Under the pieces are notes generated by a model. The model ran no database searches, was not told where the DNA came from, and saw only the letters and a program-made list of their open reading frames with translations. DNA of 64,000 bases from Psococerastis gibbosa (taxonomy: Eukaryota; Arthropoda; Insecta; Psocodea; Psocidae), in assembly GCA_963971405.1 (NCBI GenBank), contig OZ020489.1, positions 20,920,290 through 20,984,289 of the forward strand, in the 5' to 3' direction. Below, piece after piece: positions 1 through 64,000 of the stretch (positions are counted from its first letter, which is position 1; each line of letters begins with the position of its first letter). The translations under genes and the position numbers were made by a program.

Positions 1-1686
1 CTAATTGTTGTTATGTGATAACGTATGATATTGACGGTTACTCGTTTGTTTATAATTAATTGTAAATTGCTTTGTTGATTCATTTGAATAAGAGGTTGCG
101 TCATGTGACGGTACACTTTTTGAATTCTCGCCAAAATTTTCGCAAATTACCAAATGACAGTCTTTACCCGTAGTTTGATTCACCTGGCTTGTTTCATGTT
201 GTTAAATTTTTAATTTTCTGCATTCCTCTGTGCTTGAATTAGACTTCCATTACTTCTGATTTATTCTTTTCAGTTCAAAGCTGGTCAGCATCACCCGATA
301 TTTAACTGCTTATATAATACGATGTGCGGAAGAATTTTGAGACGGCATATAAAAAACATAGCATATAAAAAAGCGTATAAAAACACCGGATTTTATAAAA
401 GGCATAAACGCTAAATCCTCCTCTGTAGTTACACTACATGTTCTTATGCGACAATGACGTTGGTATCTGTCACATTCAGTTCGTAGATTGAAGGCTTATT
501 ACGTATGCCCTATAATCCGCTGACAGAGATAATTTAGTGGTGACTGCTAGAATTTTTAGAATGCAAAGTACTATTCTAAAAAAAAAATTTGTTTATATTT
601 TAACCCCAGATGAAGTTAATTTGGTACATCGTGCTCGGGATGCAGGCCTACCATTGCTTTTAAAGAAAAACTTACCCCCTGGAAGTATTTAAACCATATA
701 GTGTCACTAGAATTAACTATTTATTTGGTGAACATTACTAACGCTTTGATTAATATTTGTAGTGTATATTGCCTTTAGTATTTTTACATAATGTATACCG
801 GTATTAAATTGCAACAAAAAACTAAAATAGTGAAGAAAATTATTTCGATTGTTTTTTTTCTTCATGTTTTCGTGTGGTCTATCCGAATTTTCCTACGTAT
901 TATTTCCTTTCAATACCGGTATTCAAATTGCCCTCTCCCAGCTGATGAAATTCATTTTGATTCTGTCATGTTAGTACCACAGTAAGTAAGTTATACATAA
1001 ACTAAGAATATACTCTGTCTTTTTGACCATTGTACTTTAACTCCCGTAAGTAAAGTTAGATTCATTGGTGTTCATTTAGAATAATTTACTCTTATTCCCG
1101 GAGGAGTTATTCTTTTAACGCCTTTTAGGCCTGCTGCTGGTCCAGCGACATCAGTGAGCCATGGTAATTGATTTCACCTATAACTATAGGAACAAAGGCG
1201 GGAGAATGGAACGGACGGAAGAAAGGTGTGCGGAACTACGTGGTTGCTGTAATTAGGAAAGTTAGCCAGACAATACTGCTCGTACCAGCCATCCCAAACA
1301 AACTGGGCCCGTTTTTAGCCGCCATGCCATCTGTGCGGAAAACATTTGATACAAAAGAAAGAGAATATCAAGGAAAGTGAGCGCAGTTGTGACAGTCACC
1401 CAGTGCAACATAGTGATCGCCAATTGTAGACATCAGGAAGAAACTGAGGTCATTAAACGATGGTGATAGCAGTTGTGATAAAATGCTGGAGGGTATAACG
1501 GATTACCTGGCTATTGTTGACTGTTCCGCCAAATGAAAAGTATTGGGAGTATGTATGCATATTTTTTTAGGTAAATTTCAATAGGATTTGGATAAATAGT
1601 GTATTTCTTTAGTAAACAACCACACGAAATACACATGAAGTTACTCATTAGACCTTGAAGATTCTTCTTTCTTCTGTAGTTGCAAT
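1..1686. other. No gene recognised
   Basis: AT-rich. Apart from family J at 655-1085 I see nothing definite. The 70-codon frame at 1168-1380 has no recognisable motif. Confidence 0.4.
655..1085 (+). repeat. Repeat family J, copy 1
   Basis: AACTTACCCCCTGGAAGTAT.., CTCTCCCAGCTGATGAAATTC and ATGTTAGTACCACAGTAAG blocks recur in the same order at 21840-22080. Confidence 0.55.
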
Positions 1687-1941
1687 CTAGCGATTGGTTT
1701 GCAGCAAATCTTTGCACCTTCTCCACTGCTCCCTGTCTTGGGCCGTTCTCTTGAGTTCCAAGTAGGTTCCGCATCTCATATCTTTCTTGAGGTCTTCTGC
1801 GTACGCCTTCCTTGGTCGCCCTCTTGCATTGGTGCCTTCGATTGTGCCTTCTATTATGGTGCTTAAGAGTCCTTCCTGTCTGATCAGGTGACCCATCCAT
1901 TTTGCAATACCTTGAAGATATAGGCACACAATATACTTCAT
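1687..1941 (-). pseudogene. Non-LTR retrotransposon C-terminal fragment
   Basis: Encodes IAKWMGHLIRQEGLLSTIIE, then GRPRKAYAEDLKKDM and RTAQDREQWRRC. The GHLIR..GRPR..Y.EDLKKDM..AQDRE.WR pattern is the classic tail of LINE reverse transcriptases. The rest is absent. Confidence 0.75.
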
Positions 1942-2207
1942 GACATAAGAAAAGTAACTAGGAAGTTGCTTAACTGTTTTTTTAGAATGCTAAGTCAGTT
2001 TAATTGGATAGATATTTCATGACGAATTTGACGATTCGATGACGAAATCTTGGGGTGGCAACCATTGTGTTCAAGAATTTATTCTCAGCTTAGCCATTAT
2101 CACAGGTAGGCTGGTTCCTAATTGTGATTTTTAATTTGTTTGATGTGCTTTGTTGCTTTTTGTTGCTTCAATTTAGTTGTGTAATTACCAGAATTCAGCC
2201 ATCTGCC

Positions 2208-2312
2208 CATCGCAGTTATCTATTGGTAAAGGTCAATGGCAATGGTGTAATGTTAGTTAACAAAGGGTTAGTTGGACTTACATTGCCTGCTGTGTTAATA
2301 GTGATTAGAGGC
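2208..2312 (+). repeat. Repeat family E, copy 1 (probably Penelope-derived)
   Basis: CTATTGGTAAAGGTCAATGGCAATG..GGACTTACATTGCCTGCTGTGTTAATAG is colinear with the inverse of 29901-30012. Confidence 0.6.
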
Positions 2313-2419
2313 AAGGGCCTCACAGTCATCGAGCAATTAGGACATTTTCAGGGGAAGGGGGTTAGTCGAACCAACAACATATCGGGTGAAAGTTTGGGTT
2401 CGAGATGATACGCTCGGGT

Positions 2420-2454
2420 GACGTTTCGGGAGTGGGTGCTACTCCCATCATCAG
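2420..2454 (-). ncRNA. Hammerhead-ribozyme-like core
   Basis: Minus strand: CTGATGA (2454-2448), a perfect 6-bp stem GGGAGT/ACTCCC closing a 7-nt loop, then GAAAC (2427-2423) and GTC. CUGANGA-stem-GAAA is the hammerhead core as found in Penelope-like elements. Stem III is not clear, so cleavage is unproven. Confidence 0.35.
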
Positions 2455-3058
2455 GCTAAATCCTGAGAAGAACAGAACTGATGGTTTAGTCGTCTTATCT
2501 TAGGTTTCTTCTGTTGATAAATAAGATGATATTTTCGCTCTGTGTTGACATACGGCTAGTGTTTTGAAAGTTGCGACAAAACCTGTAAAATACTCGGGCC
2601 ATGTGATACCGCGGCTCCTGCCATGATAATGAGTACTCAGTGCCGTACTTTCGATTTTACCTTGGTAATGACGAGGTGAAGGAGCTGGAATCGCTTTCTC
2701 GATCACTCATGCCGACCGTTGTTGGTTGCCTGCTTCTGTTTACCTTTTCCGCCGACCAGGTTGGGTTATGTCACGATTCTTATCAATTATCTGGCTATCT
2801 CGGTTTTTATTTGTTTCCATTCCTATTTCAACAAGTGAGAGTATGATTCACAAGACGTGTTGGAATTTGTTTAGTTGCCATTATTGAATATGGCTTTTAT
2901 CTGATTTGTTTTAGTTTATGGAGAATAGACTCCTCTCTCTCTACTTGGCGCTACTAGTGTTCCGTGATCGATGCGTGCATGCCATAATGCAATGCATCCC
3001 AACACTTGACTCCTTATGCAATTTTTCAAACAATGAACAATAATTATGCCGCGGTTTT

Positions 3059-3892
3059 TGCTTTCAAATCAGCTTTGTGACGGTCGAAATTTTCGATTCC
3101 GAGATATCAACGGATTTACACGTTTTAAGGTCCCAGGAACCCAAAAAAGTGGTTTTTACGAAATGTCTGTCTGTCGTTCTGTTTGTCTGTCTGTCTGTGC
3201 GTCGATTTCCGGCCAAACTACTTGGTCGATTTTGATGAAATTCGGAATGTAGGTTCAGAAAAATCATACCTAGGAACAATTTTTTTTATTTGGGGCTAAC
3301 TTAATTTGGGGGGGTTTTATTCTCAAAAAACTCCAAAAAAACGTCTAAAAAAATTATTTCTCAAAAACGGCTGCAACAATTTCTTTTAAATTCACATATA
3401 TTGTAGTCGTTATTAATGTTAACGAAATGCGGGGGTCGCTTGCCCCTTGATAGATTGCTTCTGGGGGTAAAAAAATAAAAATAACTAAATTTTAATGAAA
3501 AATGAATAAAAAATAATTTTTCTGTGACACCTTTCTATCGATGATTTCTACCTTCAGGTATGTTTTAGGTGTTAAATTGAGTAACGAAACCGGACAGGTT
3601 GCTTTCCCAAAAAAGTATTTGGTTTTGTACAAAAAAAATGTTTTTGAAAAAATGACAGAAAATTCACGCTCAAATGCATTGCGTGCCCTGCCAGTATTGC
3701 TGTGTGGTGATGTGTTGGTCTGACCTATAGAGTTTACCTCACCTCCAGTGACGTTAGATGGACCCCCCCCCCCCCCCCGAGATATCGGAAATTTAACCGT
3801 AGGAAAATTATTTACCCTGAAATTACTCATTTTCTCTATCTACTAATTTTGATAAATTGGAAAGCATGTTCGAGTAAACTCGGACCGGTTCT
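3059..3892 (+). repeat. Repeat family A, copy 1
   Basis: Starts TGCTTTC..CAGCTTTGTGACGGTC, carries a (TGTC)n tract and a poly-C tract, and ends GAGTAAACTCGGACCGGTTCT. The same order of blocks recurs in seven other copies. No conserved ORF, hence a non-autonomous element. Confidence 0.85.
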
Positions 3893-4164
3893 TTTTTTTT
3901 TTTAACGCAGGTCCCTATTGGGAATTTGTTCTAAGAATTTGGGGATGTTGACCGAGTATTTTGTGGGAGAGGGTTATCTGCTCTGTTGTGTAAGTAGTGG
4001 TGGGGGGGGGGGGGGGGAGGTTAAATGCTGAAGAAGAGGCCGGTGGCTCTTAGGAACTGTATGATATTATCTGTGGCTGTTGTGTTGTTTCCTAACGCTT
4101 CGGAGAGGTAGGAGGGAGCTCGTAAGGCGGAGGTTCGTTGGACAATTTTTTATTATTAACTTAA

Positions 4165-5022
4165 AGAACCGGTCCGAGTTTACTCGAACATGCTTTCCAA
4201 TTTATCAAAATTAGTAGATAGAGAAAATGAGTAATTTCATGGTAAATAATTTTCCTATGGTTAAATTTCCGATGTCTCGGGGGGGGGGGGGGGGGGGGGG
4301 TGTCCACCTGACGTCACTCGTCACTGGTGGTGAGGTACATTCTAGATAGGTCAGACCAACACATCACCACACAGCAATACTGGCAGGGCACGCAATGCAT
4401 TTGAGCGTAAATTTTCTATCATTTTTTCAAAAAGATTTTTTTGTACAAAACCAAATACTTTTTTGGGAAAGCAACCTGTCCGGTTTCGTTACTCAATTTA
4501 ACACCTAAAACATACCTGAAGGTAGAAATCATCGATAGAAAGGTGTCGCAGAAAAATTATTTTTTAGTCATTTTTCATTAAAATTTAGTTATTTTTATTT
4601 TTTTACCCCCAGAAGCAACCTATCAAGGGGCAAGCGACCCCCCGCATTTCGTTAACAATAATAACGACTACAATATACGTGAATTTAAAAGAAATTGTTG
4701 GAGCCGTTTTTGAGAAATAATTTTTTGAGACGTTTTTTGGAGTTTTTGAGAATAAAACCCCCCCCCAAATTAAGTTAGCCTAGTTAAATTTTTTTTCCGA
4801 GGTATGATTTTTGTGAACCTACATGCCAAATTTCATCAAAATCGACCGAGTAGTTTGCCTGGAAATCGACGCACAGACAGAACGACAGACAAACAGACAT
4901 TTCGTAAAAACCACTTTTTTGGGTTCCTGGGACCTTAAAACGTGTAAATCCGTTGAAATCTCGGAATCGAAAATTTCGACCGTCACAAAGCTTTCCATAT
5001 ACTACGTATAAATTGGAAAGCA
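4165..5022 (-). repeat. Repeat family A, copy 2 (inverted to copy 1)
   Basis: Begins AGAACCGGTCCGAGTTTACTC and ends TATAAATTGGAAAGCA. Together with copy 1 it forms a large imperfect hairpin around a 272-bp spacer. Confidence 0.85.
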
Positions 5023-5028
5023 AAAATA

Positions 5029-5340
5029 CTATAAATATTTCCTTTAGTTAGGCCCTATACTAGTCCACCCTTATGCCAGACAGTCTTTTGCCTGGTTGGT
5101 GGACAAAAACATAATCAGGAGTCAATGCTGCAATGCACCCTAAGACTTTGACTCCTTGTGCAATTACTCCAACAATTCTGCTGTAGCTGTTGAAACAAGA
5201 GGCAGGCGCGACATTCTTAATTTTTTATAGTAGTAACTTAAAAAATACTATAAATATTTCCTTAAGTAATGTCCCTATACGAGTTCTCACCCTGCCAGAC
5301 AGTCTTTTGTCTGGGTGATGGACAATAAATAATCAGATTT
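5029..5340 (+). repeat. Duplicated ~95-bp segment
   Basis: ACTATAAATATTTCCTT..CCAGACAGTCTTTTG.CTGG..GGACAA occurs at about 5029-5128 and 5249-5340, separated by ~120 bp. Confidence 0.65.
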
Positions 5341-5498
5341 TTATTGAATTAGAATTAATGTAACACTAAATTCATGACAGTGACTAATTTCAAAGTTCAA
5401 TGTCATATTAATTACCACGCACCCCCCTCACCCACTATAAAAATACATTAAAAAAAGATTCAAATGTAAATACAAAGGCTTTCAGGCCGTTGTTACGT

Positions 5499-5687
5499 GA
5501 CGAATCAGCAAAATCCGGGATGGTAGGCCGTGGTTGTTCTGAAAGCGTACTTCCAACCTTTTCGTCAACATCTGCGATCGACATCTTCAGTGGAACTGCG
5601 TAGACTTCTAAGATTGTGTCTTCGAGAATCAGCAGTAACTCTTTCAGAACGACCGTGGCCTATCATCCCGGATTCTGCTGATTCGTC
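5499..5687. repeat. 47-bp-arm foldback repeat
   Basis: GACGAATCAGCA..TCTGAAAG at 5499-5545 is inverted at 5641-5687 with a few mismatches, around a 95-bp spacer. Confidence 0.7.
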
Positions 5688-5699
5688 AAAATATTCAAA

Positions 5700-7029
5700 T
5701 TCATGTAAAAAAATCTAGCTAGATTTATTCGACTGTGTAATCCCCTCTTGAAATATGCATTGTTCGTTTGACAATTCCTTCTTTCTGGTAGCAGTATGTT
5801 GGAGAACCCAGGAATACATTATGTCGTAATACCTGCGGTAATTGACTGGAATCTGTAGCAGACGGTGTGAAGATGGTTTCGTGTATCGTATATGGGCCCA
5901 CAGGCTACTTTCCTCTTACGGCTTCCTATTCTTGTGGTGAAACGATGGCTGTCCCGAAGACAATGCACTGTAGCTACCGGTCCCATAGGCCACCTGCCTG
6001 CCTCCTTTATTGTTTTCCTATTTATATGTTGGTATATATAATGTTTGTGATGGTCGAAATTTTCGATTTCGATATTTCAACACGTTCAGAGGTCCCTTTT
6101 TACGAAATTGTCGTGTTAATCCTTAAAAATCCATTAAGTAAGTCCTATTTCTGGCATGTGTCGTCTGCCTTTTCCTTTTAAATTATCTTATTTTATAGAT
6201 TAACAATTGCCCCCTATTACATTATTAAAGTGTAATGTCTTAATTCAGATTATCTTACAATCATATAAGCCTTCATCAACATAAACATTCAAAATATTTC
6301 TTCGCTCTATCATTATGTACATAATAGTTTATATATTCCAGTGGGTGTCCAAAAAGTGATTTTGCCAATATACAATAGCATCTATGGAATGAGAATTTAA
6401 TGAATTAGCTCTTATGCCATGTTGTTTTCCAAAAATTTGGAAAGATACTCCTTATACTCGACTATTATTGAAGTTGAAAAAAGCGCCTACTGTATCTCAC
6501 TCAAAATCATGAAACCTCTTGATACCGAGCTTAACCTCTCGGCTCACTTTGATTGCCCAGAGCCTTGTTGGCCTCTAAATAATGGTCAATTTGGTCCTTT
6601 GTTTCCTTTTCCCTCCTTATCAGCGTCTCTTGTCAATTGCTATTCTTACAGTTATTCTTTGTTATTGTTGGTGAAGAGTGGTGCCCGATTTGGATGTGAG
6701 TGTCTGGTTACAATAACCATGGCCCCAATATCCAAGTGTCGCTCTCTGTAATTACAGTATTTACATTTAGTATATGGGTTTACCTTGTTATTAAGCTATG
6801 AGGGCATTGCGTCAATCGATGGATGGCATTGATTTGTCGCATCTTTTTATACAAATCATGTGTGTAGTATAAATATTTATTTATTTAATTAATGACTAAA
6901 TTGTATAGAAAAAGTTTTAATAGCACTTCAATAGCGATAACCAAATATGTTTTTCTATATGAGAACAGAGACTGAAAAATTCCGGACACGCTGTAATTGC
7001 CAATGTATTTTCTAAGAAAATGATGGAAG
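5700..7029. other. No gene recognised
   Basis: Contains only a family A fragment at 6048-6160. Short frames look random. Confidence 0.4.
6048..6160 (+). repeat. Repeat family A fragment
   Basis: Only the TTTGTGATGGTCGAAATTTT..GGTCCCTTTTTACGAAAT segment survives. Confidence 0.6.
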
Positions 7030-7538
7030 TTAGGCGGCTATTCCACATAAATCATTTTTTCATAATCTGATCAGTTTCTTGCGTTTTACTCTATGACCAA
7101 AATGTGACATTTTTTAATGGCTGGCTACTAAAAATGACCATGTATCATTCACAAAAATAGATAATAAATAAATACGAAAAGGGCGTAATCTTGGAGAAAG
7201 GCAACCAGAAAACGTTTAGTTTCTGTATTTAGGGGGTTTTGAAATTTGAAACTTGTGTTTTAGAATACCGAATTGTCATCAAATGACTATTTGAGCAAAT
7301 ACAATTTATTGTATAATTTTATTGCTTTCCAATTTATACGTAGTAGGCTATAGGGAAAGCTTTGTGATGGTCGAAATTTTTTCACACTAGGTAGAAAAAC
7401 AAAATTAAGTTAAGAAAGAGAAATTGACACGGAAACATAATGAAAATCGAATATTCGAATTAAAAATTTAAAAAAAAAAATGAAAAGAAAATACTGTATA
7501 TCTAGGCGCAAAAATGATAGATTGGAATAGCCGCCTAA
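7030..7538. mobile_element. Family C foldback MITE (with family A fragment inside)
   Basis: The ends TTAGGCGGCTATTCCA and TGGAATAGCCGCCTAA are perfect 16-bp inverted repeats. Confidence 0.6.
7321..7382 (+). repeat. Repeat family A terminal fragment
   Basis: TTGCTTTCCAATTTATACGT..AAAGCTTTGTGATGGTCG; the remainder is missing. It lies inside a family C element. Confidence 0.6.
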
Positions 7539-7881
7539 TATTGTAGCTTACCCGTGGTATCTAGCGTGAATTGAGCTTGCAGCCCCCTATTAATGTCTAA
7601 TTACAACGAGCAATGAGAGGGTTCCGCTTAATATACTGTTGGGGCGTTCTAGAGTAAGCGGGGATTCCCCAGGCTCCTCAACTGCATGATGCTGGGGTGA
7701 GTCATACCCCACCCCCATCTCTTCTTCCGAGCAACACCTCAGTCCAGTCGAGCCTAGGTTAATACTCGTTCTAATGTGAAGTTGGAATGTCATAAATCGT
7801 ACGGTATAAGTGTGCAATGTACATACATGCTGTAGCATGTGTTGTAGTATGCACCCAGCGGAGTACAGTACATGGTAGGGA

Positions 7882-8100
7882 CAGTGGCGGCGCTACGGGG
7901 GTGCCCGAGGGGGCCTGCCCCCCCCCCCCCCCCCCCCAACAGTTTCTACGGCCCCTCCGTGGCCCCCCACTTTTCAGATATTTTACATGTACACCTACTC
8001 CCAATGAAAAATGTTTCGTTTTTTAATTGCCCCCCCCCCCCCGGATAGAAGTCATGCTCCCCATGGCCCCCCCGCCTTAAAATTTCTAGCGCCGCCACTG
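7882..8100. mobile_element. MITE-like repeat with CAGTGGCGGCGCTA ends
   Basis: Perfect 14-bp inverted ends CAGTGGCGGCGCTA at 7882 and TAGCGCCGCCACTG at 8087-8100. The interior has two long poly-C tracts. Confidence 0.6.
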
Positions 8101-8575
8101 GGCAGGGAGTATTATTATTTTTAGTACACAGCATTTCGTTTGGTTTCCTATTTCCTACGGTCGTTTAATATTAACTTAACACGGGCAGATTTTCGTTACC
8201 GAAACCACACACCCTGCCAAACTTATTAGGGGACAAGCATGGGCCGGTCACGGCAACATTATGCTTTCTAAGCAAGACCGGAGTCATGCCCCACCTGTAG
8301 ACTGTAGACAAAACCATTCTAAAACACCGATGACTTCCGCACAAACACACACACCGACCGGCGCAAATACTCGAAAGAGTCCCGCGACTTAAAAAAATAA
8401 AAATAAAAAATAAAAAATAAAATAACACGGGAATAAAAATGTAAACACGATAATTTAATCCCCCAGATTAAGTTTATATTAAACGCTATATTAGGCCCGC
8501 TGTTGTGTTGAAGGCTAATGCTTCTCTTTTAAATTTGAACCAATAACGTTTTTTTCCGTACCGGTAACAAGATAA

Positions 8576-9416
8576 AGAACCGGTCCGAGTTTACTCGAAC
8601 ATGCTTTCCAATTTATCAAAATTAGTAGATAGAGAAAATGAGTAATTTCATGGTAAATAATTTTCCTATGGTTAAATTTCCGATATCTCGGGGGGGGGGG
8701 GGGGGGGGACGTCACTCGTCACTGGTGGTGAGGTAAATTCTAGATAGTTCAGACCAACACATCACCACACAGCAATACTGGCAGGGCACGCAATGCATTT
8801 GAGCGTGAATTTTCTGTCATTTTTTCAAAAACATTTTTTTTGTACAAAACCAAATACTTTTTTGGGAAAGCAACCTGTCCGGTTTCGTTACTCAATTTAA
8901 CACCTAAAACATACCTGAAGGTAGAAATCATCGATAGAAAGGTGTCACAGAAAAATTATTTTTTATTCATTTTTCATTAAAATTTAGTCATTTTTATTTT
9001 TTTACCCCCAGAAGCAAACCATCAAGGGGCAAGCGACCCCCCGCATTTTATCAACATTAACAACAACTACAATATATGTGAATTTAAAAGAAATCGTTGG
9101 AGCCGTTTTTGGGAAATAATTTTTTTAGACGTTTTTTTGAAGTTTTTTGAAAATAAAACCCCCCCAAATTGAGTTTGCCCAAAATAAAAAAAATGGTCCC
9201 GAGGTATGATTTTTGTGAACCTACGTGCCGAATTTCATCAAAATCGACCGAGTAGTTTGCCCGGAAATCGACGCACAGACAGACAGACAGACATTTCGTA
9301 AAAACCACTTTTTTGGGTTCCTGGGACCTTAAAACATATAAATCCGTTGAAATCTCGGAATCGAAAATTTCGACCGTCACAAAGCTTTCCTTATACTACG
9401 TATAAATTGGAAAGCA
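8576..9416 (-). repeat. Repeat family A, copy 3
   Basis: Full length. Flanks ATAA on the left and ATAA on the right are a possible 4-bp duplication. Confidence 0.85.
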
Positions 9417-9555
9417 ATAAGTAGATTACTCGTGACATCGTGGTATTTCATTTTAATGCATTAATTTGCATATTTACCGGTAACAAGCACTACTGAGGTT
9501 CCATATTGGGTATGTTTTGTGTTTTTGCCTAATTTCACTGTTATTCTCCCACTAC

Positions 9556-9800
9556 TTACTTTTTCGTGTCCAAGCGAACGCCCCAGAATCGGGTGATGTT
9601 GTAGGCAGCACTGTTGGCCTCCCACAGGTCGTGTTTTGTGCATTGGACTGGACATAGGCTGCACTGGAACAAGTGGTCCAAGTCCTGCCTCTGACCACAC
9701 GAGCACATGGTGTTGTCTGCGTCTTTCTGGCCCCATCTCGCCCTGTTCGTTGCTCCCACTATTTTGACCGTTACATACGTTGCTACGTTACATAGTGATA
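9556..9800 (-). pseudogene. Non-LTR retrotransposon C-terminal zinc-knuckle fragment
   Basis: ATNRARWGQKDADNTMCSCG then QRQDLDHLFQCSLCPVQCTK and HDLWEANSAAYNITRFWG. The C-C..H..C spacing after RARWG is typical of LINE ORF2 tails. Confidence 0.65.
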
Positions 9801-10159
9801 CGTAGTTACTGTATATCCTAGAAATGCTGCAATTTACAAAATAATTTTTCGGGTAATAGTCTAACACCCCTTATTTGAATGTCAATTTACTTATGTAAAA
9901 TAGTATTTTTGTGCAGGATTTTTTGCGTTTGAACATGCAGATCGAATGACCTTTCCACAAAATTTAAGGTCTGACAGAAAGTGTGACTCATTAGGGTCAG
10001 TGGCTTAGAAGTCTGAGCCAAATTTTATCCTGTTGGCTGTAAAGCTGTGAGAATTGTGATGAGTAATAATATTTATTGTTATGACTTATAAATTACCCTC
10101 ATTTATTCCTTCTAATGACTCAATCCGCATTTCTTCTCTAAACGATAAATAAATTTTAT

Positions 10160-10420
10160 TGCTTACTTTCTTCTTCTTTAAATTCCTCTTCTATCGAAGA
10201 TTGGCGATCATCATGATAATTTGAACGTTGCTGCTTTGAAAAAGGAATTCGTGCTGTTGCCAAACTACTGCCTCAGGATGTTCTTCTGCCAGGTGCCCTC
10301 AGTCCGTCTATCTTCCCTTGGATTATTCTGCTGAAGGCGATACTTTTCGTTATACATCACATGGCCGGAAGTATATTAGTTTCTGTTTCTTAACGTCTGC
10401 AGCAACTCGGCTTCTGCCTT
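10160..10420 (-). repeat. LINE-like remnant (family H), copy 1
   Basis: CCTCTTCTATCGAAGATTGG..CTGCCTCAGGATGTTCTTCT..AAGGCGATACTTTTCGTT..CATCACATGGCCG is shared with 20535-20800 and partly with 35500-35590. Confidence 0.6.
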
Positions 10421-10438
10421 AAATAAATAAATAAATAA

Positions 10439-12131
10439 AGAACCGGTCCTAGTTTACTCGAATATGCTTTCCAATTTATCAATTAGTAGTTAGAGAAAAT
10501 TAGTGATTTCGTGGTAAATAATTGTACTATGGCTAAATTTTCGATATCTGGGGGGGGGGGCGGTTGTCTACCTGACGAGGTAAATTCTAGATAGGTCAGA
10601 ACAACACATTACCACACAGTAATAATGACAGGGCACGCAATGCATTTGACCGTGAATTTTCGATCATTTTTTCCACAAAACCAAAACGTTTTTTGCGAAA
10701 GCAACCTGTCCGGTTTCGTTACTCAATTTAAAACCTAAAACATGCCTAAAGGTAGAAATCATCGATAGAAAGGTTTCGCAGGAAAATTACTGCTTTCCAA
10801 TTTAGACGTAGTATAAGCTTTGTGATGGTCGAAATTTTCGATTCCGAGATTTCAACGGATTGATGTCCCAGGAACCCAAAAAAGTGGTTTTTACGAAATG
10901 TCTGTCTGTCGCTCTGTCTGTCTGTCTCGCTCTGTCTGTCGGTCTGTCTGTCTGTATGTATGTGTGTCTGTCTGTCTGTTCATCGTTTTCCGGGCAAACT
11001 ACTCGGTGGCTTTGTGTGAAATTGGACATGTAGGTTCACAAAAATCATACCTCGGGACCATTTTTTTTATTTTGGGCTAACTCAATTTGGGGGGGTTTTA
11101 TTCTCAAAAAACTCCAAAAAAAGTCTAAAAAAATTATTTCTCAAAAATGGCTCCAACGATTTCTTTTAAATTCTCATATATGGTAGTCATTATTAATGTT
11201 GACAAAATACGGGGGGTCGCTTGCCCCTTGATAGTTTGCTTCTGGGGGTAAAAAAATAAAAATAACTACATTTTATTGAAAAATGACTAAAAAATAATTT
11301 TTCTGCGAAACCTTTCTATCGATGATTTCTACCTTCAGGCATGTTTTAGGTGTTAAATTGAGTAACGAAACCGGATAGGTTGCTTTCCCAAAAAAATATT
11401 TGGTTTTGCACAAAAATATATATATATATTTTTTTAATAGAAAATTCGCGCTCAAATGCATTGCGTGCCCTGCCATTATTGCTGTGTGGTAATGTGTTGG
11501 TCTGTCCTATCACCTCCAGTGACGTCAGGTGGACGACCCCCCCCCCCCCCGTGATATCCGAAATATTTAACCATAGAAGAATTGTTTACCATGAAATTAA
11601 TCATTTTCTCTCCCTACTAATTCACAAATTGGAAAGCATGTTCGAGTAAACTCGGACCTGTTCTTTTTTAGTCATTTTTCATTAAAATTTAGTTATTTTT
11701 ATTTTTTTACCCCTAGAAGCAAACTATCAAGGGGCAAGCGATCCACTGCATTTTGTTAACATTAATAACGACTGCAATATATGTTAATGTAAAAGAAATC
11801 GTTGGAGCGGTTTTTGAGAAATAATTTTTTTAGATGTTTTTTTGAGAATAAACCCCCCAAAATTGAGTTAGCTTAAAATAAAAATAAAACGGTCCCGAGG
11901 TATGATTTTTTGAACCTACATGCCGAATTTCATCAAAATCGACCGAGTGGTGTGCCCGGAAATCGATGAACAGACAGACAGACATACAGACAGAGCGACA
12001 GACAGACATTTCGTAAAAACCACTTTTTTGGGTTCCTGGGACCTCAAAATGTGTAAATCCGTTGAAATCTCGGAATCGAAAATTTGGACCATCACAAAGC
12101 TTTCCTTATACTACGCATAAATTGGAAAGCA
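10439..12131 (-). repeat. Repeat family A, copy 4, split by copy 5
   Basis: Left part 10439-10790 and right part 11665-12131 are contiguous in other copies (..gcaGAAAAATTA/TTTTTTAGTCA..). A second, oppositely oriented copy interrupts it. Confidence 0.8.
10791..11664 (+). repeat. Repeat family A, copy 5, inserted in copy 4
   Basis: A full-length unit, TGCTTTCCAATTT..CTCGGACCTGTTCT, with the boundaries used in the other copies. It defines the element ends independently. Confidence 0.85.
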
Positions 12132-12900
12132 ATAGGGACTTTTTATTGTTTCTATTACTAAGCCAACCTTTGGGGACACGATCTCTCCAGGATATACATA
12201 CAATCGTAATATTTTGGCCTATTATTGTAGTATTGTTAAAATTTAAACATTTTACTATTTTGTGCTTCTGTTCACATTATCTCCTAAATAAGGCGCGAGG
12301 GGGCTCCATTATTATTTAAATAGTATTTTTTTTTCTTCAAATTATTTCAATTCTGATTGAAACCACAATTTACGCTTGCAATAATTTAATTGAAGGGGTG
12401 AAATTAACATTTTCGGAGAGCCCCTAGATGGATTTCAGCAGTTTATCTGGTAAACCCATTCATTGGCATTCGTAAGGTAAATGAAATTCCTGCCCTCATA
12501 AAATAGTATTGTGACAGAAAAGGTACAACAATGGGATTCGTATTTTGACTAGCTTCTAATTCGAGCCCGGAAATTGTGATCAGGTGTAACGTTGGAGGGG
12601 AAATGGATAAATAATTGTAGGTATTATATTGCTGACAGCTGACTAATCTCCCAAAAATGCCTGGCAGCTGGCCCAACTCGGTATTTTCGATGTAATTTTG
12701 CGACTTTGTAAATCATGTTTAAGCCTTTAATGCAGTCATTATAATAATTTTCACCTTTCCTCCCTCTATAGCACTTTTATTGAACCATTACTCCAATTTG
12801 GTCACTATTTTCAGCTTCCATTCAGCTATTTCTACAGTTGGTATCATTAACCGTTAACCTTACCCACCGGTCGCCAGACCGCCAAATATGGTGGTTACGG

Positions 12901-13244
12901 CAGCCCGATTATGACGATTTGGGATTATTAAAAACCGGGGTTTATTCAATTATTTTAAACAAGTGAATGCAGAATACGCGGCAAATTCAAATTGACAAAT
13001 TAATATTTTTGTAGAGTTTTTAATTTTTTCATCCTTAGATGTAGATACATTAACTAAATTTCTTATTACATCTTAATGTTTATTAGTATTTCCTTCAATT
13101 ATAAAACAATGCAACCTTGCATTCCAATAATTTATTAATTTGAATTTGGATATTTTAACACCGTCACGTGACAATTAAATACTGCGGTATTAAAAATAAA
13201 CACCGGTGTTTTAATAATAATCCCAAATTGCCATGATCGGGCTG
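12901..13244. mobile_element. Family D MITE
   Basis: Ends CAGCCCGATTATGACGATTT and the inverse of CAGCCCGATCATGGCAATTT, with inverted match continuing through TGGGATTATTA. A second, partial copy is at 48437-48610. Confidence 0.7.
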
Positions 13245-14552
13245 CTGGAGATTGTGAAGTATGAGGCTTCGAAGTTGAATATTGCCTGATTTTTAATAAT
13301 CTCGGACATACAAACCGTGATTAATAGCAACTCCGAGCAAGCATCCGCCTGACAATATTGAAATTCAGTTGTCCGAAACTTTTTAGGATTTGGTAAATTG
13401 TTCTCCTGAACTGCTCAAAGATCGATCGTTAAGCAAAAGCATAAAGTTTAAAATGGATTTCCAAATTATTTTAAACAAAACAGACCTGGGTATTTTTGAG
13501 AAAATTAATGAATTCACAGCCTCAAAGATATAAAAAATTCATTCGTAATAATTTTTGTAATTTCGCACCTACAATATTATTGCTCTAAAAAAAAGTGCAT
13601 TTAACTGATTTTATGGAATAGTCGTAAAACAGACGGAAATAGAAGTATTTTTTTTTAGAAAGTTTTTATTTATTACAAATTTTTCATAAAATCATTTATA
13701 TATCTTTACGGCTGTGAAACGAGGAATTAATTAATTTAGTCCGAAGTACCCATTATATATATGCATTGTTTAGAAAATATTTGGAAAGCTATGCCGTTGG
13801 CGTTTTTTTTTTTCAACATTACCAAATCATATTAATGGGAATCGTTCTAAAATATATTTTCAGATTTAAAAATTCTATGGTGACAATAAACATGTATGCT
13901 GGTAATTGGCGTATAGTTTAATAGGTGGGTAGTGTTGCTTGCTAAAGACTCATGAGCAGTGAAATTACATGTCGATATGAATCGTTTAGTTAGACAATGG
14001 CACCAATTTATCGTGCACAAAGCTAATCATTATCATATACTGATGTGACGCCAAGCCCGTTTTGCTCCCAAGGACTCAGCTATTGTCCCAACCGAAAGCA
14101 AATACTATGGTAAAGGTACCAACATGATTTCCACGTGACTGGGTGATAAAGGAAATGTTCTAAAGAAATATAAATTATATAACAATTTCACGCTTAATTT
14201 ATGCGGTAATTAAATGGGCTGGGTTCTGGTTGCTATTTTGAAAAGTACTATTTATATTGTAATAAAATTTAAAACACCTCAAAATTATATTTGGGTGATA
14301 AATTTAACTTGTGTCATACCTCTTTATTGAATTTATATGATAGCTTAGAGTAAGAAGAAACCACGTATGTAAATGTATTTCAGTTTTGTATGTTATTAAA
14401 AAAAAAAAAAAAAAACGCCGTGGCTGAACCTATATCAAGGGTTCAGACTGGTAAATTATTTTCTTTTTTTAACTTCTACTCTATTTGGGATGTTGTTGTC
14501 TGGAACCTAGTTGTCTCCTATTTGTGAATGCGAGGCACCCATTACGATTCGG

Positions 14553-14840
14553 CATTCGGCTCATTATTTAAGTTTGATAGAAATAGGATTGGGCTGACTG
14601 TCCGTCGCATTTTTTTTCCTTTCGGCCGAGTCTAGAACCTTCCGGTTCTTATTATCCCTGCCCTAAGTCGTAGCCCACCCCTATGTCATTCGGCTCATTT
14701 CAGTTTGATAGAAATTGGATTGGGCTGACTGTCCGTCGCATTTTTTTTTTTTCGGTCGAGTCTAGAACCTTCCGGTTCTTATTATCCCTGTCTTAAGTAA
14801 TAGCCCAGCCCTATGTCATTTGACTCATTTTAGTTTGCTG
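14553..14840 (+). repeat. Tandem repeat, two ~134-bp units plus partial
   Basis: CATTCGGCTCATT..TTTGATAGAAAT..GGATTGGGCTGACTGTCCG..TAGAACCTTCCGGTTCTTAT repeats at 14553 and 14687, with a partial third start at about 14818. Confidence 0.8.
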
Positions 14841-15058
14841 AAATTCTTTTTTTCATGCACTCAGTATGCTTTTGTATACAATACTGTGTATACATAGTTA
14901 GACTGGCACCCGCTAAGGTCTTGACGGAAGTAAGCTATGTTGATGAAAGAAATGTGATCCTCATGTCAACAAAATGTCGATTCCATCCAGTTGCTGGCAA
15001 ACGTGGCCTTAAGAGGATGTGCATCGTAGATATTGGTCACCCCTGGATTATTTCGTTG

Positions 15059-15314
15059 TTATTTAATTTACTACATAAGCTATAACTAATTGGCCTATGG
15101 AAGTGGTAGAGGACTACTTCGTACGCACTATCATAGAATATTTTTAATTTTTGGTGTTGTAATTATTTAATAAACTAAGCGGAGGACACATTGTAAGCTC
15201 ATGGAGAAACGGCAGCACAAAAAAGTAAAAACCCCCCTATGATATTGTGTATAAAGTAGTTCTCTACAACTTCCATAGACCAAATCTTTATAGCTAACGT
15301 AGTAAATTAAATAA
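15059..15314. mobile_element. Family B MITE
   Basis: Inverted ends of about 65 bp: TTATTTAATTTACTACATAA.. and ..ACGTAGTAAATTAAATAA, continuing through TGGYCTATGGAAG and GACTACTT. Confidence 0.7.
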
Positions 15315-16136
15315 AAAATAGAAATATCCTCTTATTATTCTGTGCTCTTTCTCTGCGCATACTGTTTATCCTACTTATCCTGCAGTTGCGTAAATGATAA
15401 CGGCTAGCCGTAATTAATTTCAGATTTGATTATGTGAGTTTAATAGCAACCTTGACGTTGACTTGTCTTGTTTTTAGTTCGCCCTCGGAAATAGAATGCT
15501 GCGAATTAAAAGAAAATCTCAGTAGATGATAGTTCGCTCTTCTTTTATGGCCCTTTTACAGCAGGCGGGTAACCGTGCGGTTCAAGCATGAAAGAATTAC
15601 ATTTTTAACCCCAAAAATAGTAGGCCCACTGGTACTCAATCTACTGGACCACCACTATCCGTTTTTATATCTATGTGGTCAATGAGGTTCTGTAGGGACA
15701 GTTTTGGTCACTAAGTTCGCTGACGACAAACCGATATCCATATTATTCAAAATGGCCGCCGTTTGCATGTGAAAACTAAGCTCATAGCATCTAATTAATT
15801 CTTTTTATATTTTTTATAATATTTTCTATGCCTGGACCTTATTTCGCTGCATATAATTTAATATATATATTCTCAATGATTTATAGAAAAATATCACTTT
15901 AAAATAATACATAAATAAAATAATTTTAAAATATCGTATTATTGAGGCTAATGGAAAAATCAACGCTTTGATATCTTAGCAACTGGTGCTGCCATCTACA
16001 AAATGACGTCACAAATGAACCTCATTTGTATTAGTGAAGGCAAGATACTATTTATCAACATGTCGAGGAACACTTCTTCTTTCTACTAATTCCTCAATAG
16101 TTGATGTTGATGTTTCTAACGCCTGCTTTAAGCAAC

Positions 16137-16450
16137 CCTGTCAGCCTGACGGGGGGAGTGAGTCTGTTTGTTAACTTGAGGCACCCTAAGGGCAGATTGT
16201 TTCACCTCGGGGAAAGGGGAGTTGACTGACTGGGTGAATCTCCTGATAATAGTGGATTCCGCACCACTTGGGGAACATGGTAAAGTCACACGATTAAATC
16301 GGAGGTGACCCTGACTCGACACGTACTTATACTGCCTAAGCGCGTTATCATGCCCCACCATGTTCCCCTGCCAACGCTGTGCCCACTACCAAATTTGCCG
16401 CAGTTTGAAACATGATCTACTCTAATAGTTTCAACATGGTAAGGCCGTTG
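16137..16450. repeat. Repeat family G, copy 1
   Basis: GTGGATTCCGCACCACTTGG..AAGTCACACGATTAAATCGG..GCCCACTACCAA..AACATGGTAAGGC is shared with 48743-48945. Confidence 0.55.
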
Positions 16451-16972
16451 GCAATTCCTCAATGGTGGCTGTACTAACGATATTTCCTGTAAAAATGTAT
16501 TTTTTACTCCTAGCCGGTTTCCACCTCCAGTTGCCCATTAATTGTATGGGTTCAATCGAAGTGGCACCTCAATGTGTGAAGGAGTGGCAACGGAAAGCTT
16601 GGAGCATATTTTCCTGAACCGTCACTGCCCTATCGCTTCACAAGACATTTGTAGAACGTTGCTCCAGGATGGCTATAAATCTTAATCTTAAGCTCTCACA
16701 TCAGCCATATCTGCGATGTAATATGAAATACCAGACCGTCGTCTACAGTTGAAGTCGGACGCCCGAGAGAACTAAGAAGCACTAAATGGTTTTCATGCAG
16801 CCCATTCCCATGGCGATAAGAAAATACTGTGTCATAACTTTCAATGAAAGTTCGTGTAAGGGACATTACCCAGCCCCAATTTTCCCATTTACTGGAAATT
16901 TATGCTACGATATCGTCGTATTATAAAGTAGTTATAACTGTGTTGTTAACTATTGTTTTCTATTATTTACAG

Positions 16973-17094
16973 GTCACCCACAAAGTTACTGGTAATGTGA
17001 TGGTGTTAAAAATGAATCTACTACGCTCGAACCGCCCAAATATGCTCAAAGAAGTCCAACTCATGAATCAACTAAAACATAGAAATATCCTTAA
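16973..17094 (+). CDS. TESK: TESK exon (kinase N-lobe: VAIK-like lysine and alpha-C)
   Basis: Acceptor ttatttacag precedes the exon and donor AA|GTAAGT follows; it starts in phase 0. It encodes [15 protein letters not shown] and then [15 protein letters not shown], matching the beta-3 lysine and alpha-C region of TESK1. The terminal lysine codon is completed by the next exon. Confidence 0.9.
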
Positions 17095-20000
17095 GTAAGT
17101 AATAATATTTTCACCATGATGTAACAATGGACAACTTTCCTTTAAAATTACCGGTGGGTCGTCAATTCTCAATTACTGCCCCATGATTAACTTATCAGGA
17201 ACCCTCGCTCTGATTGTTGATCGGTTGGGAAGGTGCCCATTCCACATACGTACAACGTCAACGAAAAATTGAAAAATGACGTCAAAATGACGTAAATTGA
17301 CGTGGTAGCAGAATTTTTAGTATGTCTTTAATGTCTGCTAAAACGTCATTTTTCAATTTTTCGTTGACGATTGAAGTATATGGAATACCCCCCTTAGGTA
17401 GAGCTTTCGTATTTCTTCAATTTACAGCAACGTTAGTCATTAATCTATGTACACCCAAATGATAGGCTAATTACGCCAATAGTCCAAAAACAGTTATTAA
17501 TTTTAAATTTTACTTTATTGCTTCCCAATTTATACGTAGTATAAGGAAAGCTTTGTGACGGTCGAAATTTTCGACTCCGAGATTTCAACGGATTTACACG
17601 TTTTAAGGTCCCATGAACCCAAAAAAGTGTTTTTTTACGAAATGTCTGTCTGTCTGTCGTTCTGTCTGTCTGCCTGTCTGTCGTTCTGTCTGTCTGTGCG
17701 ACGATTTCCGGGCAAACTACTCGGTCGATTTTGATGAAATTCGGCATGTAGGTTCACAAAAATCATACCTCGGAATATTTTTTTTATTTGGGGCTAGCTT
17801 AATTTGGGGGGTGGTTTTATTCTCAACAAACTCCAAAAGAACGTCTAAAAATTTTTTTTCTCAAAAACGGCTCCAACGATTTCTTTTAAATTCACATATA
17901 TTGTAGTCGTTATTAATGTTAACGAAATGCGGGGGGTCGCTTGCCCCTTGATAGGTTGCTTCTGGGGGTAAAAAAATAAAAATAACTAAATTTTATTGAA
18001 AAATGACTAAAAAATAATTTTTCTGCGAAACCTTTCTGTCGATGATTTCTAACTTCAGGTATGTTTTAGGTGTTAAATTGAGTAACAGGTTGCTTTCCCA
18101 GAAAAGTATTTGGTTTTGTAAAAAAAAATGTTTTTTTTTGAAAAAAATGATAGAACATTCACGCTCAAATGCATTGCGTGCCCTGCCAGTATTGCTGTGT
18201 GGTAATGTGTTGGTCTGACCTATCTAGAATTTACCATTTACCTCACCTCCAGTGACGTCAGGTGGACACCCCCCCCCCCCCCGAGATATCGGAAATCTAA
18301 CCATAGGAAAAAAATTTACCATGAAATTACTCATTTTCTCTAACTACTAATTTTGATAAATTGGATAGCATGTTCGAGTAAACTCGGACCGGTTCTTATA
18401 ATTACGTCAACAAAGCCAACTTCTATTTCGTTGTAAAATAATTGAAATAAAATGTGATGCCTCTCTCCATAAGTTAATTATTAATTAAAGTTATTTTTGG
18501 AAATTGGCAACTATCAGCTGAGAGCATTTTGCCACATGTTTTTTTTTTTACAGTATATTTCTGAAGGAAAGTTGTCCATTTACCTATAACGTAGTAATCA
18601 TCAATGAAATTAACATACTGAAGCCTCAGTAGTTTTGTTGTAACTTTCCGAACAAAATTTGAAATCACTACTTCTATGTGAATTCTGTGCGATACCGTAC
18701 TGCATCATTCCAGTGTTGCTACGGTTGTTAGTTATGTTAACAGATTCCGTCGAGTGTTTAATATCGTATACTTGTATACCTATTGAGTAACCAAAAAAAA
18801 ACTATGCTAAGGTTACAGTAGGTTCATTCTAGTAACTGAGTCGTAATAATCGTAGCGTAACTTGTTTTCATATCTCCCGCGCATTATGCATTTGTCGTCA
18901 TTTTTAATGGTGTTTAGCAAATACGTGATTAAAGACGGCCCTACAGCAGTCTTAAAGACAAGCTACGAAACAAGAATTCACGTATTTACTATTTATGCCT
19001 TGGAATTTTATATATATTCATTTTTTTATAACTTATTGACGGCATTTTAAATATTTATTGAAAAATTCTACACTGGATGCTGATGCTTGTATCCTCATTA
19101 TTCAATCAGAAACTTACCTCATCTAATAGGAAGTGTTAGGCTGCATTGAATAATTAATGTGTGTTAATTATTGCTATCTTGCTTGCAGGTTTCGTGGCGT
19201 TTGTGTTCATGAAGGACAACTCCATGCTTTAACTGAGGTGAGACTTCCGTTTGTTTATTAGCTAACATACTGTGTGTATTGAGGCCCAACAGTCAGTCAA
19301 CGTTTTCAAATGGGTCTATAAATGTTGCCCCATACTTAATAATTCAGAGCGGATGAAATTTGTTTATAAGGTAAGTTAGGAAACATGCTGAATCTTTCGA
19401 GTTTTTGGCTGTTCAGTATGTGCTGAGAGATTAGATACGCATTCACGTTGAGCATATAAATTTTCATTATGCGCGTCTTGCAGCTGTAGAATTTCATAAT
19501 GCCATGTGGCAGCGAAATTTGTACATTGTTGCAGTTATTTGAGTCACTGGCTTGAATGCTGCTTCTCGATACGGTACGGTATTGGCTAGTTGGCAATAAC
19601 GCACTGGTGAGTGTGTTTACGAATTCTCAGGTTCCTTATGAGCACATCGGACACCCCCAATATTAGGTTTTTGAACAAAATCATATTTCAGAATCAAAAT
19701 AGTTTGCAAAGTTATAAAAATTTCACATTCCTTATAGGAAACTTTACTCCTCTACATTTATATTTATATATATATATATATGTGGCCGTCAGTTTTAGAA
19801 CTCATTCCTCCCTAGACCTTGTGGTCAATCTATGTTGAAAACAGGCACTTATCATTATATAAAAATGCTGAGGAGCATTTCTTGAAAGAGATATTTTTTA
19901 CTGCTCTATGATCGATATTACGCGTGATATTTGACTTTGTACACCTGTATGGTTTCTCTCTCCGATTGTCTCTTAAGGGCAAACCGGAGTCGCCGATATT

Positions 20001-23000
20001 CCATTTCTGTGCAAACTTTAATTTCTCGTGAAATATGGAACGAAAAACAATGAAAAAATGCTGAATGGGAAGAAGAATTGTTTCTCCTAATTTTGATGTA
20101 TAGTATGTTGCAATCATCAATACCGATCGGCTATAGTTAGTGAACTTGATACGCAAAAAATAACGGTCACTCAGGAGTTCAAGCTGAAGGAGTCCATCAA
20201 CCGTGGCGAATTGGGGTTAGTTAGGGCCACATACTATACATCAAAATTAGGAGAAAAAATTCTTCTTGTCATTCAGCATTTTTTCATTGTTCGGCGTTCC
20301 ATATTTCATGAGAAATTGAAGTATGAACAGAAAATGGAATATAGGCGACTCCGGTTTGCCCTTAACGTACTCGTTTTGCGTCTTCAGTATATAAACGGAG
20401 GGAGTTTGGAGCAGCTGATTCAAAACAAGACTGCTGAGCTACCGTACCTGACCCGACAGCGCCTGGCGCTCGACATAGCGAGAGGGATGGAGTACCTTCA
20501 TAGTAAGGGGGTCTTTCATAGGTAAGTAGCCTGCTATTTCAGCTTCTCCTTTAAATGCCTCTTCTATCGAAGATTGGTGATCATCATGCCAATTTGGACC
20601 TAGGAGACTGCTACTCTGAAATGGGAAGTCGTGCTCTTGCCAAGCCACTGCCTCAGGTTTTTAAACCAGGATGTTCTTCTGCCGGGAGCCCTCAGTCCCT
20701 GGATTAATACAAACAGAAGGCGATACTTTTCTTTCTTCATCACATGGCCGAAGTACATTACCTACATTGTACCCCATATGTATCTGACGCTGCAGCTCCC
20801 TCTGAAGTTTTTATGAGGGACCCTCAATGCAGAACTTGTAATGTACTATCCCTTGCTGTCTAGAGGGTTCCAGTGAAGACTAGATGTCCATGATGTTAAT
20901 ACAGGTGTGGTATAAAAGTGCACTGTGGAATGTGCAACATTTGAGGATGTTTAGGTAAAGTTGCCGTTATCTGGAAAGCAGCGATCCGTTAAAATGTTGA
21001 ATATTAAGTGGAGGAGGAATGGTAATGATATAAGAGGCGGCCAAGTGATGAGAGCGGAACGAAACAGCTGTGTATGCGAAACTATCTTTTCAACCTTGTT
21101 ACTTCCTTCACCCTCAACCTGGCTCCAACTGCATCGTAATGGAGTTAATTGCTGTCTTTGCATCGTAAATATTTCATATTTTGCTTCCATTGCTACTTGT
21201 ACCTCTTTCCAAAGACAGTTGCGGACTTGCGGTACCTTTCCGTTGAATTTGTTATACGATTTAGTGGGTTAATTGTAAAAGCGGACCGTAAATATGAAAG
21301 TAAAATTTTGATTCTTCTTTTAATAAGTGGTTTTTAACTAATGTACACTTTCAGCCTATAAAAATTCTGGTTAAGTTCAATCTATAGGATGATAATAGTA
21401 TTAGTGCCCCCGGCTTCCTTAAATCTCGGTTTCTAAATTTACATATCGGTTACTTCCTGAATCGGAGGCGACTCTCGTTTTTCGTACGAAAACCACTCTC
21501 CTGCTGTGGTCTGATGCTTTTATTAAGCGGAGTGTTTACGATGCTGTCACATTATGTTAACTTATCTTCTCGTTTGCTTAAAAAGCAAGAACCATCTAGC
21601 TCCCCCTTTAGATTATCTTATAATGCAGAAGTAACAATAAATACGATTCTTACAGTATAAATAACTATGGACTAATTGCCGGTATGTTTCTTTACAGGGA
21701 TCTCACGTCCAAAAATGTGTTAATTAGGCACTGTGAGGACGGTTCTAAAACGGCTGTGGTGGGAGATCTGGGCCTAGCTGCCAAAATTCCAGACCCCAAG
21801 TAAGTAAAAGACTATAACGTCGTCTATGGCAGGTCTACCATGGCGTTTAAAGGATAACTTACACCCGGGAATTATTTAAACCAGTTGAGTACCAGTGTTA
21901 AAATTACCCTCTCCTAGCAGGCGAAATTCATTTTATTTTTATCATGTTGGTACCACAGCAAGTGAGTTATATACAGTTATGAATATGCAACAATTAATCT
22001 GTTTTGAAAAATCAATCTGTAATATTAATTTATTCTACTTTATCTCCCGTTACATGGATTGGTTTTATTTAGAATAATTTAATTATAAGAAGGAAACACT
22101 TTGCCCAATGGAATGACAAGCTTATCCCTTGTTTATTTTACGCCAGACCCGCTCCCGCAACCGCCTGATATAAATGTGAATGCCTGGTTCATTATGTAAA
22201 GCTTACTTGCTTGCTGGGAACAGGGATTTATCGTTGAGTTTTGTTTGAAAATAGCTAATAGGCCCAAATGGATAAATAATAAAAAGATAATTAAAAGTTA
22301 TCAACCATTAGGGTTTAATGTATAATGGCTTGTGAACTGGACCCTTGTGTTGTAATGTTGTAAGCCCAGACTTTAATTTGGATGGCTTCCAAACACAAGG
22401 CGTCAAGACCAAGTTTAGCCCTAAATTGCGTCTTAATAGTTGTTAGCCCCTTGGTTGTTTTTAAATGAATAATTGCATTTATATTGAGTGATTTAAATCT
22501 GGATAGAGATTTATGTACTTAATTAGCTAAGAACTCTAATTAGCATGTCTGCCGTTGAGACACTTTTTCATTCTCATTTCCTCTAATAAGGGAAATATGA
22601 ATTCAGGAATATGTAATTTAAATAGCACACCCAAGTCGATGATTCCATGTGGAAATGTGTTATAAGAGAAGATTATGGCTCTATCGTACTGCGAGTTGTA
22701 CGAGCCTCTATGTGTTTTGTGGTCTTATTTATTGTAATCGAATATTGGATAACAACTGAACAATCCTATAAACTGCACGCTGTTTTGTGAAGTCTCTTCA
22801 TTACCTAGCTTACCCAAGTACACATTGTTATTTCTAGTACATGTAGGATGCAATGTATTAGTCGAAACGGTGTAAAAAGCAATTACCCGTACAATACAAT
22901 CAAGAACAATTAAATTATTAGATCAGCTGACTAATACTGAGCTGAGGCTTGCAAAATCTTTTTCAGGGTTGAATAAACTTTTTAATTAGACATTTCCTCA

Positions 23001-26000
23001 TTATTCCTTTTAAGACCCGCCTCTTTAATAGATTTAAGACCGGTTTTTTGGGGATTTTTTTTTTCTCTAAGAGGAAGCTAAGTTGACATCCCTGGAACAC
23101 CACAAAATAGGTTTGGGTTACATATTTTATTTTTAAGTTAATACTTAGTTATAAAGAATTGGTCCATTCAATCGCTTGAAGACTACTTCACACACACCTT
23201 ATAAGAGGTTCTTCATTTTTGTTAAAATGTTTCCATGAATTTGATAATTCGGTAAATTTCAGTCGCCTATCTGTTTCACAGAAATACCCCTGAAAATACC
23301 CCAAAAACGAAATATGCCTCATCCCTCGTAATGCTATGAAATAGTTCTCTGCTAATTGAACAGACCAAATCGTTTTAGCTTAAGTATTAAATTAAATAAA
23401 AAATATAAACCAACTTATTTTGTGGTGATCCAGGTCAAAGGCCAGCTTCCTCTTGTTTCTAGCTGTCAGGTTCTTATGTTGCTTTTCAGGTCAAAGTTTC
23501 GATTGCCCACCGTGGGATCTGCCTACTGGATGTCCCCTGAGTGCCTGAAGGGGCAGTGGTACGACGAAAAGTCTGACATCTTTTCCTACGGCATCGTTCT
23601 ATGTGAGATGATAGCGAGGATAGAAGCGGACCCGGACATTTTGCCCCGGACCGACAATTTCGGTCTTGACTACCTCGCCTTTTCAGAGCTCTGCGGACCT
23701 TGCCCCCCTCATTTCCTTAAGCTTGCCTTCTCTTGCTGCACTGTAAGTATACCTTAGTTTCATTAATCGCTTCAGTGTGCTCCACGATTGTTTTGCCCAA
23801 AGTTTAATTTTTACAATTTTACGATCCCACTACCTCCTGCTGTCGTGATGATTGCTCATTTATTCACTAGTGCTTTAGGCGTCATTTCTCACCAACTATA
23901 TCACTAAGCTACTGATACTGCAAGTATCTAAAAATAAGACCTAGTGACAAGTATTAGCGTTCACATGAAAACCAATGAATTAATCTATTTGGTACTTAAC
24001 TTCTAGGCCTAGTTGAATACCAATAAGGTGGAGGGTGCGAATAGTTTATAAAGTGCGATATATAAAGTCGGTAATAACAGTACCTTATGGTAGTTAATTT
24101 TGTTAATTATTTTAGTTTGAACCAAAGAGCCGACCACCGTTTTGCGAGATAGTACAAAAGTTGGAGAGACTGGTCCCTGAGTATGAAAGATTAATCCTAA
24201 AAGAAGCGTCGGGGAAGCTCGCTGGGTCGCTGGATAACCTCATCGATGCCGAAGACAAATCCAGTATGGCAGCCAAAAGTGAAGAAGGCATCCATCTTTG
24301 TGCCGTAACTGGGAAAGACTCCGTCCATCATCGAAAATGTAAGATTGCCTACCTCACTCACTTTTAGGCAAACATGTTTAGGAATATACGAGTAGTTTAT
24401 TTTGTAATATGACGCTTTTCTATTTTTTTAATTTTGTTAATTTGGAAACTAGACATATATTGTATTAGAAACTGAATTCTCCCTCATTTCTTTTAATATG
24501 TTTATAGTCTTGATTCTTCTGGGCTGCATTGTCCGTGAACCAAAACGCCTCTAGGACAATGAAGTTATTGTTAGGGACCGGGGTGGCATACATCAAAGCA
24601 TATTTCCATGCCTATTGAGCCCCGAGGTGTGAGAGAAATTTAAACAAAATGGGACACCCACTCCTTCAACAAGAGGTAAATGGGTCATTCTGAAAAAAGT
24701 GTCAGGTTTAAAGGTATTTTTTTTTAAAACTGAAATCTTTCCAAATGAACGTTTAAGGAATCAATTGCCGCGCTACAGCATGGAAACAATGGATTGCTGA
24801 CATTCGCTTCACAGAAAAGTAGCTATTTAGCCCGAAATAACAAATTTTTTGAAACGTTTGTGCACGGAGGGGACAATCTAGTGAATGGAGGGGACATTAT
24901 TGATGATATTTTGGATTATTTTCAATAAGCCTGCGCAGATAAATTTAGTAAAACGGAATTTTAATGCTGCAATATGAATAGATATTATTTGTGGGAGTTT
25001 TTTTTCCTGTGCCGTAATTACTACGATCCAAATATGACATATTTTTAAATTTCGTGCACGGAGGAGACTTAATTGAATGAACGGAAGAGAATCTTTAGGT
25101 AACCTTCCACACAAGTTCGCCCCTTGAGGTGAATTCAGTAAGAACAATTTCAACCCTAAAATTTTCCTCGGTAAATTGTTTTTTATTTAATTGACCCATT
25201 AGAATCATATGCAGTAATGCACCTAGGGACAAACTAATGAATGGAAGGAAACCACAGAAGTAAACTTTTCACTGCAAGGGCAACGATGAAATAATTGTAA
25301 GCGTTTGCGAATTGCGATTCATGTATTTTTTATTCAATGAATCCTGACAACTCAGGAACACTTAGAAACCCTCTTTTCAATTGCTCGGGCTCCTTAATTT
25401 TTTTCACTATTTCTGACCAATAGTAAAAAGAAGTATCTTTTTTTATAGGCCACTTCAAAAACTTTCGGCCTTTCTCCAGGCAGGTAACTTGAACGCCTTC
25501 ACTGTCCTTTTCCAAAACTTTTCCTGCATAATAGCTTTTATTGTATGAAACTATGATCCAATCTCCAACCCCAACTTCTTCGATCAGATGGGGTTCAAGA
25601 ATGCCTCTATGGCCATCTTCATTTTCGGAATCAGTGTATACATCTTGAACTTTTAGAGGTTTAACCATCAAACTTATTTGCCCAAGGAAAAAGTGTTTGC
25701 ATTGAACAGGATTTTCACACTGTGTGCAGGAAAGGGCTCGGGCCCTAAGAACATCTGGCTGTTTTTTGTCCCACGACAAGTTATGAACCTTTAGTGTGCC
25801 TGTAAATGGTTTGATGTCAATAAAAAGCTTGTCCATATCTTCAATCATATTCGCTTCAATCTTGTGCATGCGCACAGCCTCTGTGTTGTCTTGGACTACT
25901 TGAAGTAGACTGTCCGCGTTAATGATCTCACCCTTTCCTAGTGCAACCATGCGGTCAGCCGTTCTTTTTATGGTACCCCCAATGCCATCTGGAGCGCCTT

Positions 26001-29000
26001 TTCCGTGGCCAGCCTCCGTGTAGTGCCACTGAATTTTGTGGGCTTTTAGTGAAGGTCCCAGGTATTTGCCAACCAGAGAAAACATCTTGCGGTTCCTGTA
26101 CTGTGTCGTTGGCCCGTCGCTGACGAAGTGTACACATGATATACTAGACAAACCAAGCAGGAAGTCAATAATTGGCCTGAGGTGCGCGCATATGGCTGCT
26201 GGGTCGTGGCGAACATTGTCACTAATAGTGGCAAATGATTTATGCAGTAGTGAGCCATTGCTGTCAGTTCGATAATAAATAACTACAGTGTGCAACGATA
26301 TTTGTTCCTTTGAACCACCAAAGTGGGCACTTTGCACTTCCCTTGTGTAGGCAGATGTATAATTTTCGGAAAAGTCCATGTGGACTATTGCCGAATCACT
26401 CGTCAGTTCTGCTTTAATTCTGTCGATCGCAGCTCTCTGGTGCTCCATTTTTCTTACATGTCCTACAAAGGTTGGCCACAAGGCAAAAAAGATATTCACA
26501 AGCTCTAACAGTGTGCATACTTTTTCTTCTTTTACTGTTTTTTTGCACAGCTTTTCCTTCCCTTTTGAAACAATAGGAACTGTTTTCGTCCCCCAGTAGT
26601 GGTACACAATCTCACTACTACCATTAAACTCTTCAATATCAATTGATTTATGTTTGCAATTGCTGCAAGTTCGTGCTAGGCAAGGGGACGACTTATTTTG
26701 TTCACTGCAAATTATGGCATTAATCACATCGTAGGTAGAACGTTGCGCAATCACCTTATGCTGATGCAATTTGCTTATCACTAAGTTCATATTCTCATGT
26801 GTTATACAAAGACATGTTTTTTTGCCGAAGTCATGGGGGACAATCCAGAATGGTTTCAGCTTGCAGAAAGTCGCATAGCAAACTTTGACATTCGGATGCA
26901 ACAACTTGAATTTTTTAAACAAAGTTAGAAGTGTATCATTCAATACACGTCTTTGTTTCTTTTCACCCTTCAGAGATTTAAATTCTTTTTTTCCAGCACA
27001 TTGCGTGCTAAACTCATCTCTCTCCAAAAACATTCTTATCTTTTCTCTCAAATTCTTTGATTTGGTTTTAGCCATTTGATCTTCTTGCAGTTTTTTCTTT
27101 CGCAATACAGAAGGCGCTATTCGTCCCAAAAATGACCTGAAGTGATACTTCTCAATAATTTTACCACTAAGGAGCTCCAGAAATGATTTTTTCTTTTTAT
27201 AAGACAGGGTCTTTGTGTAGTTGGTTGCGATTTGCGCTTTTAAGGCTTCATTGAACAGTAGCTCTCGCTTTGCCTTTTTATTCCTATCAGCAAGAGGAAG
27301 CATTTGGTCCACAACTTTTCGTGGCGACGGTTCACCATGTCCTTTTTTGTCAATTCGATGGCACCTCATTTTGTATTTGTCTCGACTGGCTTTCATCTTC
27401 TCTAACTTTAGTTCCAACTCTTTAATTTTCATGTCTTTAATCTCTCTGCATGTTCGACTTCTTTTTTTGCCGCTTCTTTTTTGATGACTCTCAGGATTTG
27501 GAGAAGCCAATGGTGGAGTTCGAGGGGGTGAATATGCCATTATTTGTTCACCTAACCTGAGAGGTTCCTTTCTCTGTTTGCGAAGTCTTTGAGCTTTCTT
27601 CTTCCATGTCTTCCTCACTTTTCTTATTTCTCTTTCAGACAAGTCCTTGGCAAGTTTAATTTTGCCCTCGTTCACGCGTTTATGATATCTAAGTCTTTCA
27701 GCTTTCTTCATTTCTGCATGAAGCTGTGGATTTAGCTTAATTTCTTCCCTTTTCTTTTTCATTCTTACTCGATTTTTCTCCCTCAGCTTTCTTAAATCTT
27801 CTGCAGTTCTTTTTACTTTCATATCAGTACAGTATCTGAAATAATAAAACATAGAATCGTTAATTGCGACGTGCTCACGGAGCATTATTCTAGTCTTCAA
27901 CCCCTCCACGGTGCCTTTACTGTCCCCTCCGTGCAACTACATTTAGAACGGAGGGGACAAATCTTATTTGTTAATTTTTTCATGGCAATAGCTTTTAGGT
28001 TAGAATACTCAGCCGCAAGAATTGAGATTAACTACTAACCTTGACTAGTTTAAAAAACAAAAATGTATACATTTTTAATAATATAAATTATTTTAAACAT
28101 GCACAAAGGGGACGAATCATGTGAAACGAAATAATTATAAAATATTTACCTGATTAAAAATCGGCTTCTAAAATACTCACACAATGAAAACACAATGGCT
28201 GCCAACAAAACAGAAATAAACCTGTCTACTGCCACGTCCAACGTGGCAAAAGATCAATTTCCGGCCAAAATAAAAATTAAAATTGGCGCGGAAAATGGCT
28301 TGCACGGAGGGGACGAAACTTGTGTAACATGAATTCCACAGATGTTTTTGAAATGTCACAATTTTTTTCTTCAGTATAAGGGCCAAACAATGCATTTCTT
28401 AGCATGTTTCTTCACTGTTTATAATAAAATAAATGTTTTAGACATTTATTAAAAGAACTGATGTTTAGTCAATTGGACCGGGATGGAGTGAGTAACGCGC
28501 ACGGAGGGGACATTTTGAAGCCGTTTTGAACAATCTGTAGAAAATAAAACAAAAATTAACACGAAATTTTTGTGATATTATGAAGTTTTCATTTCCTTCT
28601 TGATGATAACCATAACATTATAATTAAAATGACATTAATTTAAAAAAAAAATACTAGTAACAGAAAACTGACACTTTTTTTAGAATGACCCAAATGTAAG
28701 GCCAGCACCACGCACCGCCAAGTCTGAGTGACTTCGCCTACCTAGAAATCTCCTGAATGAACGGAGAGTGGCGAGAAATGCCACGTACTCCCCTAAATTT
28801 CTTCCATCTTCAACCATCTCTTAGAGAAAACTTTCTACACAGTCACTGAGGCACTAGCACAATGATAAAACTACCTGATTATGACGATTTTACTTTGTAG
28901 GCCTACCTTCTTGTTGATTACTTGATTGTATAATGTAACAGAATAATATAATTATTTATTTATGCCTAAATTAAGTAAACATAATTTTTGTTCTAAAACA

Positions 29001-32000
29001 AAAAGTCATTATTTACTTACTGTATTTGGTTATCTCTTACCAACAAAACCATACGACGTCTCTTCATTGTTCATAAAATATTTCTTAACTATAAGGCCTG
29101 GTACACCGTATGCGCACCCACACAGGAAGTTAACTCAGTTACACCTCCAACCACCTGAAGCCACCAAAATAGGTAAAGCCAATTGCCTGTAAAACAGGGC
29201 AAAAACGAAGTACTCAACGGATCCAGACCTTCAATGAGAGCTCAAGCACATCAGAAGGGACCTTCAAGCTCATGGCTTTCTCAAGAAGATAGTTGATAAA
29301 TTAATGAAACCAAAAATTTCACGCCCACCAACCCAACCACTAGAAAAGCCCAAGGCCACCGTCTTCCTGCCACGTATATCTGGTTTCTCCAAAAAGAGTA
29401 GGAAGATCGGTCAAAAAGTCAATATCTGAACAGCAGAAAGAGTTCAGGAACACAAACGGTGCGTTAGACTAGGAGAAACAGAGAAATCCCATTTAGCAGA
29501 CCATGCCTGGACTGAAGACCATAAAATCAAATGGGACAAAGCAAGGGGCCATTCTTAGGGAGACAGGTTTCAAGCAGAGGAAGCTGAAAGAAGCAATAGT
29601 CATGGCCCTGAATACTGATCCCATAAGCCAGCCCAGCATGACATTTGACACGATAGCTATTGGTTAGGGAAAAAGTGAACTTCAAGAAGTTTCAAACTAG
29701 TATACTCTAGCGAGAGCCGTGGGTGAGTGGTTAGAGAGCTTGCGTTTCAATCGGGGGAACGGTGTTTCGAATCCTCTAGATCGGATTTACTCAATAATTC
29801 AGAGTGGAATATTAGAGCGATGAGTCAATCGTCTAGAAACCAGTAGTCCGAATCAGGACGAAGCCATCAGTCCTTAGGACTAAGCCTGATGGTTAAATAA
29901 CTTTCAGACTAATCTAATGACTATTAACACAGCAGTCAATGTAAGTCCAAATAACCCTTTCTTAAATAATATTACAATATTGCCATTAACCTGTAACAAT
30001 AGATTACCCGAGTAGGGGGTTCCCCTCGCCACGCCCAGAACAACGCCAAAAATATTCGTAAGTGCGTTCAGAAATTGACTTTTTTGCACCAACCTATCAC
30101 CAGACCATTTGTTCCCACGACTAAAATCGTCTGTGACTTACCGATCGTCCGTGTGTACTGGGCCTAATAGACGATCATAGAAATTAAATTAACTATAATG
30201 GCCATGACTGAAAATGACATAATATCCCTTACGAGGAACCCGTTAGTAATAAGCGAAAACTATCAAAGATAAGTACCAACTTAAAAAACATCGAAGTCTT
30301 ATACATTGAAGCATAACAAATTGTGTACCTGATGGATCCGGTTCCTGCTTGTCTAAGCTCCTCACGCAGCGAAATTTCGTACATATCTTGTGTAGGATCT
30401 CTAGCCGCCATATTGATAACTGTCTGCAGCCCCGTGATGGGGCTGGCTAGTGCCTACGTGATTATTCTCATGTTGACGTAACGTGCTTTTGTGCAGTGCA
30501 TCACCGTCGCAGTCTCTCCGAGGACGTGGCCAACGCGATATTTCCGCGGGGGACCGCTCCCAGCGATAAGGCACGGCGGCACCAACTGCTGGCCCACAAA
30601 GTGTCGAGTGCCGTGCTCGCCAATCCCAAGTACATCGGCGAGATCATGGTTCAGGTGGATCCCCACTACAAACCAAGGTATGACTTATTTACTCAGAGTT
30701 TGGGGGCTTGGTAAAATGGCCCACCTGATGTAAGGAATCTCGAGCATTATTATTTATCCCGGCTTCGGTCGCAAGGTGGTAGCGTGCTTGTGAGAGTCTT
30801 AATACACCATGCGATTGGAGACGTGTCGTAACTCAACACAGTTAGTGAGGCGACTGAAGAGGTCAATCGGATACATTCATTAAATTGTATGTATGCGATT
30901 AACCTTCTTTTTAAAGTAAATTTTTAGTTCATAACCATACGATTGTGAATTATATATATTATTTTTCATATTTTCAGATCAGGAGAGAAAGGAAGTCGCT
31001 CCAATCCATTTTTAACTTTGTCTCAATTCCGTGGAGTTAAGAAGATTGTTGGCTCAGAGCATGTACGCTTTTTTTACCTATTTTACCCCCTCTCCCCTCA
31101 CTTTGCCTATTTACTTTTACTTGTTTTTTTTTAATTCACTCTGCCCAATACGATGGAGGGTAGTCGTACTGAATCTCTGTATGTTGAGCAGGTTAACCCT
31201 CAACTACGCAGCGTACGTACTGAGATGATCTTTGTTTGAGTTGTACTCGTAAGGGTATTCACGATGTGTTCTAATCCGTTGAGCTGTACCTTTTATCGGA
31301 GATGATGATCTACGTCTGTACATCGTTAGCCTATACATTTTTTTCTTCTCCAGCACATAATATATCATAACATTAAAAAAGTAACATTTAATCGTGAGTG
31401 TTTTTTGTAAACGCCGATTGACTCTGTGACTTTTACTCGTGGATTTTTCAGGTGGCAAGAACAGCAGCCGAGCTGTTCTCATCGTGTTTCGAGCTGCCGT
31501 CCCCGTCGTATGGTCTGACGCCGCCTTGCAGCCCGACGGAGCCCTCCCCCACCACGCCCCCCGCGTCCACATCGTTACCATGTTCCCCCACCATGATACG
31601 GCGGAGGAAGCTCGTCAAGTCACGGACGGTGCCGCTCATGCGCCGCTCTGCCGGCACAGAGGACAGCACCACGACGCCGGCCTTCAGGCGGCGCGGCTCC
31701 TGTGAGAGCGGCTTTTTTAGCTCTGTTGGTGACGACTATAACCTGTTAGGTAAATAGAGTTTTGTGTAATAATACACATAATTCATTATCTACTGCTATG
31801 ATTATTTATTTATAGCTAATCTTGAATTAGTTTTGGAACCTAATTTAACGGAAAACTGTATACTAGTTACATAGTTACAAAGACCAGCTGTTGTGCGTTG
31901 AAAGCCTGAGATAAATATGCATTTATTATTTTCGCATCTGGATCGCTTTGGGCAAGAGTGGTATTAAACGATTAGCTTTATTTCTGTCTTAATTTTGAAT

Positions 32001-35000
32001 TTGCTATGCAGTGTTTAATTAATTATTAATTCTACAAATAACACCTTATGAGGTTCATGGTACGTCAATGAGCGAAATTCTTCAAGTCAAGATTAATTCA
32101 GTAGTAGGTGCTAGTTTCAATATTATTCAAGATAATTTACAGACGACTCATCATCATGAACACTTTGGAGCTAAATACATATGCGATTTGAGGAAAAACC
32201 AAAATCCACAGAAACATTGAATGCCTGACCCTTTCCCTGCTTTAAAGAGCGAATTAAAGACATTTTTAATTCATTTATCAGTGAGAGACTGAAAATACTG
32301 CATTGAGAAAAAAATCAAACATCGTGGATGAGAATTAGAGCATAATCTTGCCCTTGTTATTAGGTGAGTGCGAAATATTTCAGCATGATTCAGACTTTGG
32401 TCGTCTGTGTGCAGAATTACATAGTTTGGCATTAACATCAATGAAATTATGGTCTGACCATTGGAATGAATCCTCAATTAACTGTGTATCCTCCAGTCTA
32501 ATAATATTTGATTTTTTAAATAATATTAGCGGGTTCTTATCAATTTTTGATGGAAAAATGAGGTGAACAAAAAAGGGGTTGAATATGAAAACCAGTGTAT
32601 TTTTCATGTTGATACCACTTCCTTTTTTTACCCCTTGTGTTGAATAACCTTTATCTGATTTAATAATTATATGCTACTAACCGCATTCATTTATAATTGC
32701 AGGCGCAGAAGGGCTTTCGTCGTCTGAACTGCATCCGTCCGTTCGTCCTAAACATACAGACACCTCGTCTGCAACATTGAGTAGTTCCTCGGCCACTAGT
32801 TCCCTTTTCCTTATGGATGATTCCCTATCCACTACTACGGTCTCAAGCCTTCGTTCAGGTAAGTTTGAATACTACTATTATACAATTGTATTGTACACCA
32901 CTTCTATTGACTCTTAAGATTTCTCTCGTGCATTCCAGAAGTTGGAAACAAAATGGGTCCCAGGAGATGGTAGATATGGGCTGTTCAATAATCCGTACAG
33001 TGAACTATTGCACGATCTATTAAAAATCAAGCTTTTATCACGAACGGACCGGTGACTATTACAATGGGGGGGAGGGGGGCTTAAATCCTTAGCATAGGCT
33101 TGAGGCGATCTTATTCTATATCTAGTTGTTTTATGACACTTGTGCATCAATTGCAGGTTCTGGAGACCTGAATGATGTGGACGAACTACGGCATCATCCT
33201 CTTCTGTTCCGTGGGGAGCAAGGTGACGACAGGAGTCCAAGGACTAACTCGCAGCAGATTAGCAAAATAGTCGAATATTTCGAAAGAAAGCAAGGCGGTG
33301 GAAAGTTGGAGGGCCTGGGGAGAAGAAGTAACCTGGACTTCCAGCGGACGGTTGCGAGGTTCGAGGAGGGACACATCCAGTGGGATGGAATGGAGGGAAA
33401 ATTTAGAAAGGTTTTTATTTTTTTATGTTATTATGATTAAATGAAGTATTCAACTGATAGAATAAATTAAGATAGAGCTGAAATTTCATGATATTGTTTG
33501 AATCGAATAAGAGCAAATCGGAATACACCCACTACGCGGTTTTGTGCATAGAAAGAAAGAAAATTGTCTTTATTTTCTGTGTGGGCGAATCTTACAATTA
33601 ACCCATAGTCATTGTACATAGTCGATTTTTACAAGAAATATCGATCGTAGAACCATACAACATAGCCTTTAAATTTGCAGGGATGCTCCTTTACATTTCG
33701 ATACATGACATGTGGCTTTCATTAAGACCAATTGGCCACAGTTCCTGAACTCATACCTCGGACTACCACAATAAACGTTTTTTGTAAAAATCAAATTCAA
33801 TAATTGTGGCCTATCTGTGTTAGAATGAGGTGCACATCACACATCAAGATCCTCAGAGGATTTTTTTTTCCCCTGATATTTTCGACAGCTCTACTACGAT
33901 TGATATTTGATGAGATATTTGATATTTACACTTATAAGGCTTTTCCCCTCAGATTCTCACTTAAGATAGAGCTGGAATATCATGGGCATTGTGACAATAT
34001 CCGCTTTTGTTTGAATCGATCAATGCCATCATTCGACAAAATTATTTTTTGAGTCTTTTATTTGAGCCGTGAAAATGCACATTTTCAGCAAGAGACAATA
34101 AAAGTGTTGTGATTTTCCATTGGGAGTGACTCGCATCAGTCGTGCCTTTTCACAGGGCTGAGTACAACTCGCACTTCTTCACTTCATTTTTACCGTTTTA
34201 CGGCCTAGATGTACTTGTTAGTATGACACAAACCAGCGTTGACAAAAATAAATACTGCCTATATTGCTTAAGAGCAAATCGTATTTCCCAAGAAATATTC
34301 GTTGTAGAGCTAAAACAAATATCATAGACATTTGAAGAAATATTTCTCTACATTTTTGATACATGATATGTGGAACCCCTTCACTAACACTGATTGGCCA
34401 CAATATTCAAAATTGATTTGTACAAAAAATGAATGGTCAGACCTGCTGATAGGCGCTTATTCCACATACGTCAATAGTCAATAGTAAATTTGGTATTGAC
34501 GGAAATTCCAATTTTTCATTGATACACTACATTCCACATGTTTTTTCAACTATTGATTACTTTTCTTCTATTGACACGTCTGCGCCAAATTTTTGAAATT
34601 TGTTTGTATTTGTTTTCTTCGTACGCTTATTATTTTTAATAAAACCTAATAATAGTAGATCTAAAGTAAGATCGACCTTCACCGATCTGTTTAATGGATG
34701 AAAACTGTTTTAAAAACAATCTATTAAAATGTTTGTACTTAACATATTCCATGACGCCATTTTAGTTTGTTTTTGTTTGCAGCGCTTGATTTTACTCTAT
34801 GGTCATTCATCAATTTTAACAATGGCATAGAGTAAAATTGAAATGTCCGTCAATACCATATTTACTATTGACGTATGTGGAATAAGCGCCTTATGGAAGT
34901 AATTTGAAAACTGGCCAATCCCTGTTAGTGGCGGCCACGTATCATGCATCAAAATGTAGAGAAATATTACTTCTAATGGCTAATTTTTATGAAATTTGGT

Positions 35001-35388
35001 TTCGCACCAAAACGAGTAGCGAGAATTACAATTTACTTTATTTACTCTTCATTTGCTCGGCTCGGACAAGAATCATGAATATATATATAATCTGTTGTCA
35101 TAATTATCATCTGATTCTTTTTAATTTTTGCATTTATAGGCTGGAATGAGATGTAATAAAAAGCCGGCAGTCAGAAAGCTAGAGATGGGGACAACGATGA
35201 CAGACGCTATTCGCAAGTCAAAGATACAATTATTAAGACGAAGTCTAGAGAGAGGCGCGCTACAGGTGCCGGGGCTCCGGCCTCCTACTCCTAATGCTGC
35301 TCCCACACCCAGGGCTTCGCTGCCGACAACGTTAATCATCTGTGAAGGCGCTGTCAAGTCCAAGCTTCCTTTGTTTGATAAAAAGTAG
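16973..35388 (+). CDS. TESK: TESK-family dual-specificity protein kinase, 5'-partial, 12 exons
   Basis: Joined exons: 16973-17094, 19189-19237, 20388-20521, 21698-21799, 23490-23742, 24116-24338, 30497-30677, 30978-31062, 31452-31749, 32703-32858, 33157-33410, 35140-35388. They sum to 2106 nt, 702 codons including the stop, with matching phases at every junction. Visible in order: the ATP-binding lysine (VMVLKMN), HRDLTSKN catalytic loop, GDLGLAAKI, the [10 protein letters not shown] activation/APE segment, [19 protein letters not shown] and the [10 protein letters not shown] insert. This order and the HRDLTSKN loop are typical of TESK kinases, which act on cofilin and actin. The C-terminal ~400 residues are Ser/Pro/Arg-rich and presumably regulatory. 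The glycine-rich loop exon is missing: it is upstream of the window or unrecognised. DLG replaces the usual DFG. The large intron at 24339-30496 hosts an antisense transposase gene. The start is unknown; the stop is TAG. Confidence 0.9.
17231..17394. mobile_element. Family C foldback MITE
   Basis: Arms GTGCCCATTCCACATACGT.. and ..ATATGGAATACCC with internal CGTCAACGAAAAATTGAAAA inverted matches and the GTAGCAGA..TTTTTAGTATGTC core shared with other copies. Confidence 0.65.
17519..18396 (+). repeat. Repeat family A, copy 6 in a TESK intron
   Basis: Full length, TGCTTCCCAATTTATACG.. to ..CTCGGACCGGTTCT, with (TGTC)n and poly-C tracts. Confidence 0.85.
19189..19237 (+). CDS. TESK: TESK exon (49 nt microexon-like)
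   Basis: Acceptor ttgcttgcag and donor GAG|GTGAGA. It encodes [16 protein letters not shown], which aligns with the TESK1 beta-4/beta-5 hinge segment. It starts with one base of the split Lys codon and ends in phase 0. Confidence 0.9.
19977..20361. mobile_element. TTAA-flanked MITE next to a TESK splice acceptor
   Basis: The ends GGGCAAACCGGAGTCGCC and GGCGACTCCGGTTTGCCC, flanked on both sides by TTAA (19973-19976, 20362-20365), with inverted similarity over roughly 135 bp. A TTAA duplication is typical of piggyBac and Kolobok elements. Related fragments are visible near 33690, 34340, 34930 and 38340. Confidence 0.8.
20388..20521 (+). CDS. TESK: TESK exon (hinge to catalytic loop)
   Basis: Acceptor gtcttcag, donor CATAG|GTAAGT. 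It encodes [12 protein letters not shown] and [18 protein letters not shown], ending inside the Arg codon of the HRD motif. A TTAA-flanked MITE ends only 22 nt before the acceptor AG. Confidence 0.92.
20535..20800 (-). repeat. LINE-like remnant (family H), copy 2
   Basis: The minus strand retains an [15 protein letters not shown]-like frame, as in LINE tails. Colinear with 10160-10420. Confidence 0.55.
21698..21799 (+). CDS. TESK: TESK exon (catalytic loop and DLG motif)
   Basis: Acceptor ctttacag, donor AA|GTAAGT. It encodes (R)[15 protein letters not shown] and [14 protein letters not shown]. The metal-binding motif reads DLG, where most TESK proteins have DFG. Confidence 0.92.
21840..22080 (+). 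repeat. Repeat family J, copy 2 in a TESK intron
   Basis: AACTTACACCCGGGAATTAT.., CTCTCCTAGCAGGCGAAATTC and ATGTTGGTACCACAGCAAG, colinear with 655-1085. Confidence 0.55.
22081..23123. other. TESK intron, nothing recognised
   Basis: AT-rich sequence without frames, inverted repeats or family matches that I could identify. Confidence 0.4.
23124..23402. mobile_element. Family B MITE in a TESK intron
   Basis: Diverged inverted ends with the same block order as 15059-15314 (TTGGTCCATTCAAT..GACTACTTC and the inverse). It ends about 90 nt before the exon at 23490. Confidence 0.55.
23490..23742 (+). CDS. TESK: TESK exon (activation segment to C-lobe)
   Basis: Acceptor gcttttcag, donor ACT|GTAAGT. 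It encodes [35 protein letters not shown] and [16 protein letters not shown], ending LAFSCCT. This is very close to the TESK1 segment with VGSPYWMAPE and LPRTEDFGLD. Confidence 0.95.
24116..24338 (+). CDS. TESK: TESK exon (end of kinase domain)
   Basis: Acceptor attattttag. It encodes [19 protein letters not shown], the last kinase helix, then a polar linker. The donor is AAAT|GTAAGA in phase 1. Read through without splicing the frame reaches TAG at 24365, so the donor call matters. The next exon lies 6.2 kb away, beyond an inserted transposon. Confidence 0.88.
24866..24899 (+). repeat. Left subterminal GGAGGGGAC motifs of the 4.0-kb transposon
   Basis: Two close copies: GTGCACGGAGGGGACAATC and then TGGAGGGGACATTATTG. 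Degenerate forms follow at about 25055 (cacggaggagac). Similar copies occur near the other end at about 27917 (inverted), 27949, 28098, 28303 and 28500. Confidence 0.6.
25329..25334 (-). terminator. Poly(A) signal overlapping the transposase stop codon
   Basis: Minus strand reads ATT GAA TAA AAA: the AATAAA hexamer contains the stop codon of the 868-aa ORF. Confidence 0.5.
25330..27936 (-). CDS. DDE-like transposase, TE-encoded (868-aa ORF; likely start at 27822)
   Basis: A single intact ORF. An acceptor (attatttcag) at 27836 lies just upstream of an ATG at 27822, so the mature protein is probably 830 aa and the first 38 codons intronic or UTR. N-terminal ~200 residues: Lys/Arg-rich and helical ([20 protein letters not shown]). 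Candidate acidic residues, numbered from 27822: D483 (VHMDFSENY), D569 ([12 protein letters not shown]), and E603/D612 ([20 protein letters not shown]). A Cys cluster ([14 protein letters not shown]) and a small domain with [20 protein letters not shown] follow. The HGKGA-DG-GG--KR pattern occurs in many uncharacterised invertebrate proteins, to my recollection. The stop TAA overlaps an AATAAA. It is intact, so recently active or under selection. Confidence 0.8.
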   Translation of the reverse strand: MHGGDSKGTVEGLKTRIMLREHVAINDSMFYYFRYCTDMKVKRTAEDLRKLREKNRVRMKKKREEIKLNPQLHAEMKKAERLRYHKRVNEGKIKLAKDLSEREIRKVRKTWKKKAQRLRKQRKEPLRLGEQIMAYSPPRTPPLASPNPESHQKRSGKKRSRTCREIKDMKIKELELKLEKMKASRDKYKMRCHRIDKKGHGEPSPRKVVDQMLPLADRNKKAKRELLFNEALKAQIATNYTKTLSYKKKKSFLELLSGKIIEKYHFRSFLGRIAPSVLRKKKLQEDQMAKTKSKNLREKIRMFLERDEFSTQCAGKKEFKSLKGEKKQRRVLNDTLLTLFKKFKLLHPNVKVCYATFCKLKPFWIVPHDFGKKTCLCITHENMNLVISKLHQHKVIAQRSTYDVINAIICSEQNKSSPCLARTCSNCKHKSIDIEEFNGSSEIVYHYWGTKTVPIVSKGKEKLCKKTVKEEKVCTLLELVNIFFALWPTFVGHVRKMEHQRAAIDRIKAELTSDSAIVHMDFSENYTSAYTREVQSAHFGGSKEQISLHTVVIYYRTDSNGSLLHKSFATISDNVRHDPAAICAHLRPIIDFLLGLSSISCVHFVSDGPTTQYRNRKMFSLVGKYLGPSLKAHKIQWHYTEAGHGKGAPDGIGGTIKRTADRMVALGKGEIINADSLLQVVQDNTEAVRMHKIEANMIEDMDKLFIDIKPFTGTLKVHNLSWDKKQPDVLRARALSCTQCENPVQCKHFFLGQISLMVKPLKVQDVYTDSENEDGHRGILEPHLIEEVGVGDWIIVSYNKSYYAGKVLEKDSEGVQVTCLEKGRKFLKWPIKKDTSFYYWSEIVKKIKEPEQLKRGFLSVPELSGFIE
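29238..29558 (+). pseudogene. Penelope-like element fragment (RT-endonuclease linker region)
   Basis: One frame with an internal TGA at 29427 reads [38 protein letters not shown], then [20 protein letters not shown] and [16 protein letters not shown]. The FLP..GFS and EHKR.VR..E.S.LA.H....H.I.WD patterns match Penelope-like elements. Nested in a TESK intron. Confidence 0.7.
29712..29795 (+). repeat. tRNA-derived SINE-like fragment
   Basis: GTGAGTGGTTAGAGAGCTTG resembles an A box and GTTTCGAATCC a B box, spaced as in tRNA-derived promoters. No complete tRNA fold. Confidence 0.4.
29901..30012 (-). repeat. Repeat family E, copy 2
   Basis: Inverse of the 2208-2312 segment; lies 350 bp downstream of the Penelope-like coding fragment, suggesting it is that element's non-coding end. 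Confidence 0.6.
30497..30677 (+). CDS. TESK: TESK exon ([17 protein letters not shown] tail motif)
   Basis: Acceptor ttttgtgcag, donor CCAAG|GTATGA. It encodes [19 protein letters not shown], followed by SDKARR and [16 protein letters not shown]. The RRSLSE...SDKAR block is the recognisable conserved segment after the kinase domain in this family and supports bridging the large intron. Confidence 0.85.
30761..30890 (+). repeat. SINE-like repeat family F, copy 1
   Basis: GGCTTCGGTCGCAAGGTGGT..GGAGACGTGTCGTAACTCA..GAGGCGACTGAAGAGGTC matches 39442-39592. The GGTGGTAGCRTGC segment is tRNA-like. Confidence 0.65.
30978..31062 (+). CDS. TESK: TESK exon (C-terminal region)
   Basis: Acceptor atattttcag. 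It completes the Arg codon and encodes [19 protein letters not shown] then VKKIVGSEH. The donor CAT|GTACGC is weaker than its neighbours, but phase 0 fits the next exon exactly. Confidence 0.75.
31452..31749 (+). CDS. TESK: TESK exon (Ser/Pro-rich tail)
   Basis: Acceptor gatttttcag, donor TTAG|GTAAAT. It encodes [19 protein letters not shown] then a run of SP/TP sites and an [17 protein letters not shown] basic patch. It is markedly GC-rich compared with the flanking introns, as expected for coding sequence. Confidence 0.85.
32703..32858 (+). CDS. TESK: TESK exon (Ser/Thr-rich tail)
   Basis: Acceptor ataattgcag, donor TTCAG|GTAAGT, both phase 1. It encodes [19 protein letters not shown] and [19 protein letters not shown]. 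It is low complexity and was identified by splice sites and frame rather than homology. Confidence 0.75.
33157..33410 (+). CDS. TESK: TESK exon (charged tail)
   Basis: Acceptor atcaattgcag. It encodes [20 protein letters not shown] then [19 protein letters not shown] and [16 protein letters not shown]. The proposed donor AAG|GTTTTT at 33411 is weak, but it is phase 0 and the next exon begins in phase 0. Confidence 0.7.
33548..33615 (-). repeat. Repeat family K, (TTTC)n-ended, copy 1
   Basis: Minus strand reads TTCGCCCACACAGAAAATAAAG then ACAATTTTCTTTCTTTC, as at 63298-63345. Confidence 0.5.
34450..34892. mobile_element. Family C foldback MITE in the last TESK intron
   Basis: The inverted ends AGGCGCTTATTCCACATACG and CGTATGTGGAATAAGCGCCT are perfect. 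The interior shares an ACTCTATG..CATAGAGTAAAAT block with the copy at 39664. Confidence 0.75.
35140..35388 (+). CDS. TESK: TESK terminal exon
   Basis: Acceptor gcatttatag. It encodes [36 protein letters not shown] and a Pro-rich segment, ending LPLFDKK-TAG. A canonical AATAAA lies about 75 nt downstream. An independent start at the ATG at 35146 is possible but less likely, given the acceptor immediately upstream. Confidence 0.7.
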   Translation, partial: AGMRCNKKPAVRKLEMGTTMTDAIRKSKIQLLRRSLERGALQVPGLRPPTPNAAPTPRASLPTTLIICEGAVKSKLPLFDKK

Positions 35389-35461
35389 CCTTACATCGAG
35401 TTGTAGACTGTTAAAAGGCCTATTTGGCGCTCAGCATGCATCCTTTGACCAAGATCAAGGG

Positions 35462-35467
35462 AATAAA
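35462..35467 (+). terminator. TESK: Poly(A) signal of the TESK transcript
   Basis: Canonical AATAAA about 75 nt after the TAG at 35386-35388. It is the first such hexamer after the stop and marks the probable 3' end of the + strand gene. Confidence 0.7.
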
Positions 35468-35499
35468 AAGTAAAACGTTTTATGAGAACAATTCTTCTT

Positions 35500-35590
35500 T
35501 TTGTGCCTCTTCTATCGAAGATTGGCGACCATCATGGCAATAAAGACCTTGGAGACTGCTGCCCTTGCCGTGGAGAACAATACACAGCTG
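35500..35590 (-). repeat. LINE-like remnant (family H), copy 3
   Basis: Only the GCCTCTTCTATCGAAGATTG..GGAGACTGCTGCC segment remains, just downstream of the TESK poly(A) signal. Confidence 0.55.
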
Positions 35591-38482
35591 TATTTCAGAA
35601 GTTATGAGTATTATATACCTTAGGGAAGCTTAAGGGAATGTGACGTACTAACACTCATGCAACTTTTGTCTGAGTGTGGCAATGATAGGTAAGCCTTGCA
35701 TTCCCCATTGCTCGCTTCGATGGTCATAGCGCATGCAATGAAGTAGCAAAATGTTGTTTCCCAGTGTAAGCGGGTGGCTCTCGCCATAATCCCAATACAG
35801 TCAAAATTAAGATATAAACATGGCCAGAGACCAAAGGTCAAGTGCGCAACTTACTGTGTCTGAATTGTGTTGTCTGCCCTGCTTGTAGAATGGTTCATTT
35901 GTTTACATTTCCTGATACTTTCATTTTTTTAAGTTTGCAACCCTAAAACCTGGAAACATTTCCCCCTTCATTTGGCCGGCATCGGCTATATCATCGGCTT
36001 ATGGTTAGACGTAATCTATTTTATTTTATTATTATCATCAAGGGGTGGGTAAACGGCTGTGGGGCAAGTGCTGCTGTGTCACCTGTGAAACAATACCAAT
36101 TCTTCGAATAACGAATGGGTTGTGAAGATGCAAGGGTGGGCCATACGTCCATTAAATGATTTACAAAGAGTAGTAAGTAATATTAATTCCGCAATATTTT
36201 ATACTCGTAGATGTATTAAAATTATATTAATCGATGAGTTGCGCAAAATGCAGAATCCAGTTTCATAAAATGTTTTTCATTTTATCGTCGTATTCAGATC
36301 ACGGTCACTTGGCTGGTGGCTGACTCCAGATAGGCCTTTCTGGATGCCTGCATTATCCACTCGGCATTGAATGCAAGAAGTCGTGACGTAAAGAGTTTCA
36401 CTAATTCTCCTGCGTTTCACTGTTGTATTTCCCATATTTAGTTATTGATAAACACGTTAAATACTTGCAATACTGGGCTCATTATTTATGAAACTTAAGG
36501 GATAATTAAACAAAATAAGGCATTTTAGTTGATATCCTAATTAATTTTACTCGCGTGTCACGTCTTCTTGTATTTGTATGGAATCCCTTATTGTGTTGTA
36601 GTACGTGAGGTGCACGCGGATTTAGCAGGCGCCATGCAGGAAAAACCATGTGGAACAAGGGTTGTTGTTTTCTACTTGTATCTGCGTTATTGTTGCCTTG
36701 TTCTGCATTTTTTTTCAACCATGTCAATTCATGGGCAGTAACTCATGGTTTTTGGGACTATTTCGTAAAAACCCATGAGTTAGGCCATTATGTCTTTTCC
36801 ATGGTCTTATTTATTACATTTACAAGTATGTGAAGCTACATTTGTCAGTAGTCGCAAATGAATTGAAAGAATGTTTTGTCTTCTGCTAGTCTTCCCATCG
36901 TTGAATTTTGTGTTTGGCTGAAGAGTCAAGTCAGTTTTGTCTTCCGAAGGCAACATTTAGGACAAGATGACAACTCAAATAATGTAGGTAATTGAGAGGC
37001 ATACAATATAGTACCGCACTTTTCTCAGAATATGTCATTTCTTGTGTATTGTCAATTGATATGTCATTGGCTCCAAAAAAACTTGTGAACCAAAATAAGA
37101 CAGTCGGTTATATCACTATAGTTTTCTGGGCCATGTTTTAGTTTTACTATATGGCGTTAACATTTCTTTTTATTATGAAGGCTAACAAGTACGTTCATTA
37201 GGTACCTAGTTTTGTTGGGTTGAAACGAATTATCCCAAAAGAATTTTCCTTATGTGCCTAAAACTAAAACTGAGACTTGAAAGTCTTGATGGAAGTTGTT
37301 AGCAATGCTGCTCCTGAAGGAAAAACTAGCTCACTTTTGTATATTACTTAGAAGGAAAAAGTTGTTTTATATAACATAGCCTAAACGATCTCTATTGCAA
37401 TGTTATAAACAATCAAAATGCTACCTAAAGAACTTTCACTCTATGTAGCCGAGGTGTGGTTCCTATCTCTTTTACTGTTTGTTAAATTTTATTCTGACTT
37501 CTATTTCTTCATTCATTTTATACCTTTTTATTATTTAGTCAGCTACGTTGTTGATGATAGTACTTACAACATTATCAGTTGTGTGTTGCAAACCATTCCA
37601 TCAGCATGTTTATCATTATTATTGGGAGCTTTGAAAATGCAATGCTAATTTGCAGTGTATCAATCATTTGTTTTATACAGCTCCGTCATTGTTTTCTAGT
37701 GTAATTTGATTAGAAAGTTGATTTTAATTTATATTTACTTTTACTCAGTTAACATTTTTAGTTGGCATTATTTTCACAACTATGCTTTCTTAATTTCCTA
37801 CAGTACCTTAACGAGATTGTGTTGAAATAATGATATTTATGGTTGTCTTTCTAGATTTTTTTAATTCATTATAAATAAAGTTCAGTTGACTTGTCAATAT
37901 TTCAATTTGGGCAGCTCTTCTGATTTGGAAATGAACTGATGTTTTTAAAACAGTGTATAATAAAATTGGGTATAACAACTGTATTGGGATTAATATTGTA
38001 TGTAATATATTAATTAAATACACCGTGAGTGTTAGCTGAGTGGCTTTTCTCTAATGCATACTCTTAGGGAAGTAATTTGGGAATTTAGACTTTATTTTTT
38101 GACATGGTGGGTGGCAATTATTAGGTACTAAACTTACACACGGTTCACTCGCCCGGTCATTTTTCATGGCAATTTAACGAAGTTTTTTTACGGTGAAATG
38201 GGTAAGTGACTTTCAGTTTATACATTCGCTTTGGTGACAGGAGCTGAAGGTGATTTCGCCTGGCTGCCAACGCGAACGTTTGGATTAAGTAAATGAGTAC
38301 GGTTTTTTTATTCCTTCCCACGCCTACCAAAACTATGTCACTTACTATTTATATCAAAACGTAGAGGAATATTTTTTCTGAGGTATGTGACCTCTTTCAT
38401 GGCTCTACGATCACTATTTTCAGTGACACTCCTTTGCTAAAATTCACATAGACGGAATGAAGCTTAAAATCGATATAAGCTA
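35591..38482. other. Convergent intergenic gap between TESK and AGL
   Basis: Between the two poly(A) signals. Short frames (for example 37418-37648) are low complexity. No splice-consistent exon or clear repeat was seen except a family L-like fragment near 38340. Confidence 0.45.
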
Positions 38483-38488
38483 TTTATT
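38483..38488 (-). terminator. AGL: Poly(A) signal downstream of the AGL extension
   Basis: Minus strand reads ttAATAAAtag, starting 37 nt after the extension stop and ~550 nt after the canonical AGL stop. No AATAAA occurs between the two stops, so the transcript probably includes the whole extension. Confidence 0.65.
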
Positions 38489-38525
38489 AACAACATGATT
38501 AAAACTTATAACAGGAATTAAAATA

Positions 38526-39041
38526 TCAAACAAAATAAATAATATAGAATGTAAGAATAGCTAAGAGGAAGAAAGCTAAAACGTATCCTATGGTCAATCT
38601 CATTAATTTGTTGTGCTCTGTGATTGTCAATTGTTTTCTTGGTGCATTTGGAAATCGTATTACTGCATTCTGTAACTCTATAGAACTTGGACTTCTGTCT
38701 CTGTTACTTAATTTGCGGATAAGCATTAGAGGTTCTAGTAAAAGAAGACTTTGCTGCTCTCGTGTAAAAGAATCGTCAGTTTCGTTGGCTATGCTTTCAT
38801 AGAGTTCATCAATTCCTAATCGAAAATCAGTGCCACCCGTGTTGTCAATACTATTTTCAGGTTCCTTTGTTACGTCAAAGGAAACTCGTCGCAGATTGGT
38901 GTCAAAATGAAAGGCAGCAAATGTCGGTCGTCTTGAGGACTTGGCGATACCACTCCTTAGGGGTTTCGCGGGGGAAGATGTTACAATGTCCTTGGGGCGT
39001 AAGGGGTGTATCAGATAGAAATGGGGAGGGTACAGCCAGTG
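38526..39041 (-). CDS. In-frame 171-codon open extension after the AGL stop, with C-terminal TM helix
   Basis: I checked every codon: there is no stop in the AGL frame between the TGA at 39042 and the TGA at 38526. The segment reads like protein, with RRPTFAAFHFDTNLRRVSFD, DFRLGIDELYESIANETDD and IELQNAVIRFPNAPRKQL, and ends in a hydrophobic helix (GYVLAFFLLAILTFYIIYF) one residue before the stop. The first in-frame ATG is only at 38726, so the N-terminal two thirds cannot start from its own AUG. Options: readthrough of TGA-C; an alternative phase-0 acceptor (cttacgccccaag|gac, exon 38526-38990) that replaces the normal tail; or the last exon of another minus-strand gene. I recognise no homologue. 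Confidence 0.5.
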   Translation of the reverse strand, partial: HWLYPPHFYLIHPLRPKDIVTSSPAKPLRSGIAKSSRRPTFAAFHFDTNLRRVSFDVTKEPENSIDNTGGTDFRLGIDELYESIANETDDSFTREQQSLLLLEPLMLIRKLSNRDRSPSSIELQNAVIRFPNAPRKQLTITEHNKLMRLTIGYVLAFFLLAILTFYIIYFV

Positions 39042-39110
39042 TCAGTAAGACGATGAGTCGGACGGTAGCTGGTCGAGTGAGGACTCCAAAATCTGGAGGT
39101 CATACATGAC
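39042..39110 (-). CDS. AGL: AGL terminal exon, stop TGA
   Basis: A strong acceptor (T-rich tract then gtag) and phase 0 give [20 protein letters not shown] ending SY and TGA. The preceding exon ends ILE, so the join reads ILE-VMYDL, equivalent to human ILE-TLYDL at the C-terminus, plus a 17-residue tail. The stop context is TAC TGA CAC, and the frame continues open downstream (see the extension entry). Confidence 0.85.
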   Translation of the reverse strand, partial: VMYDLQILESSLDQLPSDSSSY

Positions 39111-42100
39111 CTACAAAAAAATAAGCTACGATAATTATTTTAAGATCAGTATTGGGGCGTTAAGCTCACAGAAAAACTAAAGGGGAGATGCGACATAAAA
39201 ATTAGCATAGATTAAATAATTAATAAATACATTTCTTCTTAGATTACCCCATCATTGCATATAGTCCGGAGGCTTACGGGCAAAAATGGCTCCAACTTGC
39301 ATTTTTTGCGAAGCAAATTCACTTGGAGAGATGATAGACATCATTCTGTACAGACTCAGATGTCAAGCCGCTCCCAAGGCGGGTTTTTCAAGTCGCGCGC
39401 ACACTTTAAGTTAAAAAAAAAACCATCGGCTTTAACAACATCGGCTTCGATGGCAAGGTGGTAGCATGCTAGTAATTGTGCGAGTCTCTACGCGCCATGC
39501 GATCGGAGACGTGTCGTAACTCAGCACAAGTATTAATTTACTCATTGAGGCGACTGAAGAGGTCATCGGATACAGTCATTAAATTGTTTGAATGCTATTT
39601 TTTTTTCTTTAATTAAAGTCGCGCGCACACACCGATATCTTATCGATATTTCTCATCACCTATGGCGCCCATTCCACATACGTACATCGTCAATGAAAAT
39701 TATGAAATTGAAGGACATTTCAATTTTACTCTATGCCATTGTTAAAATTGATCATAGAGTAAAAATCACAAACAATGAAACAAACAATCTAAAATTAAAA
39801 AATGGCGTCATGGGATATGACAAGTACAACTATTTTAATTGATTTCTCTAAAAAGAAAGCATTTCTGTATAAAAATTATAATAAGGTTTAAATAATAAGG
39901 CGACAAAGAAACAAATGCAAACAAATTTCAAAAATTTGGCGCATGCGCTTCAATTGAAAATTGTCAATTTTTGAAAAAACATATGGAATGGTCCCCATCC
40001 ATGAGAAATTGAAATGTCCTTCAATTTCATAATTTTCATTGACGTTGTACGTATGTGGAATGGGCGCCTATGCAATATCGGTCGCTCTTTTTTTTCATGT
40101 AATACTCAATGAAATTCTTAATAATAAGTTTAAACAAAACGTCATTTATATTTATGAGTTTTGTGAATAAAAATAATAACTAACGAAGTCGACGTCGACT
40201 GCTCATTTTTTATGTTTTCGTGAATGAATTGACGCGAAATATACTTTGATAACAAAATATGGGCCAATGTAACTTGGAGTGGCTCCACATCTTAATCTGT
40301 ACAGGATGATGTCGCGTAATTTGTTTTATTAAAAAATGCAAGCTGGACCCCTACAATACACACATACCAAAAGTATAAAGTGCGCTAGCCAGTTCGGCTC
40401 TCACTGGCAGTGTAGAAAGCTTCTCCTATGAGATGATTTTTAAGCAATTTCGGGAAGTTATTAGTATTTCTCGTCGCTCTCAGTTAATTTGTAAGCGTTC
40501 GGAAAAAGTAGTGTAGTGTTGGATACAATCGCTCACACTGGCTGTGTGCGGCACTGGCCTTACAAGGTCCCCCGTTGTACGTGCTATACCAATTTCGATT
40601 ATATTTCTACTACACCTCAGCTCTTAAAATATGTAATATACATCTGTGGATGTAAAGACTTGGGGCTGTCATGATTTTTGAAGCCATCAAGTGGGAGCGA
40701 CATCTGTTATGATGTACTAGTTTTAGCAAACTAAACGAGCTATATTTTCGTTGCACCTCTTGGTCTATTAGGATAGTTAGCTAGTTACTTACCTCAAGAA
40801 TGCATCCCATGCTCCAGGCTTGGGTTCTACAGCTGTCACCGCAGTAAGCTCCGTCTTTATTGGTTAATTCCGGTAATCCCCGCCATGGAGATGTCAGTAA
40901 CTCCTGGTAGTGATGAGATAAATACGATCTAGAAATGTAAAACAAAAATTAATAATTTTTTGGCATATTTACCTGTATGTACTAGCGCATTTGTACTACA
41001 GTACCTACTAAGGCGGGGTTTCCACATACGTCAATGGTCAATGGTAAATATGGTTTTGACGTGGTAGCAGACATTTTTAGTATGTCGTTAATGTTTGCTA
41101 AAACGTCAATACGGTACCACATTTACCATTGACGTATGTGGAAACTCCGCCTAATCAATCTTTATAGTTGATTTCATCAATAACCTTAAGTATAAATTTG
41201 AAAAACTTGCCTAGTTTCCGCAACAGTTTGTTTCAAAAGTTCATCACCTCCAACAATCTTCGCGAAGTGAAGTCGAGCTCTGAGAAAAAACCCAACAGGC
41301 CACACCCATTCCTAAAATTAAAACGTCACATTATTTGAATCAGTCAATATTCCACAGATTTAAATAGCGACACGACAATAGTTTACACGTCTGAAAAGTT
41401 GTGGAGGTCAGAATATCTACCCGCTTGTGGTCAGCATTGGCCGCAGCCTCCCCTAAAGGTGATATAAGCTACCCCCATATCATCAACACCAGTGTTATTT
41501 AGGATATTCAATGTCCATGGTGTAAGTATACATTATTATGATGTTATTATTGGACCGTGAACCGATATGGATAAGTTCATGGTGGGGCCAGCAGAACAGC
41601 TTGTCTTCTATGCCTATTATGGCTGGATAGGCTGCGTTCGTTAGGCTAACGTTTTACATTTTCAGCTAGAGGAGGGCCCGGGTCAAGAATGAGATAGACA
41701 GCTGCTAAGCTGAGCTACACCGTACCACCCCACCTGCCTCACCAACCCGAATGGAAAAACTGGACTTTGCGGGATTCGAACCCACCATCTTACACCATAG
41801 TCCTGCTCTAAACCCTCTAAGTTTGGATATAATGAGGAGGTTACCTATTTAACCTAAGTTAGTTTAATGTCTGTGAAAATTATATACACCATATACAATA
41901 CTGCTATTTATTAAATAAAAACAGACACCAAGAGTCCAAGACTACCATCACAATCATTACTTATTTACTACGAACTACGGAGTACTCCTGGAGGCTGACA
42001 CTAACACTCTGACGTGGACAAGTATCCAAGTAATAACTATTAAGCAATAACTCCTAACTACAAACTGCTACCTCTAAGGCTCTAACGACTAGTCCTCCGA

Positions 42101-45100
42101 CTTCCGACTCGGAAGTTCCGAGTCCTCATCTCTAATAGTCAAATCTAGTATCTACAAGACTAGTGACTACTGCTATCTCACTGATGACTGACTGCTAACT
42201 GCTAAGTATTAATTATCTACGTTAGTCGTTACTACTTGTATTGAAATTAAAGTTTAATTAGTTTAAACAAAGTCCTTCTCAATCTCATTTCATTACTGAT
42301 TAGAGCCATGTTAATGGCTTCCACAAATTGCCATTGGGCAGTGGGCTTGGTATTTCACATGCCCAAGGCGGGGTATTGGTAAAGTTACTACTTAACACTT
42401 GTATTGAAATTAAAGTTTAAGGCTGAGTGTTCAAAATGTTTTGTAAACAAGAAATTATCGTACTTTTAGGACGAAATTAATTAATTGCTCGTCCACAGCC
42501 ACAAAGACATAGGCTAAAAGGGAACAGTTGAAAAAATCTTAAAAAATACGAGCTTTCTGTGAAAGCTATCTATTTCCCTTACAGATTTACAACTGTGCTA
42601 CAAAATGGGTTTAAGGCTATTTATCCAATTTTTTTAAGGTAATAATATTTCAGTTCAGAAAATATATAAACTTCCTGCGCTAACTTGGATTTTTTATGAG
42701 TTTTTATCTGTTCACTTTGATATCTTTGTATCTGTGGAATGAGCAATAAATTATTTTCGTCAAAAAATCAGTAAAATTTCTTGTTTATAAAACATTTTGA
42801 ACACTCAGCCTTGATAGTTTAAACCAGTTGAAACAAAGTAGAGATCGGCGATACGATACGATAATATCGAATATCGAAATTTATACATGTATCGTATCGA
42901 GAGAAAAAAATGGAAATATTTTAAAAAAAAAACAAAAGTTATGTAGACAGGTTTCCAGGTACACCTATACGGGCGGGCCATAACGCTAGGCGGACACGCG
43001 TAGCACCAGCCTGCCATAACGTTATCCGGTAATTTTTAAATTCCAGTTTTCTTCAATATTAATCGCTATTATTGCTTTGTTTTGGGTTCAAGGTGGAAGT
43101 ATGCGGCATACGAAGCCTCCTAGTTAAGTAAAAAGTTTGCAAACCGACTTAATTAATTGATAATTAATATATTAGGTTTACTATAATGGCGTGTTTTCGT
43201 CGGTTCAATGCAATAGAATTGGCACGAAATCACGGCCATCTGATTGGCTTGAAACCGCAGTGAACCATCGGTTGGACTGTATGGACGGGCTCAGCCGAAT
43301 TTTTATTTGGGGCAGGGTGGGGGGGGGGGGGGGGTCGCCGCAATTTAATATGATGACTTTATTGATTTTTTGCGCTACAATTTAAAATAATAATAAATAT
43401 TAAATTAATGTACAAAATTCTATATTTAATTTAAAAGTAGGTAGGCTACAAATATCACTAAAAAGTAAAATAAAGTGTATGATGCTTTTGGAAAATGAAT
43501 GATATTGTTAATAATTATATTATATCGTAGACTATATACGCGGCATTAACGGGGTATCTATTAGCGGCTTACGATATTCAAACCACATTTCTGAAATTTA
43601 TTTTGTGAAAAGTTGTCATGAAATTGTTTTCAAGGGTCAACGAAATACCCAAAGCGGTTTTCTTTTTTGAGTTACAAGCTGCTCCAAATTTGCTGGATTT
43701 CTTTGAGTTTACTGGTTACCCTTGTCAAGTTGCATAACAATTAAATTGACTTGAATATTTTCAATTAGAACTCGTTCTCCCTGATAAAGTGACCTGTCGA
43801 TGATCTCATGCAGTTGTGCATGATGGAGGATATAATTATTTAATTTATGATAATGATATAACATGAATCTTCACATATGGACTGTATACAACACGATTGC
43901 ATAACTAAACATTTGCAGTTCTTAAAATTTTAGCCAATTAATTTCATCCACCAGCAAACAATGTTAAAAAATATTAAATAATAAAATAGGGCATCCATGC
44001 GTTGTTTATCAAATTTATTTTGAAAGCCTGTTGCGTGAACATAATCATTGTTATCAATTTTTGACATCGAAAAAAAACTTTAGATTATAGAAGAAAGTTA
44101 TTAATATAATTATTATGTAAGTATATGTAACTGCAAACAGGGGAGCCAGAGGATATCCCCCAGGGAGGGAGAATTTGAATAAATAGGCGAAAAATAATAG
44201 GTACCGTAAATCTTGATTTTTAAAAGATAACTTCGCCTTTATGTAGGTACATTGGGACTAGGTATCTAGGGTCAAGGGTGAATTATCAAGTCAAATCCAT
44301 TGGGAAAGGCACGAATTTCCGGATCTGGACTATATACAACACAGTTGCATAACTTAGCATTTGCAGATTTTGTACTTTAGCCTATTTATCCACCAGCACT
44401 GTAAAGAAATATTAAATATTAAAATAGGGCATTCATGCGTGATTTATCCTGTTAAATTCGAAAGTCTGATGCGTGAACAGAAAAATATTCGTTGTTGATA
44501 GGATATGCTCCGTAAAGATGGGAGATACCTACAATTGCAGCTACAAGTAAACATTTAAAATACTGGTAGGAAAAACCTTTTTTTTCCGCACCTGCCTCAT
44601 TAAATATTTCCTCAGGGGGGACTCCAGCTAGTGGCGTAGCCAAGGGGGGAGGGTCAGCTGGGTCTGGACCCCCCCCCCCCTAAATGGACACCTGTTTCCA
44701 TGTTAATAAAGTTATCGTCTCATCATTTTTTTGCCGACAAACCATTTCAGGCCTATATTTTAAGAAACTTTCCCCGGGGGAAACCGCCGGGCCCCCCTTC
44801 GGCCTGGGCAAGGGAAATTAAAATCATGCCCCTAATTAGTCCATGAGAACGGCTTTTCTATATTTTTGTAATATTTTAAAAAATCGGGGGTGGGGAAGTG
44901 CCAAATGAAACACTGCCCCCTTCGAAAGCCTATTGTAATTGGGCAAAATTTATGTGTTGATGTTGCATGAACACCAGACCCCCCAAAAAAAATTCCGGCT
45001 ACGCCATTGACTCTAGCCCCCCCCCCCCCTGCCAGTAGTGCTGCCCCAATTCTTTACCACTACTTGACAGAGAAAGGCAATTTCATTTATGCACCTTATT

Positions 45101-48100
45101 GGCGCCCCAGTAATAAAAATCCAAGATCCTGAACTGATCCGCCCCCCCCCCCCCCAATGTTTGCAGCGTACACTATATACAATGGAGCGAGTTTTAAGGA
45201 TTTTAAAATATTATGAAGTTGGTACGTGTACGTACCTGATTTCAGTCTTCTATTTTCTCGCAATTTTTAACGGCAAAATATCGAAACCGATATCGGATAT
45301 ATCGAAATTCGAAAATCGATATTCTAATTTCTAATGCCCGATAAATGATAAATTAACGATATCGATATTTCTGCCAAGTGCCAATACAGCGTTTCCACTT
45401 GCTATATATCACATTTCCCTCAGCGGCAACTCAAAATTTCCCTATTTTTCCTCGCTTGCCCAATTTGCTAATTTTCTTATATATTCTAAATTTCCAAAAT
45501 TTCTGGGGGGGGGGGGGAGTCTGCCTAGCAAATTATATGACTTTTTTATTATTTAAATTTTATTGTTTTTTAATGAGTATGAATTACATTAAACTATTCA
45601 AGTTCAGTAAAACAAAAAAAAAGTAAACTTTTGTTTCTGGAACGCCCAGCGACCTAGTCGTCTCATTCTACTATATATATGCATGACGGCCAAATTGCTG
45701 AACCTGTTTTGAATGGTGGTACCAGACGCGAATTTTGGTATTTTTCTCGGAGGATGCGGGAGAATTTTGCCTAAAATTGGAACCTATACATTCATCTTTC
45801 AAGTAGGGTATAAATGACCAATACACATGTTATACCCTGGAGGCAGGGGGGCCTGGGGGTCTCCCCCGGAGAAAAAAAATTGATAATTAATAGGCCCAAA
45901 TTAGTGAGGTTTTACGCATATTATACATTGGAGGAAAGGGGGTCCGGGGGTCTCCCCGGAGAAAAAATTGATAAATGGTCCCAAATCAGTGAGGTTTTTG
46001 CGCATGTTATACCCTGGAGAAAGGGGGGCCCGGGGATCTCCCCCGGAGGCAAAAAAAATTATAAATAGGCCCAAATTCGTGCGGTTTTACGCATTTGCAA
46101 GCAGTACAGTTGAGATTTTACCGACAAATAAACCTATCACTGCGGGGAGCCCGGGGGTCTCCCCCGGAGAAAAATTCTGAAAAAATAGGTCTGAAGTATT
46201 GGGGTTTTAAGCTTTTTGAGTAATTTTTTTTTTTTTTTTGTGAAAGTACTTGGTCAATATGTTTATTTTTATTTTTATTAATTCTTTCAGGTGGAATAAG
46301 CACACCAAGAATTAATTTCCCTTTCGTTATTGTGGATACTACGCCTTTAGCCTCCATTTGCCACCAGAAATCCTGGGGAGGACCCCCCTATTTACGCCAA
46401 TGATTTTCCCTCGCTCTTTCAACGAGTTTTCCTAAAATTGTTGCAACCTCAATACAGTAGAATCCGTTTATTAAGACTCCGTCTATATTGAATATTGACC
46501 AACCGCCTATTATGACGAATTACGAAGATAGTTTGGTTTTCATTACATATACCTAGGTATATTGTATACTATACGTCTTGTATGACATCCATGTTTGTCA
46601 ATTCCCTTCGATGTCATTAGAACCGGATTCTACTGTATATTTAAAACTCCATTCTAAAACTCCATTCTATCTAGTGTACGCTGCAAATATTTCGGGGGGA
46701 GGACCCAAAACACGTGCCTGTGCCTTTACCTCGTGTAGTTGTGCTGCTACAACTAGTCAAATCATCATATCATAAGCAAAGCACTGATGTACTCCTGTTT
46801 TTAAAATTCCCACCCAGCCATCAGTACTGGCATCAGAATTGAGAATTCATAACATTGGCGCGAAAAATTGAAACGGTTTTTATTCATATTTATCATTTTT
46901 TATGTGTTTTTATTATATATTGTAACATTTTCCATTTTCAGCTAGTTTATTTTAATCATTGACTTTTCCTGTTTTTCACCAGTTTTCCCTCAATATCTCT
47001 CTTATTTCTTCAAATTTCCCTCAAAATTCCCTTTTCCCTCCGATTTCCCTTTAATTCAGTGAACAAACCCGGATTTTCCCTAAAAAGGGAAATTTCCCCC
47101 AAAGTGGAAACGCTGGTGCCAAAACTGCCAATATCGCCGACCTCAATGGGCTCAATCAGTCAATCTCAAATCTCAATATCTCATTTCATTACTGATTAGA
47201 GCCATGTTAATGGCTTCCACAAATTGCCATTGGGCTTGGTATTTCACAAGCCCAAGGCGGGGTATTGGTATAAGTTTTCAACTAGCAATAATCGCACCTC
47301 GGTAAAACCTCACTGGTTACGATATCGCCGCTGCGCAAAGCATGCCTATATTGAAGAAGGAACCAACTACAAATAATGTTGCGCCGGTGACAAACTTTTT
47401 AAAGTAAAAAAAAGACGATCAAATTAATGAAGTGAACACGAAGAATTTGCACGCTGGATGCCAAAAATTTAAATTGTAATAAAATGTCTTTAGCTAGAAA
47501 GTTGTATAGTTTCATTAGGAAAGGAGGACAAGTTTGAAAATTACATATGTTCTTAATAATTCATTATCAGCGTATTCTGTTGAGATTTCAGTGAACTACA
47601 CCACAAGCGTCGACCGTTCATACGGATGGGGTTATGACGTCATGTTATTCTCGAACTCACACTTCCAAACACTGCTGGTCAATTTTACTCACGAACAACT
47701 TTTTTTTAGCAAACGGTAAAGTTTTTTCGTAACTAACCAAAGACATTGAATGCAAAAGAAAACGACCCAATCTCAATCCAATGAAACATATGACAGAGAT
47801 AAATTATGTCTGCAGCTTGACGATGGCCTAGTGCCGAAACCGGTCACTTTCAATATATTTTAGTAATACTTGACAAAGTTATTTTATTTTATTTACTACT
47901 AACATTATAAAATCGGTCAGAGACAAAAAACAACTGAAATTCAAAATTTCCGACCAAAGTATGAATAAACTAGTAAACACTGTGCGACACAGTTATCTTA
48001 TGTTTCTACTGCTTTTAAATATGTTTACAGGTGCGATAAACATTCGCAACAGCACTAGAATGTATAATCAAGGTATACTGTTTTCTACATTTACTTCTAC

Positions 48101-51100
48101 TTTTAAGGGTCGCGCATGGCGTAAAGTATTCCATACCCATGGGGCCATGCATTTCAAGGGGTGGTAGACAGAAAGGAACCCTGAGATTTTATATTACTTA
48201 CCGGTCCCTGATGGTAATTCCAGCCATGTGCAACAGCTGTGTCATTTGAGTCATTGTCGTTATGGTAGTCACCGCGGTAGTTCCAGTCGGACGGGTCCAG
48301 AGTCTTCATGCCCAGGGGTCCTAGGAGAATTGGTCCAGCTTTCTCAAGAGCAGTCCAAGCGTGCGCAGGGTCCACCATTTCGGGCGCCTTCAATGCACGA
48401 GAACATATATTAAGATATTTATGAGAACAGCCCATCTGCAGCCCGATCATGGCGATTTAGTATTATTATAATACCGGGGTTTATTTTTTAATGCCGCAGT
48501 AGTAGTAAGGTGTCAGGTAACCGTGTTAAAATATGCGCGGGAAATTCAAATTAATAAATTATTGGAATACAAGAGAATGGTTGCATTGTTTTATAATCGA
48601 AGGAATCGAGGATTAATTTATCAGTTTTAATTTCACGGACTGGCGGGGTGTTACTAAGCAGGCCAAAGCCCATCAAGGCCTGTAGAGCCAGAAGCAGTAG
48701 TAGTAGTATGGTTGGACACAGTCCCAGGCCACGGTGTGGGCCCATAGGACAGCGGACCTCCTGATTATAGTGGATTCCGAACCACTTGGGAAACATAGTC
48801 AAGTCACACGATTAGTTCGGAGGTGACCAGGACAAGTCCTACCATGTTTCCCTACCGGCACTGTGCACACTACCAAGTTATCTGCATCTTTGAACCTGCT
48901 CTGGTCCGCTGGATTCAACTTGGTAAGGCGGCCGGCAGCCAGAAGCAGTGCGATGATAAAAAATTAAAATAATCATGTATATGAATAGCATAGCAAGCTT
49001 TTACTGTTGTAAATATATCTGGTGATAACCCCGAGCAACTACAACAGAAATCAAAGAACATAAGTAAGCTTATCATCATCTCATCTGTAATAAACTCATG
49101 ACTCAAAACCCATGACAGATTTATGAACGTTTCCACTCCTTCCTTTCCATCTACTCCTGACCATTTAGCACCTCCTCCGTTTCCAGTCCGGTCTCCTTTA
49201 ATTGTCCTTAACCTGGTTTTCCACTTCATTGGTCCCCTTCACGTAACCTCTTCCTCCGTCCATAGTAGCATTTTATGTATATTTGTCTAGTTTCTAAACG
49301 GGTTCAAAAACATCTTACCACAACTAATGCGATTGGGAAGTTACAGCGCAGTTGATAGTCTGCCCATTGCTGTGAAGCTCCCACAGAGTCCTTGTATATC
49401 CCACGACGGTTAACTAGGTCAGGTCGCTGCTCACCATTCTCGGGAGTCTCAGGTATCCAGAATTGTCGCTCGAAATTGGCCCCAATCAAATCCTCCCATT
49501 CCTTCAATGTCCATGATATTACTTTGCCTGGAAAACGAAACCAATAGTATAATAGATTAGGAGTCGTTCCGACAATCTGATGGAAACTCAATTATCTCTT
49601 CGGAAAATTAATATAAATTTTAAAATATATCCCACCTTGCTAACATATTTTATATATCATTGCTGTTAATTTGCCTGTTTTTAAGAATTAGGCCACATAT
49701 AATAAACATTGAACAAGTTAACCACCCTTTAAGAGTGAACAGCCCGTAGGAAATTTTGGCAATTCCAAATTTGGTACCACAGAGCAAAAAGAGAATAATT
49801 TTTTAGAATAGTTCAATTTTTGTCAAGTTGTCAGCACACATTGGGAGATCCTTGAGGGTCGGCAGCAGGTATACGAGCGAAGGGTGTGAGTGATGACTCA
49901 TCATCTGATATATTTACGACCCTCTATGCCTCAATAACAGCCGAGTTCCTATATTCCTTCATCCAGCCAAAAAGCAGTGGCGTGCCGTATCTTCCAGGCC
50001 GCAGTTATAGCAGTGGCGTCTCCTTACATTTTGTATTCTTTATGAGAATACAAGCCGTAGAATGGTGTTTTGACATATGTATAAACACATGTGAAGCATG
50101 TTCCAATAAAATTATGATTTATGATTGCATTAAATGTCTACCATAATTAAAAAGGCAATGATATGGGATGTAAATAAATGTATTGACTTACAATTTTGAT
50201 ATGTACAGTCACGTATGAGAAAAAGTTTTTGCTTTCCTGTTTGTTCGTAATATATACAGGGTGTTCCAGACCACCCGGACACCCCCTATATCTCGGTTAT
50301 TACGAGGAATTTTGAAATGCGGTAAAAATCTACGATAACAAAGTCAAGATTGAACTACCTTATGGTGCAATCAAATGTTTTTTTCGGGGAGTCCGAAAGG
50401 GGAGTTTCAGGGGGTCATAGGTGGTATCTCGGAATTTTCAAATGCAAAGGTATAACGTATTGCATATCAAATGAAAGCCCTGTGAGGGATATCCTTTTCA
50501 TCCAGAACCCTTAGGACTCTTTTAAGGAGTATAGCCTCAAAGAATTGGCGCATTGTGGCCCCATTGTTTTTTAATCTACTCAGTGAGTCTAATAATCTGC
50601 TGTTGTGTGCTACAGCCTTTCCGGATACCAAAAGGTTCTGGACGCAGGATATCCTTTTCATCCAGAACCTTGAGGACTCTTTTAAGGATTATAGCCCCCC
50701 CCTCAAAAATTTGGGAATTTACATCAATCCCGGGAAATAGCAGAGCTCAAAGCAGGCATTAACAGTGTACAGCCCTTAGGGAAATTGGAAATTAAATTTA
50801 ACATTTTATTTATTATTTAATTAACTAAGCAAGTTCATATAAGCCTAGGAAGACACTGCACAGTCTACCAGGCTGAGGTATGTGCCATATCGCAGTGCGC
50901 CCTTGAAAATATAGCGGCAGGGAATTCCAACCGCAACATTTATATTTTCACAGATAGCCAAGCTGCATTGAAAGCACTGGAATCATCTCGTACGAAATCA
51001 AAAATCCTACGAGAATGCAAACTCAACCTGCAAAGGCTGGCCAAGCACAACAACGTAACAGTCGCTTGGGTGCCGGGTCATTCAGGCCATGCAGGGAATG

Positions 51101-54100
51101 AAAAAGCAGACGAACTAGCCCGAAAGGGCTCAGAGACACCCCTGACAGGACCAGAACCAGCATGCGGTATAGCCTACGGAAGAATCCGCACGGAAGTTGG
51201 TACATGGGTACAGAAACAAAAACTGGAAGAATGGAGAACCATGCCAGAACATCGCAACTTACAGAAGTTGGGAATAAAACCTAGCAGGAAGAATACCTTA
51301 AACCTGTTATCGTTAAAGAGACAGATGATGAGGAAAGTCATTGGTTTGCTGACAGGAAATTGCCAACTTCGAGCCCATCTCCACAAGATCGGAATTATAC
51401 AAGAAAACCGACTGTGCCGATGGTGCGTGATGGAGGATGAAACAGCAGAGCACGTCCTTCTTGAATGTGAGGCGCTGGCACGAAAACGCCTTCAGACCCT
51501 GGGCTTCCCAGGAGAAGAAGCGTTAACCATCAGAAACGACCCCATAGGCACCATCAGAAAATTTATTGGACTGGTGGGTGTATCAAAATGGGAAGACTGA
51601 GATAACCACGGTGGCAAAAGACCTATTAAAGGTCGACGCCATTCAGGCCGAAAGGCCCCGTGATTTTTAAAAAAAAAAAAAAAAAAAAAGCAAGTTCATA
51701 AAGATTTGGCCCACTTAAGTTCTAGAAGACTACTTCATGCATCGTATAATAAAGTATTTTTAATTTTTGAAGTTCTAGTTTTTTCATAAACACGATAATA
51801 ATTTATACTCGGTAATTTATAATACGCAATGCGTTTCACCGTGAATTTTCTATCATTTAAAAAAAAAAAACTTTTTTCCACAAAACCAAATAGATTTTTG
51901 CGAAAGCAACCTGCTCGGTTTCGTTACTCAATTAAACACATAATTCATGCCTGAAGGTAGAAATCATCGATAGAAAGGTTTCGCAGAGAAATTATTTTTT
52001 AGTCATTTTTCATTCAAATTTAGTTATTTTTATTTTTTTACCCCCAGACAGAAACTATCAAGGGGCAAGCGACCCCCCCCCCCCCCATATTGTAAACATT
52101 AATGGCGACTGCAATATACTGTATGTGAATTTAGAAGAAATCGTTGGAGCCGTATTTGAGAAATAAATTGTTAGACGTTTTTTTGGAGATTTTTGAAAAT
52201 AACCCCCCCCCCCCCCAAATTGAGTAAGTCCCATTTAAAAAAAATTGTCTCGAGGTATGATTTTTGTAAACCTACATACCAAATATCATCAAAATCGGCC
52301 GAGTAGTTTGCCCGGAAATCGATGAACAGACAGACAGACAGAGCTACAGACAGTCATTTCGTAAAAAGATTTTTTTTGGTTCCTGAGACCTCAAAACGTG
52401 TAAATCCGTTGAAATCTCGAAATCGAAAATTTCGACCATCACAAAGCTTTCCTTATACTAGGCTACGTATAAATTGGAAAGCAATAAAAGGTACTAAATA
52501 TCGGGCTGCCAATTTCCTACGGGCTGTTAATTCTAAAAGACCGCCGTTATGGCAAAGAGAGGGAAGAACTGAGACTGGGCGAGCACTAATTTTAAAAAAC
52601 ACTTAGAAAGGCCTGTCTGATGTCGTTAGTCCGCTCTGCAAGGGTGTACCGTGGTGAAACAATTTCGCATAATAAGGCTTCCTTGTAAAACCTCTCGAGT
52701 TTTGGCACCATGACTGAACGCCAAAGACTCTGGTCCCTGGTAACTTCAATGACCTCTTGCCAATGAGGCGTGTATATGAAAAGGTAGCACTTATTCACCT
52801 TCAAAATGTTCAGCTGCCTCTGTATCTGGTAGTGCCAGTAACTTTTTGGTTTAAGCTGGACGACACCTTTTTCGCCAAGTTTCAACATTGCAGTCTTCTT
52901 CTGCCTGACAGCATCTGCTAGCGACGTCGTCTCAGCTTTTGTGGCTGCCCACAAACATTTTATCTCCAGTAGAGCATCCTCTCCACAAACTAATCCGTCG
53001 GGCGAAGCAGCGAGAAAGGGATACGTGGGATCAACAAAGAGACCACATTTTTTCACTTTCTTGCCGTTTTTCCAGCAAAATATTTCCCGGGCCAAATCCT
53101 CGTTCGTTTTCCCAAACTTTACGGCTTGAGTCCGTGAAATATCACTGTACAGGATCGACTTCACAGTGTTTCGGGTTGAGGTCGTTGGCCTTAAGCACAT
53201 CACTTTACCAAAATTTGAAGCAGTGAGGCGTTTCACCCTTTCCACCATCCAATCTTCCGAAAGGTCTTGACCCATTGTCCTCAACTGTAATTCTTCCGGA
53301 TCAACAGAACTCAACTCTTCTAGGAAACGCTCTTTACTCTGACGCAACTGCGATTCTGGGATATCTGGAATATCCTCAACGTCCCCGTAATCTTCATCTG
53401 GACCTGCTTCTTCTTTCCACTGAGTCGGTTTGCTTCTTTTAAACAGTTCTCGCCGTCGCCTGTTATGTTCCGTTCTTAATTTTGCCCGTGAAACGTATCC
53501 CTTCGTTCTACTCCCTGGGGTTCGAATGTTACAAATACGCCGTGCGACATCTGCTAAAAAAGCACCCTCGTTAAATTGAAGACATGCGGCTTCCATTCTC
53601 ATGTTGTAACTTCCGCGAGCACCATAAGAAATTCTCTTGCCACCAATTAATTTATTTGCTAGGCTATTGAGTTGTTCGCATAGATTGCTGTCAACATCAA
53701 GCAAGAGTGAATCAGCATGGTGTGCGACCCTGGTCATCAATCTTATCAAATCATCAGCTAGGCCAGATTTTGTCATCACATTGTACAAGCTGGACTCATT
53801 TACGCCTTTCTCTTTGCAATAGTACTCCAGGCAATCATGATGAAGACCAAGTAAGTGTTTAGGGGCATTTAAAATGTCCTTGTGCAATCCCTCACAACGA
53901 ATTGATGAAAGGCCAGCTGCATTTTTCCAATGCTTAATCGCGCCTCTCACAGCCTGGCGAAAGCGGAAAACGTTGGATGCTAAGGCTTTTCGCTCTGCTA
54001 TGGGGAACTTAGTCGCCTTCAAAAACCCACGCAAGTGGCCGTCCATATTTCTGAGTAAATGGTTGCGGCATTCCACTTTTTTTATTGCAACGGTAAATCC

Positions 54101-57100
54101 GTACGGCTGTGCCCCTAATAGACGCTTCATAACACTTGAATCCCCATCACCAATGAGCCTCGTGTAAGCAATGCCTTGCGTCTGTATGCTCCGCCGAAAT
54201 CCCTCAACAATTATATCAGCTTCCATGGCAGTTGAGGAACGTTTCCAGTTCCTAAAGCATTTGTGGGGCGCCTTCTTCCCCGTTTTTTTTTCTCTACAAC
54301 ACAAGGAGCAGAACTTATTACGCGTGACCACAAAAACAACTTTCCTTGTCCTGTACCCAATAATTGACGCCATCCCCGACAACGAATTATATTTCGTCTT
54401 ATATGACCTCTTAGCCCACATTCCATCAGCCACAACTGTAATAAAAGGAGTGCCATCTGGCAAGACGTCTCCAGCTTCTAAAGCTAACTGTTTTTCTTCA
54501 GCCGCAGCTGCAGCCATGGACTGAGAAAGGCTAGCTCCAATTCGCTCGGACACTTTCAGTCCCTCTTTCATAAATTTTCTCTCACTCATGAAAGGGATGT
54601 TCAACGCAGCAAAAATTGGTTCAGCGGCTGCAAAGCCCACACCACCAGATATCACGCCGTTCACCAAATTACCTTCGATGTTTTCATCGTTAGGCTGAAG
54701 GGCGTATTTTCTAGTGGAGTTGCACATGCGGCATTGAAATAGCAACTGCACCGTCATTATGCTGTGCTTTTTTATGGGCACCTCCCTTATGAAGTCCATG
54801 TCAGCAATAGTGCACATGAATGGTTTGTGCACGTCATTTTTTAATTGGGTGAAGAGGTGAGCCAAGTTAACAATCCTGTTGCCTGGTAAAGTACCAGTTG
54901 GCAAAATTGTGTTGGGCTCATCGGCCCCGATGGACTGATTGCCAACAGTCTCATTAACTGGGTCCTCTTCTTCCATAAGAAATGGGCTGGGCTCATCGGC
55001 CCCAATGGATTGATTGCTAATGACTGTCTCATCAGCTGGGCCCTCTTCCTCCATAGCAATTGGGCCAGCAAGATTAAGGCTGTCAGATACGTCGTCTGGC
55101 GTGGATGTTAAAATAACACCTTCTCTTTTAAGATAATTATCAACCCTACAAAAAAGTATTAGACATAAATATAACAGCAGTGAATATTGTATAAGCTTAC
55201 ACCATGGTTTGATTATACTCTACTGTTCATGCAATCACAATTGGGGATACACATTGTATATATTGTAGTTATTTTTTCGTCTCCGAGGTAGAGACTCAGT
55301 TTCTGGGCCCAGTGTTCTGCCAATCAGACGCAATGGTCGGTGCTGACCCAAAGGTCGTTGAACTGTTTAAGTCGTTGGTCTCTTTTCGGTGGTGGAAGGA
55401 TTAGCCGCTAGATATTTCCACTTTGCATTGCCTGGGGTACGCCCGATCGTAATATAATAATAGGACTCGTAAATGTAGTGACGAACAACACTTAGTCTAC
55501 TTGTTTCAATTTCACTATATTTACTGCTCAAATGCAAATGCTAATTTCAGAGTAAGGCACTATATACCCGGGTATTGTCATCCGCCATGTTGTATCCTAA
55601 TTCCTATATGGTAAGTATTGTAAGAAAAGTAAGAGGTTGAGAAATATTGAAAAAACTAATACACGTTTTAGTATTTTTTTATTAAACACTTCCCTAATTG
55701 GTAGCACGTTTTTTTAAATAATAATAAATAAACAACGATAAATTTCTAAAAATAAATAGGTAAACACCCAATGCTTGGCTTATACACCAGACTTATAATG
55801 GATATAATGTGGCGGATGACAATACCTGTCTAATATAGAGCCCTATTTCAGAGAAAACAATTCGAAATTTGTAACTCTGTAACAATCACTTCTTTCTCTC
55901 TGGATAAAAAAATTGAATGAATTTTTAAAACACTAAATTCATCAGAATCAGTCTGGATGTAGGTTTCCCCCAAACAAAGCTTGTGACCAGGTAACCAAGG
56001 CACAAAGTCTCCCAAGATTGATACATGTATGTTTATAAATGATATGGCGGCTATTCCACTTGCCGATATTCCCTCATTTATGCATCAATAATAAGTCTCT
56101 ACCATATTATAACTTAATTTATAATAGATAAGTTAAGTATCTACATAATAGTCTCATTCAAAGAAAAATCGCATCAATTATTGATGCACAAATGTGGGAA
56201 TATTGACAAATGCAATAGGTGCCCATTCCACATACGTACAACGTCAATGAAAATTATGAAATTGAAGGTGGTAGCAGACAATAAAGACATACTAAAAATT
56301 CTGCTACCACCTTCAATTTCATAATTTTCATTGACGTTGTACGTATGTGGAATACCCGCCATAGCCGCCTAAGCCCATGGTTGCTCCTGACGGGTTACAA
56401 TAAAAATGAGGTCCCCACATACAAATCTCATTTAGAACGAAAGATCACTATCCTCTTTAAATTGGCTGTCGATCTATCTAGACATAAATAGCAATTACAG
56501 ATACGTACTACATTTCTTATAACAACATGTACTAACCGTTCCATTTCCTTTTTTTTATGGGGTGCTACGCCTTTAAACCCTTTCCGATATGCTCGCGTCC
56601 GTCTATTTTTTTCATATTCCTTCTGGCCTTTAAATTTACCCATTCTCAGTAAGCCAAGAAAACAATGGACAAAATCATAAAATATGAAATAATGCGAGAG
56701 TTAACAAATTACTTTGTTTACAAGCTCTGAACGCAATGCTAACAACGTAACAGAACAAAACCAAAACTGCGACAGATAAATCAGTGCGACATCTTCTGGA
56801 AATTACCTACAACATTGTTCACGTCGATTGTGCTTGGTTTCACAACAGATGAGCTTTCTGTTCTCAGCCATCTTATTTGAAATGTAAACAGATAATATAA
56901 ATTATTTATTTATTATGCTATTAATGGAAATTAGTAAAATGTGATTCATTAATTTCTTAGATATTGTAATTTAGTTGCCTTAAATATATGTTGTAGTGCC
57001 ACATTACCAACGGTAAGATCTCAAATTCCCTGTTCTGTTTTATTTTTTGGCCTTTTTTAACAATTTTTTTCTCCGTACTGACTAAATATATGAAAATTGT

Positions 57101-60100
57101 AAATCGTTAATATTATACCCCACATCTTTACCTTTGTTATCATGGTAGATATGTAATAAAGGCATTAATTAAACATGCTTAAAAGGCCCTATTGCTTTAG
57201 GTCCAAACACCATTCTACGGCCTGTACACTCTTAATATAAGGATAAAGCAGCAATACCAACCATTACGGTCGAAGCGCTCGACTGTGCCATACGGGTAGA
57301 CACCTCTCACGTAGAGGTCATTAAGATCTCGCAGTACCGCTTTCGATAGAGAAATTATTTCGACAGCAGAGCCATCTCGAGGTGTCGCAGGCTTCCCTTT
57401 GTTTCCAGCCTTTTCGCTAGAGCCCATTTTGTCCATCCATGTTCCGCAGTTATAAAGATTTCCACCATAAACAAAACCTGCCAATAATAAATCGAAAAAA
57501 CTTATAATCAGCGCCTGTTCTAACTCTATAAAAATATTAGGGGGATTCACTCTGTTGATAGAACGTAGAAATAGAAAAATCGAAAAATAGCTCAGAGTGA
57601 GGATACCTCCGTACAACCGTAGAAATAGAGAAAGTTTTTAAGGCGCATTCTGTGGAGTAAAAATTGAAACTGTATGCTACAAGGAACTACCAACAGGTGT
57701 GGGCGCTACGTTCTTGTCTTTTTGTCAGTTTGTTTTTGTTTTTAGCCGTGTAATTTGTTTTTGATTTTAGCAGGTGTTTTTTTTACTTTAAGTTTAAACT
57801 TATTTTTCATTACCTACCTACCTATGCCTAAATTAGGAAATACGTTGAAAGCCATCAACTTCCCCGCGGGAAAATGCAATGCAATGATGTGCGAGAATTT
57901 TGAAGAGGAGGAAGAAATACTAAGTCAAGCCATCGACGATATTTCTGTGGTCATGTCAATACGGTAGGCCTATAGCGTACGCTTTTGCATTGGGTCTGTC
58001 CCTAAATCTAAGGAGTGGTGGACCAACGTGCTTCCGAGCCACGAGTCCACGACGAAATGTGCGGTTTAACATTTTCATGAGAGTTTTGCATTGGCCAATT
58101 GAAGAGGAAAGAAGAGAAATTATTTCTACCGTAGAAAAACTGCCATAAGGACATGTGTTAATCGTGTCTATCTACGGCTTTCTACTACTTGGGGAATCAA
58201 AAACAAAGCAAACGGTCGACCATATTTGTTGTTTTTATTGCTCACATTTAATTATTTAATTTTAAAAATGAGTTGTACAAGACAAATAAATGACAAAAAA
58301 CAGAAGGAAACATGTAGCAAGAGGTGGACTGCGGAAGCTGTTAATAAGTTCCTCGAGATATTAATAGCCAAAGTACAAGAAACTTAATTTGGAGGTAAGT
58401 TGCGTGTGTTTATATCAAAATTAAATATGCTGCTTACGTTATTTGCTGTTGATACCCATCTGAAAATCGCCGAAACATACTAGGAATTAGGATTACAATT
58501 GACTGTTATTAACACGTAAGTTTTACGCTTAAAAAAGCCGCAGACACAACTACTTCGTTCCTTTGAAGTACGTAGGTACTGTACTTATGCCTCATGTTTT
58601 GCATTTGTTCGGGTATTTAGGTAAATTATTCCTTAGGGCTATTCTGCAGGAAATTTGGAGTTACTGTACATTTGAATACGGCGTTCAGTAATTTTGCTAC
58701 GAATAATAATATTGGTGTGGTGCATGGATTTTATATTATTGAATGCAGTTAGGTCTACACATCACCGGTTTTTCTTTCTGTTTCAGAAACCAACCGCCCA
58801 GACAACAACAAAAAGAATGACGCCAACGACCCAATCAGAAACGAGAGCGCCTGCGCACCGAACCATACCTGCACCAGTCAGTCAGTCAGTTGCTACGATA
58901 CCTCCGCGATACAACCTTAGAAGTATAGGTGTACCCCACCGAAGATGTCGTACGCAGTTGTTGACGAAACGTTTGGAAGCCTACTTTGAAATCGACCACG
59001 GCCTATTCGCCCGGATTCTTGTGTCCCCTTATTAGACTCCAACCGTGAAAGCCTTCGTTATTATATTGAATTCAAAATGTGTCGTTCGATACAATTTAAG
59101 TGATATTTTATTATTCTATTGTCAAATCAAAAAAACATTGAACCATATTTGCTTTGTATATAGGCCTTAATGCATTAGTTATTTAATTTGCTTACATTAG
59201 TTATGATACTATTTATACGAATTGTTAATGCTGCTGGCGTAAGTCAATCATTGAAAGAGAACGAACGGTCTAGCTATAAAACACTTATAATTGACAGAGG
59301 CTGCATCATAGCTTTAAAACTGTTTCCATGAGCGCCTTCCTTTTACTGGTACCGGCTGTATTATCTTGTACATCTTGCGCTTTGATGGCATAATTTTGTT
59401 TGCGTGAGTAGGAACTCTCCACAACCGTCTAAGTAGCCAATACATAAAGGCAGCTCGTGAATTTTTGCATTGACGATTTCTCTTCTTTCCTCTTCAATTG
59501 GCCAATGCAAAACTCTCATGAAAATGTTAAACCGCACATTTCGTCGTGGACTCGTGGCTCGGAAGCACGTTGGTCCACCACTCCTTAGATTTAGGGACAG
59601 ACCCAATGCAAAAGCGTACGCTATAGGCCTACCGTATTGACATGACCACAGAAATATCGTCGATGGCTTGACTTAGTATTTCTTCCTCCTCTTCAAAATT
59701 CTCGCACATCATTGCATTGCATTTTTCCGCGAGGAAGTTGATGGCTTTCAACGTATTTCCTAATTTAGGCATAGGTAGGTAGGTAATGAAAAATAAGTTT
59801 AAACTTAAAGTGAAAAAAACACCTGCTAAAATCAAAAACAAATTACACGGCTAAAAACAAAAACAAACTGACAAAAAGACAAGAACGTAGCGCCCACACC
59901 TGTTGGTAGTTCCTTGTAGTATACAATTTCAATTTTTACCTCACAGAATGCGCCTTAAAAACTTTCTCTATTTCTACCGTTGACGGAGGTATCCTCACTC
60001 TGAGCTTTTTTTTAGATTTTTCTATTCCCTTTTCTATCAACAGAGTGAATCCCCCTATTATATTTCTACTCCCCACCGGCAACGTAAATTTCCAACTCGA

Positions 60101-63100
60101 TTTAAGCTTCTGACAATTTCTTAGACTCGATGTGTGCCGTCATCACCATCACCTCCTTCAATCTTTCCAAGCCCTTCACTTCTGACCAATTTGCACTTCC
60201 TCCGCCTCTAGTTCCACCCTCCTGAGATCGCTCTTAATTTGGCCTCTGCAGAGACTCCTTCGTTTTACTCTCCTCCTCATACTCGTAATAAGGGGCTAAC
60301 TGATCCAAGGAAATAAGGTACGTGATAATTGTGACAATCGAAACTTAACATACTTACCAGGCTAATCAAATAATGTGACCACCACTGAGTAGGTACCATA
60401 GCTTATTATTTTCTTTTTTCACTAAGCAATAAGGGTGGGTGCCTCACCTGTATCCAGGTTGACTGCGACGTTATTATTGAATCCCGGGTCTTGCATGTGA
60501 GCGTCAATTTGCTGGCCAGCGTTGCGTTCCCGAAAGGAAAGCCCTTGAAAATGTACTGAAAGGGCTTCGTGGATCACGTCGGTGAGAGCCATGTCCTAGA
60601 ATCAAGACAATTGCATTTAAAGCTACTTTCTTCTTTCACCGCTATCAGATGCCGCGCCCTGCGTCTGTCAATAGAGTGATGATAGGTTGTTATTCGGGCT
60701 TTGGATTGCTTGGCATGTCTGTAAGTAGGCGGCACCCATGACACCATTGGACCATAGATTCGAAGTAACCAGGTCTAAATGGCACAGTTATAGCCAGTTG
60801 CACGCCTGAATTTTGAGGCAAAAGCAGTTCTCTTTTCCGCGGATGCGCCGATAAAGCAGCCCCCCTCGTTATTTCCACGTTCTGACTTAGTTTTAATTTT
60901 GTGGCACAGAACTCACCACGATGCCAGGCGCAAGGGAGGGGGAGTCATCTCTGGGATAAATTCGTGACACGGGGTCTTGTAGGATGGTCGCACCATTGGG
61001 CACCAGCTTGACGTACTCGACAATGCTGTAAAGCCACCACCACACGGCGTCTCTGCAGTTGTAACGGGCGTTGACACCGCGATCCAAAAGGTTCGGGATC
61101 AGGCCATGGCGGAGACAAGCTGCGTAGCCCAATATGTGGTATCTGTAACAATCCACTAGCTAGATGCTATTGACGAAAAAAACACTACGAGGGACTTGGT
61201 TTAACAATTTTTAATACAATTTTACACGAATGACGGGCATTACCTACTTATAAACTATCCCTCCCATGTACTTGACTGGACAGTCATAAACCTAAGATAA
61301 TCAGGCTTTACAAATTCACCTTTGCTTCACAAAATAGCTATTCTCTGGTTATAGTTGTCAAAATCTTGAACTGCGGGAAAGATGTATATTTCCCAGGTTT
61401 GGCCAGCAATACGGCTAATATAAAATCTGCTAAAAACCAAGGTAGAAAGATATTTTCTGCTTATTTGGGGTCATTCAATTGAATTTTGCAAATTATTGGA
61501 CTTTGTCTGTTTGCAAATAAGCGTTTATTTATTTATTTATAATAAGATATAACGCTACCTAGCTTCCTGAAAACGTCCCGTTAATAGGAACATTCCGCGG
61601 AGGGCAATGAAAGTGTCTCTGCCCCAAGATCTCGTGTAGCCGGTGGTGAAGTGTGGCAGCCCAGCACTCATGGTAACATCAGCTTCGTCCTTCCCGTTGG
61701 GCGAGTGTATTAAGGACGGAGAGAAGGCGGGCAGAGGTGCCGAAGGAACAACCCCTGTGAACTGGATGGAGCCCAGTGCTAAACTGCGAACGAGACTAGA
61801 TCCTTCACGAACAAACCTGGAGACAATCAAGGCAGATGAAACAATCATTGCTTAAAGCTGCAAATGGACGATCCAATTTGGCTGCACAACTCAATTGTAG
61901 AGCTTGGTCTATGCGATTTCTGTCGGATGTAGCGACACTGATATTGTTTTGTTTTATCTTCTGCTATGTTATTATAATTATTCATATAACAATGGGTCAT
62001 AAGTGCATTATGGCCTAAGACCTGATTTATGGAAAACTTAACAAAACCTTAACCGTAATCATCATATCCCAACCCCAAAGTTAACACTATATTTAGCTTA
62101 GGAAGCATTCACGAGCGGCCGTATAGCAATCCATAAAAAATTTCTAGGTCTTAACTTTCTTAAAGCCACGGTTATGGATAGGGTTATGTTAAGTTTACTA
62201 TAAATCAGGCCTAAAGACTGCCTGAAACAATAACAGCGCGGGTTAAACCTTTACGGACATATTGATTACTGAATAACAGCTACTTACTCAGACATCAGGA
62301 AGACGGATCTCGATATTAGGACACTGTAGACTCCAGTGATAATGGCGTCAAAGTATCTAGGAATCAAATATCGTGGGATTGTGCTAACACTATCAAATTT
62401 ACTTGCAAGCCATTGCCCAAGACCCCTGGTTCCTTTTACTATCTTGAGACGGTTGCTAGTATATTCTGAAAAAATAAAACAAGCTATTCTAGTCAGTCCG
62501 TCAATTTCCTCTGTCTGTCCACTTTTATTTTTAACGGAGCCTCCTTTTTTACTTAAAATTTAGTAAATAGTTATTTTGCAATACAATATAGGGCAGCAGC
62601 GATGACAAGATATATTGTGGCACTCAAGCAGGTTCGGTTATTACAATTTCAATTAAATATCTTAAAAATTGTTGAACATTTACCCATCATCCAGTCGCCT
62701 TGTCGTAGGTTATTACATAGAGGATGACCCAAGTCATTATTAGGTCGAAGGTCATTTAGAATGGACATAAAACCTGAAAATAAAATTTAATCGTGAGTTC
62801 TGAAACAATTATATTTTACCAAAGTTGCTTAGAGTTAGTCAAGTTAAATTGTAAAGTGCGACCACGAACTGAAAGAAACTACATGTTTCATCGTTTTCAT
62901 ACTGTTATTGAAGAACCGGTGCAAGAGAACCCGTACATTTTATCCTATTATTAATTAGTCCGAAACGATTGTCAACAATATTATTTTTTATGTTTTTTAG
63001 TTATTTTTTGCTCCAGAACCAAACTAACAAAGGGGGAAGGGACATAGTGGGTTTTGGTTTACATTAATAACGACTATAATACATACTATTGATTTAAAAC

Positions 63101-64000
63101 AAAATCGTAGGAGCAGTTTGTTAGAAAATATTTTTTTAATTGTTGTTAGGTGGTAAATGCACCCAAAATCGAAACAATGATAGGATTTTTGTGACCCTAC
63201 TTTTATGAATTAGGCACATAGCCCATTTCAACAAAATCAATCGAGTATTTTGCCCACTAATGGGTTAATATTAAGAGTGGGCCGAAAGGCCCAAAATTCG
63301 CCCATATGGAAAATAAAGACAATTTTCTTTCTTTCTTTCTTTCTAATCTATTCACAAGCAGACTGAAAGATATTTAGTAAAAACCACCTTTTTTGGTTCC
63401 CGTCTCAAGAATGTATAAATCCTTTTATAATTCCGGAATCAAAAATGACGACATCACAAAGCTTTCCTTATACTAACTTATAGATAAGAAAGCAAAAATT
63501 TATTTCTTTATTGGTTAGAATTTTTTAGTGCTTTATATTATGGAACGAATATTGCCAGTAGGCTACTGTAGTTAGGCGCAAAGTCTGACATGGTAGCAGA
63601 CATTAAAGACAGTCTTTAATGTCTGCTACCACGTCAATATCACTATCACTATCACAAACGAGGTCGGTGGACTTTGTGCCTTAATACTATTGTAGATCTA
63701 GGGGCAGGAACGATTGACTGTGAGGTTTAGAGTAATTGTTAGGTGACCATTGAAATCTTTGGATAGCCCCCCTACAAATCGAAGAACCGTGGCGTATTGA
63801 AGGCAACTTCATAATACCTTGGAGGCCACAATAAACGAATGGGCCAAAATTTGGGACGTGGTAACATCCTGTGCCTTGCTCCTTGTCCTCTTGGTCACAG
63901 CGGTACAGAGCGACGTTCAGGTCAGATAACGACATTTCTGCCACGACGTCCAATAGAGCCTGCTCCGGGTTCGAGTTTAAAAGGTCGCGACCTAATTGAC
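39042..64000 (-). CDS. AGL: Glycogen debranching enzyme, C-terminal (amylo-alpha-1,6-glucosidase) half, 5'-partial
   Basis: Exons in minus-strand order: 64000-63818 (continues outside), 62773-62684, 62465-62288, 61816-61559, 61142-60917, 60595-60448, 57477-57262, 49527-49319, 48387-48202, 41311-41211, 40928-40793, 39110-39042. Every junction is phase-consistent, and the translated order matches human AGL from the SRGDLNVVLYRCDQ region to its last residues (ILETLYDL). The cytosolic enzyme removes the alpha-1,6-linked glucose left after transferase action on glycogen; the 4-alpha-glucanotransferase half is outside the window. Conserved blocks seen: [80 protein letters not shown] and [12 protein letters not shown]. 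One intron is GC-AG. The AGL intron at 49528-57261 carries a MULE-YqaJ gene on the same strand. Confidence 0.95.
39442..39592 (+). repeat. SINE-like repeat family F, copy 2
   Basis: Same block order as 30761-30890, with a short insertion in the middle. Confidence 0.65.
39664..40067. mobile_element. Family C foldback MITE in an AGL intron
   Basis: Ends GGCGCCCATTCCACATACGT and the exact inverse, flanked by TAT on each side. Long inner palindromic arms (GTCAATGAAAATTATGAAAT). Confidence 0.8.
40793..40928 (-). CDS. AGL: AGL exon (penultimate)
   Basis: Acceptor acatttctag, donor GAG|GTAAGT. It encodes [33 protein letters not shown] and [12 protein letters not shown], matching human SPWKGLPELTNENA...CETQAWSIATILE. 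Confidence 0.96.
41010..41154. mobile_element. Family C short MITE in an AGL intron
   Basis: Ends AAGGCGGGGTTTCCACATACG and CGTATGTGGAAACTCCGCCT. It carries the GACGTGGTAGCAGACATTTT core. Confidence 0.7.
41211..41311 (-). CDS. AGL: AGL exon ([12 protein letters not shown]) with GC donor
   Basis: Acceptor aattttag. It encodes [20 protein letters not shown] and [13 protein letters not shown]. The only splice point that keeps the frame is ACTAG|GCAAGT, a non-canonical GC donor whose other positions match the donor consensus perfectly. Confidence 0.95.
42277..42384 (+). repeat. ~100-bp direct repeat, copy 1
   Basis: TTTCATTACTGATTAGAGCC..GCGGGGTATTGGTA, nearly identical to 47172-47270 apart from a short insertion (gcagtg). 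Confidence 0.75.
42419..42812. mobile_element. MITE with 38-bp inverted ends
   Basis: AAGGCTGAGTGTTCAAAATG..AACAAGAAAT is exactly inverted as ATTTCTTGTTTATAAAACAT..GAACACTCAGCCTT, with one change in the arm. Confidence 0.75.
44628..45016. mobile_element. MITE-like repeat with CTAGTGGCGTAGCC ends
   Basis: Left CTAGTGGCGTAGCCAAGG and right GGCTACGCCATTGACTCTAG are imperfect inverted ends; the interior is poly-C rich. Confidence 0.5.
45829..46180 (+). repeat. Minisatellite, about four ~95-bp units
   Basis: Each unit contains CTGGAG..GGGGTCTCCCCCGGAGAAAA followed by GGCCCAAATTAGTGAGGTTT and TTTACGCAT. The unit length is not a constant multiple of 3, so coding is unlikely. Confidence 0.75.
46455..46635. 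mobile_element. Pogo/Tigger-like MITE with TA duplication
   Basis: Ends CAGTAGAATCCGTTTATTAA and the inverse GAACCGGATTCTACTG, flanked by TA on both sides. The CAGTAGAA start and TA target match Tc1/mariner-pogo MITEs. Confidence 0.75.
47172..47270 (+). repeat. ~100-bp direct repeat, copy 2
   Basis: Matches 42277-42384. The two copies bracket a 4.9-kb repeat-rich block. Confidence 0.75.
47815..47845 (+). ncRNA. Weak hammerhead-like motif
   Basis: TTGACGA, a short stem GGC/GCC, then GAAACCGGTC. The first core base is T instead of C, so it is probably a decayed motif. Confidence 0.2.
48202..48387 (-). CDS. AGL: AGL exon ([12 protein letters not shown])
   Basis: Acceptor gcattgaag, donor CCG|GTAAGT. 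It encodes [39 protein letters not shown] and [10 protein letters not shown], matching human [18 protein letters not shown]...FNYHQGP. Confidence 0.96.
48437..48610. repeat. Family D fragment
   Basis: CAGCCCGATCATGGCGATTT then an ACCGGGGTTTATTTTTTAA block as in 12901-13244; the other end is missing. Confidence 0.6.
48743..48945. repeat. Repeat family G, copy 2
   Basis: GTGGATTCCGAACCACTTGG..AAGTCACACGATTAGTTCGG..GCACACTACCAAG..AACTTGGTAAGGC. Confidence 0.55.
49319..49527 (-). CDS. AGL: AGL exon ([11 protein letters not shown])
   Basis: Acceptor gttttccag, donor GTG|GTAAGA. It encodes [20 protein letters not shown] and [20 protein letters not shown], then [10 protein letters not shown]. It is separated from the preceding exon by a 7.7-kb, repeat-filled intron. 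Confidence 0.95.
50488..50697 (+). repeat. ~50-bp direct duplication
   Basis: GGATATCCTTTTCATCCAGAACC..AGGACTCTTTTAAGGA.TATAGCC occurs at 50488 and 50647. Confidence 0.7.
50840..51600 (+). pseudogene. Non-LTR retrotransposon RNase H and C-terminal zinc-knuckle, 5'-truncated
   Basis: Open frame encoding [20 protein letters not shown], then [14 protein letters not shown] (RNase H Asp), [20 protein letters not shown] (RNase H His/Asp) and [20 protein letters not shown] (Cys/His knuckle), ending SKWED-TGA. This layout fits RNase H-bearing LINE clades. It lacks reverse transcriptase and endonuclease, so it is a dead copy despite the intact 3' frame. Confidence 0.85.
50840..51689 (+). mobile_element. 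5'-truncated LINE insertion with poly(A) and target-site duplications
   Basis: Flanked by GCAAGTTCATA at 50829-50839 and 51690-51700, an 11-bp duplication that may extend by two As. It starts inside the RNase H region and ends in a run of about 21 As. It is inserted in a copy of repeat family B. Sharp duplications and a long A tail indicate a recent insertion. Confidence 0.85.
51825..52483 (-). repeat. Repeat family A, copy 7 (5'-truncated)
   Basis: Lacks the AGAACCGGTCCGAG end and starts at the cgcaatgc block; it ends AAATTGGAAAGCA. It lies directly downstream of the MULE-YqaJ stop. Confidence 0.8.
52592..55145 (-). CDS. MULE-YqaJ exon 2 (Mutator-like and nuclease domains)
   Basis: Starts after acceptor ctttttttgtag and continues [20 protein letters not shown] before the internal Met at 55054. 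It runs uninterrupted to TAA at 52592. All four YqaJ-type nuclease motifs are present. Confidence 0.85.
52592..56643 (-). CDS. Mutator-like DDE transposase fused to YqaJ-type nuclease, two exons, 886 aa
   Basis: Exon 1 56643-56537 (M plus a basic segment, [20 protein letters not shown]); exon 2 55145-52592. Donor ACG|GTTAGT and acceptor ttttttgtag join in phase to give 886 aa. Acidic N-terminal repeats (NQSIGADEP twice) precede a Mutator-like domain with [30 protein letters not shown]276 ([12 protein letters not shown]) and D369 ([10 protein letters not shown]). The C-terminal ~250 residues carry a YqaJ-type PD-(D/E)XK nuclease: [13 protein letters not shown]752 in AASPDGL, E763-x-K765 in LLEIKC, and YQIQRQL. 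Such fusions are common among arthropod proteins annotated as uncharacterised. The gene lies in an AGL intron on the same strand. No element ends were found. It is intact, hence recent or domesticated. Confidence 0.85.
55571..55826. mobile_element. MITE in the MULE-YqaJ intron
   Basis: GGTATTGTCATCCGCCATGT and the inverse ..GTGGCGGATGACAATACC; the inverted match continues about 20 bp further with differences. Confidence 0.65.
56045..56371. mobile_element. Nested family C MITEs inside the MULE-YqaJ intron
   Basis: Outer arms GGCGGCTATTCCAC.. (56045) and ..AGCCGCC (to about 56369). An inner perfect foldback at 56219-56360 starts GTGCCCATTCCACATACGTA and closes with TACGTATGTGGAATACCCGCC. Confidence 0.65.
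56537..56643 (-). CDS. MULE-YqaJ exon 1 (basic N-terminus)
   Basis: 35 codons plus 2 nt, from ATG at 56643 to donor GTTAGT at 56536. The encoded peptide is very basic and ends HKKKEME. The Arg codon is completed by the first base of exon 2. An alternative is that translation begins at an ATG in exon 2 (55054). Confidence 0.7.
57262..57477 (-). CDS. AGL: AGL exon ([16 protein letters not shown])
   Basis: Acceptor ttattggcag. It encodes [39 protein letters not shown] and [13 protein letters not shown]. The only donor that keeps phase with the next exon is AATG|GTTGGT at 57261, which is weak. The end of a long-TIR transposon lies about 60 nt upstream of the acceptor. Confidence 0.93.
57539..58120 (+). 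repeat. Left ~580-bp inverted arm of the 2.5-kb element
   Basis: Mirror of 59476-60056 with scattered mismatches only (for example FPAGK versus FLAEK in the shared peptide). Divergence begins right after gaagagaaat. Confidence 0.8.
58121..59475. other. Interior of the 2.5-kb long-TIR element
   Basis: AT-rich. The only notable frame (58694-59035, +) encodes a low-complexity [20 protein letters not shown] segment with no recognisable domain. No intact transposase. Confidence 0.5.
59476..60056 (-). repeat. Right ~580-bp inverted arm of the 2.5-kb element
   Basis: Inverted copy of 57539-58120. It retains the longer reading frame [20 protein letters not shown], which runs past the arm into the interior. 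Confidence 0.8.
60448..60595 (-). CDS. AGL: AGL exon
   Basis: Acceptor attctag, donor ACAG|GTGAGG. It encodes [34 protein letters not shown] and [14 protein letters not shown], matching human [20 protein letters not shown]. Confidence 0.95.
60917..61142 (-). CDS. AGL: AGL exon ([10 protein letters not shown] motif)
   Basis: Acceptor gattgttacag, donor GTG|GTGAGT. It encodes [20 protein letters not shown] then [19 protein letters not shown] and [18 protein letters not shown], near-identical in pattern to human AGL. Confidence 0.97.
61559..61816 (-). CDS. AGL: AGL exon (WGRDTF catalytic-domain motif)
   Basis: Acceptor ttgtctccag, donor CTAG|GTAGCG. It encodes [20 protein letters not shown] and later [20 protein letters not shown], then [15 protein letters not shown]. 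The [11 protein letters not shown] block is a hallmark of the glucosidase domain. Confidence 0.97.
62288..62465 (-). CDS. AGL: AGL exon
   Basis: Acceptor ttttttcag, donor GA|GTAAGT. It encodes [31 protein letters not shown] and [18 protein letters not shown], aligning with human DYVSNRL...IPRYLIPCYFDAVIVGAY. Confidence 0.95.
62684..62773 (-). CDS. AGL: AGL exon
   Basis: Acceptor attttcag, donor ATGG|GTAAAT. It encodes [20 protein letters not shown] then [10 protein letters not shown], matching human [20 protein letters not shown]. Confidence 0.95.
62912..63494 (-). repeat. Repeat family A, copy 8 (old, with inserted (TTTC)n repeat)
   Basis: A strongly diverged copy: AGAACCGGTGCAAGAGAAC.. 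to ..CACAAAGCTTTCCTTATAC..AAAGCA. A family K fragment interrupts it at 63266-63345. Confidence 0.65.
63266..63345 (+). repeat. Repeat family K, copy 2 inside family A copy 8
   Basis: TTCGCCCATATGGAAAATAAAG followed by ACAATTTTC and (TTTC)n. It interrupts the family A block cgagta.tttgcc / ..agacagac. Confidence 0.5.
63575..63640. repeat. Family C core fragment
   Basis: GGTAGCAGACATTAAAGACA directly inverted as TGTCTTTAATGTCTGCTACC: a near-perfect short palindrome. Confidence 0.55.
63818..64000 (-). CDS. AGL: AGL exon (partial at window edge)
   Basis: Open from the window edge. It encodes [19 protein letters not shown] then [16 protein letters not shown] and [11 protein letters not shown], ending in phase 1 at donor CAAG|GTATTA. 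It corresponds to human DLNVVLYRCDQEE...FGSLVYCGLQG. Confidence 0.93.

Follow-up and report, generated by a model that had tools for sequence, protein, structure and literature searches.

A possible second, tail-anchored C-terminus in the terminal exon of an insect glycogen debranching enzyme gene

In a 64,000-nt stretch of Psococerastis gibbosa DNA (hereafter the window), the last coding exon of AGL, which encodes glycogen debranching enzyme, continues past its stop codon into an open reading frame whose far end is predicted to form a tail-anchor-like helix. Judged from its sequence, this frame is likelier than not to be used for coding, and the reading that we favour, tentatively, is that the AGL terminal exon carries a second, alternative C-terminus that would be reached by 3' splicing from the donor at 40793 to an acceptor at 38990. 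Most transcripts would join 40793 to 39110 and encode the soluble debranching enzyme, and some would join the same phase-0 donor to 38990, by way of a pyrimidine-rich stretch that holds the first stop. The alternative product would end ILE-DIVTSSPAK...TFYIIYFV, with its last 22 residues swapped for a 154-residue tail. Behind the enzyme would come a probably disordered linker of some 120 residues, and a hydrophobic helix would form the C-terminus.

Results

The AGL gene and its ordinary C-terminus

By their domain content, the minus-strand exons between the window edge and 40793 are those of AGL: matches to the Pfam domains hGDE_central and GDE_C follow one another in order on exons of a single strand (Table 1). 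The window edge truncates the gene, whose N-terminal half lies outside. The best match for these exons among PDB sequences was 8zeq, a 1532-residue glycogen debranching enzyme chain. The penultimate coding exon, whose acceptor we infer at 40928 (score 3.6), ends in a strong phase-0 donor (GAG/GTAAGT, score 7.7).

The conserved end of the enzyme is present. The alignment reaches residue 1528 of the 1532 in 8zeq; its last V comes from the first codon of the intron, and the following exon also starts with V. On the minus strand the acceptor tttttttgtag/GTCATGTATGACCTC makes the last AGL exon begin at 39110; this exon adds VMYDL, which fits the end of the 8zeq chain, and then 17 extra residues up to a TGA at 39044-39042. 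Because of this end alignment and the VMYDL supplied by the 39110 exon, we read that TGA as the ordinary AGL stop.

Table 1. Positions in the window of the AGL coding pieces and of the features of the open frame that follows them
Feature	Position	Strand	Basis and remarks
AGL exon piece, hGDE_central match	63807..63971	-	Pfam PF14702, profile 157-214; match bounds, not exon bounds
AGL exon piece	62305..62466	-	Aligned to PDB 8zeq 968-1022; match bounds
AGL exon piece	61552..61824	-	PDB 8zeq 1026-1123 and GDE_C 11-51; match bounds
AGL exon pieces, GDE_C 50-123	60533..61144	-	Pfam PF06202; single hmmscan stretch, probably more than one exon
AGL exon piece, GDE_C 132-179	57314..57478	-	Pfam PF06202, E 9e-13
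AGL exon piece, GDE_C 188-246	49295..49516	-	Pfam PF06202
AGL exon piece, GDE_C 239-295	48199..48387	-	Pfam PF06202
AGL exon piece	41228..41314	-	Aligned to PDB 8zeq 1449-1477; match bounds
Penultimate AGL coding exon	40793..40928	-	GDE_C 318-367; PDB 8zeq 1480-1528
Last canonical AGL coding segment, 22 residues (VMYDL...SSSY) and TGA	39042..39110	-	Sequence; acceptor score 3.5
First 17 codons of the open frame, interpreted as pyrimidine tract of an alternative acceptor	38991..39041	-	
Proposed alternative AGL tail, 154 codons and TGA, phase 0 with the 40793 donor	38526..38990	-	
RVSF in LRRVSFDV, resembling the PP1-docking RVxF motif	38877..38888	-	Sequence
Predicted C-terminal helix, tail-anchor-like, with basic flank	38529..38621	-	KD19, AlphaFold2
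AATAAA polyadenylation signal	38483..38488	-	Sequence
Example peptide of the predicted tail: VSFDVTKEPENSIDNTGGTDFR			

An open frame past the AGL stop

As a first-pass annotation of this DNA had described, the TGA that ends the AGL terminal exon is followed by C, and the same frame then stays open for 171 codons (39041-38526, minus strand), with no AUG over roughly the first 105 of them (the first in-frame M is codon 106). The AATAAA that it had placed 37 nt past the second stop indeed starts at 38488; this is the sole AATAAA in 39120-38400, it sits after both stops, and neither AATAAA nor ATTAAA occurs between the two. The other two frames close at 9 and 45 codons after the AGL stop, and the only other-frame AUGs between that stop and codon 106 are at 38809 and 38800.

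Several other readings of the same DNA were set aside. An intronless gene that starts at the codon-106 AUG is not preferred, since the most protein-like stretch (38876-38724) lies almost entirely upstream of it. An other-frame reading of 39101-38906 (the LAVPSPFL... peptide), whose frame shuts after 45 codons, and an antisense ORF at 38768-39109 (plus strand) had no Pfam match, and no Rfam family was found in 38300-41300.

Length of the frame against chance

An open run of this length had been called unlikely by chance, which holds for the stretch taken alone and is weak once the run is treated as the best of the whole window. When sequences were simulated with the composition of this 631-nt stretch itself (20,000 per Markov order), a 171-codon run in frame 0 arose in 0.0001 of them at order 1 and in 0.00005 at order 2. 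At the noncoding stop density (0.060), the six frames of the window should together yield about 0.2 runs of at least 171 codons. A 34.4-kb sample of noncoding DNA had runs of up to 119 codons; outside this sample, runs of 148 (1514-1957) and 136 codons (31207-31614), both on the minus strand, were without Pfam match; of these two, only the 148-codon one was scanned separately.

Protein-likeness, periodicity and codon usage

The earlier remark that the frame reads like protein stands for its middle (about codons 40-120) and fails for codons 1-17, which resemble a pyrimidine tract. Over codons 18-145, a boundary picked post hoc, frame 0 was the most protein-like of the six (7.4, against -2.6 to -22.1 for the others), and its amino-acid likeness was equalled by 6 of 1068 noncoding stretches of 128 codons (with stops skipped; one 2.5-kb region is counted twice in this sample). 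In 40-codon pieces taken from codons 1, 21, 41, 61, 81, 101 and 121, likeness ran -3.9, 0.4, 4.6, 7.3, 2.7, -0.6 and -1.6. Three reverse frames outscored frame 0 over codons 1-49, and the likeness per residue of the whole ORF ranked 26th among 94 ORFs of at least 80 codons. Purines held codon position 1 in 12% of codons 1-17 versus 62% of codons 18-145.

Period-3 power was low over the first third of the frame (0.14-0.59 in windows starting from 39060 to 39000) and stood at 1.07-2.23 in windows starting from 38970 to 38700, the noncoding 95% point being 1.54. The codon-position chi-square of the frame was equalled by 17 of 428 noncoding windows. Codon usage cannot decide the matter because the training set is too small (555 AGL and kinase codons; on leaving one out, six of nine real exons scored best in their true frame): with this training all six frames were negative, frame 0 the least so (-11.6 versus -19.0 to -37.5), and with transposon training a reverse frame topped frame 0 (-1.4 versus -8.0).

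Protein-likeness reaches 9 bits in 11 minus-strand segments above 38400. One lies in the 171-codon ORF, five fall on AGL matches (upper bounds 63998, 60595, 57445, 49501 and 48396), one on a transposase, and four elsewhere (60233-60105, 49196-49131 and the G-rich 45047-44964 and 44679-44575); these four fall outside every Pfam match of the three-frame scans. The piece 60595-60425 alone also lacked a Pfam match, though it overlaps the end of the GDE_C 50-123 stretch. The segment at 60105-60233 (minus strand; 43 codons, 11.5 bits) lies between AGL exons.

The predicted tail

The tail-anchor-like end noted in the first-pass annotation is borne out by prediction, with a single hydrophobic C-terminal helix and none elsewhere in the tail. 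KD19 hydropathy peaks at 2.49 in the last 30 residues, versus 0.32 in codons 1-145. Run with no alignment, AlphaFold2 modelled the 154-residue tail mostly at low confidence (mean pLDDT 56.3), and its only confident element was a helix at residues 124-153 of the 154, where the last three pLDDT blocks were 93, 97 and 95. The terminal hydrophobicity of the frame was equalled by none of 365 noncoding ORF ends (a sample that counts the same 2.5-kb region twice), and a stretch of KD at least 2.49 anywhere in the run was found in 6 of 334 noncoding runs in a non-overlapping sample. Basic and acidic residues are equally numerous in codons 18-145 (18 each). The loose RVxF pattern occurred in 14.9% of shuffles of the tail; a tight form, [RK][RK][VI][ST]F, defined post hoc, occurred in 0.36%.

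Searches with the tail returned no Pfam family, no glycogen-binding domain and no homologue among PDB sequences. It had no homologue in viral or prokaryote genome contigs either, and these misses say little, since such contigs are the wrong places to look for an animal gene. Weak Pfam matches of the last 44-69 residues to Orf78/ac78 (E 0.051 and 0.097), DUF6327 and Gemini_mov (0.14 each), all below the curated cut-offs, were taken as chance matches of the hydrophobic helix.

A candidate acceptor at 38990 and the donors available to it

The first-pass annotation had offered stop-codon readthrough or an alternative phase-0 acceptor as routes into the frame. The first base of the alternative exon would be 38990 (AG at 38992-38991), in agreement with the junction figure given there. 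Between the two routes the sequence favours the acceptor: codons 1-17 (which read HWLYPPHFYLIHPLRPK) look like a pyrimidine tract, and the AG gap, the pyrimidine content and a branch-like motif all fit 38990; readthrough fares less well, given the same 17 codons. The 78 nt before the AG are free of AG (gaps of at least 77 make up 1.8% of minus-strand gaps), and the 50 nt before 38990 are 70% pyrimidine, a level reached by 1.1% of minus-strand AGs; over the last 20 nt before the acceptor, pyrimidines make up 65% at 38990 versus 70% at 39110. A branch-like CTGAC overlaps the TGA, its A at 39042, about 50 nt from the AG, which is longer than usual for a branch point; a second branch-like motif, CTGAT, has its A at 39011.

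The score of the 38990 acceptor is modest (0.7, reached by 10.9% of minus-strand AGs; 39110 scores 3.5), and it is the top-scoring in-frame acceptor from 38990 down to 38700, those at 38939, 38864, 38756 and 38753 scoring -8.9, -0.6, -4.3 and 0.5. A coding start somewhat downstream of 38990 is possible, since codons 18-49 are not clearly protein-like.

Joined to 38990, the 40793 donor gives phase 0 and 154 open codons. The gene, the frame, the phases and the acceptor-like features can be read directly from the DNA, and it is from these that we infer use of the acceptor. Between 41200 and 39000, 40793 (7.7) is the only donor that scores at least 4.5; the donor at 40973 scores 4.4, with an open phase-0 run of 3 codons. 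Within the last intron of AGL (40792-39111), only 40405 (2.1) and 39633 (2.3) score at least 2, with 7 and 9 phase-0 open codons, respectively. The whole 64-kb minus strand holds 31 donors of at least 4.5, and the best scores in six other AGL donor zones were -0.3, 1.1, 0.2, 4.3, 7.2 and 3.0. Having the sole strong donor is therefore a weak argument, as only one of those six zones has a donor of at least 4.5.

The last AGL intron also contains a 63-nt inverted repeat (39664-39726 and 40006-40068; 98% complementary, 279 nt apart) that looks like a young foldback or MITE element. A 33-nt inverted repeat (41011-41043 and 41120-41152; 94% complementary, 76 nt apart) lies between AGL exons and is similar in part (73%) to the element ends at 39660-39711 and 40037-40076.

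Other features of the window

Two mobile-element-like reading frames lie in AGL introns. An 875-codon ORF at 52595-55219 (minus strand) has Mutator-like transposase and YqaJ nuclease domains on one protein, and an ORF at 50821-51597, on the plus strand and so opposite to AGL, matches RNase H and, more weakly (below the cut-off), zf-RVT, and is probably a piece of a retrotransposon. A PTPLA match opposite the RNase H ORF (E 0.001) and a DctQ match (E 0.0036), both below the cut-off, were set aside. Protein kinase exons at 20376-20534 and 23509-23619 (plus strand) belong to a gene convergent with AGL, which we take to be of the testis-specific-kinase type (TESK) from its appearance. Opposite the kinase exons runs an uninterrupted 868-codon ORF (25333-27936, minus strand) with no Pfam match at E 0.01, probably a mobile-element protein. 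A 130-bp tandem repeat (2.2 copies, 90% matches) is found at 14566-14845.

Discussion

Alternative explanations for the open frame

The main sceptical rival is that the frame is an unused chance opening in the AGL 3'UTR, and that any product would be marked for degradation by its hydrophobic end; the available text of PMC12817085 reports that hydrophobic extensions at the C-terminus favour BAG6-mediated degradation. The expectation of about 0.2 runs of at least 171 codons per window, the weak codon-usage and period-3 signals, the finding of a comparably hydrophobic stretch (KD at least 2.49) in 6 of 334 noncoding runs, and the absence of a homologue in Pfam, PDB sequences and viral or prokaryote contigs all speak for such an accident. 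Set against them, the frame is longer, at 171 codons, than anything in the 34.4-kb noncoding sample (119 at most); 6 of 1068 noncoding counterparts equalled its protein-likeness and none of 365 its terminal hydrophobicity; and simulations of the local composition give a frame-0 run of this length at a rate of about 1e-4 or below. On balance we think this explanation unlikely, if a serious one. Should it be right, the locus would carry a caution, namely that a 3'UTR can give rise to an in-frame opening of 171 codons whose end resembles a membrane segment. Were the frame instead the terminal exon of a different gene, one for a small tail-anchored protein with upstream exons in AGL introns or beyond and with 38990 or another acceptor, the tail-anchoring would be less of an oddity: we know of no tail-anchored AGL, and many small proteins are tail-anchored. 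An upstream exon is needed, because the first 105 codons are AUG-less and acceptor-like features precede the tail, and a weak donor elsewhere could serve, as most AGL donors score below 4.5. However, the only donors of at least 2 in the last intron, 40405 and 39633, follow open phase-0 runs of 7 and 9 codons, phase 0 being the one that this check covered, and just one of the 11 protein-like segments (60105-60233) is neither AGL, transposase, G-rich nor the 171-codon ORF itself. Such a gene would also need to be interleaved with AGL and to share its polyadenylation signal, and its agreement in frame would be a coincidence expected 1 time in 3. We regard it as distinctly improbable.

Functional readthrough of the AGL stop would add all 171 residues, the hydrophobic helix included, to a fraction of the enzyme. 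TGA followed by C, as here, is a leaky stop context, and the RNA immediately past the stop has a somewhat better predicted fold than shuffled versions of it (z -1.87; 8 of 200 at least as good). The available text of PMC5100048 names stop-codon context as a determinant of readthrough, estimates functional readthrough at no fewer than 5% of stops in Anopheles gambiae and 6% in Drosophila melanogaster (at least, in both cases), and describes it as abundant in most insects tested; with hundreds of readthrough stops estimated in insects, it is a live rival. However, readthrough would have to translate codons 1-17, which are unlike protein, and we consider it very doubtful here and prefer alternative 3' splicing. 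Among the matches listed in open-licence PMC text, titles and abstract openings described no AGL form with a membrane helix, and that text held nothing pairing CG9485 with readthrough.

What alternative splicing of the AGL terminal exon would mean

Under alternative 3' splicing, competition between acceptors would pick the C-terminus of the enzyme, soluble from 39110 or tail-anchored from 38990. If the tail is translated and the predicted helix inserts, the helix would anchor the enzyme on a membrane as a tail-anchored protein; the ER is our guess, because no charged residues follow the helix. The anchored form would then hold debranching activity, together with bound glycogen, at a membrane. 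That the alternative product would lose VMYDL counts against this proposal. A bolder version, in which the alternatively spliced enzyme both anchors glycogen at the membrane and docks PP1 through the RRVSF of its tail, strikes us as a long shot; if true, it would act in the manner of the muscle subunit GM (PPP1R3A), with debranching enzyme as its building material, and would bring debranching and dephosphorylation together on one membrane-bound protein.

Comparison with known systems

Debranching enzyme is a soluble, glycogen-bound cytosolic enzyme. The gene described here resembles that of 8zeq in its hGDE_central and GDE_C exons, which come in the same order, and in a C-terminal ILE-VMYDL that fits; unlike the 8zeq chain, which stops four residues past the aligned block, it continues for 17 more residues and possibly, in the alternative form, for a 154-residue tail. 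The available text of PMC7648618 likewise places the enzyme in the cytosol. Insect and crustacean genes with functional readthrough resemble this locus, where a second ORF stays open in frame 0 beyond a TGA-C stop; in contrast, the 171-codon region is longer than most of theirs, as far as the available text on them goes, and an acceptor better explains its first 17 codons.

The PP1 subunit PPP1R3A (GM) has a membrane anchor that is C-terminal. The product proposed here would, like PPP1R3A, combine a protein that binds glycogen with an RVxF-type motif (RRVSF) and a part that binds membranes; unlike in PPP1R3A, the AGL tail has no glycogen-binding domain, so the enzyme would have to supply glycogen binding, and the motif may be due to chance. 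PPP1R3A is described in the available text of PMC3240831 as a glycogen-targeting subunit of PP1 with a sarcoplasmic-reticulum binding domain. STBD1, in turn, is presented in the available text of PMC7648618 as an ER transmembrane protein that holds glycogen and is reported to bind debranching enzyme. STBD1 is thus a separate protein that recruits the enzyme, whereas here the enzyme itself would bear the anchor. In mammals, on the available text of both sources, the holding of debranching activity at a membrane has been linked to such separate proteins, STBD1 and PPP1R3A (PMC7648618, PMC3240831); an alternatively spliced, tail-anchored debranching enzyme, if real, would give an animal a direct means of locating glycogen breakdown at a membrane.
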